From positions 1 to 41,633 of IMG/VR virus record IMGVR_UViG_3300030294_000082: 41,633 bases of DNA; one strand, given 5' to 3'. Source of the stretch: a virus. The number at the start of each line of letters is the position of its first letter. Positions within the stretch are counted from its first letter, which is position 1. The notes below the pieces were generated by a model, which ran no database searches, was not told the DNA's origin, and saw only the letters and a program-made list of their open reading frames with translations. Made by a program: the position numbers and the translations under genes. This document shows positions 1 through 41,633 of the stretch, piece after piece.

Positions 1-1
1 T

Positions 2-61
2 TCAGCTTTTGGTTATAAGATATGGGCTTATGAATTGCGTAAGTATATGAATAATTTATAA
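2..61 (+). CDS. C-terminal end of an unidentified protein (cut by window edge)
   Basis: The frame is open from the window edge to a TAA at 59-61 and gives 19 residues ending YELRKYMNNL. It runs towards the leftward repressor operon and stops just before a strong two-sided hairpin, as a real gene end would. In Bacteroidales prophages the integrase often lies beside the repressor, so this could be its tail, but 19 residues show no integrase motif; a host gene next to the attachment site is equally possible. Confidence 0.45.
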   Translation, partial: SAFGYKIWAYELRKYMNNL

Positions 62-66
62 AATAA

Positions 67-105
67 AAACGGATAATAGACTGATTTTCAGTATACTATC
101 CGTTT
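67..105. terminator. Bidirectional hairpin terminator between convergent genes
   Basis: A perfect 9-bp outer stem (67-75 AAACGGATA with 97-105 TATCCGTTT) encloses a second 5-bp stem (80-84 ACTGA with 88-92 TCAGT), with partial pairing between. A-rich DNA lies to the left and a T-rich stretch to the right, so it can end transcription from both sides. It separates the rightward gene ending at 61 from the leftward repressor unit. Confidence 0.75.
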
Positions 106-249
106 CCTTTGTTGCGGAGGCCCGACTGTATGACCAAACATTTGTTTGATTAAATCTCTCATTTCCTGTATGTTGTGAAATGAAACTATACCCATTTTTA
201 TAGTGTTTTGTCCCGATATTGTCCCGATACATGTTGTTATCTGTGCCAT
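88..249 (-). CDS. Small hypothetical protein downstream of the repressor (53 aa)
   Basis: The leftward frame starts at 249, three bases after the repressor stop codon at 253-255, and ends at TGA 88-90 inside the terminator hairpin. It encodes 53 residues, beginning MAQITTCIGT and ending RKRIVY. The tight spacing to the repressor and the terminator at its end argue for a real second gene of the lysogeny operon. The DNA also holds a direct repeat (GTCCCGATA twice, near 210-230) and a full copy of the putative repressor operator at 135-151. I do not recognise a family; a chance open frame is possible. Confidence 0.4.
   Translation of the reverse strand: MAQITTCIGTISGQNTIKMGIVSFHNIQEMRDLIKQMFGHTVGPPQQRKRIVY
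135..151. promoter_or_regulatory. Putative repressor operator, distal copy
   Basis: The 17-mer CAAACATTTGTTTGATT is identical to 7863-7879, where it lies in a promoter. Its core CAAACATTTG also occurs, inverted, in the switch region at 583-592. No promoter element of the Bacteroidetes type is obvious beside this copy, so it may be an auxiliary operator, for example for looping between repressor molecules. Confidence 0.5.
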
Positions 250-252
250 ATT

Positions 253-570
253 TTATTGTAAAATTTCAATTTTTGACGTTAAGTTTTCGATTGTTCGTTG
301 TTGACTTTCTATTATGCTGAGCAATCTATCATTAATATTTTCCGATGAACATCCTGAACTTTCACCCATAACAAGCCAATTTGCATCTACCCATTCTATA
401 GAATTAACTATTTTCACTATAAAATCATACCCAGGCTTACTTCTCCTACTATAAATACCTCTTAATGTCTGATCATTTATTCCAGACTTTTTTGAAAGGT
501 TTGCAATTGTCATACCTTCCTTTTCAAGGATATAATCCATCCTTTCAAAAACATTTTCAAACTTTTCCAT
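253..570 (-). CDS. XRE-family HTH transcriptional repressor (CI-like)
   Basis: This is the probable lysogeny repressor. Residues about 10-60 (VFERMDYILEKEGMTIANL, then SKKSGINDQTLRGIYSRR) form a Cro/CI-type helix-turn-helix, followed by the YDFIVKIVNS and DANWLVMGES segments common in Bacteroidales phage repressors. The last about 30 residues are heptad-like and probably dimerise. There is no LexA-type peptidase domain, so induction would need another mechanism, such as an antirepressor. I chose the start at 570, after GGGGGATT, because a start at 615 would lie upstream of the predicted repressor promoter. It faces the Cro-like gene across the switch region. Confidence 0.85.
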   Translation of the reverse strand: MEKFENVFERMDYILEKEGMTIANLSKKSGINDQTLRGIYSRRSKPGYDFIVKIVNSIEWVDANWLVMGESSGCSSENINDRLLSIIESQQRTIENLTSKIEILQ

Positions 571-581
571 AAAATAATCCC

Positions 582-620
582 CCAAATGTTTGTTTATATC
601 AAAAATATGTGGCATCTTTG
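582..620. promoter_or_regulatory. Lysogeny switch: overlapping divergent promoters with shared operator
   Basis: Rightward promoter: -33 TTTG at 589-592, 20-bp spacer, -7 element CATCTTTG at 613-620, serving the Cro operon. Leftward promoter: TATTTTTG read from 607 to 600, which would start the repressor message near 593, about 23 bases before its ATG at 570. The palindromic core CAAATGTTTG at 583-592 covers the rightward -33 and the leftward start point at once, the usual arrangement for a repressor that blocks the early operon and regulates itself. Confidence 0.6.
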
Positions 621-699
621 CATCGCGAACAAAAAATGACGCTACGAAGTTACAAAGAATAATTGATGTAGCAGTGTTAAATTTAAAAATTTATGAAAA

Positions 700-921
700 A
701 TGGTATTTAGTGAGTATCTTAATTCATTGTCTAATGAGAAAATGGATATGGTTAAAAAAATCGCAGAAAAGACCTGTACCTCAACGAGTGCGGTATACAG
801 GTGGATGAATGGGAGCATGACTCCTGGACCTCTTAAGCAAAAGGTAATTGCCGATATCCTAGGCATACCTGAAGATGAGTTATTTCCAAAAAATATTAAA
901 AACAAGAGTCATGAAGATTAA
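700..921 (+). CDS. Cro-like small HTH protein (73 aa)
   Basis: First gene of the rightward early operon. Residues about 15-60 (MVKKIAEKTCTSTSAVYRWM, then LKQKVIADILGIPEDELFP) fit a small XRE/Cro-type HTH: a recognition helix in TSTSAVYRWMNG and a closing helix ending in the DELFP motif frequent in such proteins. It lies opposite the repressor across the switch region and probably competes for the same operator. The start has no Shine-Dalgarno sequence but an AT-rich leader, normal for this host group. Confidence 0.75.
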   Translation: MVFSEYLNSLSNEKMDMVKKIAEKTCTSTSAVYRWMNGSMTPGPLKQKVIADILGIPEDELFPKNIKNKSHED

Positions 922-1474
922 TTCAACTGAATTTTATACAACCCCGCAAGGAGTTGTTATGTATCATCAACCTAACAACCCTATCAAGGAATTACATCAA
1001 AAAGACCGTACTATTATTACAGAAATGCTTGATATAATAAGGGAAAGATATCCGAAAGCTTTTGAGAAACTATGTGAGATTTATACAATTAACTCTTGTA
1101 ATCGAATGTTCTACGAGTTTAATATAGTTTGTAGATTTGTAAAATGCAATTTTGGAGAGTATGATTCATTATCTTCAGATATAGATTCGTCAGGACATTT
1201 TAATTTTGAAGAAGTTCATTGTCCACTTAGAGGTGAATGCAAATATGAAGGATCGATATGTAGACCAGAACTAGACACATCCCTTACCGACCGTGAAATA
1301 GAGGTATTAGCCGAGATATCGGAGGGACTTGATAGCTACCAAATCTCTGATGAACTTAATATTGCACCTACGACAGTAAGTCGGCATAGGGAAAATATAA
1401 AAGCAAAACTCAAATTTCGTACGACAGCACAGCTCGTGAAATATTATATTGAAAATTTAAAATCTAAAAAATAA
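911..1474 (+). CDS. LuxR-type HTH regulator with Cys-rich central segment
   Basis: The C-terminal third (LTDREIEVLAEISEGLDSYQ, then ISDELNIAPTTVSRHRENIK) is a clear LuxR/NarL-type DNA-binding domain. The centre carries CPLRGECKYEGSIC plus other cysteines, which looks like a metal-binding or redox-sensitive module and is a feature I associate with this Bacteroidales phage regulator family. The open frame extends to 875, but the ATG at 911 overlaps the cro stop by only 11 bases and is preferred. Its early position makes it a candidate activator of later genes, possibly of the GTCcTTT promoters; that is inference. Confidence 0.75.
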   Translation: MKINSTEFYTTPQGVVMYHQPNNPIKELHQKDRTIITEMLDIIRERYPKAFEKLCEIYTINSCNRMFYEFNIVCRFVKCNFGEYDSLSSDIDSSGHFNFEEVHCPLRGECKYEGSICRPELDTSLTDREIEVLAEISEGLDSYQISDELNIAPTTVSRHRENIKAKLKFRTTAQLVKYYIENLKSKK

Positions 1475-1725
1475 TGGAAAATTCAAACACAGAAGCATTT
1501 GAAAAGGCTGCCTTAGACAAAGGTTATAATATTCTTCATATCTTCTATAAAGAAGGTAAGGTCACAAAGGTACATGGAATGGTACCAACTATATCCAGAA
1601 TAAAATCAGATACCGGGCATAAATATGTAAATGCTGCACGTAAAGTAAGATGGAACAGCGATGGAAAATGCTACAGTTTCACTCATAATTTTCGCTTAAG
1701 CAATTACGATTTAATAATTAATTAA
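1474..1725 (+). CDS. Hypothetical early protein (83 aa)
   Basis: The ATG shares its A with the stop of the LuxR-type gene, so translation is coupled. The product is small and basic (KYVNAARKVRWNSDGKC), with no signal peptide or membrane segment. I do not recognise it. Position in the early operon between a regulator and a methyltransferase-fold gene suggests a role in takeover or replication, without sequence proof. Confidence 0.6.
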   Translation: MENSNTEAFEKAALDKGYNILHIFYKEGKVTKVHGMVPTISRIKSDTGHKYVNAARKVRWNSDGKCYSFTHNFRLSNYDLIIN

Positions 1726-1771
1726 TAAATAAGATTATGCATAAAGAAAATGAATTATGGAAGGAAGAAAA

Positions 1772-2287
1772 ATGATAGATAATAGATTTCAGACGCCACC
1801 GGTGATTTGTGAATATATGTGTTCAATGATTCCTAGAAATGCATGCACTATTTTGGAGCCTACGTATGGGGAAGGAAATATATTGAGAGCTCTAGATAAT
1901 ATGCAACAATCTCTAGCAATAATGGCTCCATATAATTTCTTTGATCTTGATAAAAATAAAAGATTTGATGCGATAGTCATGAATCCTCCTTTCTCTTCCA
2001 AATATGCTTATGGAGTTCCAGATGAAGTCAAAGAAACTGGGATGAGACTTGGATATTACATACTGACAGAGTGTATGAAGATGAGCGATCATATAATTGC
2101 GCTTATGCCATTTTTTACCATTATCGACAGCGACGTGAGGCTGAGATTTATGAAAGAGTTCGGCTTGAAAAGTATAACGGCATTACCGAGAAAAACCTTT
2201 CAGTACGCAAGAATTCAGACTTGTATATTTGAATTAGAAAAAGGATTTTCTGGAGATACTATTTTTAAAGCAATTGATAAAATATAA
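1772..2287 (+). CDS. Class I methyltransferase-fold protein, N6-adenine type
   Basis: Motif I appears as EPTYGEG (residues 29-35) and motif IV as NPPF (71-74), the order and spacing of gamma-type N6-adenine DNA methyltransferases. The N-terminus (RFQTPPVICEYM) resembles other phage adenine methylases, which begin with a TPP segment. At 171 aa it lacks a clear target-recognition domain, so it may be a minimal solitary methylase or act on another substrate. I start at 1772, right after GGAAGGAAG; an upstream in-frame ATG at 1757 lies before this site. A 12-codon open frame (1737-1775) overlaps its start by four bases and could couple translation. Confidence 0.7.
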   Translation: MIDNRFQTPPVICEYMCSMIPRNACTILEPTYGEGNILRALDNMQQSLAIMAPYNFFDLDKNKRFDAIVMNPPFSSKYAYGVPDEVKETGMRLGYYILTECMKMSDHIIALMPFFTIIDSDVRLRFMKEFGLKSITALPRKTFQYARIQTCIFELEKGFSGDTIFKAIDKI

Positions 2288-2291
2288 GACT

Positions 2292-2600
2292 ATGAAAGCA
2301 AAAGAATGGGTTAAATATAGATCTAAACTAATTTTAGATCAAGTCACCCTTCCAGAAGAATATGAGATGGTCATGCTGGAAGATGCTAATGAGGCTATTG
2401 ATATGGCCGTGAATGAGGTTCGAGAAAAATATGAAAACACATATAAGCATATTGAAGAAACACTTGAGGCTATTGTCGGAGATTGTTCCCGTTTGACTTC
2501 TGGTAATGTGTCTCATAACGCTCGTTGTATTCAAGGAATAGCTCAACGCCGACTAGATTATATTCGAAAACATAAAGATGGAGACACTGGAAAGATATAA
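2292..2600 (+). CDS. Hypothetical helical protein (102 aa)
   Basis: Predicted mostly alpha-helical from sequence (EAIDMAVNEVREKYENTYKH). It begins five bases after the methyltransferase stop. An in-frame ATG at 2274 would overlap that gene; 2292 is the more economical choice. It contains two cysteines in GDCSRLTSGNVSHNARC. No family recognised. Confidence 0.6.
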   Translation: MKAKEWVKYRSKLILDQVTLPEEYEMVMLEDANEAIDMAVNEVREKYENTYKHIEETLEAIVGDCSRLTSGNVSHNARCIQGIAQRRLDYIRKHKDGDTGKI

Positions 2601-2859
2601 GCTTAATAATATGTCTCAACTTGATAGATATCTAGAGAAAAGCGAAATTGCTGAATACATTGAATATAAGAATAAAGTATTTGTTTCCCTTGATAATCTT
2701 CAACAAGGTCATTATTATAATATCCAAGAGCAGGTACCTGAAGATAAATGGGATATTTTTATCAAAATATGCTGTTTATACATATTGCATCATTATAAAG
2801 ATTACATCTTTAGCGATGACTATACATTAATAGAAAATAGAGGAGAATATGGCAGATAA
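2578..2859 (+). CDS. Hypothetical acidic protein (93 aa)
   Basis: It overlaps the preceding gene by 23 bases and the next by 11, within the early operon. The protein is rich in Tyr and acidic residues (EIAEYIEYKNKVFVSL; DYIFSDDYTLIENRGE). An alternative start is the ATG at 2611, which would avoid the overlap. No recognisable domain. Confidence 0.55.
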   Translation: METLERYKLNNMSQLDRYLEKSEIAEYIEYKNKVFVSLDNLQQGHYYNIQEQVPEDKWDIFIKICCLYILHHYKDYIFSDDYTLIENRGEYGR

Positions 2860-3259
2860 GACATTGAAGCACTGGACGGCAGCGGATGAGAAATACGTTC
2901 GTGATAATTTTCAAAAGAAAACGATTGATGATATCGCCCACGATCTTGGAAAAAGCAGAATGGCAGTACAATTGTTCATTCATCGCAAACGTATTACATC
3001 ATCCGGTGGAAAGGTAAAAAGAAATATCGTACAGGAAATTCTGAAGTTGAAGTTTACTCATATTGAGGACTTTCAACCAAACAGAAATTTCTATAATGAA
3101 ACCAAAATAGGCCAGCGTCGATGGTGGCAACTTTATTTTGGAGATAAACCGATAATGCAAGATGAATATCTAGCATTAACAAGATATTTCGGAATAACCT
3201 TGCAGGAGGCATTCGAGGCCCGACAACTGAACTTATTCGAGGAGGAAGGTAATGATTGA
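2849..3259 (+). CDS. Myb/SANT-like DNA-binding protein with C-terminal clamp-binding-like motif
   Basis: Residues about 8-50 (HWTAADEKYVRDNFQKKTID, then DIAHDLGKSRMAVQLFIHRK) resemble the SANT/Myb or GcrA-like HTH found in phage proteins: a W-containing first helix and a recognition helix beginning KSRMAVQ. The C-terminus carries QLNLF at 126-130, matching the QL(S/D)LF motif by which bacterial proteins bind the DNA polymerase III beta clamp. It overlaps the primase gene by eight bases. I infer a replication accessory or loader protein; the clamp link is a motif match only. Confidence 0.65.
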   Translation: MADKTLKHWTAADEKYVRDNFQKKTIDDIAHDLGKSRMAVQLFIHRKRITSSGGKVKRNIVQEILKLKFTHIEDFQPNRNFYNETKIGQRRWWQLYFGDKPIMQDEYLALTRYFGITLQEAFEARQLNLFEEEGND

Positions 3260-6200
3260 CAGTTCAATTATAAATCAGATAAAATCATCGCTAAATATTG
3301 TCGATGTGGTGAGTACTTTTGTTACTCTTAAGAGAAAGGGAACTTCCTATGTAGGTATATGTCCGTTTCATGAAGACAGTCATCCATCGATGACTGTCAA
3401 TGAAGCTCATCAGTTTTATAAATGCTTTGTATGTGACGCCGGAGGTGATGTTATTGACTTCATTCAGCGATATCATAACATGACCTTCCCAGAAGCTGTT
3501 GAATGGTGCTGCCGTCAGGCAGGTATAGAATATAAGCCAACTGAACAAACTCCTGAGGATATCGAGAGGGCGAAGAAAAGAGAAGCACAATACATTGCGA
3601 TTGCTGCTGCTGGCCAACTGTTCAAATCCCATCTTAATGAAGCTCAGACTTTTCTCCTAAAAAGAGGATATGATATCAGCAGCAAGACGCTAAAGGATTT
3701 TAGTGTTGGTTATGCTGCTGAAGGAAATATGGCCGTCAATGACATGTCTCGAGGTGGTTACAACCTTGGCATACTCAACGAGGTTGGAATTATCAATTTC
3801 AACGATTCCGGTAAACCTTATGACGTATTCCGTGATCGTGTCATGTTTCCTTTTCATGATCTACAGGGTAGAGTCATCGGATTTACCGGGCGTTATATCA
3901 CAGCAAAAGAAGGTACCGGTAAATATGTCAATACTCGAGATACAGACTTATTCAAAAAAGGAGATAACTTTTATGGTCTCACGCAGGCTCGTAATTCGAT
4001 ATCGAAGTCCGGATTTGTCTATATTGTCGAGGGACAATTTGACGTACTTTCCTTGCACGAGATGGGTATAGAGAATGTGATAGCAGGTTCCGGGACAGCA
4101 TTTACAAGTACTCAAGTAAAATTATTACACCGATTTACTCAATCGGCCGTATTTATATACGATGATGATAAAGCCGGGCTTCATGCTGCATTGAGAAATT
4201 GTGAACTTCTTGTATCTGCAGGTATTACAGTTCGCTGTATCAAGATGACTAAAGGAATGGATCCGGATAACTTTGCTCAGAAAAACAGGGAAAAGACAGC
4301 AGAGATGCTCACTAAAAAAATAAAGAGTTTCCCTTCTTACTTTAACGATTGTCTTATACCTAAAGATTCCCCAGCTGAGACTGTTGAAAAAGGACTTGTT
4401 ACGATTCTGAAGCTAATCGCACACGTCCAGTCTCAGACGCTTCAGCTAGGATATCTTCGTGAAGTATCGAAAATATTCAAGACCAATACGGAAATTTTAG
4501 AAAACAGGCTCAAGGAAGTTTCTAGAGAAATAAAGATTTCTCCAGTTAAGGAGAAAATAAAAGAAGGAATATATGGACTTGATTTACTCAAGGAACAGAT
4601 GGTTCCGGGAGAACCTGCTATTCTTACAGGTAATTTTAATAAATTTATAGACCGTTACGGAGATAATCCGATTGTCTATATCAACGGGAAGATTGAAGCA
4701 AATGACATTCTTCAACTCAGAAGGATTTGCAACTATTTCATTACAGAAGATGATGAAATATCAATCTCAAAAGATGGTAATGAGTCAGACTACATGATAG
4801 CACTTTCTCAACTATATACAAGTGGCATAACTGACATTACAGTTAACATAACTGACAAGCATCATCCTTCAGACGATGATGAGGAGGATTATGATCATGT
4901 AGAGGATTCATATTCATATATTAATTATTATGTGTATATATACGGAAAATTCCTTCGTAACTATCACGGTGAGAGAACACCTTTTATTCAGCGTTGTGCA
5001 GAGATGCTGAGTTATGCCGACAAATCACTTCGCATTATAAATTATAGCAATTATTACACATGGCTTGGAATAACTAAGGGACAGTTGAATGATATCCTTA
5101 AGCCCCACATTGATAAAAGGGAATCCTATCTAAAGATAAATGGTCAACGTGATGATCCTGACGAGTATCAGTATGACCCGAACGAAATTCCTTCATACGT
5201 TGATGAAGTTCCTGAATATTCTGAGATGTACAAGCAGTGTGGGTATTATCCTCGCCTGAACAAACAGAAGGAACCCGTATGTTACATCTTTCATAATGAG
5301 AGAGGTGGAAATACTCAGGTGGGTGACTTCTACATGAAACCCCTTCTGCATATTTACAATGACGACTACGAGGCCAACAAAAGAGTATTGAAGATAAACC
5401 GTCGCTACTATGATACCCCGATATACATCGAGGTTCTTTCAAAAGCTTTGCTCAAGAAATCTTCTATTGAAGAGGTCTTAATCAACCTTGAAGCTGTGAA
5501 TTTCACGAACGGAGAGGAGAAGCACTGGACAAAGATTCGTGAATATATGAGCCGGCACTTCATTACCTGCAGTGAAATTCAAGTTTACGGGAATCAGCAG
5601 ACTGAAGGAACATCACGAAAGGAGGATACAATGTTCTACGCATTTGCAAATGGTATATATCACCTCGTTGATAGTACATTCCGGTTTGATATGGTCGATG
5701 AGCTGGGTGTCGTGAAACATAATAATAAGAACTATTACTTACCCGCCTATTCGACCATATACGCAGGAAATGGACGTACCTCAGACAAATATGAGCTTAT
5801 TTCTCAATTGACTTATAAAGAAGTTCCGAAATCGAAACAGGTAACTTTTGAAAAGTGGGCAACATTGATGGACAAAGTATATAGGATTAACGATAATGGC
5901 AAATGGGCCTTGTTATACGCAATCATGTGCGCCTTCAGAAGTAATATTCATTGTATCGACCGAATATTCACCGCACCTTTTTTCATGGGGCCGATGAGCT
6001 CCGGAAAGACTCAGATCGCGATATCAATCCGTTCACTGTTTATTGCCCCGAATTTTCCTATCTTCAATCTGAATACCGGTACTGATGCAGCAATGAGCAC
6101 AATGATGGGATCATTCCGAGATGTTCCTGTTGTCCTCGACGAATATAACAACAAGGATATCTCAGATATCAAGTTTCAAGCCCTCAAGGGTATTGTCTAC

Positions 6201-7256
6201 GATGGAGACGGTAAACAGAAAAGAAAGGGCGTGTCCGGACGTGAGATAGAGAATGATAAAGTATACACACCTGTTGTGATATGCGGTCAGGAGACCCCAC
6301 AGCGTGACGACAATGCCCTTATGTCTCGTATCATCGTATGCGAGGTTCCGAAGCCTAAAGATAGGACGGCTGCCGAAGTTAAATTATTTGAAGAGCTAAA
6401 AGATATCGAGGATCCTGAGAAAATAGGTCTGTCAAACGTTCTAATGCAGATACTTCAATTAAGGCCTGCTGTGATGGATCATTATGCTCCCATCAAGCGG
6501 AAATGCTATGAACAGCTGAAACAGGGTGTAATCAACAGCGGGGAAATGGACCGCCTTATGAAAACCGCATCATTATTTTTAGGAATATGTAAACTGATAG
6601 AACTTTATTCGCCCTTAAATCTTCCATTTACCTACGATGAATTTTTCAAAATTGCACAGACAAAAATAAAGACGCAGCTAGAGATGATCCGCAAGACCGA
6701 TAAGCTGGCTGTATTCTTCAAGGCCATGGATGTAATGATTGACACTCATTCTATCCTTGAAGGTAGAGAATTCTCTATCGATACACCGGACAGCATTACG
6801 ATTACACAACCAGGAGGAGATAAGAAGACGGTTGCTTTCGATTCCGGAACGCATGTCCTATTCTTACGTTTAAGCGGTGTCTATACCCAATTTGCCCGCA
6901 GCTCATTCAATAGCGAGGATTCTACCCAGTCAACAATAGAGCAGAATCTACGAAGTCATCCATCATACGTCGGTATCATCCACGCCCGCCGTTTCAACTG
7001 GAATGAGACGATGGAAGTCCCCAGGGACGATTCGGAAATGATGACCGACAACACGATGGTACGAAAGGTTGTTAGAAAGTCGACTAATTCAAGTTGTATT
7101 GCATTGAATTATGATATCTTCAAAGAACTGTACGATATCGACCTTCAGAGAAATTGCGACAATGCTAATATCGAAAATGGTAGTAGGAGTAATGTTGAAA
7201 ACAATAGCAATAGTAATCTTCCGTTTCCACCCCAACAACAAGAACTTTCTCTTTAG
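3252..7256 (+). CDS. Primase-helicase: CHC2 zinc finger, TOPRIM and P-loop ATPase domains
   Basis: Probable replicative primase-helicase, 1334 aa. The N-terminus is DnaG-like: zinc ligands C37, H40, C58 and C61 (CPFHEDSHPS and YKCFVCDAGGD). A TOPRIM domain follows, with VEGQFD at 259-264 and FIYDDDKAG at 301-309. The C-terminal half is an ATPase with Walker A GPMSSGKT (913-920) and Walker B VVLDEYNN (acidic pair 963-964), followed by ICGQETPQRDDNALMSRI, consistent with sensor and arginine elements. The middle, about 450-850, is unassigned and has an acidic patch (SDDDEEDYDH). The C-terminus is Asn/Ser-rich and ends QQELSL. It is the last gene before a terminator, directly upstream of the probable origin. 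Confidence 0.88.
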   Translation: MIDSSIINQIKSSLNIVDVVSTFVTLKRKGTSYVGICPFHEDSHPSMTVNEAHQFYKCFVCDAGGDVIDFIQRYHNMTFPEAVEWCCRQAGIEYKPTEQTPEDIERAKKREAQYIAIAAAGQLFKSHLNEAQTFLLKRGYDISSKTLKDFSVGYAAEGNMAVNDMSRGGYNLGILNEVGIINFNDSGKPYDVFRDRVMFPFHDLQGRVIGFTGRYITAKEGTGKYVNTRDTDLFKKGDNFYGLTQARNSISKSGFVYIVEGQFDVLSLHEMGIENVIAGSGTAFTSTQVKLLHRFTQSAVFIYDDDKAGLHAALRNCELLVSAGITVRCIKMTKGMDPDNFAQKNREKTAEMLTKKIKSFPSYFNDCLIPKDSPAETVEKGLVTILKLIAHVQSQTLQLGYLREVSKIFKTNTEILENRLKEVSREIKISPVKEKIKEGIYGLDLLKEQMVPGEPAILTGNFNKFIDRYGDNPIVYINGKIEANDILQLRRICNYFITEDDEISISKDGNESDYMIALSQLYTSGITDITVNITDKHHPSDDDEEDYDHVEDSYSYINYYVYIYGKFLRNYHGERTPFIQRCAEMLSYADKSLRIINYSNYYTWLGITKGQLNDILKPHIDKRESYLKINGQRDDPDEYQYDPNEIPSYVDEVPEYSEMYKQCGYYPRLNKQKEPVCYIFHNERGGNTQVGDFYMKPLLHIYNDDYEANKRVLKINRRYYDTPIYIEVLSKALLKKSSIEEVLINLEAVNFTNGEEKHWTKIREYMSRHFITCSEIQVYGNQQTEGTSRKEDTMFYAFANGIYHLVDSTFRFDMVDELGVVKHNNKNYYLPAYSTIYAGNGRTSDKYELISQLTYKEVPKSKQVTFEKWATLMDKVYRINDNGKWALLYAIMCAFRSNIHCIDRIFTAPFFMGPMSSGKTQIAISIRSLFIAPNFPIFNLNTGTDAAMSTMMGSFRDVPVVLDEYNNKDISDIKFQALKGIVYDGDGKQKRKGVSGREIENDKVYTPVVICGQETPQRDDNALMSRIIVCEVPKPKDRTAAEVKLFEELKDIEDPEKIGLSNVLMQILQLRPAVMDHYAPIKRKCYEQLKQGVINSGEMDRLMKTASLFLGICKLIELYSPLNLPFTYDEFFKIAQTKIKTQLEMIRKTDKLAVFFKAMDVMIDTHSILEGREFSIDTPDSITITQPGGDKKTVAFDSGTHVLFLRLSGVYTQFARSSFNSEDSTQSTIEQNLRSHPSYVGIIHARRFNWNETMEVPRDDSEMMTDNTMVRKVVRKSTNSSCIALNYDIFKELYDIDLQRNCDNANIENGSRSNVENNSNSNLPFPPQQQELSL

Positions 7257-7300
7257 TATAAAGAGAAAAATATACCCCTAATATACCAACAAAGGTACTC

Positions 7301-7356
7301 AATATCGAGTTCTATTCATAATATTCTTTAGAATAATTGAACATGAACTCGATATT
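7301..7356 (+). terminator. Terminator of the early operon
   Basis: A perfect 12-bp inverted repeat (7301-7312 AATATCGAGTTC; 7345-7356 GAACTCGATATT) is followed by a T-run to 7360. A smaller stem (ATTC/GAAT) can form in the loop. It begins 45 bases after the primase stop. Confidence 0.8.
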
Positions 7357-7393
7357 TTTTATTCCCAACACATACCCTTTTAAACTGGTTTTA

Positions 7394-7458
7394 AGACGTT
7401 ATTCATGTTAAGACTATAAACTATATATAAACATTGTTTATAGTTCAGCAGAACGTCT
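7394..7458. repeat. Nested inverted repeat in the probable origin region
   Basis: The outer arms are AGACGTT (7394-7400) and AACGTCT (7452-7458); the inner arms are ACTATAAAC (7413-7421) and GTTTATAGT (7436-7444), both perfect. No T-run follows, so it is less likely to be a terminator than a cruciform or protein-binding structure next to the iterons. Confidence 0.55.
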
Positions 7459-7636
7459 GCATTATCGATTTGGATTGTTTGTAACGATCGTATCAATACT
7501 TTATTTATAATACGGATTACAAAGATGTCAATATCGAAATATTTTAACCGTAATTCATGTTATAAATCCCCCGTACCCCCTAAATATAAAAAAAGCAAGT
7601 AGAATGGAAGTTTTGAAAAATAAAAATAGAAAAACA

Positions 7637-7955
7637 CCGTCCAACCGTCCAACCGTCCAACATACTTTTAATTTTTAAAATATAAATAACTGTTGTTCAG
7701 TTGTTTATATTATAATTAAGTTTATATATATATACAACATAACTGTTGTTTTGTTGGAAGCTGTTGGAAATACCTATTTTTGTTTGAAATGATATTGTTT
7801 TATGTTTTTCATGATTTTTATCCGTAAATGATGTTTGTGTTGGACGTGTTGGAAGTAATAATCAAACATTTGTTTGATTTAATTTTTGCTAACTAATTAA
7901 TAATTAGTATATTTGCACATACAATTCGATGTTGTTGGATTGTTGGATAGTTGGA
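7637..7955. repeat. Iteron cluster: ten copies of GTTGGA/TCCAAC; candidate replication origin
   Basis: Three tandem 8-bp units CCGTCCAA fill 7637-7660, giving TCCAAC at 7640, 7648 and 7656. In the opposite orientation GTTGGA occurs at 7753 and 7763 (10-bp period), 7839 and 7848 (9-bp period), and 7934, 7942 and 7950 (8-bp period). Two triple arrays with the same 8-bp spacing thus face each other across very AT-rich DNA (for example 7670-7740). This is the layout of an iteron-type replication origin or a multi-site regulator. It lies directly after the primase gene in 746 bp without genes; the rest of that stretch (7460-7630) shows nothing further. Confidence 0.65.
7860..7915 (+). promoter_or_regulatory. 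Promoter with repressor operator, upstream of the 8003 gene
   Basis: The -33 box TTTTTG (7883-7888), a 19-bp spacer and the -7 element TATATTTG (7908-7915) form a standard Bacteroidetes promoter. Immediately upstream, 7860-7879 is the near-perfect palindrome AATCAAACATTTGTTTGATT, 17 bp of which recur at 135-151. Bound repressor would block the -33 region, so this promoter is probably silent in the lysogen. The three-copy GTTGGA array lies just after the predicted start point, within the leader. Confidence 0.65.
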
Positions 7956-8002
7956 CGCTATAAATATAGAAAATAGTTTATAATTTATTTTTTAGATAAT
8001 CT

Positions 8003-8473
8003 ATGATGACAGCAAGTATCACAATTCTTCCGTATCTGGCAGAATACCTTAAGTCAAAATTCAAATACCAGAAGGATGGTATAGTAAAATTACCTGACAC
8101 TTCCGATTTGTATCATGCTGTATGGCAGTTAATGAGCAAAAGGCCAGTTGAATATATAGAAAAAGGAAATATTATAATATGCCTTCCTAAAAGAAGAATT
8201 GGGAAAGATCCCCTGTATTATAACTATCTTTCACAGCGATCTGTAGCTGCTATTGAAAATATAGTCAGACGTGAATTTAATTTTGAAATCCACCGACTCA
8301 TGCTTGAGAATGATGAGTCCGGACATGTGAAAAGAAATATAGATATTGCTTATGAATTTCTTTATCAGTATAAAATTGAAAGTATTTCTGTCGATGCCAT
8401 TCTAAAGAATTATTACAGATATAGAGAGCGTGTTCGTACCAAAAAGGTGCGTAGACAGTACACGAGGCGCTAA
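8003..8473 (+). CDS. Basic hypothetical protein, possible origin-binding or late-regulator protein (156 aa)
   Basis: The gene stands alone between the iteron region and the capsid genes and is read from an operator-controlled promoter. The product has no membrane segment; its last 25 residues are strongly basic (YRYRERVRTKKVRRQYTRR), suggesting nucleic-acid binding. The middle (RSVAAIENIVRREFNFEIHR) looks helical. I do not recognise a family. Its place, its control by the repressor operator and the iterons in its leader make it a candidate for the iteron-binding initiator, or for the activator of the GTCcTTT promoters; both are inference. Confidence 0.6.
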   Translation: MMTASITILPYLAEYLKSKFKYQKDGIVKLPDTSDLYHAVWQLMSKRPVEYIEKGNIIICLPKRRIGKDPLYYNYLSQRSVAAIENIVRREFNFEIHRLMLENDESGHVKRNIDIAYEFLYQYKIESISVDAILKNYYRYRERVRTKKVRRQYTRR

Positions 8474-8500
8474 ATTTATGTTAATTATTAGTTAAATTAC

Positions 8501-8520
8501 TATCAACCAAATGGTTGATT
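8501..8520. promoter_or_regulatory. Palindrome resembling the repressor operator
   Basis: TATCAACCAAATGGTTGATT shares the frame ATCAAnCAwwTGnTTGAT with the operator at 7860-7879 but differs in the core. It lies 23 bases upstream of the next start codon and overlaps a weak -7-like TGATTTTG. It could be a variant operator or a site for a second regulator, such as the Cro-like protein. Confidence 0.4.
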
Positions 8521-8543
8521 TTGTCACTCAAAAAATATAGATT

Positions 8544-8882
8544 ATGAAAGAATTTATGAATGTGATTTCGGTAAATATATTAAATACGTCAAATTCGTAT
8601 TCATTCAATGCCGATGATGTATCATTAACTCCGACGACTGAGGATTCAGACTCCGGGCAAGTATATAATTGTGATAAGGATTATGTGATAGATCGCCCTG
8701 ATGACGATATTCTTAAAATATTCTCTTATCCACGTAATTCCATCATTCGTTTAAAGACAAACGATGGAGTCTATTATAATATAGGTAATAATGACATTCC
8801 AGCGCAGGTAACAATAGTTCCTTACCTTCAAAAGGCTACTCTAAAAGTTACCTGTAAAATGCTTGAACAACCGTTTGTATAG
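8544..8882 (+). CDS. Hypothetical protein upstream of the capsid protease (112 aa)
   Basis: The sequence is polar and acidic with beta-rich stretches (NSIIRLKTNDGVYYNIGNND; PAQVTIVPYLQKATLKVTCK), and no signal or membrane segment. It is separated from the protease by a late promoter, so it may belong to the 8003 unit rather than to the capsid operon. No family recognised; a minor structural protein is possible. Confidence 0.55.
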   Translation: MKEFMNVISVNILNTSNSYSFNADDVSLTPTTEDSDSGQVYNCDKDYVIDRPDDDILKIFSYPRNSIIRLKTNDGVYYNIGNNDIPAQVTIVPYLQKATLKVTCKMLEQPFV

Positions 8883-8899
8883 TCATTCTCTGATTATTT

Positions 8900-8936
8900 A
8901 CGTCTTTTGACACCTTATTATATAGGTGTAATTTTG
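8900..8936 (+). promoter_or_regulatory. Late promoter (GTCcTTT type), capsid operon
   Basis: The 12-bp box ACGTCTTTTGAC (8900-8911), a 17-bp spacer and TAATTTTG (8929-8936). Same architecture as at 18375, 22578, 32654 and 39147; this copy is the most divergent in the box. It starts the unit that includes protease and major capsid protein. Confidence 0.6.
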
Positions 8937-8951
8937 AGCAAAATTAATTGA

Positions 8952-9905
8952 ATGAACTATATTCAAGAACTTTTGCTCAAAGATAAACCTCTGTTCATTT
9001 CAGCAGAGGAATACCGTCAAATCATGGTTGATAACTTTCCATTATCAACTACTATTTCTATTCTAGACGTTGATATGCCAAATTATAAGACTTACGTACA
9101 TGAAAGTCTTATGAAAATTAAGCAATACTTTCCTGACGATGATGATGATAATAGTAATTTCGTATGTAATTTAACAGATGACTTCACATCTCAGGATATT
9201 CCTGACAGAAGTATTGCGTATCATCGAATTTTTGGAATGATCACAGCTGATTGCTCTTGGAGACTTTCTTCTAAACAATTAGAAAAGGATCTTCTTGATG
9301 CTGATAATAATCCATTAATAACTTGCCATTTTCTTCATATAAATTCAGGAGGTGGGGAAGCGTGGTATCTTGATAGACTAGATACCACCTTTTCCACGCT
9401 TAAAAAACCGATTATTGGTTTATGTGAAAATGCTTGTGCTAGTGCAGGATATCGTATAGGATGCCATGCTCAGAAATTATATTGTTTGACTCTTAACGAT
9501 CTGATTGGTTGTCTCGGTACCATGGTTTCTTTTTACGATTTTAGCGAATATTACAAGAAACTTGGAATTAACAAAGTTACCGTAAAATCAGAACAGTCAG
9601 ATTTGAAAAATAAAACATTTGATGATCTCGAAGCTGGAAAACCACAGGATTATATAAATCGTTTTCTAAATCCGCTTACTGAGCAATTTATTAACGAGGT
9701 CAAAAAAAACCGTCCGGCATTGAAAGATGCTGATGCTACTAATCCAGTACTTCGTGGAGAAACCTATACTTCATCGGAAGCACAGATCATGGGTCTGACC
9801 GATGGAATAAAATCATTTGTTGAGGTAGTTGCTGAAGCAAAGACTTTAGGTGATAATTTTTATAACGCCGAAGCTTTAAAAAAAAGAGCTCTCAGTTACA
9901 TTTAA
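8952..9905 (+). CDS. Phage capsid maturation protease, S49/SppA-like
   Basis: The fold is ClpP/SppA-like: HINSGGGEAWYLDRL, then ENACASAGYRIG with the probable nucleophile S164, then KSEQSDLKNKTFDD, where K219 is the likely general base of the Ser-Lys dyad seen in the S49 family. The C-terminal VLRGETYTSSEAQIMGLTDG matches the SppA G-x-x-(Y/F)-x-x-x-A-x-x-x-G-L-x-D pattern. At 317 aa and directly before the capsid gene, it is the head-maturation protease that would trim the capsid protein's N-terminal scaffold. Its start is 16 bases after the predicted -7 element. Confidence 0.85.
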   Translation: MNYIQELLLKDKPLFISAEEYRQIMVDNFPLSTTISILDVDMPNYKTYVHESLMKIKQYFPDDDDDNSNFVCNLTDDFTSQDIPDRSIAYHRIFGMITADCSWRLSSKQLEKDLLDADNNPLITCHFLHINSGGGEAWYLDRLDTTFSTLKKPIIGLCENACASAGYRIGCHAQKLYCLTLNDLIGCLGTMVSFYDFSEYYKKLGINKVTVKSEQSDLKNKTFDDLEAGKPQDYINRFLNPLTEQFINEVKKNRPALKDADATNPVLRGETYTSSEAQIMGLTDGIKSFVEVVAEAKTLGDNFYNAEALKKRALSYI

Positions 9906-9921
9906 CTAATAAATATATAAA

Positions 9922-11931
9922 ATGAATTTAAAAGAAAGAATCCAATCCGTCTTGCAGTTTCTCAAACTAACTGACAAGACTAAGTCCGAACAAGGTCTCT
10001 CGCAGGAGGAGTGGAATTCGGTCATGGAAGAGTATCACAAAAAATTTAATGCTCAACTTGCCGATGACATTGCTGCGGAAGAAAAATTAAAAACGGACGA
10101 AGAGGAAGCGACGCAACAGCAAAAACTTCTCAATACTGTTCAAGCTATGTTAAACGAAGCTAGTCCTACGAACGAGACAACGGAGGAAAAACCTACTTCA
10201 GAACCCAAAGCAGATGCAACTCTCGCATCAATCTCTGCAACAGTAAAGACAATTGCGTCTAACATGAGCAAATTGGGAGCTCAGGCTCAAGAGGATAAAC
10301 CTAAAGAAGTAATAACCGTGAACATCAACAAAATAAACGGACCTGGGACTACAGAACAGTACCTGTTTGGTATTGAAAATCCTGTTTTTGCAATGAGTAA
10401 AAGATGGAATAAGATAGCAGCCAACCCCCGTTCTTCCATGGCTTTCGAGGACCCAACAAATGAGGACTTGACTCAGCTTGGAAAAGAAATAGTATCTTAT
10501 TCAGGTTCCTTGAAAAAACGCTTTGCTTTCCTTCATGCAAATAATATGCTTGATGTAGAAAAGATGCAAGCAGGAACATTTGCAAGTGATTATGCAGGTG
10601 TTGATAATGCTGGACTTGGAGATCAGTATGTTGTATTGCGTCAAGATGCCCTTATCGCTAGAATATTATCCGTTCGTGATCTTACTCAGATATTTTCAGT
10701 CCGGTATGGCATTCAGGATAGAGATCTCATATTCAATGCTTTCTTCTCTGAAGTTTCACAGGCTTATCAGGAAGGTGAAGTATTCAAGGGTGCAATGACT
10801 CTCGAGAATGAGATGGGATACGTTGACGATGCAATGATTAAGTTGAAGTTCGGCCCTATGAAGGACCTGGAGCGTAAGTATATCGGATATCTCAATAAAG
10901 AAGGTAGTGATCCTATTAAATGGACCATGATTGAATTCTGTATTCTGAACTCTTTGAAGAATGCTCAACTTGAACAGAACAAACGCAGAATGCGTGGTAT
11001 CTATGTAAAGCCTGAAACTGGTGTCGCAGGAAGTTATCTCAATTCTGGCACAGGAATACTCTATACGCTCATCAGATATTATCATCAGAACAGCATTAAG
11101 CTTCATGATGATGATGCATATCGTACATATACGAAGTCAACCATGCTTGATGCAGTTCAGGAGTTCAATTCAGATGTGCTTGAGTCAGTTATGGAAGATG
11201 ATGACACTACAGACAGAGTTCTATATTTGAATGCTCTCCATAAGACCTGGTGGATCGAATGTGTTCGTGCAAAATATGGTAAAGATACAGATTTTACAGG
11301 ACCAACAGGATCTTTATCGATCATACCAGACACGGATCGTAAGATCGTTTGGCTTCCTTATCTAGGAAATATGAAGCTCATGTTTATGGATATCCCCGGG
11401 AACTTGCAGTTTATTGAAAATATGCCGGGTGAAATGCTTGCCCTTCAGTTGAAAGATGACATGGAGCTTGTGAAAGGATGGAGCACTTGGAAAGAAGGAT
11501 GCTCTGCTGCTTTTACTGGTAGACATTTCGGAAATAAGAGCGATATGGATTCCAACCAATATGTTTGGCAGCAAATTTTTATGAATAAACCAGCAACAAC
11601 CATTGCTGCTGATGCTACGACCGCTGATGCTAGCACAAATTTCTGGTTTGAATCAGGAATCAATACAAAAACAACAGCGCTTACGAATATTAATAATGCC
11701 AAGTCTGGGCCTGCGTATATTATTGAGTGTGGTAATATTGCATACCCGACAACGATAGCAAAATCTGGTGCATTCTCAGAAATAACAGAAGCATACACTC
11801 CTACTGCTGTTGGTGATTACATCATGGTTGTTCTTCGTAGCAATAATAAATTTGCAGATTTGGAACGTTGTGTTGGCGGCGTAAGAACTGTTAACAAGGC
11901 CATTCAGCCGAACGTACCAGGTGGACGCTAA
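9922..11931 (+). CDS. Major capsid protein with N-terminal scaffold-like region (HK97-like)
   Basis: At 669 aa it is longer than usual. The first about 135 residues are charged and coiled-coil-like (EEWNSVMEEYHKKFNAQL; DEEEATQQQKLLNTV), the form of a delta-domain scaffold fused to the capsid protein, and a protease is encoded 16 bases upstream. The rest (from about TTEQYLFGIENPVFAMSKRW) is a globular shell protein with regions such as SFLKN-like helices and GWSTWKEGCSAAFTGRHFGN. A hairpin follows the gene, common after highly expressed structural genes. I cannot place the cleavage site. Assignment rests on position, size and architecture. Confidence 0.8.
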   Translation: MNLKERIQSVLQFLKLTDKTKSEQGLSQEEWNSVMEEYHKKFNAQLADDIAAEEKLKTDEEEATQQQKLLNTVQAMLNEASPTNETTEEKPTSEPKADATLASISATVKTIASNMSKLGAQAQEDKPKEVITVNINKINGPGTTEQYLFGIENPVFAMSKRWNKIAANPRSSMAFEDPTNEDLTQLGKEIVSYSGSLKKRFAFLHANNMLDVEKMQAGTFASDYAGVDNAGLGDQYVVLRQDALIARILSVRDLTQIFSVRYGIQDRDLIFNAFFSEVSQAYQEGEVFKGAMTLENEMGYVDDAMIKLKFGPMKDLERKYIGYLNKEGSDPIKWTMIEFCILNSLKNAQLEQNKRRMRGIYVKPETGVAGSYLNSGTGILYTLIRYYHQNSIKLHDDDAYRTYTKSTMLDAVQEFNSDVLESVMEDDDTTDRVLYLNALHKTWWIECVRAKYGKDTDFTGPTGSLSIIPDTDRKIVWLPYLGNMKLMFMDIPGNLQFIENMPGEMLALQLKDDMELVKGWSTWKEGCSAAFTGRHFGNKSDMDSNQYVWQQIFMNKPATTIAADATTADASTNFWFESGINTKTTALTNINNAKSGPAYIIECGNIAYPTTIAKSGAFSEITEAYTPTAVGDYIMVVLRSNNKFADLERCVGGVRTVNKAIQPNVPGGR

Positions 11932-11970
11932 TCTTCTCTTTATTTAATAAATTTATAATGTTAGAACCAT

Positions 11971-11995
11971 GGGGACCGGTATTAATCCGGTTCCC
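11971..11995 (+). terminator. Hairpin after the major capsid gene
   Basis: GGGGACCGG (11971-11979) pairs with CCGGTTCCC (11987-11995), nine pairs including one G-U, loop of seven. Only a short T-run follows, so it probably attenuates or stabilises the message and allows reading into the next gene, which has no promoter of its own. Confidence 0.65.
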
Positions 11996-12010
11996 TTTAA
12001 AAATTAAATT

Positions 12011-13012
12011 ATGAAAACAAAAAAAATAAAATCAACAAAGCTTGGATATAATCCACTTGCCGGATATCTGAGTATGTGTAAAATGCAGCGTTCTCTTTCC
12101 ATGGTAATACTTGGAATAATGCTCTTTGTATTCATCCTAGGAATTTTTGCAGATCCTTCTTCTCATATCTGCCTTGCAGGCTCCGGTACCATGATGGCTT
12201 CGATGATGGCTATTGGTAGTATCGATGATGTTTCCGATCGCGACACTCACGGTAGCAATCTTGCTTATTCTGTTTATCTGATCGATATCAGCCAGATAGA
12301 TAGATCGATTTCTTTTCCTCAGCCAAATGCAAATAGGGAGGTAGGGACTATTCCCATGAAAACAGGGGAGTATATGCAGTACTTCGAGGCGCACTCAATA
12401 CCTACCTATAGTGGAAAGGCTGAAAAAGGTGATATCACTACATCCGGAACAAATTCTTTTGTAATTGTAATGGGTGGATGTAGAGATAAGGTATTTGACT
12501 TCCATGAACAACATGCTGGTGGTAAATTTATAATTATCTTTAAAGAGATAAAATCTTCCCAGTGGTATATTCTTGGTGAATTTGAACGTCCGATGATCCT
12601 TAAGACAAGTGAAACAAAGAATGATGCCGATGGTCGTTACACAACGTTCACGTTCGAACGTAACAGCGTGGATCAATATTATAAATATGCCGGATCTATT
12701 GTTTCAGAAGAGGCAACATCATTGACTGCAGGTGCTACGACACTAGCTATTACAAAGTCAAGTATGTATAATGTCCCTGGCGGAACTGCTGCTACATACG
12801 CAATTAATGCCGTGTCCGGACTTACCTCAAGTGATATCGGCCGATTCATAACCTTGTATGGTAAAGGTATCACAAATTCTGCAACGATTGCCGATAGTGC
12901 AGCATTCGTTCTTGCAGGTGGAACGACTTGGACAGCCAATGCCGGTGCTCAAATTATATTAAGAGTTCTTGACACGTCTACACTTGTTGAAGTTTCTAGA
13001 GTTCCCGCATAA
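12011..13012 (+). CDS. Phage structural protein, tail-tube-like, with N-terminal membrane segment
   Basis: Residues from about 85 onwards (YSVYLIDISQIDRS; YILGEFERPMILKTSETKND; YTTFTFERNSVDQYYKYAG) are beta-rich and resemble a phage tail-tube or decoration protein; the last about 100 residues are Thr/Ala-rich, like an Ig-like or repeat domain. Hairpins flank the gene, as they do the capsid gene, hinting at strong expression. Oddly, residues 29-46 (LSMVILGIMLFVFILGIF) form a convincing transmembrane or signal-anchor segment after a basic N-terminus. The start is supported by an AT-rich leader almost the same as the next gene's. A tail-tube role is plausible, not shown. Confidence 0.6.
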   Translation: MKTKKIKSTKLGYNPLAGYLSMCKMQRSLSMVILGIMLFVFILGIFADPSSHICLAGSGTMMASMMAIGSIDDVSDRDTHGSNLAYSVYLIDISQIDRSISFPQPNANREVGTIPMKTGEYMQYFEAHSIPTYSGKAEKGDITTSGTNSFVIVMGGCRDKVFDFHEQHAGGKFIIIFKEIKSSQWYILGEFERPMILKTSETKNDADGRYTTFTFERNSVDQYYKYAGSIVSEEATSLTAGATTLAITKSSMYNVPGGTAATYAINAVSGLTSSDIGRFITLYGKGITNSATIADSAAFVLAGGTTWTANAGAQIILRVLDTSTLVEVSRVPA

Positions 13013-13019
13013 TAACACA

Positions 13020-13041
13020 GGGACGGAGTTACAACCGTCCC
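13020..13041 (+). terminator. Hairpin after the 12011 structural gene
   Basis: GGGACGG (13020-13026) and CCGTCCC (13035-13041) form a perfect 7-bp stem with an 8-base loop, followed by TTTAAAT. Like the hairpin after the capsid gene it probably attenuates rather than fully stops transcription. Confidence 0.65.
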
Positions 13042-13057
13042 TTTAAATATAAAAATT

Positions 13058-13600
13058 ATGTATTCGACGAAAGAAAAAATAAATCATTCCCGGGATCTTG
13101 CTAATCCCGAAGCAGCCGAAGCAGACCTTCAGCTGCTTTCAACTTCATGTCATCTCAGTGATGCGGATATTAACCGTTTCTCACGAGACCAGAAGCGCTA
13201 TGCTGACGAAATATTATATAAACTTCTTGATTGTTGCAGCAGGGAGGAGATTGTAACCAATCGCCGTGATTTCTTCAAGAAATTGAAAGATAAGAAAGCA
13301 GCAGAAAAGGAAGCAGCAGATAGAGCAGCCGATGAAGCAGCAGCAAAGGAAGCAGCCGATGAAGAAGCAGCAAAGGAAGCATCAGCATCCGAATCAATAC
13401 CGAATGTATCTCAACAAGATATTGATGAAGCAAAGAAACGTGCTGAGGAAGCAGAAGAAGCACGAAAAGAAGCTGAAGAGGCTAAGGAGGAAGCAGAGTC
13501 GCGTGCCGAGGAAGCTGAAGAAGCTCAAGAGGAAGCGGAATCACGTGCCGAGGAAGCTGAAGAAAAAGCCACTGCGCTGGAAGAAGAAAAAAAAAGCTGA
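13058..13600 (+). CDS. Coiled-coil protein, upstream half of a -1 frameshift gene (180 aa)
   Basis: Residues 1-75 are globular (RDLANPEAAEADLQLLSTSC; DEILYKLLDCCSREE); residues about 78-178 are a Lys/Glu/Ala-rich coiled coil made of repeats such as AEEAEEAQEEAESR. The frame ends at TGA 13598-13600, directly after nine A residues (13587-13595). A slip of one base backwards there opens into the frame that runs through to 14091, giving one protein of about 345 residues. It follows the tail-tube-like gene, the place where many phages encode frameshifted tail-assembly chaperones, though this sequence does not look like a known one. Confidence 0.75.
   Translation: MYSTKEKINHSRDLANPEAAEADLQLLSTSCHLSDADINRFSRDQKRYADEILYKLLDCCSREEIVTNRRDFFKKLKDKKAAEKEAADRAADEAAAKEAADEEAAKEASASESIPNVSQQDIDEAKKRAEEAEEARKEAEEAKEEAESRAEEAEEAQEEAESRAEEAEEKATALEEEKKS
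13587..13595 (+). other. A9 slippery run: probable -1 ribosomal frameshift site
   Basis: The zero frame reads GAA AAA AAA AGC TGA; the -1 frame reads AAG CTG ACA and stays open to 14091. A-AAA-AAG-type runs are classic -1 slip sites. The frames overlap for only about 45 bases, since the -1 frame has a TGA just upstream, near 13556. The alternatives are an indel in this homopolymer or a sequencing error. Confidence 0.65.
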
Positions 13601-13722
13601 CATCTTCCCGGAAGGTTCAGAAAAATGAAGAGTATTCCAAAATAGATTGGTATAATCTTCATGATACAAACATTCAGACGGCCACGATCATCTATAACGA
13701 TCGTATCAATACCTGGTCGCAA

Positions 13723-14091
13723 ATGACGAAGCTTGACAAACAGCTTGATGATAAACCTACCGCCCGTGCTATTACAGAAATGGCAGAATTGCGAATAAGG
13801 AATCTTCAGGCATTTGCTGAGCTTCGTTCGTTTAATGATACCGGGAAGTTTTTATATAAACATCCACTTATATCTAGTCAGAGTGAATACTCACAGCTAG
13901 AAAAATTATTGAAAACAAATCCTGCTGAATTTCTTCGTCAGCATAAGAATGTCGCTGATAATCTTAAACGTTATAAATCTTATTTAAAAAGAGATGACAG
14001 GAAACATCAGAGGAAATCAGATAAAAAGAATCTTCAGCGATATCGGGATCGTGAAGATCTATTCAAATTAATTCTCGAACAAAAGAAATAA
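13723..14091 (+). CDS. Downstream half of the frameshift gene (open from 13594)
   Basis: From the first ATG the frame gives 122 residues, but it is open without a stop from the slip site at 13594 and the 43 extra codons read like protein (EEYSKIDWYNLHDTNIQTAT). The ATG has no visible ribosome site, and 122 bp would otherwise be unused, so independent translation is unlikely. The product is helical and ends in a very basic tail (KRDDRKHQRKSDKKNLQRYR). It stops one base before the ParB-methyltransferase gene. Confidence 0.65.
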   Translation: MTKLDKQLDDKPTARAITEMAELRIRNLQAFAELRSFNDTGKFLYKHPLISSQSEYSQLEKLLKTNPAEFLRQHKNVADNLKRYKSYLKRDDRKHQRKSDKKNLQRYRDREDLFKLILEQKK

Positions 14092-14092
14092 T

Positions 14093-15400
14093 ATGGAAAA
14101 AATAATCGAAGTTTATAATCTTGGAGGGCTTCCAACTGCTCCACTTGATTCTTTTTTAGACCTTCAGGAAGATTTTAAAATATCTGATTCTGAAAAGTTA
14201 GCAAAATTACAAATGATAATTCTGACTCGAGGTTTCAAATATTCTTTCAAGGTATGGAAAGATTCTGAAGGTAAATTATGGATCATCGATGCTCATCAAC
14301 GTAAGAAGGCACTCATTGCGCTTCGTAAATCAGGTTTTTTAATACCTGAAATACCATACGAACCTGTACAAGCAAAAGATAAAAAAGAAGCAGTAGAAGA
14401 AATAGCTGCATATAATTCAGAATTTTCACAAAAGAACCCGGATACGATTCTTTTTCAAAAATATAAAATAGATAGTGATACGATTGATAGATTCAATCTC
14501 GGTTATGAAGTCAAAAAAATAGATTTTAATTTAGGATCCAGAGAATCTTTATTCTCAAACAAATCAGAAGAAGTTCAGGAAGATATTATTCCGGTTGATT
14601 CTTTTACTCAAGATAATATTTTTGCACAATCAGGTGATATATTTCTATTAGGAAATAATCGGATCATGTGTGGAGATTGCCGTTCATTGAAAGACGTTGA
14701 AAAATTAATGAATGGAAAATATGCAGACATGATCCTGACAGATCCACCTTATAATGTAGAATATGAAGGCGGTGGATCTGATAAACTGACTATACAGAAT
14801 GATTCAATGGATAATGATTTGTTCGCAACTTTTCTTCGACAGGTATTCTCTGTTATGTTTAAAATAATTAAGCCGGGTGGGTCTTATTATGTATTTCATG
14901 CGGATACTGAAGGGGAAAACTTCAGGAAATCTATCAGGATTGCAGGATTCAAGATTGCTCAGTGTTGCATTTGGGTAAAAAATTCGCTTGTTATGGGTAG
15001 GCAGGATTATCAATGGCAGCACGAACCTTGCCTATATGGATGGAAGCCGGGAGCTGCTCATTTCTGGAATAGCGACAGAAAACAAACGACTGTTTGGAAT
15101 TTTGATAAACCTCAATCGAATAAGATACACCCAACGATGAAACCTATAGCCCTCATGGCTTATCCTATATGTAACTCAAGTAAGGATGGCGATATCGTTG
15201 CCGACTTCTTTTCCGGTTCAGGATCCACAATAATGGCCTGCCAACAAACTGATCGTATAGGATATGCCATGGAGATTGATCCTAAATATGTAAGCGCTAG
15301 TATCAGACGCTTTATTTCTATGTTTCCGGAACAGCGTGTTCTCCTTATTAGAGACGGTAAAACATTTACAGTTGATGAAACTAAACATATAATAAAATGA
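14093..15400 (+). CDS. ParB/Srx-like domain fused to a DNA methyltransferase
   Basis: N-terminal residues about 10-115 form a ParB-like nuclease fold (DAHQRKKAL at 67-75). The C-terminal domain is an N6-adenine or N4-cytosine methylase: catalytic motif IV DPPY at 217-220, HPTMKP at 346-351, and the S-adenosylmethionine motif FSGSGST at 373-379. Motif IV before motif I marks the beta class. The ParB-methylase fusion is a common neighbour of phage terminase genes and may mark genome DNA or protect it from host restriction. No restriction enzyme gene is nearby. It overlaps the next gene by four bases. Confidence 0.88.
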   Translation: MEKIIEVYNLGGLPTAPLDSFLDLQEDFKISDSEKLAKLQMIILTRGFKYSFKVWKDSEGKLWIIDAHQRKKALIALRKSGFLIPEIPYEPVQAKDKKEAVEEIAAYNSEFSQKNPDTILFQKYKIDSDTIDRFNLGYEVKKIDFNLGSRESLFSNKSEEVQEDIIPVDSFTQDNIFAQSGDIFLLGNNRIMCGDCRSLKDVEKLMNGKYADMILTDPPYNVEYEGGGSDKLTIQNDSMDNDLFATFLRQVFSVMFKIIKPGGSYYVFHADTEGENFRKSIRIAGFKIAQCCIWVKNSLVMGRQDYQWQHEPCLYGWKPGAAHFWNSDRKQTTVWNFDKPQSNKIHPTMKPIALMAYPICNSSKDGDIVADFFSGSGSTIMACQQTDRIGYAMEIDPKYVSASIRRFISMFPEQRVLLIRDGKTFTVDETKHIIK

Positions 15401-15720
15401 GCAATGAAGTCATAAGCCTTACTGAGGAATACATTCCCCAGGTGAGAACATTTGGAGCACTTGGATATTCGGCCGAACGTATTTGTAAGCTTCTCAACCT
15501 TCGTGGAAAAGAGAAAGTAGCCATGCTCCTCCGTCTATCGATGAAAGGGGATATCTATTATGATTCTTATGAAAATGGAAGGGCAATTGGAGAATTGAAT
15601 ATCGATTCAGAATTGGCCAAGAAGGCAGAGACTGGAGATACAGAATCAATAACATTACTTGAGACTAGAAAGAATGAACGGATCCAACTTGATCTCCGTA
15701 AAAAACTATTCGGAATATGA
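15397..15720 (+). CDS. Small HTH-like protein upstream of terminase (107 aa)
   Basis: Residues about 10-50 (TFGALGYSAERICKLLNLRG) look like an HTH of the type seen in terminase small subunits and their partner proteins. Four-base overlaps with both neighbours place it in the terminase operon. It could be part of DNA recognition for packaging. No exact family recognised. Confidence 0.6.
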   Translation: MSNEVISLTEEYIPQVRTFGALGYSAERICKLLNLRGKEKVAMLLRLSMKGDIYYDSYENGRAIGELNIDSELAKKAETGDTESITLLETRKNERIQLDLRKKLFGI

Positions 15721-16367
15721 CGAATATAGATAAGATAGATAAGATACACCCTGACCTGATATCGGCATATCTGACAACAGGTAAGTCGGATGGTATTCCG
15801 AAAGAAGTCCAGATGTTTCTATCTCAAATGCAATGGGCGGCAGAGATATATGAATTTGAAAGGAATATCAGCCGGGCAGCCAAACAATTGCGATTAAGAG
15901 TCAATGCAGAGCAACATGTAGCTATCGAAATAAGGACCTGTAAGGCCCGTATCTACGAAGCCATCAACTACTTCAGTATAGATTGCAATGTCCCTATTAA
16001 AATATGGGAGTCAAATTATGCAGATAAGTATGAGGATTTGGCAAAGATGGCTGCTGTTTGTCAGGACTACAAGACACAGAAAGCATGTTATGATGCAGCC
16101 CTTGAGTGCCACCGCCGTTCATCCGAGATTGCTGAAGCCGATCGAGATTTGGGTGTAGTATTTCTTATTTCTCCTGAACTTACTCCTGAGGATCTTGGAT
16201 ATTCAAAGAAATCCATGAAAGATATAGCAGCTAAGGCAAACGAAGGATTCTATATCAGATTGATTGATAACTTACCGATAGACTCAGACGATAAGAAGAG
16301 GCTCTTACGGGACGCTGATATCGAGGAAGCTGAGATTGTCGAAGAAATGAATAACGAAAATGACTGA
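15717..16367 (+). CDS. Candidate terminase small subunit (216 aa)
   Basis: The gene overlaps the large terminase gene by eight bases and the preceding gene by four. The protein is mainly helical (RNISRAAKQLRLRVNAEQHV; YEDLAKMAAVCQDYKTQKAC) and ends in an acidic tail (EEAEIVEEMNNEND). Size and place fit a small terminase subunit, but no diagnostic motif is visible; the 107-aa HTH-like protein before it might carry the DNA-binding role instead. Confidence 0.5.
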   Translation: MTNIDKIDKIHPDLISAYLTTGKSDGIPKEVQMFLSQMQWAAEIYEFERNISRAAKQLRLRVNAEQHVAIEIRTCKARIYEAINYFSIDCNVPIKIWESNYADKYEDLAKMAAVCQDYKTQKACYDAALECHRRSSEIAEADRDLGVVFLISPELTPEDLGYSKKSMKDIAAKANEGFYIRLIDNLPIDSDDKKRLLRDADIEEAEIVEEMNNEND

Positions 16368-18108
16368 AAATAATATAGAGAACTTTGAGCATTACTACAT
16401 GAATAATATGCAGTTGCTCGCTAATATTATAGATCCGAATATATTAATTCTTGAAGGCTCACGTGCTGTCGGTAAGACCGAAGGTATCATGGGGCCGAGA
16501 ATGATACGAGTATCAAACGATATGCCGGGTGAGTTGGGATTCCTTGTACACAAAACATACATCGCCCTGTTGTCAAACATCTGGCCTAACCTTCAGGCCT
16601 ATTTTTCAAAACCGATTATACTCAATGGCCGACAAAGGTGTATGCTTGAGTATGGGATAGATTACGTAGTTGGTGAAACTAAACTTCCATCTCATTTTCG
16701 TAAACCACGATATCCTATTTCATATCCTAAGCACAGTGTCGTATTCCGAAATGGTTTTCATCTTCAGATGGTCAGTAGTGATCAGCCAGAAAGTGTCGCC
16801 GGACGAAACGGCGTACATGCCTTTATCGAGGAAATGAAACATAACAGTGGAGATAAACTGAAATCACGTCTATTCCCATCTTTGCGTGGTTCTTCAGCTG
16901 AAATAAGACGATCCCATTATTATGAGGGAGTTACGGGTGTATCAGATACTGCCCGTGTCGACCTTGGTGAAGATGACTGGTTCGAAGATTATGAAAAGCA
17001 TGTCGACTATAAACTCATCGAAGAGATAGTAACCGTATCTCTGAAATTCAATAAATGCCTTTACCTGACATACAAGCTCGAGAATGATATTAAGACCAAT
17101 AAGAATCCTGTTGAGATAGAAGCATGCCGGCTTGAACTTGAGCGACAGAAACATTTCTTATCGCTATGGAAACCACGACTTGCAGATATGCGCCGTAACT
17201 GTACCTTCTATCTACGTGCATCCAGTTTTTGTAACAAAGAAATTCTAGGTCCGAAGTTCTTTCACACGCAGTTGAACACATTAGATATCGACGAGTTCCT
17301 TGTTGCTATCTGTGCTGTCCGGCACAAAGAGGTTACCAACAAATTCTTTGCGGCATACCTACCGTCAAAGCATACATTCTCAGATAGTTATATATACGAC
17401 GTTATAATGAAACTTGACCTGAAGGATAAGTTCATTTTAACGGCCCATTATTTGAAACATTACGCAAAACTAGAACCTATATACATGGGATATGACCCCG
17501 GTCATTTCTCTTCGTTAGTAGCCGGTCAATTTGCAGACAACGATATGCGTTTCAATATCATCAAGACGTTCCATTGCTATTACCCGGCAGCACAGCCGGA
17601 ACTTGCGAAACAAGTCTTTGAGTTCTTTGGTGCCGATGCCGTTAACAAAAGAATAGTCTTATATCCTGACCGTGCCGGAAACAAAAGAAAAGAAGAACTT
17701 GAGCAGATAACAACAGATTCCCGTTCACTCAAGCGTGAACTAGAATCATTTGGTTTTGAAGTAGAACTTCATAACGAGGGGCAAGAGGTTATTTATTATT
17801 GGCAGCAGTTCAAATTATTGTTACTGTTGTTCATGGAGAAAAGCAATTTCCTTCCCCGGATAAGAATTGACGAGAACGAGTGCAAAGACTTGTGCAGTGC
17901 GATATTGATATCACCACTCAAGAAAACAGAAGGGAAAATAGAACTGGATAAGAGTTCAGAAAAGAAAGAAGCACTCAAACACCAGGCAGCATTAACAACA
18001 CAGTTACCATCTGCGCTCATCTATCTTTTGTACGGTCTGTTTTCTGAACGCGCATCTGATATGCTGTCAAATATGCCGGACGATTTGCCCGACAACTTTT
18101 CGGCATAA
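16360..18108 (+). CDS. terL: Terminase large subunit (packaging ATPase-nuclease)
   Basis: The motor domain has Walker A GSRAVGKT (33-40) and a Walker B-like AFIEEMK (154-160). The nuclease domain shows GYDPGHFSSLV with D379 and VLYPDRAGNKR with D437, the metal-binding acidic residues of the RNase H-like fold. At 582 aa it has the usual length. It drives DNA translocation into the prohead and cuts the concatemer. It ends the packaging operon; a small inverted repeat (18133-18138 with 18145-18150) follows without a T-run. Confidence 0.88.
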   Translation: MTENNIENFEHYYMNNMQLLANIIDPNILILEGSRAVGKTEGIMGPRMIRVSNDMPGELGFLVHKTYIALLSNIWPNLQAYFSKPIILNGRQRCMLEYGIDYVVGETKLPSHFRKPRYPISYPKHSVVFRNGFHLQMVSSDQPESVAGRNGVHAFIEEMKHNSGDKLKSRLFPSLRGSSAEIRRSHYYEGVTGVSDTARVDLGEDDWFEDYEKHVDYKLIEEIVTVSLKFNKCLYLTYKLENDIKTNKNPVEIEACRLELERQKHFLSLWKPRLADMRRNCTFYLRASSFCNKEILGPKFFHTQLNTLDIDEFLVAICAVRHKEVTNKFFAAYLPSKHTFSDSYIYDVIMKLDLKDKFILTAHYLKHYAKLEPIYMGYDPGHFSSLVAGQFADNDMRFNIIKTFHCYYPAAQPELAKQVFEFFGADAVNKRIVLYPDRAGNKRKEELEQITTDSRSLKRELESFGFEVELHNEGQEVIYYWQQFKLLLLLFMEKSNFLPRIRIDENECKDLCSAILISPLKKTEGKIELDKSSEKKEALKHQAALTTQLPSALIYLLYGLFSERASDMLSNMPDDLPDNFSA

Positions 18109-18358
18109 TATTATTTATACAATCAATTATTATCTGATAGTTGTCAGATAGTTAGGAATCAATTACAAAGTTTATCATGAAAAAATAAAAGAAATCACGA
18201 ATAATGGATATAAAAAACATTGAATTTCAAAAGATACTGATGACTATCAGGCAATTAAAGCCCCGCCTCACGAAAAATAATCGATTAAATGACGTCCGTC
18301 AAAACGCCCCACTGATAAATCGAATTGAGGTGCAAATCCCGTCAGGGGTCGGAAATAT

Positions 18359-18386
18359 GACGAAGGCCCCCCTTGCGTCCTTTTTT
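18359..18386 (+). terminator. Terminator before the portal operon, overlapping a late promoter
   Basis: GACGAAGG (18359-18366) pairs with CCTTGCGTC (18371-18379) with one bulged G, loop CCCC, followed by six T residues (18381-18386). The 3' arm and the T-run are the same bases as the late-promoter box at 18375-18386. The stretch 18109-18358 has no convincing gene; it holds an inverted repeat and a 73-codon frame that runs through this terminator. Confidence 0.7.
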
Positions 18387-18411
18387 CACATTATTATAAT
18401 GCGTAATTTTG
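18375..18411 (+). promoter_or_regulatory. Late promoter (GTCcTTT type), portal operon
   Basis: Box GCGTCCTTTTTT (18375-18386), 17-bp spacer (18387-18403), then TAATTTTG (18404-18411). Same layout as four other units. No TTTG -33 box is at the usual 19-21 bp. Confidence 0.65.
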
Positions 18412-18414
18412 GAT

Positions 18415-18726
18415 ATGGAAATTGAGATGACAGGCATCAGCGCAATGCAATGGGCTCGAGAGATAAGCAAACTTCCCGATGGATACTTCAGCATCGGATT
18501 CTTTCCTTATTCAAGGCAGAAGGAAATGGCATCCGATAAAATGGAGATCAAGGAGCACTGCAAATACCGAACTCAGTTGCCCCATGAAAGGTTCGGTGTT
18601 GATTCAGAGAATTACTTTCTATTCACCGATGGAAATGGAGACCCGAAGATGTGCTATCGTATATTGATACGTTACATGGGGTTTCCTCAAGACGGATATA
18701 AACTACATAAAATAAAATGGTTATGA
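18415..18726 (+). CDS. Hypothetical protein at the head of the portal operon (103 aa)
   Basis: The core (MQWAREISKLPDGYFSIGFF; YFLFTDGNGDPKMCYRILIR) is compact and hydrophilic with no membrane segment. The frame allows starts at 18409 (TTG), 18415 and 18427; because the -7 element ends at 18411, the ATG at 18427 fits best with a short leader, and 18415 would be nearly leaderless. It overlaps the portal gene by four bases (ATGA). Function unknown; virion assembly is likely from position. Confidence 0.6.
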   Translation: MEIEMTGISAMQWAREISKLPDGYFSIGFFPYSRQKEMASDKMEIKEHCKYRTQLPHERFGVDSENYFLFTDGNGDPKMCYRILIRYMGFPQDGYKLHKIKWL

Positions 18727-20192
18727 AAGATAAGATTCAGATGTATGGCAATCATGGATGTTACATCACCGATGGTGATGTGATATCCTTTCAGATAGGA
18801 TCAGAATCCCTCTCTATTGATCCGGGATTTGAATTGCCATCCTTAAACCTTCAGAGAATTCATGAGGACAGATGGTTAAACCTACAGGGATATCAGATAT
18901 GTTGCAGAGGTATGAACAATACCCTTTGTGATGAAGTGGCATTGAACATCAAACAGAACCGACTCCTCCCCTCTCTTATCCGTAAGCAGATAGGAATGCT
19001 GTATGGTCGTGGTCCGGCTATCTATCAGCAGACAGTTGTCAATGGTAAACTTACACGCTCATTCATCGATGAACCAATCATTCAATCCTGGTTGGAAGCA
19101 TGGCAGGATAATGGGTGTGAAGTAGATTATAAGACATTTGCTTACGCAAACATCAAGAACTACTATTTCTTCAAAGACTTCTTCGTTAAGTGGCGCTTCG
19201 CTAAAGGTAAGAATATGGGTATGTATTCTGTTGCAGGACTCGAGACGCTTGAGAATAGTGCATGCCGTCTTGCAACAACCAGGACTGACGTGGCGTATAA
19301 CCTCGTATATTATGCAGATTTCAGATTCATTGCCTTAGGCAAGTGGTACCGAGGTATATCCCCATCTATCAAGATATACCCAAAGTTCAATCTTTCAGAG
19401 GTAAAGGGTTATCGTTATGCTGCCATCTCTCATCATCGAGAGAAGAGCGTTGACGAGTTCTATGGTGTTAACGAAACACACCAGGGCACGAAACCTTATA
19501 TAGTAGGCAGCAACCAGACCGCAGGATATATCAATTCATTCTTGAGAAATAGTCTTGCGGCAAAGATACACATCGTCATTCCGAACGCGTGGGTAGAGTC
19601 GAAACGCAAACAGATTACAAATCTGTGTGTAGAGAATAAAACCCGTCAAAAAAAGCAGGATACGCTGCTTAAATATAATGGAATAGATATCGGTACGGAA
19701 TATAAGGAATCGATATTAATTCAATACATGCAGTCTGAATTGCGCAAGATAGGATCATATCTTTCAGGTGAAGGAAATCAGGGAAAGGCGTATGCAACGA
19801 CCTCCTTCAATTCATCATCCGGAGACGAACAGAGATGGAAGATAGAAACAGTCGATTTGAAATATAAAGAGTATATTGAAGCCCTTATTGCGTATGATAA
19901 ACGTGCCGATGAAGTTCTATTGTCTTCCGTCGGCCTTGACTCATCCATCAGCTCCGTAAGCAAAGATGGAGTTATATCGAAGAGTGGCGCAGACAGTTAT
20001 TACAACTATCTTATATACCTGATGTCACTAACCCCTGAAGATGAGATATGCTGCGAACCATTTAATTTAGCGATTAAGGTCAATTTCCCAGATTTGTATA
20101 ATGCAGGATATCGCATCGGATTCTATCGCGAATTACCCTCACGACAGGAAGATGTTGCACCAAACGACAGACTTAACCAACAACAGCCATGA
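18723..20192 (+). CDS. Phage portal protein
   Basis: The 489-aa protein sits just after the terminase block and before connector-like genes. The order of segments (RKQIGMLYGRGPAIYQQT near residue 90; helical stem region; YKEYIEALIAYDKRADEVLL; GLDSSISSVSKDGVISKSGA near 410-430) matches portal proteins, in which a long stem helix is followed by the clip/crown region. It would form the dodecameric DNA gate of the capsid. The start at 18723 (ATGA overlap) is preferred to 18717. Confidence 0.72.
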   Translation: MKDKIQMYGNHGCYITDGDVISFQIGSESLSIDPGFELPSLNLQRIHEDRWLNLQGYQICCRGMNNTLCDEVALNIKQNRLLPSLIRKQIGMLYGRGPAIYQQTVVNGKLTRSFIDEPIIQSWLEAWQDNGCEVDYKTFAYANIKNYYFFKDFFVKWRFAKGKNMGMYSVAGLETLENSACRLATTRTDVAYNLVYYADFRFIALGKWYRGISPSIKIYPKFNLSEVKGYRYAAISHHREKSVDEFYGVNETHQGTKPYIVGSNQTAGYINSFLRNSLAAKIHIVIPNAWVESKRKQITNLCVENKTRQKKQDTLLKYNGIDIGTEYKESILIQYMQSELRKIGSYLSGEGNQGKAYATTSFNSSSGDEQRWKIETVDLKYKEYIEALIAYDKRADEVLLSSVGLDSSISSVSKDGVISKSGADSYYNYLIYLMSLTPEDEICCEPFNLAIKVNFPDLYNAGYRIGFYRELPSRQEDVAPNDRLNQQQP

Positions 20193-21061
20193 GCAATATA
20201 TTAATCACACTATTTAGCGATCTTGCTAATTTCCGCAGATATGGAGCAGGTGCGGAAACAAATTCATCTTTTGATGATCTTCTTGCCTCTGCCATTGCAT
20301 CCAAGAAACAGATTGAAATAATCATCTCTCCGGCCACCTATTTATATGTTGTCGGGAAAACAGGCGTAGATGATAACGAAAAGGAGGCTCTGCGTTCTGC
20401 CATGGCCAACCTCACACTTGCAAGACAGTCCGTCTTTGACTCAATCACTCGTAGAAAGGCAAATATCGCTGTTTATAAGAATGAATTGGAAGCCATGAAG
20501 CGATCATACCTTGAAAATTATTATCTGGCCATGGACACACTTATTCAGTTGCTCGAGGAGGAAAATAATGACTCAAGTAATTGGAAAAATTCAAGATACG
20601 CAAAGATTCTTTCTTCTGTTCAAATCACCAAGACAGAAGATTTTGACATCATCTATCCTATTGACCTTTCTTTTCTTTTCTTCTTCCGAACGATTCCTTT
20701 GCAAAAGGAAAGTCTTGATGAAGGCTTGAATGCCTATTTTGATAAGATAGATACTTTAGATGATGCAGCCATGGCAATGATCAATCTTGCACTTGCCAAG
20801 AAAACAGTATCCAAAGCCCTTCGTCGTTTCGATATCCTCGAGTTCCCGCCTACAATCAGAAATCTTTTTGAGGACTCAAAAGAATCAAGATCCGGAAAAG
20901 ATGAGCATGATTCCGCGATATCGCTTGCTAATGATCTTGATAATGATGTTTCATCCTTATTATCGAATATAGATACTATCATATCCGACTCTGAAGCTAC
21001 TGACATCTCAACACAGACTTCCTTTAATAGTTGCGAAGATAAAATAATCCTATTTCCATGA
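20189..21061 (+). CDS. Probable head-tail connector or neck protein (290 aa)
   Basis: It overlaps portal and the following gene by four bases each. The N-terminal half is helical with an R/K-rich segment (RRKANIAVYKNELEAMKRSY); the C-terminus is Ser/Asp-rich and probably disordered. It resembles the DUF6712-like proteins that follow portal genes in Bacteroidales phages, which is recognition by pattern, not a search result. Confidence 0.5.
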   Translation: MSNILITLFSDLANFRRYGAGAETNSSFDDLLASAIASKKQIEIIISPATYLYVVGKTGVDDNEKEALRSAMANLTLARQSVFDSITRRKANIAVYKNELEAMKRSYLENYYLAMDTLIQLLEEENNDSSNWKNSRYAKILSSVQITKTEDFDIIYPIDLSFLFFFRTIPLQKESLDEGLNAYFDKIDTLDDAAMAMINLALAKKTVSKALRRFDILEFPPTIRNLFEDSKESRSGKDEHDSAISLANDLDNDVSSLLSNIDTIISDSEATDISTQTSFNSCEDKIILFP

Positions 21062-22023
21062 AAACAATCGATCTTGTATATAAGGGTAAGGTGCATCATA
21101 TTCCCAATTCGTGGGAAGCTGTAACACCGGGAGTTTTTCTGCAGCTGGTTGATAATATTTATAAAATGTCAGTTGGTGAGATACCGCCGGCGATTATCCG
21201 TATTCGCCTATTATGCGATCTGATGAATTGGAATATATCGAAGTTTAAGAATGAGGAAGCCATGTCCAACCTCCTCTGCATTTCCGAACAGGTTACATTT
21301 CTTTTCAAAATATTATATCCTGACGATGACCTTGCGCTTGATGGCCTCTCTGATGAGGATCGTGCACTCTGTAAAAGGATCATTCCAGAACGCCTGCAGT
21401 TACCAATAGGAAGGTATCTGTCAACGCTAGATTATCAATTTGTGCTTGATCTGTGTTTCTGCCAGCAGTTTATTCCTGAAGTCCGTATCGGATTACATAA
21501 ATACAAGTCTTATTCAATAGACACTTCATTTTCTACGCTTACCACGTCACTGACGGCGCTTCAATATATCGAAGCACGTGACCTGATAGCATCAGGAGAG
21601 AATACACTGCCTCTTATGGCAGCTATCCTGTATTATCCCGGGCGTTATTCATCTGAGGGTGCACATCAGCTTGCCGATAAGTTCAGATGCGTACCTAAAC
21701 ATATACTTCTTGCTATCTCGCTTAACTTTCAGGCATTCAATAATTTTCTGTTCACAAAAACGGATTTTGACGTACTCACAAAATCAAAAATAGAAAAACC
21801 GTCAGCCATTGCCACGAGTGCCGAAGATGCTCTTTACGAATTGTCTGCAGACGGCCTTGGAGATAACTCAGAGATTGAGCAGATGAACCTGCTCAAGTAC
21901 CTTCGTATCTTACGCAAGAAGCTGATATCATCCGTCAAAAGCCTTCACGAGATGAAGATGGATGTGACTGAGATATCCACAAAGACAGGTTTACCAATAT
22001 CAACTATAAATAAAATGTTATGA
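21058..22023 (+). CDS. Hypothetical virion or assembly protein (321 aa)
   Basis: It begins KTIDLVYKGKVHHIPNSWEA, then EAVTPGVFLQLVDNIYK, a pattern I associate with Bacteroidales phage proteins of the tail or connector module. The C-terminus (MKMDVTEISTKTGLPISTIN) looks like an HTH. Four-base overlaps on both sides. Role not identified. Confidence 0.5.
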   Translation: MKTIDLVYKGKVHHIPNSWEAVTPGVFLQLVDNIYKMSVGEIPPAIIRIRLLCDLMNWNISKFKNEEAMSNLLCISEQVTFLFKILYPDDDLALDGLSDEDRALCKRIIPERLQLPIGRYLSTLDYQFVLDLCFCQQFIPEVRIGLHKYKSYSIDTSFSTLTTSLTALQYIEARDLIASGENTLPLMAAILYYPGRYSSEGAHQLADKFRCVPKHILLAISLNFQAFNNFLFTKTDFDVLTKSKIEKPSAIATSAEDALYELSADGLGDNSEIEQMNLLKYLRILRKKLISSVKSLHEMKMDVTEISTKTGLPISTINKML

Positions 22024-22589
22024 TACTCGAATTATTACTATACTTCGCCAAGTTCCCCTGTCGGGACGGTGTGTTTGACATGGCAATTAACGGTAGCAGT
22101 GAAATGCCTGAATATGCTGATGTGATTAATAAATTCAATTCCCTTCCGGAGATTTCAATTACACCTGAAATATCCTCATACGTGTTCGGACAGTCTTATG
22201 ATACCGTCAAGGCTCGCATTGACCGTCTTTCAGGTATCTATATGTTTGTTGATTTCGGTGAATTCGATTACGGGAATGATAATAAGAATAGTCTATCTTG
22301 CACTCAGAAGATAGCTGTTACGATAGCACGCAAGCTTTCTGACAATGTAGATTTACTTGAGCAGGCAATAGCATCAGACACAACTATTAAAATACTGTCT
22401 AAGATATATGCTTGCATGTTCCGTGACGCACAGGATGGGAATAGTGAACTGTTCGACCGTATTTCTATGAATAGGACTCAGATCATACCTTTCGTGGCAA
22501 CGGAACTTCACTCTCTAGGATGGACTATTATGATAGACATGTCAGCTCCTGATCTTCTTGATATCAAGTCACAATCACGGTCCTTTTAA
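22020..22589 (+). CDS. Hypothetical tail-completion or neck protein (189 aa)
   Basis: Last gene of the portal operon. Beta-rich in the middle (IYMFVDFGEFDYGNDNKNSL) and helical towards the end; the segment LSCTQKIAVTIARKLSDNVD suits a tail-terminator or neck fold that binds other virion parts. Its last codons overlap the next late-promoter box. No specific family. Confidence 0.5.
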   Translation: MILELLLYFAKFPCRDGVFDMAINGSSEMPEYADVINKFNSLPEISITPEISSYVFGQSYDTVKARIDRLSGIYMFVDFGEFDYGNDNKNSLSCTQKIAVTIARKLSDNVDLLEQAIASDTTIKILSKIYACMFRDAQDGNSELFDRISMNRTQIIPFVATELHSLGWTIMIDMSAPDLLDIKSQSRSF

Positions 22590-22614
22590 ATTGAAATTAT
22601 TAACCATATATTTG
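22578..22614 (+). promoter_or_regulatory. Late promoter (GTCcTTT type), lysis and csf operon
   Basis: Box CGGTCCTTTTAA (22578-22589), 17-bp spacer, TATATTTG (22607-22614). The box lies inside the last codons of the preceding gene. The first start codon is at 22631. No terminator is seen before 27692, so this promoter probably serves both the lysis genes and the csf operon. Confidence 0.65.
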
Positions 22615-22630
22615 CATTATAAAAAAGAAT

Positions 22631-22870
22631 ATGAATATAGACATAATGAGCTTCATACCATATATCATCACTGTTGTTATTTCAATAGTTGGTGCATATT
22701 TCGCACAGCAAAAAGATCTTGCTCTTGCGAAACAGCGCATCGAGCAACTTGAAAAGAGAACGGATTCTCACAGTCAGAAAATAGATGAAATACTTAGTGG
22801 TGTCAATGATATCAAAAATAGTTTGTCCGAAATAACAACAGAACTTAAGCATAAGGAGGATAAAAAATGA
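22631..22870 (+). CDS. XhlA-like small membrane protein of the lysis cassette
   Basis: Residues about 6-25 (MSFIPYIITVVISIVGAYFA) form one membrane segment; the rest is a coiled coil (AKQRIEQLEKRTDSHSQKID). This is the layout of haemolysin XhlA or holin-accessory proteins, though in XhlA the membrane segment is usually C-terminal, so the topology here is reversed. It overlaps the endopeptidase by four bases. Confidence 0.6.
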   Translation: MNIDIMSFIPYIITVVISIVGAYFAQQKDLALAKQRIEQLEKRTDSHSQKIDEILSGVNDIKNSLSEITTELKHKEDKK

Positions 22871-23325
22871 AATATTTCACAATGACAGAGATGTACGGCA
22901 GCGCAACGGCAAAGGCGAAGGGTATAGACAACACGCCAGGGACGCAGGTGAGAGAAAACCTCGCTGCACTGGTGGAGAATGTGCTTGATCCATTGCGGGC
23001 AGCATACAAAAAACCCATCAAGGTGAACTGTGGGTACCGGTGCCCGGGACTGAACAAAGCCGTGGGCGGAGTGGCTACCTCGCAACATCTGACAGGACAG
23101 GCGGCTGACATCACGGGAGGAAGTGCAGAGGAGAATAAGAAGCTATTTAATCTGATCCTGATGCTATTACCTTTTGATCAGGTGATCTACGAATTCGGGG
23201 GTCAGTGGGTGCATGTATCTTATTCTACTCGCAACAGACACCAAGCTCTTATGTCATATAAACAAAATGGAGTAACTAAATATGCAAAATATGCTGAAAA
23301 CAATAATAGCCAAGTGGCGAAGTGA
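22867..23325 (+). CDS. Endolysin, peptidase M15A family
   Basis: The zinc ligands are visible in SQHLTGQAADI (H74, D81) and QWVHVSY (H116), the SxHxxGxAxD...WxH signature of M15A D-Ala-D-Ala-type endopeptidases. At 152 aa it is a single-domain enzyme without a cell-wall binding domain or signal peptide, so it needs the holin for release and would cut peptidoglycan cross-links in the periplasm. The first about 260 bases are visibly richer in G and C than the neighbours, suggesting exchange with another phage. Its 3' end overlaps the holin gene. Confidence 0.85.
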   Translation: MKYFTMTEMYGSATAKAKGIDNTPGTQVRENLAALVENVLDPLRAAYKKPIKVNCGYRCPGLNKAVGGVATSQHLTGQAADITGGSAEENKKLFNLILMLLPFDQVIYEFGGQWVHVSYSTRNRHQALMSYKQNGVTKYAKYAENNNSQVAK

Positions 23326-23551
23326 GACACCTCTCGCAGCACGAATAGTGCGAAATACAGCAGCTACAATAGCAGCTGCATTACCTACTGCATATATAAC
23401 TGTCACAGGTATGGGTATAACGCTACCTGAGACATGGCAATACATCATAGGAGGTGTTACATTAGCCTCTGTCCTGATAACCGGAATCGCAGGAACTAAG
23501 GAGACTAATAACGCAAAAGCAAATAGACAAAATACTGACTTAAAAAATTAA
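23282..23551 (+). CDS. Putative holin, two membrane segments (89 aa)
   Basis: Two hydrophobic stretches, about residues 26-44 (NTAATIAAALPTAYITVTG) and 53-69 (YIIGGVTLASVLITGIA), are separated by a short turn and followed by a polar tail. Size, hydrophobicity and position after the endopeptidase fit a small class II holin. Starts at 23282 and 23291 are both possible; both overlap the endopeptidase gene. Confidence 0.65.
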   Translation: MQNMLKTIIAKWRSETPLAARIVRNTAATIAAALPTAYITVTGMGITLPETWQYIIGGVTLASVLITGIAGTKETNNAKANRQNTDLKN

Positions 23552-23555
23552 AATT

Positions 23556-23771
23556 ATGCCAAAAGATTATTTAGAGAGAATGAAATCTGAAGAAACTGAA
23601 CTTTCTTCAAAGTTAGAAAAAATAGAGAATTTTTTCCATACGGAAACCTATGAAGGTTTGTCTAAGCAAAAACAAAACTTATTGTGCGCTCAATATGGAG
23701 CCATGATAGCATATCAAAGAATACTTTTTGAACGAATCAGAGTAGAAAATGAAATAACCCCTGCATCATGA
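23556..23771 (+). CDS. Acb2/Tad1 hairpin-domain-like protein: candidate cyclic-nucleotide sponge (anti-CBASS)
   Basis: The 71-aa helical protein has the pattern YLERMKSEETELSSKLEKIE, F at the turn, GLSKQKQNLL, then QYGAMIAYQRILFERIR. This matches the helical-hairpin family (crAss001_48-related, Acb2/Tad1 hairpin) whose phage T4 and PaMx33-type members bind cyclic di- and trinucleotides and block CBASS and Thoeris signalling. It lies between holin and spanin genes and overlaps the next gene by four bases. The family call is from sequence pattern; binding activity is inference, and many relatives are untested. Confidence 0.6.
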   Translation: MPKDYLERMKSEETELSSKLEKIENFFHTETYEGLSKQKQNLLCAQYGAMIAYQRILFERIRVENEITPAS

Positions 23772-24370
23772 AATTAAAAATCATCCTTATCTCAATAGCG
23801 GTATTAGTAGTTTTAGTTGGAAGTCTCGTGTGGTCGTTGTCGGCTTTGCAGAAATGCAGAAAAGACAACGATCGTCTCGAGACAAACCAGACGGCTCTAA
23901 TGTCCGGAGTAACTCAGTACAAGACTTCTTCCGGAAAATGGGCTGCTAAAGCAACTGCCCTTACTCTCACGGCTTCTGAATTTAAGAATAGTAATGATTC
24001 CCTTTTGTCTGTCATCAAAGAACTTGGCATAAAGGCAAAGAGAACATTAGAAGCTTCTCAGACGGCTTCATCTACGGATATCCCCCTTCAGTTGCATGCT
24101 AAAGATAGTATTGTCTACGTAAATGGGCATACAGACACACTCAAGTGTATGGAATACCACGATCTCTGGACAGATTTCTCTGGATGCCTCCAGAAAAGCA
24201 ACTTTACAGGATACATACAGAATCGTGATACCCTCTACCATATCCTCCATAACATACCGAAGCATTTTTTATTCTTTAGGTTTGGAAGTAAATCGATACA
24301 GCTGGATGTTGTATCTTCAAACCCGCATACCAAAATCGTTTATACAAAAATAATTCGTTTAAGTAAATAA
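23768..24370 (+). CDS. Spanin-like membrane-anchored protein (200 aa)
   Basis: Residues about 4-26 (KIILISIAVLVVLVGSLVWS) are one N-terminal membrane anchor, followed by a helical stretch (LQKCRKDNDRLETNQTALMS) and a beta-rich C-terminal part. This is the topology of inner-membrane spanins, which link to the outer membrane in the last lysis step. It resembles the DUF6549 proteins of Bacteroidales lysis cassettes. No outer-membrane lipoprotein partner is evident, so it could be a u-spanin-like variant or not a spanin. The csf operon starts 14 bases after its stop with no terminator. Confidence 0.5.
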   Translation: MKLKIILISIAVLVVLVGSLVWSLSALQKCRKDNDRLETNQTALMSGVTQYKTSSGKWAAKATALTLTASEFKNSNDSLLSVIKELGIKAKRTLEASQTASSTDIPLQLHAKDSIVYVNGHTDTLKCMEYHDLWTDFSGCLQKSNFTGYIQNRDTLYHILHNIPKHFLFFRFGSKSIQLDVVSSNPHTKIVYTKIIRLSK

Positions 24371-24384
24371 TCACGTAATTAAAA

Positions 24385-25071
24385 ATGAATGTATGTGAAA
24401 AGATATATGCCATAGGCGGGGAAGGGAAACGCTATGGTGAAGAGAAGGGGGTGTGTCGGATAACCGGGAAGGAGAGTACCGGTGTAGAATTCGACAAATG
24501 GGTAAAAGATACTTTTAATGATCGGGACAGGCTGTATCCTGGCACGATCATTTCTAATGAGGCGATGTTCTGCTTTGACGAAGCATCGGAGATTGTGCAA
24601 AGAAAAACGGGAAGAGATAAGCCCCAGAGATTCCGTACTTACTCGCACATTATTAAGAATGGTGAGTGGTTCTGTCTTACAAAGGCGGATAAGAGAAAGA
24701 TATTTGAACTTATCACAGAGGGTGCTGAGATGGTATGCTTGACAGAGACAGGGCAGAAACACATACTGTTTAAACATATGGATGGGATGTGGCAACTCGA
24801 TGAGTTGCATGTTACTCCAGATATTGAGCTGCTCAAAAACTTACATGAATGTATGTGCGGACTTCTTAACCTTCAGTTCTCGCAGACAGAAGTGATCACT
24901 GGGAATTACAGTCCAGGACGGATTATGAAAGCGGGACTTAAGAACTGGATGGCTTTAGAAAGAGAGATAAGGGAATATCGAGGTAGAGAGATATTCGACT
25001 TTGCCTCATTTATGCTTTATTCTGATAAACAGGAGACGGACGGACCTGTAAGCAATCCGGACGATAAATGA
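24385..25071 (+). CDS. csf1: Csf1-like large subunit (Cas8-like), type IV-B CRISPR-Cas
   Basis: The 228-aa protein follows the Csf1 order: an N-terminal segment with C24 (GVCRITGKES), then WVKDTFNDRDRLYPGT and ISNEAMFCFDEA, then KPQRFRTYSHIIKNGEWFCL and TKADKRKIFELI, and a helical C-terminus (GRIMKAGLKNWMALEREIRE). In other Csf1 proteins two CxxC pairs bind zinc in the first 80 residues; here only C24 and C63 remain, so the zinc ribbon is degenerate or lost. In the complex, Csf1 caps the 5' end of the RNA. It is the first gene of the operon and continues the lysis transcript. The family call rests on several matching blocks plus the csf2, cysH and csf3 neighbours. Confidence 0.8.
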   Translation: MNVCEKIYAIGGEGKRYGEEKGVCRITGKESTGVEFDKWVKDTFNDRDRLYPGTIISNEAMFCFDEASEIVQRKTGRDKPQRFRTYSHIIKNGEWFCLTKADKRKIFELITEGAEMVCLTETGQKHILFKHMDGMWQLDELHVTPDIELLKNLHECMCGLLNLQFSQTEVITGNYSPGRIMKAGLKNWMALEREIREYRGREIFDFASFMLYSDKQETDGPVSNPDDK

Positions 25072-25078
25072 TAAATCT

Positions 25079-25432
25079 ATGGAAATAAATCAAGAGACAG
25101 TCGCGGAGAAACTCCTTTGGGGACTCTGGCGCAGTATTACGGAGGATTACAAAATGCAGTATCCTCGTGTGATATGGGAACAATTTGAGAATGCTATACG
25201 GTCTGCGAGTTATACAGACTCGTTGAAAGTATTCCTTACAAACTTTCAGCGTCGTATTCCTGTAGAAATACAGGCACAATATGGACGTGACATCCTCGCT
25301 ATTGTTGATTCAGGCGAAGATGAACAAGTGCTGAACTGGCTGAGAAGTGAAAGCACTTACCTCACCATGATCGTGAGACTGAAAAACCAAGAAAGGAAAG
25401 AAAATATAAAATTTGAAAGGGGAGAAATATGA
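25079..25432 (+). CDS. cas11: Small subunit (Cas11-like) of the type IV-B complex
   Basis: A 117-aa, probably all-helical protein (AEKLLWGLWRSITEDYKMQY; RVIWEQFENAIRSASYTDSL) between csf1 and csf2, which is where type IV-B loci encode a separate small subunit. It starts seven bases after csf1 and overlaps csf2 by four. The C-terminal tail is very charged (RLKNQERKENIKFERGE). Cas11 proteins share little sequence, so the call is from size, helical content and position. Confidence 0.65.
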   Translation: MEINQETVAEKLLWGLWRSITEDYKMQYPRVIWEQFENAIRSASYTDSLKVFLTNFQRRIPVEIQAQYGRDILAIVDSGEDEQVLNWLRSESTYLTMIVRLKNQERKENIKFERGEI

Positions 25433-26337
25433 AGACATACGTATTAGAAGGAGTGTGTACCGCCTTGAGCAGCATCTGCCATAATGGTGGTGAGAAAAAT
25501 GGTACTATCGTGCAACTTCGCAGAGAGAAGTTTGTACAAGAAAACGGAAAAATCGTAGAGGTACCGGTGATATCCGGTAACAGTATCAGGGGCAAGCTCA
25601 GAGACCTAGCAGCTATCGAGATACTGACAAAAAAGGATGGTGTAAAAGTGCAGGTAGATGCGGATAGCTTCAATCTGTTATTCTCCGGTGGATCACTTGA
25701 GAGTACCGGTGGAAAGAACCTAGATATCGAAAAGGTGAGACAGTTGAGAAAAGAAATTCCGATGATCAGCGTACTTGGCTGTTCAATTGGAAATGTAATT
25801 CTTCCGGGAAAAGTAAGTATCGGGAAGATGATCCCAATCTGTAAAGAGACGTTGCACCTTATTCCATCCCAGTTTCATGGGGATGATGAAATAAAATCCA
25901 TCTGGTCATACTGTCAAGTGGAAATGAACACCAGACGGGATGATACGAAGGATGAGAATAAACGAGAGTTTATCAAGCAGGAGCATCTGACGGATGACCT
26001 GAAGGGAGGTCAGATGATGTATAACACAGAAACGCTGGCAGCAGGTACCAGGTTCTACTGGAAAGTTTGCCTGATGGATACAACAGACATCGAGACCGGT
26101 GCTTTCCTTTCTACGATCCAATCATGGGCGAACCAGGCAAGCCAGGTTGGTGGTAATGGACGTGTTGGTATGGGCCATCTTAAAATAGATTTGTCTCATA
26201 CTACCGTAGTGGACTCAGAAGTGGAGTTTAACAACTCAGATTTTGTAAAGTATATCGATGCTGCAAATGAGGCAAAGAAGGATGTAACAGAATTCTTTGA
26301 AACAGGAGGCTCGAAAAAGCTCTTTGTAAATGGATAA
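25429..26337 (+). CDS. csf2: Csf2-like backbone subunit (Cas7 family, RAMP)
   Basis: A RAMP-superfamily backbone protein of 302 aa. It has VPVISGNSIRGKLRD (45-59), the loop common to Cas7, Csm3 and Csf2, and the late glycine-rich loop GGNGRVGMGHLKI (241-253). A thumb-like region follows the pattern TRRDDTKDENKRE, then GGQMMYNTETLAAGTRFYWK, as in Csf2. Several copies would polymerise along guide RNA. It overlaps both the small subunit and cysH genes. No catalytic Asp of the Csm3 type is evident, as expected for type IV. Confidence 0.85.
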   Translation: MKTYVLEGVCTALSSICHNGGEKNGTIVQLRREKFVQENGKIVEVPVISGNSIRGKLRDLAAIEILTKKDGVKVQVDADSFNLLFSGGSLESTGGKNLDIEKVRQLRKEIPMISVLGCSIGNVILPGKVSIGKMIPICKETLHLIPSQFHGDDEIKSIWSYCQVEMNTRRDDTKDENKREFIKQEHLTDDLKGGQMMYNTETLAAGTRFYWKVCLMDTTDIETGAFLSTIQSWANQASQVGGNGRVGMGHLKIDLSHTTVVDSEVEFNNSDFVKYIDAANEAKKDVTEFFETGGSKKLFVNG

Positions 26338-26986
26338 AAAAACAGCCTTGCTATACGCAAGGCTGAAACAGTATAAAGCCCTTGTTAACAAAACGAGTGG
26401 CTTTATAAGGTGGGCGTTAGCACAGGTTAATAATCCATACGTGGCATGCTCTTTCGGAAAAGACTCGAGCGTTATGCTTGACTTGATACTGAAACATAAG
26501 AAAGATGTTCGAGTTCTTTTTGCAACATCTACAGAGACATTTATAATTGATAATTATGAGGATGTTATCCGTCAGTGGGGTAAACTGAATCTTGAAATAC
26601 TTCATTGCGAAAGGGAAAGTGACGGACGAACTCATACAAGCGATAAGATGAGTTGTTATTATGACTATGATAGTTATTTTGTAGGAATCAGAGCAGAGGA
26701 GAGTTCGGCCAGAAGGATGTCTTTGAAATTTCAGGGAATGTTCTATAAAAAGAAAAATGGTAAAATACGCATTTCTCCTCTTGCAGAATGGACGGATAAG
26801 GATATTATTACTTATATCTTGAGTAATGATTTGCCGTTGCTAGACACCTACAAAGTATTTACAGAGAAAGCAAGGACAACATCTGTTGTTCCGACAGTCG
26901 GAAGAGAGAGAATGCTTTCAATGCTTCAGAAAAGAGACATTAATGCCTTTAACAAAGTTAAGGAAATATTAAAAGACGAATTATGA
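26330..26986 (+). CDS. cysH: CysH-like (PAPS reductase family) protein of the type IV-B locus
   Basis: An adenine-nucleotide alpha-hydrolase (PP-loop ATPase) fold: the P-loop is CSFGKDSSVML (40-50), the second conserved block FVGIRAEESSARR (117-129), and PLAEWTDKDI (150-159) closes it, as in PAPS reductases. The C-terminal cysteine needed for reduction in true CysH enzymes (ECGLH motif) is absent; the end reads TTSVVPTVGRERMLSMLQKR. A cysH-like gene is the hallmark accessory of type IV-B loci; its role there is unknown. Eight-base overlap with csf2 and four-base overlap with csf3 show that it is translated as part of the complex's operon. Confidence 0.85.
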   Translation: MDKKTALLYARLKQYKALVNKTSGFIRWALAQVNNPYVACSFGKDSSVMLDLILKHKKDVRVLFATSTETFIIDNYEDVIRQWGKLNLEILHCERESDGRTHTSDKMSCYYDYDSYFVGIRAEESSARRMSLKFQGMFYKKKNGKIRISPLAEWTDKDIITYILSNDLPLLDTYKVFTEKARTTSVVPTVGRERMLSMLQKRDINAFNKVKEILKDEL

Positions 26987-27639
26987 AATATACAAATCTA
27001 AGGATACGGGCATATCTGAGTACGGGAGTGATCAGCGATCAGTATCTCCCACTCGATGCTGTGTTATACTATCATCTTGTGCGCAGGGAGATGCCGGAGC
27101 AGGTTATTACGAAAAGTCGGGAAAGTAATGTGAGGGCCGGTGCAAATATTAATGTTCCTATTTTGAAATCAGGGCCTAAAAATGAGTTGTGGTTTTACGC
27201 ATGCTCATTCGCACAATTCCCGGATGTTGTGGCAGAAGATTCTAGTTTTAAAGTAAAGACAGGAGACTGGTTGCGTCATGAGGAACACTTCGATGCAAAG
27301 AAGAAAATAGACATTCAGCGTGGAAAGTTCAAGAATGCCCATTTGAAACTGTATTACCGTCACTGTCCGTATATAGACTGGTATTGCGTCGGGAATGCCA
27401 AAGAGATAGCAGAGTTGCTACAGTTCTGCACCCATATTGGAAAAAACTCTGGTGACGGATGGGGTCAGGTTCTCAGGTGGGAAATCAAAGACTGGCCAGA
27501 GGATTGGAGCATCAGAGGCTATGGAAATAAGCTGATGAGAGCAGTCCCTCTTCGTCAAGATGGAAGGGGTTATAGCTATGGCCTTCGACCAAGTTATTGG
27601 AATCCTAGACATATCGCAATCTGCAAAATGCCTGATTAA
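26983..27639 (+). CDS. csf3: Csf3-like Cas5 subunit of the type IV-B complex
   Basis: The 218-aa protein has a Cas5-type RAMP N-terminus (LRIRAYLSTGVISDQYLPLD, then AVLYYHLVRREM), a central glycine-rich motif GKNSGDGWGQVLRWEI, and a C-terminal block MRAVPLRQDGRGYSYGLRPS with YWNPRHIAIC, which matches the Csf3 ending with RPxYWxP. It would cap the guide RNA's 5' handle with Csf1. It is the last gene of the operon. No csf4 (DinG helicase), cas6, cas1 or cas2 follows. Confidence 0.83.
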   Translation: MKYTNLRIRAYLSTGVISDQYLPLDAVLYYHLVRREMPEQVITKSRESNVRAGANINVPILKSGPKNELWFYACSFAQFPDVVAEDSSFKVKTGDWLRHEEHFDAKKKIDIQRGKFKNAHLKLYYRHCPYIDWYCVGNAKEIAELLQFCTHIGKNSGDGWGQVLRWEIKDWPEDWSIRGYGNKLMRAVPLRQDGRGYSYGLRPSYWNPRHIAICKMPD

Positions 27640-27715
27640 TCAAGGTGTTCTTAACCGCATAGCAGAGGCATTAGATTGCAATATTGAATTAAAAAAGAGA
27701 AGCAGGAAACATTAA
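27578..27715 (+). CDS. Possible small HTH-remnant ORF overlapping csf3 (45 aa)
   Basis: In another frame than csf3, an ATG at 27578, eight bases after GGAAGGGG, opens 45 codons ending in the terminator stem. The end, GVLNRIAEALDCNIELKKRS, resembles the last helix of XRE-type antitoxin or repressor proteins. It may be the remnant of such a gene lost when the csf operon arrived, or chance. The overlap of 62 bases with csf3 argues against normal expression. Confidence 0.3.
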   Translation: MAFDQVIGILDISQSAKCLINQGVLNRIAEALDCNIELKKRSRKH

Positions 27716-27732
27716 ATCCTGCTTCTCTTTTT
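27692..27732 (+). terminator. Strong terminator of the csf operon
   Basis: Perfect 16-bp inverted repeat (27692-27707 with 27717-27732, loop of nine) ending in five T residues; A-rich on the left, so it can act in both directions. It marks the end of the transcript that starts at the 22578 promoter. Confidence 0.9.
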
Positions 27733-27840
27733 ATATTATACATATTTTATTCACAATTCCTATAATATAATATATAAAGAAAAATTACTACTTGATATAA
27801 ATCAAGAAGTTGTAATATTCTTAAAATAATCATGTAAATG

Positions 27841-27872
27841 TTTTGTAAATACAAATATTTACGTTATCTTTG
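27841..27872 (+). promoter_or_regulatory. Standard Bacteroidetes promoter for accessory genes
   Basis: TTTTG (27841-27845), 19-bp spacer, TATCTTTG (27865-27872): a complete housekeeping-type promoter. It lacks the GTCcTTT box, so the following small genes are probably expressed from the prophage as well. The stretch 27733-27840 is AT-rich with no gene; it holds an imperfect inverted repeat around CTTGATATAAATCAAG (27792). Confidence 0.75.
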
Positions 27873-27917
27873 CAGAGTCAATTAATACAAATAGTAACAA
27901 TTTAAAAAACAAAGATT

Positions 27918-28169
27918 ATGGAAACGAAAAAAATGCCATTAAATTTTTTAGCCGAAGCAATTAATGCGGCTAAGTGTGAAATTATTAATAAGTACACAGG
28001 CACCTGTTGTGTGCACGCAACAGGCAATTACACGGTGTTCTGGCACGAAAACAAGTGCCTAGTGTTGCGAGGAGATTTGCACGACAAAGTTGAATCTGAT
28101 TTTTGTATCGTGTTCGATTTGCGCTATTCGAACGGTAGCGCCGTGATTACAAGCCAAAGGATTTATTAA
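27918..28169 (+). CDS. Hypothetical accessory protein (83 aa)
   Basis: First gene after the standard promoter. Beta-rich and Cys-containing (TCCVHATGNYTVFWHENKC; SDFCIVFDLRYSNGSAVI). No signal peptide. Codon choice (GTGCACG, GTGTTCTGG) is richer in G at third positions than its neighbours. Not recognised. Confidence 0.6.
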   Translation: METKKMPLNFLAEAINAAKCEIINKYTGTCCVHATGNYTVFWHENKCLVLRGDLHDKVESDFCIVFDLRYSNGSAVITSQRIY

Positions 28170-28179
28170 GCTAAAGATT

Positions 28180-28419
28180 ATGAAAAAGACTTATTTTTAT
28201 GCTAATTATCAGCTTGATGAATTTCATGAAGTTTATGCAAGTGTAATTGAAGCAAACAGCAAACAGCAAATAAAAAGAGTTCAAATGCATCTATTTGAAC
28301 ATTATAGTAGATATGATTCTTACAAAGAAGCAATGAGTTTTATAATGCTGAATGTAAACTCTCTGGGGGCTAATATTAATTTTAGAGATATTAAAAGAAT
28401 AGACGTTACTAATTTTTAA
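28180..28419 (+). CDS. Hypothetical accessory protein (79 aa)
   Basis: Ten bases after the previous gene. Polar, with YASVIEANSKQQIKRVQMHL as a likely strand-helix unit. The opening FYANYQLDEFHEVYA looks like a small alpha-beta fold. Function unknown; possible lysogen-expressed cargo. Confidence 0.55.
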   Translation: MKKTYFYANYQLDEFHEVYASVIEANSKQQIKRVQMHLFEHYSRYDSYKEAMSFIMLNVNSLGANINFRDIKRIDVTNF

Positions 28420-28455
28420 TTTAACGCTGAGCTACCGGCATGACGGGCAAATATT

Positions 28456-28677
28456 ATGAATATAGTAGGTGTATTTAACGTATGGGATGGTGGAATATCG
28501 GCCCTGTACCTTGCCTCGGAAGATGGAAATGATGTGATAGAAGCACTTATAGAGGAGTTTGACAATGACAATAACTATTGCTATACTCAGAAACAATTTT
28601 CTGAAGAAGAGAAGGCTATAGTGGCATACAATACAGAAAAAGATCGTATAGAATATCTACACGGTACGAGGGATTAA
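28456..28677 (+). CDS. Hypothetical acidic accessory protein (73 aa)
   Basis: Very acidic, with EALIEEFDNDNNYCYTQKQF and FSEEEKAIVAYNTEKD. Acidity and small size are typical of DNA-mimic or inhibitor proteins, but that is not evidence of such a role. Part of the 27918-29116 unit. Confidence 0.55.
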   Translation: MNIVGVFNVWDGGISALYLASEDGNDVIEALIEEFDNDNNYCYTQKQFSEEEKAIVAYNTEKDRIEYLHGTRD

Positions 28678-28693
28678 ATTAAAAAATATAATT

Positions 28694-29116
28694 ATGGAGA
28701 CAAAGCAGGTAAATCTAAGAATCCCGCAAGAGCTGCTGACTTACGTTAAGAGTCAGTATGAATCTCTTAATAGTGATATCGTATCCGCGATATCGCGTTT
28801 GAAAACTATCAGACAGGTTTCTTTAGGGGAAATAAAAGGAATCTTCACAAAGGATGAGTGGATGTTCTTCATAGACTCTATGAATGGAACTATGACCGAT
28901 GAGATTTTCTGTTGCAATGTAGGTGCCCTCATCGCACATTGCGAAGATTCAGAACGGTTCGAAGGAACCGCAACAAAGTATGGAGTAGATCTCAATAGCC
29001 TTGCAGTAAAGATAAAGCCTCTTAGAGGTGCTAATATCGAAGCAATTTATTACCGTGTATCCAAATTCTGGGATAATACCGATAAATACAAGTTAGAAGA
29101 ATATTCGGAGTTCTGA
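28694..29116 (+). CDS. Small protein with RHH-like N-terminus (140 aa)
   Basis: The N-terminus METKQVNLRIPQELLTYVKS resembles a ribbon-helix-helix DNA-binding strand and first helix; the rest (GIFTKDEWMFFIDSMNGTMT) is unassigned. Last gene of the accessory unit, followed at once by a terminator. It could regulate that unit; uncertain. Confidence 0.55.
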   Translation: METKQVNLRIPQELLTYVKSQYESLNSDIVSAISRLKTIRQVSLGEIKGIFTKDEWMFFIDSMNGTMTDEIFCCNVGALIAHCEDSERFEGTATKYGVDLNSLAVKIKPLRGANIEAIYYRVSKFWDNTDKYKLEEYSEF

Positions 29117-29123
29117 TAACGAT

Positions 29124-29149
29124 AAAGGGCAGGATAAATCCTGCCCTTT
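29124..29149 (+). terminator. Terminator of the small accessory unit
   Basis: AAAGGGCAGGAT (29124-29135) pairs with ATCCTGCCCTTT (29138-29149), then TT. A minus-strand TATCTTTG (revcomp at 29199-29206) could start a short leftward RNA that ends here; it has no good -33 box. Confidence 0.8.
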
Positions 29150-29246
29150 TGTTGTCAATTAATTCCAAATAGCAATTAATGCCACAAAGAATCGACCGCA
29201 AAGATACTATATTATTTCAGAACAACTAATATCTTTCCTTATTTTA

Positions 29247-29303
29247 TTGATTCCACGAACTAATATATGTTACTATATTACATGATATTAGGCGTGGAAT
29301 CAA
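29247..29303. repeat. Long hairpin A (11-bp outer and 7-bp inner stems)
   Basis: Arms TTGATTCCACG (29247-29257) and CGTGGAATCAA (29293-29303), both perfect; inside them CTAATAT pairs with ATATTAG. Six T residues follow at 29305-29310, so it may act as a terminator, but its arms recur in hairpin B 320 bp on. Confidence 0.6.
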
Positions 29304-29423
29304 CTTTTTTGTCGAAAGATTTGTGCTGAAAGTTACAGCAATCCTTGCCCAACTTCTTTAGCTTATATTTAGTGATCCTTTATTTATGCTCCGATCATCT
29401 GAAAGCATTAATCTTTTCATTTT

Positions 29424-29479
29424 CCCCTACAGGGGAAAAGATGTGCCCCTATAGGGGAAAACATCTGCCCCTACAGGGG
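29424..29479. repeat. Three 12-bp palindromes at exact 22-bp period
   Basis: CCCCTACAGGGG (29424-29435), CCCCTATAGGGG (29446-29457) and CCCCTACAGGGG (29468-29479), with near-identical AAAAnATnTG spacers of 10 bp. Twenty-two bp is about two helical turns, so dimers would line up on one face of the DNA: an operator array or the site of a multimeric DNA-binding protein. The region 29150-29687 has no gene. Confidence 0.65.
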
Positions 29480-29565
29480 GAATATAAAATAGGTATGATT
29501 CCGGAGGTCAATAGGTAGTTATTCGTATCTATTTAAGCAACATAATGTTGATATATACTCATAAA

Positions 29566-29624
29566 TTTGTCTCCACGGATTAACTGATGTATATCAGGAT
29601 GTTATCAATAATCGTGGAAACAAT
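29566..29624. repeat. Long hairpin B, related to hairpin A
   Basis: Arms TTTGTCTCCACG (from 29566) and CGTGGAAACAA (to 29623) pair with one mismatch, and ATTA/TAAT plus TGAT/ATCA continue inward. The arm sequence TTGnnTCCACG is shared with hairpin A. The gene at 29688 follows, with a candidate -7 element TACCTTTG at 29660-29667 but only a weak -33. Confidence 0.55.
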
Positions 29625-29687
29625 TTCATTCTTAAATGTATTATATTATTAATTTTTTATACCTTTGCGGAATTAATTTTTAAAACT

Positions 29688-30185
29688 ATGGAAGAAAAAT
29701 TTAAACTAGATGATGATCTTATTAATTACATTTCATCGAAGGAAAATGCTAATACGTTTATAAATTTCTGTATTAGGGAGAGAATGAATGCTGAAATAAG
29801 ATTAGCTATGAGGCCATTTCGCCCGCCTTCAGTTGCTGACAGAGAAAGCAAACATTATGACCGTTCGACATTAGATCCTTTGGATTCTGAAAAGGTGGAA
29901 AATAAAGACACTCCATTTTTTCAAAAGAAAATAGTTATCACTGGGCAGTTTTATGCTTTTCCGGAGAGAAACGAATTAGGTTCGTTATTGCGGAAATATG
30001 GGGCGGATATGAATACAGCAATATCAAGGAAAACGGATATAGTTGTTATTGGTTATCAAGCTGGCCCTAAGAAAAAAGAACAAATAAAAGATTTATGCGG
30101 TCAAGGATATAATATCATAACTTATAATGAAACTCAACTGCTATCTGAATTTGATAAATATAATATTCCTTATAATAAAATTTGA
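29688..30185 (+). CDS. BRCT-domain protein (165 aa)
   Basis: Residues about 78-155 form a BRCT domain: FFQKKIVITGQFYAFPERNE, then LLRKYGADMNTAISRKTDIV, then VIGYQAGPKKKEQIKDLCGQ and YNIITYNETQLLSEF, as at the end of NAD-dependent DNA ligase. There is no ligase domain; the first 77 residues are charged and unassigned. Free-standing BRCT proteins can bind DNA ends or phosphorylated partners. It is followed by a secreted protein, sharing four bases or so with it. Confidence 0.8.
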   Translation: MEEKFKLDDDLINYISSKENANTFINFCIRERMNAEIRLAMRPFRPPSVADRESKHYDRSTLDPLDSEKVENKDTPFFQKKIVITGQFYAFPERNELGSLLRKYGADMNTAISRKTDIVVIGYQAGPKKKEQIKDLCGQGYNIITYNETQLLSEFDKYNIPYNKI

Positions 30186-30187
30186 GT

Positions 30188-30733
30188 ATGAAAAAATTAT
30201 TTTTAATTATTGCTATTATTTTTAGTCTATCGATGTCTGCAAAAGATATCAAAAAGTCTTATTGTGAAACAAATGATCCGTCCCCGGATTCAATAATGAA
30301 AAGCTGTATACTATCTGTAGATGGTGGTTCCTTTGTGATTTCAAGTATTGATACAATTAATAATTTATCATCGGAACAGTTATTTAATAGAGCTAAAGAA
30401 TTCATAGGAAGATATTATAAGAATCCAGGTTCCGTGATAAAATCTGAAAATAAACCAACACAAATTATTGTAGATGGACAGTTGGCTGGTGATCTTAGTG
30501 GGCGTATGGAATTACTTTTTAAAGATGGGAGAATGAAATTTACAATTACAAATATAATTCTTAATTATAATCCAATTATAGTAAGGACGCTTGGATATAA
30601 TTCAAAGCCTGCAGAAATAATTCCTAGATATAATAATGGAGAAAGAGGTAAAAAATGGCTTATGTATGATTTATATTCTTTTTTCAAAGACTTAAAAGTA
30701 TCTATGTTAGAAAACAAAGAAAATAATTGGTAA
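30188..30733 (+). CDS. Secreted DUF4468-like protein, possible lysogenic conversion factor
   Basis: It begins MKKLFLIIAIIFSLSMSAKD, a clear signal peptide with cleavage near SMSA-K. The body (LSSEQLFNRAKEFIGRYYKN, then IIVDGQLAGDLSGRMELLFK) matches the DUF4468 (TBP-like fold) domain common in Bacteroidales secreted proteins. I start at the ATG 30188; a TTG at 30182 overlaps the previous stop. It would be exported to the periplasm, an odd product for a virus unless it changes the host cell. Confidence 0.7.
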   Translation: MKKLFLIIAIIFSLSMSAKDIKKSYCETNDPSPDSIMKSCILSVDGGSFVISSIDTINNLSSEQLFNRAKEFIGRYYKNPGSVIKSENKPTQIIVDGQLAGDLSGRMELLFKDGRMKFTITNIILNYNPIIVRTLGYNSKPAEIIPRYNNGERGKKWLMYDLYSFFKDLKVSMLENKENNW

Positions 30734-30747
30734 TTTTTCTCTAAATA

Positions 30748-30779
30748 TTTTGCTGATTCAAATATTATATCTATATTTG
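30748..30779 (+). promoter_or_regulatory. Standard promoter of the small RNA at 30786
   Basis: TTTTG (30748-30752), 19-bp spacer, TATATTTG (30772-30779). Transcription should begin near 30786. No coding start follows within the first RNA. Confidence 0.75.
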
Positions 30780-30785
30780 CACCAG

Positions 30786-30854
30786 CGAAATACGTAGCGC
30801 AAGCTACAAAGGGTGATGATGTTGAGCCCTGATAATTATACATCAGGTTTTTTT
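30786..30854 (+). ncRNA. Probable small RNA, about 70 nt, with own promoter and terminator
   Basis: From the predicted start, stem GTAGC/GCTAC (30794-30807) closes a GCAA tetraloop, then GGG..CCC, then the terminator CCTGAT/ATCAGG (30828-30847) with seven T residues. TGATG upstream can also pair with CATCA of the terminator, giving an alternative fold. There is no open frame of note. The 5' segment GCGAAATACGTAG (30785-30797) can pair over 13 bp with the loop of the hairpin at 30893, allowing G-U. Confidence 0.6.
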
Positions 30855-30892
30855 GTGCCTAAAATATACATACCTTTAAGGTAAATGATATG

Positions 30893-30968
30893 GCGGCTGT
30901 TCTCCAGTAAATTTTGCCCTTTGTGGTGAGTCTACGTGTTTCGCAACAGGAGATACAGCCGCTTTTTT
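30893..30968 (+). ncRNA. Structured leader or terminator hairpin with complementary loop
   Basis: Stem GCGGCTGT-TCTCC (30893-30905) and GGAGA-T-ACAGCCGC (30949-30962), 13 pairs with one bulge, followed by six T residues: a terminator form. The 43-base loop holds CTACGTGTTTCGC (30932-30944), complementary to the small RNA at 30785 and to GCGAAACATGTAGC (31007-31020), the four bases before the 31024 start codon. Pairing could switch termination or translation of the next operon. Confidence 0.55.
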
Positions 30969-31023
30969 GTGCCCCGGCTGATCAACTGAAGGAAACGGGC
31001 ACTAAAGCGAAACATGTAGCAAT

Positions 31024-31320
31024 ATGCAACAGACAATTAATTTTGATCAGGTTCAAAATCAGCCTTCATACTCTCTTGTTGAGAGAGTAAGTAAAGTGAG
31101 AAAGAGTATTTCTTTGTGGCTAAATGGCAATAGTAATTTCTATAGCCGTATAGCAGAATTCCCCGTAACCCGTCTTTTGGTGTTAAGAATCAATCTCGTA
31201 ACTTTGTGCCTGCTTGGTGCTGCAGTCTCAATCGAGCAGCAGCCAGTATTCGCCATCACGGCAGGCCTATGCGCCGGATGGTTAGTTTATAGACTTAATC
31301 GAAAAGGAGGTAATAAATGA
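31024..31320 (+). CDS. Small membrane protein (98 aa)
   Basis: Two hydrophobic segments, about residues 50-68 (LLVLRINLVTLCLLGAAVSI) and 74-90 (VFAITAGLCAGWLVYRL). The N-terminus is polar. The start follows directly on the GCGAAACATGTAGC leader sequence that the upstream hairpin loop can mask. It overlaps the next gene by four bases. Function unknown. Confidence 0.6.
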   Translation: MQQTINFDQVQNQPSYSLVERVSKVRKSISLWLNGNSNFYSRIAEFPVTRLLVLRINLVTLCLLGAAVSIEQQPVFAITAGLCAGWLVYRLNRKGGNK

Positions 31321-31661
31321 AAGACGTTTTATTAGATATTCATTTTTGGCGTGCAAAGAATAAAATGGAAAAGCAAATAAATAATTATCTTGATAATTTG
31401 AAAAATTGTATTATTCCAGAAAAGCAAATAGAAGATATCCTGTCAAAAATAAGAGAGGATATAGAACGTATTTGTGAAGAATCAAAGACAAAAAGGTCTA
31501 TTAATGTTTATAGGGGGCCATACGGCCTTAGTATTAGTTATTCTGGAACTGATAACTCTATTGCAAATATATACCTGACACAGATATTTGGAAAGGTATT
31601 CATAAATTGTGATGGTGTTATGGTAGTCGAAAAAGAAGATGAGGAAGGAGGCGACGAATGA
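31317..31661 (+). CDS. Hypothetical protein (114 aa)
   Basis: Helical N-terminal half (RAKNKMEKQINNYLDNLKNC) and a beta-rich C-terminal half (YGLSISYSGTDNSIANIYLT), ending in an acidic tail (EKEDEEGGDE). Four-base overlaps before and after. Not recognised. Confidence 0.55.
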   Translation: MKDVLLDIHFWRAKNKMEKQINNYLDNLKNCIIPEKQIEDILSKIREDIERICEESKTKRSINVYRGPYGLSISYSGTDNSIANIYLTQIFGKVFINCDGVMVVEKEDEEGGDE

Positions 31662-31966
31662 CATATTTTATAGAATTAAAAAGAATTTCTCTAAGAAATG
31701 ATTTTGATAAGGAGATTAAAAGATATATCTACGATAGATATTCTGATAGCGTCATTAACGACGAGTCTATCGACGCAATGGAGGATGATATAAAATGTAA
31801 AATAGAAGAATTACACAAAAAGTATCCTCTATCTGAGGATACAGACTTCTGTAGATACCTTGCGACGAATAACTTCTCTTTATACTCTAACAAGACTTCA
31901 CGGACAATATTTGAAATTCACTTAAATCTGATCATTCGGGAATATACGGAGGGCGTTGGCTTATGA
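31658..31966 (+). CDS. Hypothetical protein (102 aa), related in layout to its neighbour
   Basis: The order is similar to the preceding gene: a helical, charged front (FDKEIKRYIYDRYSDSVIND), then EDDIKCKIEELHKKYPLSED and a hydrophobic end (RTIFEIHLNLIIREYTEGVG). The two may be diverged duplicates; I see no clear alignment. Overlaps the small membrane ORF by four bases. Confidence 0.5.
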   Translation: MTYFIELKRISLRNDFDKEIKRYIYDRYSDSVINDESIDAMEDDIKCKIEELHKKYPLSEDTDFCRYLATNNFSLYSNKTSRTIFEIHLNLIIREYTEGVGL

Positions 31967-32088
31967 ATACAATCATCATAATAATGAAAGTCATCATCGG
32001 AATTATTTTTTTGGTGATAACAGCAGCTACGAGTTTAGTATTTATTATACCGGAATTAATTGGCGAAGAGAAGGAGGAACAATTATGA
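31963..32088 (+). CDS. Very small single-pass membrane protein (41 aa)
   Basis: ATGA overlaps at both ends (31963 and 32085-32088). Residues 3-30 are hydrophobic (IIIIMKVIIGIIFLVITAAT), followed by an acidic tail (PELIGEEKEEQL). The Shine-Dalgarno-like AAGGAGG in its last codons serves the next gene. Short but well supported by the overlaps. Confidence 0.6.
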   Translation: MNTIIIIMKVIIGIIFLVITAATSLVFIIPELIGEEKEEQL

Positions 32089-32360
32089 TACGCGCGAAAA
32101 TTAATTTTATTCGTGAGACGAAGTATGATGAGGATATGAATCTCTCAGATAACTTCGATCCAAAAGAACCTGAAATAGTACAGGTGTTGCTGACAAATGA
32201 AAAGGGGGAAACTGTACCTGTGTACAGCATCGTCTGTAACGAGATGGCGCTGGATGAACTCTCATATACGCAACTTCTTAAGATTAAGAATATTGCTGTT
32301 GACTTATTAAATTATGACATAAAATATATGCCAGATGGACGAAAAGAAAACGGAAAATAA
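32085..32360 (+). CDS. Hypothetical protein (91 aa)
   Basis: The start at 32085 follows AAGGAGGAACAATT, a good ribosome site for this genome; the frame is open further upstream but that would overlap two genes. The sequence (IVQVLLTNEKGETVPVYSIV; ALDELSYTQLLKIKNIAVDL) looks like a small beta-plus-helix domain. Not recognised. Confidence 0.6.
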   Translation: MIRAKINFIRETKYDEDMNLSDNFDPKEPEIVQVLLTNEKGETVPVYSIVCNEMALDELSYTQLLKIKNIAVDLLNYDIKYMPDGRKENGK

Positions 32361-32607
32361 GGATACAGATATCAACATCTATCTTGATGCCTTATCTAGG
32401 AAATATAAGCCTGCGCGAAGTCCTCAAGACACCACGCATTGGTTTTCAACAGACGAGGTTCGCATCGCGATTAAGGATATTGATCCTTCTGCAGATGTAA
32501 ACAATGAAAAGATATTCGATGCGCTCCATCAAGCCGGGTATGACTTCATGAGTCAACCAGGTTCTTACGGTCTCCACTTCAGGTGGATGTTTAGGGAGAA
32601 AGATTGA
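32335..32607 (+). CDS. Hypothetical protein (90 aa)
   Basis: Overlaps the previous gene by 26 bases. The part THWFSTDEVRIAIKDIDPSA, then KIFDALHQAGYDFMSQPGSY looks like a winged-helix or HTH-like domain of the type common in Bacteroidales mobile elements. Last gene of this unit, followed by a terminator eight bases after its stop. Confidence 0.6.
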   Translation: MDEKKTENKDTDINIYLDALSRKYKPARSPQDTTHWFSTDEVRIAIKDIDPSADVNNEKIFDALHQAGYDFMSQPGSYGLHFRWMFREKD

Positions 32608-32614
32608 TTCAGGT

Positions 32615-32641
32615 GTCCCCTGCTCTAATAGAGTAGGGGAC
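32615..32641 (+). terminator. Terminator before the tail operon
   Basis: GTCCCCTGCTCT (32615-32626) pairs with AGAGTAGGGGAC (32630-32641), 12 pairs with one G-U, loop of three, then a T-rich stretch to 32651. Confidence 0.8.
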
Positions 32642-32653
32642 TTTCATTTTTAA

Positions 32654-32690
32654 GTGTCCTTTATCCTTATATAATAATGTCATATATTTG
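32654..32690 (+). promoter_or_regulatory. Late promoter (GTCcTTT type), tape measure operon
   Basis: Box GTGTCCTTTATC (32654-32665), 17-bp spacer, TATATTTG (32683-32690). The box is identical to the one at 39147. Confidence 0.7.
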
Positions 32691-32712
32691 CTTCTGTAAA
32701 TTTACAGAATAT

Positions 32713-33126
32713 ATGATAACAGAAGATCTCATTCGACAGCAATTCATTCATGAAACCGTCAGCGCAGGCTTGAAGAAAATATTTCAAACCCAGCAACAGG
32801 TCGTTACGGAGAATTATCAGGTAATAACAGGTAGTTTATTATCACATCTTGTGTCGATGCCTTTTGATGCCTCATTCACCGGGGTAGATCATATCTATTA
32901 CGTTAGAATATTGCCATATCTCAGATTCTTAGATATGGCATATCGGTTACGAAATGATCGCGTGGCAAAGGCAAAGAGGGCTAAGATAGCCGTCTATAAC
33001 CGTGTTGTCTGGGGTGTACTGTATCATGAGACATTCCCTCAAATAATGTATGGACTTAATGACGAAATACGCAACGGAATAAGAAAGGAACTAGAATCAT
33101 CACTTAATCAAAAAGACAATGGGTAA
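32713..33126 (+). CDS. Hypothetical protein upstream of the tape measure (137 aa)
   Basis: The frame is open from 32677, but the -7 element at 32683-32690 would lie inside; the ATG at 32713 is 22 bases downstream of it and is preferred. The protein is helical and basic in the middle (YRLRNDRVAKAKRAKIAVYN). It overlaps the tape measure gene by eight bases. Position suggests a tail-assembly partner. Confidence 0.6.
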   Translation: MITEDLIRQQFIHETVSAGLKKIFQTQQQVVTENYQVITGSLLSHLVSMPFDASFTGVDHIYYVRILPYLRFLDMAYRLRNDRVAKAKRAKIAVYNRVVWGVLYHETFPQIMYGLNDEIRNGIRKELESSLNQKDNG

Positions 33127-36100
33127 ACATTTATCTGAGGACGAAATAAAATACGTCATCTCAGCCAGCACCTCAAAGGCACAACAGGAACTCCATGAAC
33201 TACAGAAGTCGACTAATCTTTTGAAAAAGGAAGAGAAAGACCGCCGCACGCAAATGATAGAAATGGAGGCGGAAGGCAAGAAAAATACAAAAGAGTATCA
33301 GAATCTTGCCGCTGAATGTAAAAGTTATACTTCGCAGATATCGGATAATACTAAGAAGATGAATGAGATGCGTAGTAAGATGGATATTAATGTACTGACA
33401 ATGAATCAGCTGAAAAAGGAAGCTAGCCAGCTGCGTTCTGCACTCAACGGCACGTCGAAGGCAACAAATCCACAGGAGTATGCAAAGCTTGAGTCACAAC
33501 TGCATAAGGTGACAGGCCGGATGGCTGAACTGAATTCTAACGCAAAATCATTTAGTGATATCGCACAATCTGATATCACTTCAGGTGTATTTCTTGGGAA
33601 TATATTCTCGAAGATAGCAGATAAGATAGGCGAGGCTATTGCCAGCTTTAAAGAGTTTGTTGCCGGTGGCGTTGAAATGGCAGAGTCTGCCGATGGTGTT
33701 ACTCGAGCATTTAATAGGATGAACCAGCCGGGACTGCTGGATAATCTACGTAAGGCGACAAAGAATACTGTAAATGACGTTGCGCTGATGACGGCTGCCG
33801 TGAAAGCGAAGGACTTTAGAATTCCATTGCAGGACTTAGGTAAATATCTTGCATTTGCACAGCTGAAAGCCCAACAAACAGGACAGAGCGTGGACTACAT
33901 GACTGACAGTATCGTTACCGGTCTTGGACGTCAGTCTCCTTTAATCCTTGACAACTTGGGTATCTCAGCAGCAGAGATTGGAGAAAAGACAAAAGAGACA
34001 GGAGATTTCATGAAGGCCGTGGCTTCAATCGTTGAGAATCAGCTGGCTGCTGCCGGAGAAACCTATATCTCTGCTGCTGACCGTGCAACGCAGCGAACTG
34101 TGAAATTACAGAATCAGCAAAAGGAAATGGGGGATGCAATGCTTCCAATCGCAGAAAAATGGTCCGATGCCTTCGGAGAGATGGAAATAAGCACAGTCAA
34201 GCTAATAACATGGATGGTGGAGCACAAGAAAACTACATTGTTACTGTCGATGGCTATCACAGGACTTGCTATTGCGATGAAGGCAGGTAACATGCAGCTC
34301 AAGGAGTTTATTGCAAATACTATTTTAGCAAAGACAGTTACAGGGGCATGGAGCACGATGATGACTACATTCAGAGGTATTTCTTTACTATTTGCAAGCG
34401 CTATTGCCACATTACAGGGTAATACCTTAAGAGCTTCAGCTGCTATGAGATTATTTAATAATACTTGCAAGACGAATATCTATATCTTGGCCACGACAGC
34501 AATCCTTGCCCTTGCCGGAGCTTTCGTTTATTATTTATCAAAATTACAACCGGCATTTGACTTATCCGAGCAAATGAAAACTACTTTTGATAATATTCGA
34601 AAGGTAAGTGAAAATACAAGGAAAATACTCCAGGACGATATGACGGATATTTCAAAGTCTACAAACAGCACAGTGGCAGAATCTACTGCGAGATATAAAA
34701 TGCTCACTAAGATTATCAATGATAATACGGAGACGGTGGATAAACGAAGGAAAGCCCTTGATGAAATCAAAAAGGTTGCTCCGGCGTATCATGCTCAGAT
34801 AACGACTGAAGGCAAACTTATTAAAAATAATACTGATGCGCTGACAACTTATTTGTCTAAATTAAAGGAAACAGCAATTGCTCAAGCTATTTTGGCAAAG
34901 AAAACGTCTATCGAACAATCTGAGATGAATAATCAACTAGATAAAGAATCTAAAAAAGGTAATCTAAGATATGTAACTCAGCAGGCGGCAACCATGGGCG
35001 TTAATCTGAATACACAAAAAGTAGTTAAAGTTGAAACTCCTGATAAGTATGGAGCTCAATATGGCCATGCAACTGATACTTCATACAAGGTCGTGGATAA
35101 AGCTACAGGAAAGGTTGTTAAAGGAATGGAGAATATCTCCATGAGATTAGTGAAATTACAGGATATATATGATTACCGTATCACCGGAATGCAAGAAAAT
35201 GATGCTGTTACACGTCAGAATAATCAGCGTAATTCACAAATTGATAATTATGCGAAATCTAAAAATATAGATTTGACAAAGACTTCGACAGACAAATCAA
35301 ACTCTTCATCACCAGGAAAGACAACGGGATCAGACAAAGTAGGTTCAGAACAGAAGGCTTCATTTGCTAATCAGCGCAAAGAGGAATTAGCGCAGGAGCA
35401 GAAGACATACGAAGAGAGTCTACAACTTCAGAAGGATAATCTTGCAAAGAAAAAAATAACAGAGGATGAATATAATTCCCAGTTATTAGGATTATCTGCG
35501 CAGCATACTTCGTCTGTCTTAACGATAGAGCAGAAGTATACGGATAAGTCTGAGCAACTGAAGATTAAAGACGGAAATGCAAAGAAAAGAATCATACTTG
35601 AGCAACAGGCGAATGAAAATAAGGCTTCGAACGATTATAATGATGCACAGATACAATTACGCCAGCAGTTCTATGATGCGTTGGATAAGATGGAATCAGA
35701 GGGGATGACATCATCGCAGCTTCAGGAAAAAGAATATAAATCAAAACTTGCAGCTCTTGAAGTGACTTATAAGACTTCTTTGTCTTACGCGAAAGAAAAT
35801 GGAGAGAATGAGAAAGCTGTTACTGCTGCTTATGAGAGAAATAAGGAAAAAATAACGCTTGATTATACGCAAAAGACTGAACAGGAAAGATTTCAGATAA
35901 GGCAGCAATATGGGCTTACTACTCAACAGGAGCTTCTTGATCAGGAATTAGCTCAACTTAAGCAGCATCTGAACGATGGAAGTATGTCTCAAAAGGAATA
36001 TGAACAGGAAGTGCTTAATACAAAAGATAAGTATGAGCAGGAAAAACAGCAGATAAGGCAACAATACGGGCTTACGAATCAACAGGATGAATATGACATG

Positions 36101-37075
36101 CAACTTGTACAGCTTAAACAGGCCCTTAAATCACAGAAACTTACTCAAGAAGAATATGAAAAGGCTGTTCAGAATTTGAAGAGAGATTCGTACAAGAAAC
36201 AGTTTGATTATTACAGCAATCTTTTTTCTGGAGCAGTGTCTTCACTCCAGCAAGCTGAGATAGATCAAGTTGATGCGGAATATGACGTAAAACTCGAGGC
36301 TGCAAAGAATAATAGTGAAGAGACTACCAAACTTGAGAATGAGAAAGCACAGAAGGAATTGGATATTAAAAAGAAATATGCAGATGCAAACTTCTATGTA
36401 AAGGCTTCCCAGATTGTGGCTGATACGGCTACGGCTATTATGCAGGGCTATGCAGACCTTGGTCCTATCGGAGGATCAGTTGCCGCTGTTCTGATGGCTG
36501 CGACTGGAGCAGCACAACTAGCTTCCGCTAATGCAGAACGTGAAAAAGTGAAGAATATGACACTTGCAGGATCTTCTACATCTTCTACTGTCAGCCGTGT
36601 TGCTGTCGGCCTTGAAGATGGTGGTAATATCGACGTTGTCCGTGAGCAGGACGGAAAGGTATTCAAAAGTTCTGATTACGACCCGATGAAGCGGGGGTAT
36701 GTAGATCACCCAACTGTGATAGTAGGTGAGGGCACAACGGGACATTCTAAGGAGTGGATTGCCAGTAATGCCGCTGTCGAGAATCCTACTGTTTCTCCAT
36801 TTCTCAAATTATTAGACTCTCATCAGCAGGCCGGGGATATCCGGACGTTTGATTTCACGAAATATATCAAGGCTCAGGGATATGAAAAAGGTGGGTCTGT
36901 AAGTACGACAACGAAGATGTATCCTACATCGAGTGACAACACTCTGCTGATGCAAAAGATGATGGTACTCCTACAGCAGCTGCACGATGAAGGTATTCCG
37001 GCATCGGTGGCACTGACAGATATCGACCGTGCTCAGCAGCTGAGGGATAAATCACGCAAAATTGGTTCAAAATGA
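33119..37075 (+). CDS. Tail tape measure protein
   Basis: At 1318 aa it is the second longest protein. The N-terminus is a coiled coil (LHELQKSTNLLKKEEKDRRT); two hydrophobic segments lie near 370-390 and 445-465 (IYILATTAILALAGAFVYYL). A long Gln/Glu/Lys-rich part holds at least two 52-residue repeats, each with QIRQQYGL (926 and 978). The Gly/Ala-rich end (IVADTATAIMQGYADLGPIG, then GSVAAVLMAATGAAQLASA) is typical of tape measures from Bacteroidales phages. It sets the tail length and suggests a long flexible tail. Four-base overlap with the next gene. Confidence 0.88.
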   Translation: MGKHLSEDEIKYVISASTSKAQQELHELQKSTNLLKKEEKDRRTQMIEMEAEGKKNTKEYQNLAAECKSYTSQISDNTKKMNEMRSKMDINVLTMNQLKKEASQLRSALNGTSKATNPQEYAKLESQLHKVTGRMAELNSNAKSFSDIAQSDITSGVFLGNIFSKIADKIGEAIASFKEFVAGGVEMAESADGVTRAFNRMNQPGLLDNLRKATKNTVNDVALMTAAVKAKDFRIPLQDLGKYLAFAQLKAQQTGQSVDYMTDSIVTGLGRQSPLILDNLGISAAEIGEKTKETGDFMKAVASIVENQLAAAGETYISAADRATQRTVKLQNQQKEMGDAMLPIAEKWSDAFGEMEISTVKLITWMVEHKKTTLLLSMAITGLAIAMKAGNMQLKEFIANTILAKTVTGAWSTMMTTFRGISLLFASAIATLQGNTLRASAAMRLFNNTCKTNIYILATTAILALAGAFVYYLSKLQPAFDLSEQMKTTFDNIRKVSENTRKILQDDMTDISKSTNSTVAESTARYKMLTKIINDNTETVDKRRKALDEIKKVAPAYHAQITTEGKLIKNNTDALTTYLSKLKETAIAQAILAKKTSIEQSEMNNQLDKESKKGNLRYVTQQAATMGVNLNTQKVVKVETPDKYGAQYGHATDTSYKVVDKATGKVVKGMENISMRLVKLQDIYDYRITGMQENDAVTRQNNQRNSQIDNYAKSKNIDLTKTSTDKSNSSSPGKTTGSDKVGSEQKASFANQRKEELAQEQKTYEESLQLQKDNLAKKKITEDEYNSQLLGLSAQHTSSVLTIEQKYTDKSEQLKIKDGNAKKRIILEQQANENKASNDYNDAQIQLRQQFYDALDKMESEGMTSSQLQEKEYKSKLAALEVTYKTSLSYAKENGENEKAVTAAYERNKEKITLDYTQKTEQERFQIRQQYGLTTQQELLDQELAQLKQHLNDGSMSQKEYEQEVLNTKDKYEQEKQQIRQQYGLTNQQDEYDMQLVQLKQALKSQKLTQEEYEKAVQNLKRDSYKKQFDYYSNLFSGAVSSLQQAEIDQVDAEYDVKLEAAKNNSEETTKLENEKAQKELDIKKKYADANFYVKASQIVADTATAIMQGYADLGPIGGSVAAVLMAATGAAQLASANAEREKVKNMTLAGSSTSSTVSRVAVGLEDGGNIDVVREQDGKVFKSSDYDPMKRGYVDHPTVIVGEGTTGHSKEWIASNAAVENPTVSPFLKLLDSHQQAGDIRTFDFTKYIKAQGYEKGGSVSTTTKMYPTSSDNTLLMQKMMVLLQQLHDEGIPASVALTDIDRAQQLRDKSRKIGSK

Positions 37076-39147
37076 AAATAGTAAATCTTGATAAGGGCGA
37101 AGCGTATGAGCTGCAGCCGGACGTGAAATTAGAGATAGACCGTACTAACCCCTTTTTGAATGAATACGGTGAACAGTCGGTACCGATGGATATGCCGGCA
37201 AGCGATAGAAATAGACGTCTATTCGGATATCCGGATAAGATAACATCTTATCATAAGATGGAACGAATCAACGTATCTATCACAGACGGTGAGTATTATA
37301 TGGCCTGCAAACAGGCGGTCCTGTCGTCAAAATATAAGGATAATATCTCTACTTCATTCTATATGAATGAGGGTGCATTCTATACAAATATGAAAAAGGT
37401 GAATCTGAAGGATATCTTCACTGGTGATTATGAGTTTGTGAAGGATGCTTCCGGTAACGTGATAGACGCTATCGATAATGGAATCTCTTTTTGCAGGACT
37501 TTGCGTACAGACAGCAATCCATATTACTCCATATTTCCTGTGATGATAGAGAATGACGGAGGTAACTCGACAGGATTTAAATATAAATGGATTAATGCAT
37601 TCGGAACTATCAAGGGTGATATCTTCACAATCAACCAGGAAAGTGGCGCTGACTTCTATAATGCGATATCGCGTCCTGATTATATATCCGGTAGTACGAT
37701 ATCTATTAATAAGGGTTATTATATATCGCCGTTTATCCGTGCGAACTATGTATTGAAGATTATCTTCAGACATTTCGGGTATGAGCTGCAGGAGAGTTTC
37801 TTCGACAGGACGGAACCTTTCAGCAAGATGGTATTCTGTAATAATGTGATCGACTCGCTGATCAACGGGAAGATACGGAATGCGCACCTGGTGCCCGACG
37901 TACTGTGTAGCGATATCATCAACCTATACAGGAAGAAATTTCATTGCGAGTTTATTCCGGATGAAATTGAGCATACCGTATCGATCGTTATGTTCGATGA
38001 TATCCTTGATAGCGTTGCTGAGACGGACCTTACTCCTTACCTAGCTGCTGAACCGGACGTGGAGTTGAAATCTGAAGACGATTACAAGAAGGTGGTTCTT
38101 TCTCCTTCAGACACGGTAGGGGAGAATGAGGCAGAGAACAGTTATGATGATATACTGAAGTTCGCAGAAGCTTATCCGGCTGCTACTTTCAATAAATATG
38201 ATGGATGCTTTTATCGTATCGGGTATAAGAATCAGACGAAAATTACAGATAAGGTGGCAGAATGCTCAATGAAATATGACGTAGGCGATGACACTGAAGG
38301 GGAGTCTATTGATATCCCGGAATGTATGCCGGAACTGCGGTGGCAAAAATGGAACATCAGCGACAGTTCCTCGTCTGACCAGATAAGACTTCTCTATATC
38401 GGGGCTTATCAGACGCTGAATTCGAAACTCGTAACAACAAGTTCGTCTGACTCCAGCACGTCTACCTCTAGCAATACGCTTAAATCGATGCTTGCAATAC
38501 CGTTTATGGCATCCGGTACCGGAATATTGGGAACGATATCCAATTATGACTATACGGATAGTACAGTTCCGAAAATGTATGATTATGCCCTCTTCTATTA
38601 TGGGGAAGATGGGATATTTCAGAAATTTTACTCGAGGTATGATTTGCTATTGAGAAACTCTATGCACAAGGTGACGGCTAAGCTGCTGCTGAATCAGACT
38701 ATCAAGCGGACGCTGTCATCTTATAAAAAGGTATTGATCAGGAATGCGGAGTTGATTTTTAATATGTTCAAGTACACTCTAGGCGGAAAGGACGAACCTG
38801 TTGATTCTGAACTGTTCACGCTTCACCTATATGATCCTGTTGTCGAATCTTCTAGTCTGTCGGATATACTCGCGTATGGAAATACCGGATATCACTGGAC
38901 TATACATGAAGAGAGTGTAGATGCGGGAATATTTGGAACAACAGATGGTCCGTCTGAACCTGACAACTTCAAATCTGAACTTACAGTCGTTTATCCGCCG
39001 GTGGCCAACAGCTCGTATGTAGGTCAACAACTATTTGAACAGACGTATGGACTGTATGGAGAGCATTACAGCGGGGAACAGGGAAGTCAGGACGAGATGT
39101 TTCAATATTGGTATTCACGTATCTATTTTACCTGTGATGCTGACTAG
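37072..39147 (+). CDS. Tail or baseplate protein downstream of the tape measure (691 aa)
   Basis: Large, beta-rich and acidic, placed where baseplate or distal-tail proteins lie. The N-terminus (DVKLEIDRTNPFLNEYGEQS) is of the kind seen in Bacteroidales phages next to tape measure genes. Ser/Thr-rich insert (VTTSSSDSSTSTSSNTLKSM) near residue 455-475. No catalytic motif seen. Its stop is immediately followed by a late promoter. Confidence 0.6.
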   Translation: MKIVNLDKGEAYELQPDVKLEIDRTNPFLNEYGEQSVPMDMPASDRNRRLFGYPDKITSYHKMERINVSITDGEYYMACKQAVLSSKYKDNISTSFYMNEGAFYTNMKKVNLKDIFTGDYEFVKDASGNVIDAIDNGISFCRTLRTDSNPYYSIFPVMIENDGGNSTGFKYKWINAFGTIKGDIFTINQESGADFYNAISRPDYISGSTISINKGYYISPFIRANYVLKIIFRHFGYELQESFFDRTEPFSKMVFCNNVIDSLINGKIRNAHLVPDVLCSDIINLYRKKFHCEFIPDEIEHTVSIVMFDDILDSVAETDLTPYLAAEPDVELKSEDDYKKVVLSPSDTVGENEAENSYDDILKFAEAYPAATFNKYDGCFYRIGYKNQTKITDKVAECSMKYDVGDDTEGESIDIPECMPELRWQKWNISDSSSSDQIRLLYIGAYQTLNSKLVTTSSSDSSTSTSSNTLKSMLAIPFMASGTGILGTISNYDYTDSTVPKMYDYALFYYGEDGIFQKFYSRYDLLLRNSMHKVTAKLLLNQTIKRTLSSYKKVLIRNAELIFNMFKYTLGGKDEPVDSELFTLHLYDPVVESSSLSDILAYGNTGYHWTIHEESVDAGIFGTTDGPSEPDNFKSELTVVYPPVANSSYVGQQLFEQTYGLYGEHYSGEQGSQDEMFQYWYSRIYFTCDAD

Positions 39148-39183
39148 TGTCCTTTATCATTAATCTCGTAATCATTATATTTG
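39147..39183 (+). promoter_or_regulatory. Late promoter (GTCcTTT type), tail fibre
   Basis: Box GTGTCCTTTATC (39147-39158), 17-bp spacer, TATATTTG (39176-39183). The first box base is the last base of the previous stop codon. Confidence 0.7.
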
Positions 39184-39197
39184 CAAAAAATAATAAT

Positions 39198-41633
39198 ATG
39201 ACAGCTTTACAAGTTCCAGATTCTCTCAGCCTGCTTGGAAATTTGAAAGATTTCAAATTCTCGACAACGGAAGAAATTGCTTTCGTTCTGAGCGTGGACA
39301 GTTCTGATATCTTCACGCAGAACTATACGCCGGGATCGGACGGGATCATTACCGTAGACCTGAGAGATGTGTTACGTGCTCAGTTATCTACGCAATTTTC
39401 AGACAGTTCTATCGCTTATCGTCAGAATTCTCTCGTCAGAACATTTACGGTGTCTGTAGGTACTTATACTTATTCGTTCACGGTTATCCGTGCAGGAGTA
39501 GACCATCTGGCAGATTCTGCAACGAATTTCCTGACATCGAATTTCCTTACCTGGCAGCCGAATGTGAAGGGGGTAACTTATTACAGCCCTGAGTTCCTGA
39601 CATACTACGCCGTTGCTGCAGCAGTATGCAAATGCAAGGTATATGTGGGCGATACCTCATCGACGCTCACCCTTGCAAGTATTCCTGCAGCTCAGGCATG
39701 GACGATACCGGTACAGTATGCCATCATCGCCGGAAAGGCAAACAACCTTCCTGAATATTACGATGTATGGATTGAAGATACTTCCGGCAACCGTCTGACT
39801 TACATACAGCGTTATTACGCACAGGATATGAAGTCAGAGAATGAGCAATGGGTTCTCTTTATCAACAGCCTTGGCGGTATTGATACTTTCAGGGCTTACG
39901 GCGTATCTGAAAATACAGCGGAACATACGCACAATATCGCAGAAATCGATGAGGTATATTCCGAATATCGTGTCGATACGGAAATGAAGTATAAGAAGAA
40001 CACCGGATATCTCACGAAAAAGGAGCGTATCTGGCTGCTTGATTTCTTCCCATCCCTCCAGAAGTTTATTTATATTTCAAATTACATACGTCAGATAGTT
40101 ACGACAGAGAGTGATGCGACCTATCGTGATAAAGAGCTGCCGTCAAATTATAATTTCACATATAAGTATGCGGACGCGGTACCGTATCTTAATATTGCAC
40201 GTACTGACATACCCGCAGATGTACTCAACATAGAAGTACCCTCAGTAGGGTCTTTTACGCTCGCCCCTCGGTTAGTTGAATTTCAGAGAGCTACGCTAAC
40301 CGACGGGGCTTTATTTCCTGTTCAGAATCCCTACAATGAGGGATGGAATGTTACCACAGCAGCTGCTCTCCGCGACTTTATAGCTGCAAAGATAACTGAA
40401 GACTATTCCGGTACCGGAGGCCTTGGGCATACCCATAATAATCTGGACCTCCTGCAACTCTTTACTTTCGTATCAAAATATCTTCTTATCGAAGGTGAGA
40501 AGATAAAGGCAGGTACATCTGACCTTGCTACTTTTGCAAACAATCTAGCAGCTGCGTCATCGGACTGGGCTAAAATACTTCGGAAGGATAAAGACGACGA
40601 AACACCGAATAGTTTAGGGGTTGGAAAGAATCTTGAGGTAGGTGGTAATCAAACTGTCGGAGGAGATAATACCACATCTGGTAAATCAGCACTAAAAGAT
40701 GACGTTACAGTAGGTGTATATAGTCCCGGACTAACTGGAAGCGGAGCAAAGATTGGAAAAGACGGAAATGCAGAAATGCGTGGACTCGTCTTGTGGGAGA
40801 CTTTGCAAGTCCCTCAACTGAGTTTCAATAGAGTTGAGGTACTCGTAGGGATGGACTTTCAATCTAGCGGCGGTGGTTTAATCGAAAGCGTTACGATAGA
40901 TAAAGATGCTGACGGTAACAACCTATCCTCCGGAACAGTCAAATTGCATCTCGAGGATGGTGAGTACGGTGCTGTGAAAGTCGGTGATTTCTGCATGGGT
41001 ATCTTTCATAACTTCGGGGGCACAAACGATACAGGGAGTAGTGACAGTCATACTGGTAACATTACAAAGATGGGCTTTTTGACCTCTTATTTCTACATAA
41101 CAGAGATAATCAATACGTCGACAAACGGAGAGTTTAAATACATCCTCCGTGAGGTTAGTGATAGTTGGACACAACAGAATCACCCGAGTGCTCAGATGAA
41201 CTTCGCTCAAAGGGGAAGTAACACAGATATATCACGACAGAGTTTCAAATATCGCACAACAGAATACTCTATCGGTCTCACGGGTGTGAACACATGGGAG
41301 TTCACAGACTCAAACATCTATTACATAGAAGGCCGCCTTGACGGTTGGTCTATTGGAGATAAGACCTTCGAGGGATATGGCTCCGTGATAGGAAATGCTT
41401 ATATCTACGGAAAGATAGATCAGTTTGAAAAGGTTGGATACCTCATGACATTTGATGGCGGAGGAGACACGCTGCTATCTCAAGGAGAGACAAAGACTAT
41501 TTCTGTTATTATCAAAGATGGGTATGGGCTAGATGTAACTAATCTATTTACCGATTGGTCGATAGTTAGAAATACAGGCAACACGGCATCTGATAACATC
41601 TGGAACTCTCAGGCAACAATAAACAATGGGATA
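39198..41633 (+). CDS. Tail fibre or receptor-binding protein (cut by window end)
   Basis: Open frame from ATG 39198 to the window edge, 812 codons with no stop. N-terminal part (TALQVPDSLSLLGNLKDFKF; TVDLRDVLRAQL) is beta-rich; near residue 410 GGLGHTHNNLDLLQLFTFVS is a motif typical of Bacteroidales tail-fibre and baseplate proteins, followed by LLIEGEKIKAGTSDLA. The C-terminal part has glycine-rich repeats (GVGKNLEVGGNQTVGGD) and long beta regions, fitting a receptor-binding spike. The 3' end, where host range is set, is missing. Confidence 0.75.
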   Translation, partial: MTALQVPDSLSLLGNLKDFKFSTTEEIAFVLSVDSSDIFTQNYTPGSDGIITVDLRDVLRAQLSTQFSDSSIAYRQNSLVRTFTVSVGTYTYSFTVIRAGVDHLADSATNFLTSNFLTWQPNVKGVTYYSPEFLTYYAVAAAVCKCKVYVGDTSSTLTLASIPAAQAWTIPVQYAIIAGKANNLPEYYDVWIEDTSGNRLTYIQRYYAQDMKSENEQWVLFINSLGGIDTFRAYGVSENTAEHTHNIAEIDEVYSEYRVDTEMKYKKNTGYLTKKERIWLLDFFPSLQKFIYISNYIRQIVTTESDATYRDKELPSNYNFTYKYADAVPYLNIARTDIPADVLNIEVPSVGSFTLAPRLVEFQRATLTDGALFPVQNPYNEGWNVTTAAALRDFIAAKITEDYSGTGGLGHTHNNLDLLQLFTFVSKYLLIEGEKIKAGTSDLATFANNLAAASSDWAKILRKDKDDETPNSLGVGKNLEVGGNQTVGGDNTTSGKSALKDDVTVGVYSPGLTGSGAKIGKDGNAEMRGLVLWETLQVPQLSFNRVEVLVGMDFQSSGGGLIESVTIDKDADGNNLSSGTVKLHLEDGEYGAVKVGDFCMGIFHNFGGTNDTGSSDSHTGNITKMGFLTSYFYITEIINTSTNGEFKYILREVSDSWTQQNHPSAQMNFAQRGSNTDISRQSFKYRTTEYSIGLTGVNTWEFTDSNIYYIEGRLDGWSIGDKTFEGYGSVIGNAYIYGKIDQFEKVGYLMTFDGGGDTLLSQGETKTISVIIKDGYGLDVTNLFTDWSIVRNTGNTASDNIWNSQATINNGI

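Follow-up and report, generated by a model that had tools for sequence, protein, structure and literature searches.

What a type IV-B CRISPR-Cas-like operon does in the genome of a tailed phage, and what its CysH-like gene contributes, is the question raised by the locus described here. The literature acknowledges that the function of type IV-B systems, like that of their CysH-like protein, is still open (PMC8175902, PMC7937560, PMC11656645). The window, that is the whole stretch of DNA analysed, is the IMG/VR record IMGVR_UViG_3300030294_000082, a linear virus contig of 41,633 bp, possibly a fragment. Its plus strand carries at positions 24385-27639 an operon in the order csf1, cas11, csf2, cysH-like, csf3, with neighbours overlapping or 7 nt apart, and the five adjacent, tightly packed genes of the initial annotation are thus confirmed as open reading frames:

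24385..25071, plus strand: csf1, large subunit (Cas8-like), 228 aa; PADLOC typeIV_Cas8, 8.5e-10
25079..25432, plus strand: cas11, small subunit, 117 aa; PADLOC typeIV_Cas11, 1e-21
25429..26337, plus strand: csf2 (Cas7), 302 aa; PADLOC typeIV_Cas7, 4.7e-67
26330..26986, plus strand: cysH-like PP-loop enzyme, at the exchangeable position, 218 aa; PAPS_reduct, 4.9e-17, and BrxP, 5.3e-13
26983..27639, plus strand: csf3 (Cas5), 218 aa; PADLOC typeIV_Cas5, 2.6e-46

The proposed identities of the five products (Csf1, small subunit, Csf2, CysH-like, Csf3) are borne out by these profile matches, and the best PADLOC matches of Csf1, Cas11, Csf2 and Csf3 are all type IV models. We checked whether Csf2 or Csf3 would fit other RAMP families better: Csf2 matches Csf2_0_IV at 4.7e-67, against 8.7e-08 for Csm3, the best other RAMP family, and the type IV identity stands. 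Its PDB matches include the Csf2 of 7jhy and the Cas7c of 11fs, both at 9.6e-19. The NCBIfam scores (cas7_csf2, 7.8e-26; cas5_csf3, 2.9e-16) fall under the curated cut-offs, as a divergent member of the family would be expected to score. The window csf1 is conserved in 12 relatives at 45-74% identity, and pN/pS values of 0.14-0.40 across the five genes, calculated against the relative L004, indicate purifying selection on each, strongest on csf2 and csf3 and weakest on cysH. Neither a CRISPR array or array-like repeats nor Cas1, Cas6 or a DinG-type helicase (PF13307) were found in the 41.6-kb record, itself possibly incomplete, in line with the reported lack of csf4/DinG, cas6, adaptation genes and array. 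On profiles and gene content (csf1, cas11, csf2, csf3 and a CysH-like gene), the operon is assigned to type IV-B.

The carrier is a Bacteroidota tailed phage, judging from its terminase (16360-18108; 61-69% identity with phages of Porphyromonas gingivalis and of the human gut), its portal (18717-20192; 51-63% identical to phages of the same two groups) and its primase (3252-7256; 33-61% identity with its relatives), which supports the phage origin suggested initially. A scan for the Bacteroidota -33/-7 promoter returned 7 matches against 7.2 expected and was dropped as evidence of phage identity. The operon lies, as had been described, between lysis genes and tail genes (tape measure, 33119-37075), with the following features at its borders:

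22867..24370, plus strand: lysis genes directly upstream of csf1, the endolysin assigned by profile, the holin-like and spanin-like genes by position and sequence only
22867-23325, plus strand: M15 endolysin; phrog_894, 1.5e-36, and Peptidase_M15_3, 1.4e-18
23282-23551, plus strand: holin-like gene
23556-23771, plus strand: further gene of the lysis group
23768-24370, plus strand: spanin-like gene
27687..27737, no strand assigned: inverted repeat 3' of csf3, with 21-nt arms, 90% complementary, a 9-nt loop and a T-rich 3' arm

The csf1 start lies 14 nt past the last lysis gene, a gap too short for a promoter of its own, and so the operon would be expressed late, together with the lysis genes. 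The inverted repeat, which did not appear in the output of a terminator scan, probably marks the end of the transcription unit. The gut relative MT835559 has a homologue of the spanin-like gene and no csf genes. In contig L002, a block comprising the lysis and csf genes matches the window at 97.4% DNA identity over 22660-26922; no alignment extends into the region upstream, so the block moves between phages.

Scans of viral contigs, genome contigs and genomes provided 48 distinct loci with a readable enzyme position. Most are viral contigs, the genome or MAG contigs being L019-L021, L025 and L088-L090, and in L020 a phage portal gene is close by. Few Bacteroidota genomes encode a type IV Csf2 (3/393 and 3/395 sampled, both counts including the centre genome and the first also one genome already known as a carrier). 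The Csf core is kept across the 48 loci. Loci of the window clade have the enzyme gene between csf2 and csf3, and many outgroup loci have it downstream of csf3; gene order, initially taken as a possible mark of a branch, differs widely among loci and defines none.

What occupies the enzyme position is exchangeable, with a bias towards modification-type families. A CysH-like protein is found in 39 of the 48 loci, a count that includes L031, which had been considered as a CysH-less locus until its CysH was located in another frame (2.8e-42). In the other nine, canonical CysH is missing and a modification-type enzyme of another kind is present in every case: a SAM methyltransferase of 154-171 aa in five (L007, L014, L018, L019 and L065), a TGT-like plus a glycosyltransferase-like protein in two (L020 and L046), IbrA (PAPS+DUF3440) with a ParB_N protein in one (L033), and a radical-SAM protein (PF04055, 6.3e-8) in one (L103). 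L065 has lost csf2 too. Some loci combine enzymes: L006 has IbrA, IbrB and CysH, and in L045 CysH is joined by a phosphatase-like protein and a SpoU RNA methylase (1.4e-8, above the Pfam cut-off). Haloarchaeal plasmids carry a Csf core beside DUF3440 and ParB genes.

The exchange occurs among close relatives. Loci with about 80% identical Csf2 contain one CysH allele (CysH-a, window and L004), a second (CysH-b, L003), IbrAB plus CysH (L006) or the methyltransferase (L014/L019). Between the window and L003 or L019, DNA homology is lost at about 26330-26340, the csf2/cysH junction, and is back at 26988, in csf3, and on these alignments the replacement is local. The L003 CysH is 68% identical to that of the distant L008 and 28% to that of the window, and the topologies of CysH and core reject each other (AU p 2e-110 and 1e-7); judged from these trees, CysH alleles are shuffled relative to the Csf core phylogeny. 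Parsimony requires 6 changes of enzyme class against a shuffled mean of 6.8, so the labels hold little tree signal and are at most consistent with frequent exchange.

Such a pattern could arise if the position were an insertion hotspot, with the CysH, methyltransferase and TGT-like genes being ordinary phage morons independent of Csf. Genes of this kind are indeed common in phages, and a homologue of the slot methyltransferase as well as IbrA-type proteins exist without csf. Nevertheless, the slot genes of the window clade overlap or abut csf2 and csf3, and 48/48 loci have a slot enzyme. Moreover, when the genes next to 28 loci (no more than three per side, 127 in all) were scanned with Pfam, modification enzymes were not enriched within three positions of the operon: of the 25 most frequent families N6_N4_Mtase, with 3 members, alone is a modification family, PAPS_reduct is not among them, and the remaining 37 families have at most one member each. 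The enzyme position is therefore unlike its surroundings, and we consider the hotspot explanation improbable.

The slot enzymes differ in how clearly they can be recognised. The CysH-like protein of the window has the PP-loop SFGKDS at residues 41-46, and the pattern SxGK[DQ]S is present in 28 of 28 aligned PAPS-type proteins. The catalytic cysteine motif of CysH (C-terminal ECGxH) is another matter, since ECG is absent from the window protein and from all slot CysH proteins checked. From these motifs, the window enzyme is predicted to be a PP-loop ATP pyrophosphatase-like homologue of CysH that lacks the catalytic cysteine expected of a functional PAPS reductase. The retained PP-loop and the absent cysteine motif agree with the proposal that CasCysH is an ATP pyrophosphatase-type modifier (PMC8175902). 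The model of the slot methyltransferase (L019 and relatives; pLDDT 89) matches class I SAM methyltransferases, fibrillarin and TYW2 among them (Foldseek PDB E about 1e-7), its motif I VDMYAGEG is conserved, and profiles match PH0793/TYW2 (2e-4) and the rRNA methyltransferase 1yub (3e-3), so that a class I SAM methyltransferase fold is a well-supported prediction. The TGT-like protein has weak phrog_887 matches in two orthologues (7e-4 and 7e-3), a profile comparison E of 0.06, the motifs DSGAF, HNLGAGW and GFDSIDS, and a poor model (pLDDT 48) with weak TIM-barrel matches; for the glycosyltransferase-like protein there is one weak match (phrog_7922, 5e-5), in one of two orthologues. Both assignments are accordingly weak. 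Since RNA-modifying (SpoU, TYW2/Erm-like) and DNA-linked (BrxP/Dnd-like, ParB-associated) families both occur, either RNA or DNA may be the substrate.

In our opinion the best explanation, to which we assign a probability of about 0.5, is that a Csf complex bound to RNA delivers, or licenses, an enzyme of nucleic-acid modification that is itself interchangeable. By analogy with the solved IV-B complex, Csf1, Cas11, Csf2 and Csf3 would form an RNA-bound filament, with Csf2 and Cas11 on the RNA (PMC7937560). The fifth gene would supply the exchangeable enzyme that chemically modifies nucleic acid, and the Csf RNP would most likely select or present that nucleic acid, RNA or DNA, to it. The phage might benefit by marking its own nucleic acid as self or by disabling transcripts of the host or of competitors. 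Gene adjacency alone is no proof of physical coupling between enzyme and RNP, which we infer, as we do the assembly of the complex, its substrate and the benefit to the phage. Several points count against the modification model: 39 of the 48 loci simply have CysH, a homologue of the slot methyltransferase also occurs in phages free of csf genes, the TGT and glycosyltransferase assignments are weak, and searches for a guide RNA within the cassette gave no conserved non-coding sequence on either side of the operon in eight relatives and no Rfam match in the window. So does the published biochemistry: the only purified IV-B RNP bound heterogeneous RNA with no sequence preference, in a test that did not include CysH (PMC7937560).

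That same purified complex, assembling on heterogeneous RNA, lends itself to an RNA sponge or anti-guide role, already put forward in the literature (PMC7937560, PMC8175902), in which the Csf filament coats host crRNAs or other guide RNAs and shields the phage, the enzyme being accessory. The failure to find an array in the window record would fit this role. Still, the published RNP showed no crRNA enrichment (PMC7937560), and a sponge leaves unexplained why a modification-type enzyme is always present, replaced and not lost; we regard it as unlikely. Host RNA capture, one of the functions initially suggested, fits less well in its plain form, the pattern of exchangeable enzymes pointing to nucleic-acid modification instead.

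If guides were supplied from host arrays or small RNAs, the complex might silence competing phages or plasmids in the manner of type IV-A, with the slot enzyme replacing DinG. Transcription repression by IV-A is guided and nuclease-independent, prophage type IV has been suggested to act in conflicts between elements (PMC11656645), and the L035 and L094 loci have Cas6-like genes. No array was found, however, in the window, nor next to the operon of six relatives examined for their Cas6-like or unusual genes (L030, L033, L035, L045, L046 and L047), and the apparent late position of the operon, in the lysis transcription unit, is a poor fit with superinfection exclusion. Interference of this kind seems to us rather doubtful.

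Comparison with known systems places the window operon in context. The IV-B system on the megaplasmid of Mycobacterium sp. JS623 (7jhy, PMC7937560) shares csf1, cas11, csf2, csf3, a homologous Csf2, and the lack of array and Cas6. In contrast, the window operon resides in a phage genome with cysH inside it, between csf2 and csf3, and its relatives swap cysH for other enzymes. A Csf2 loop that reads HRDDYTS in JS623 is HNGGEKNG in the window clade, which may fit a non-cleaving complex. The Bathyarchaeia Fuxivirus system (PMC10848311) is likewise virus-borne with a CysH-like gene, but belongs to an archaeal virus and has a mini-array and cysH beside csf3 at the operon end, and enzyme exchange was not reported for it. 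Skermania phage SPI1 (KR011061), an isolated tailed phage, carries in Orf40-44 a Csf2/Csf3 operon shortly before its lysis genes; it differs in being an actinobacterial phage with 36% Csf2 identity, its operon genes annotated as hypothetical. On the enzyme side, IbrA/IbrB, BrxP of type IV BREX and DndC of Dnd share the PP-loop PAPS_reduct fold, the BrxP model matching the window CysH at 5.3e-13, and in L033, L006 and archaeal plasmids the slot holds an IbrA/IbrB-like pair, alone or beside another enzyme. A Csf RNP is absent from the IbrA/IbrB, BREX and Dnd systems, where the role is DNA modification or regulation. C/D-box RNPs offer a functional analogy only: they pair an RNA-protein complex with a SAM methyltransferase, fibrillarin, whose fold the slot methyltransferase model matches, whereas their RNP parts are not homologous to Csf and guided modification by Csf is hypothetical.

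The initial annotation raised the possibility of a new viral branch of type IV. The locus does fall in a distinct clade, made up mostly of viral loci from Bacteroidota. Virus-borne type IV-B is not new, having been reported in Bathyarchaeia viruses, with type IV already known from prophages and lytic phages (PMC10848311; prophages also in PMC11656645), and it is also present in SPI1; the window locus is for this reason a new member of IV-B. What had been missed is the exchangeability of the cysH position, which other modification-type enzymes occupy in several relatives. The ancillary CysH-like protein has been termed strictly conserved (PMC8175902), and in the openly searchable literature we found no earlier description of a IV-B locus whose cysH is replaced by a methyltransferase, TGT-like or radical-SAM gene. 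Provisionally, then, the comparative finding of a kept core with an exchangeable CysH position is new.

The guess of Taylor et al. was that RNP-bound nucleic acid is modified by CysH. The swap of CysH for a methyltransferase and other enzymes is independent evolutionary evidence for a modification-class activity, and suggests that the complex chemically modifies nucleic acids, not cuts them. Members bearing the methyltransferase are experimentally easier than those with CysH, as an assay with labelled SAM is possible. More tentatively, type IV-B may be a machine for RNA-guided or RNP-positioned modification of nucleic acid, derived from CRISPR and analogous to guide-RNA modification RNPs, in which phages would swap the enzyme gene to change the chemistry among PP-loop, SAM methyltransferase, base exchange plus glycosylation, and radical SAM.

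The type IV-B-like operon is also found in an isolated phage, Skermania phage SPI1 (KR011061; L073), where it comprises the unannotated Orf40-44; Csf2 and Csf3 were confirmed by profile searches, the remaining genes being assigned by position. Two further phage IV-B loci carry a Cas6-like gene adjoining cysH (L035:8975-9622 and L094:8678-9355), and no CRISPR array was found in a search beside the L035 operon.

Some relatives have additional or duplicated genes. An HNH/Vsr/NUMOD3-like gene, likely a homing-type endonuclease, is inserted between cas11 and csf2 (L045:4675-5487), and in another locus (L031:9050-11444) a divergent CysH precedes a cupin-like frame as well as two copies of a csf3-like gene. 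At the csf2/cysH junction of the window lies a nine-pair hairpin (26343-26365), with a run of T residues after it when read on the minus strand. The hairpin might mark the exchange point or serve as an antisense terminator.

The small SAM methyltransferase that fills the cysH position in several relatives is retained together with csf3 in a degenerate locus (L065:7887-9513) that has lost cas11 and csf2 and has a truncated csf1. A homologue occurs in phages without csf genes (L069:2603-3280), adjoining a ParB_N-like protein and with a terminase-like gene downstream. The phage of the window has, away from its operon, the following gene:

14093-15400, DNA methyltransferase with ParB-like matches (phrog_498, 1.1e-111; ParB-like phrog_1033, 2.7e-4)

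Within a 570-bp non-coding stretch of the same genome, three tandem 22-nt units (29418-29482) carry the palindrome CCCCTACAGGGG, a pattern that perhaps represents an operator.
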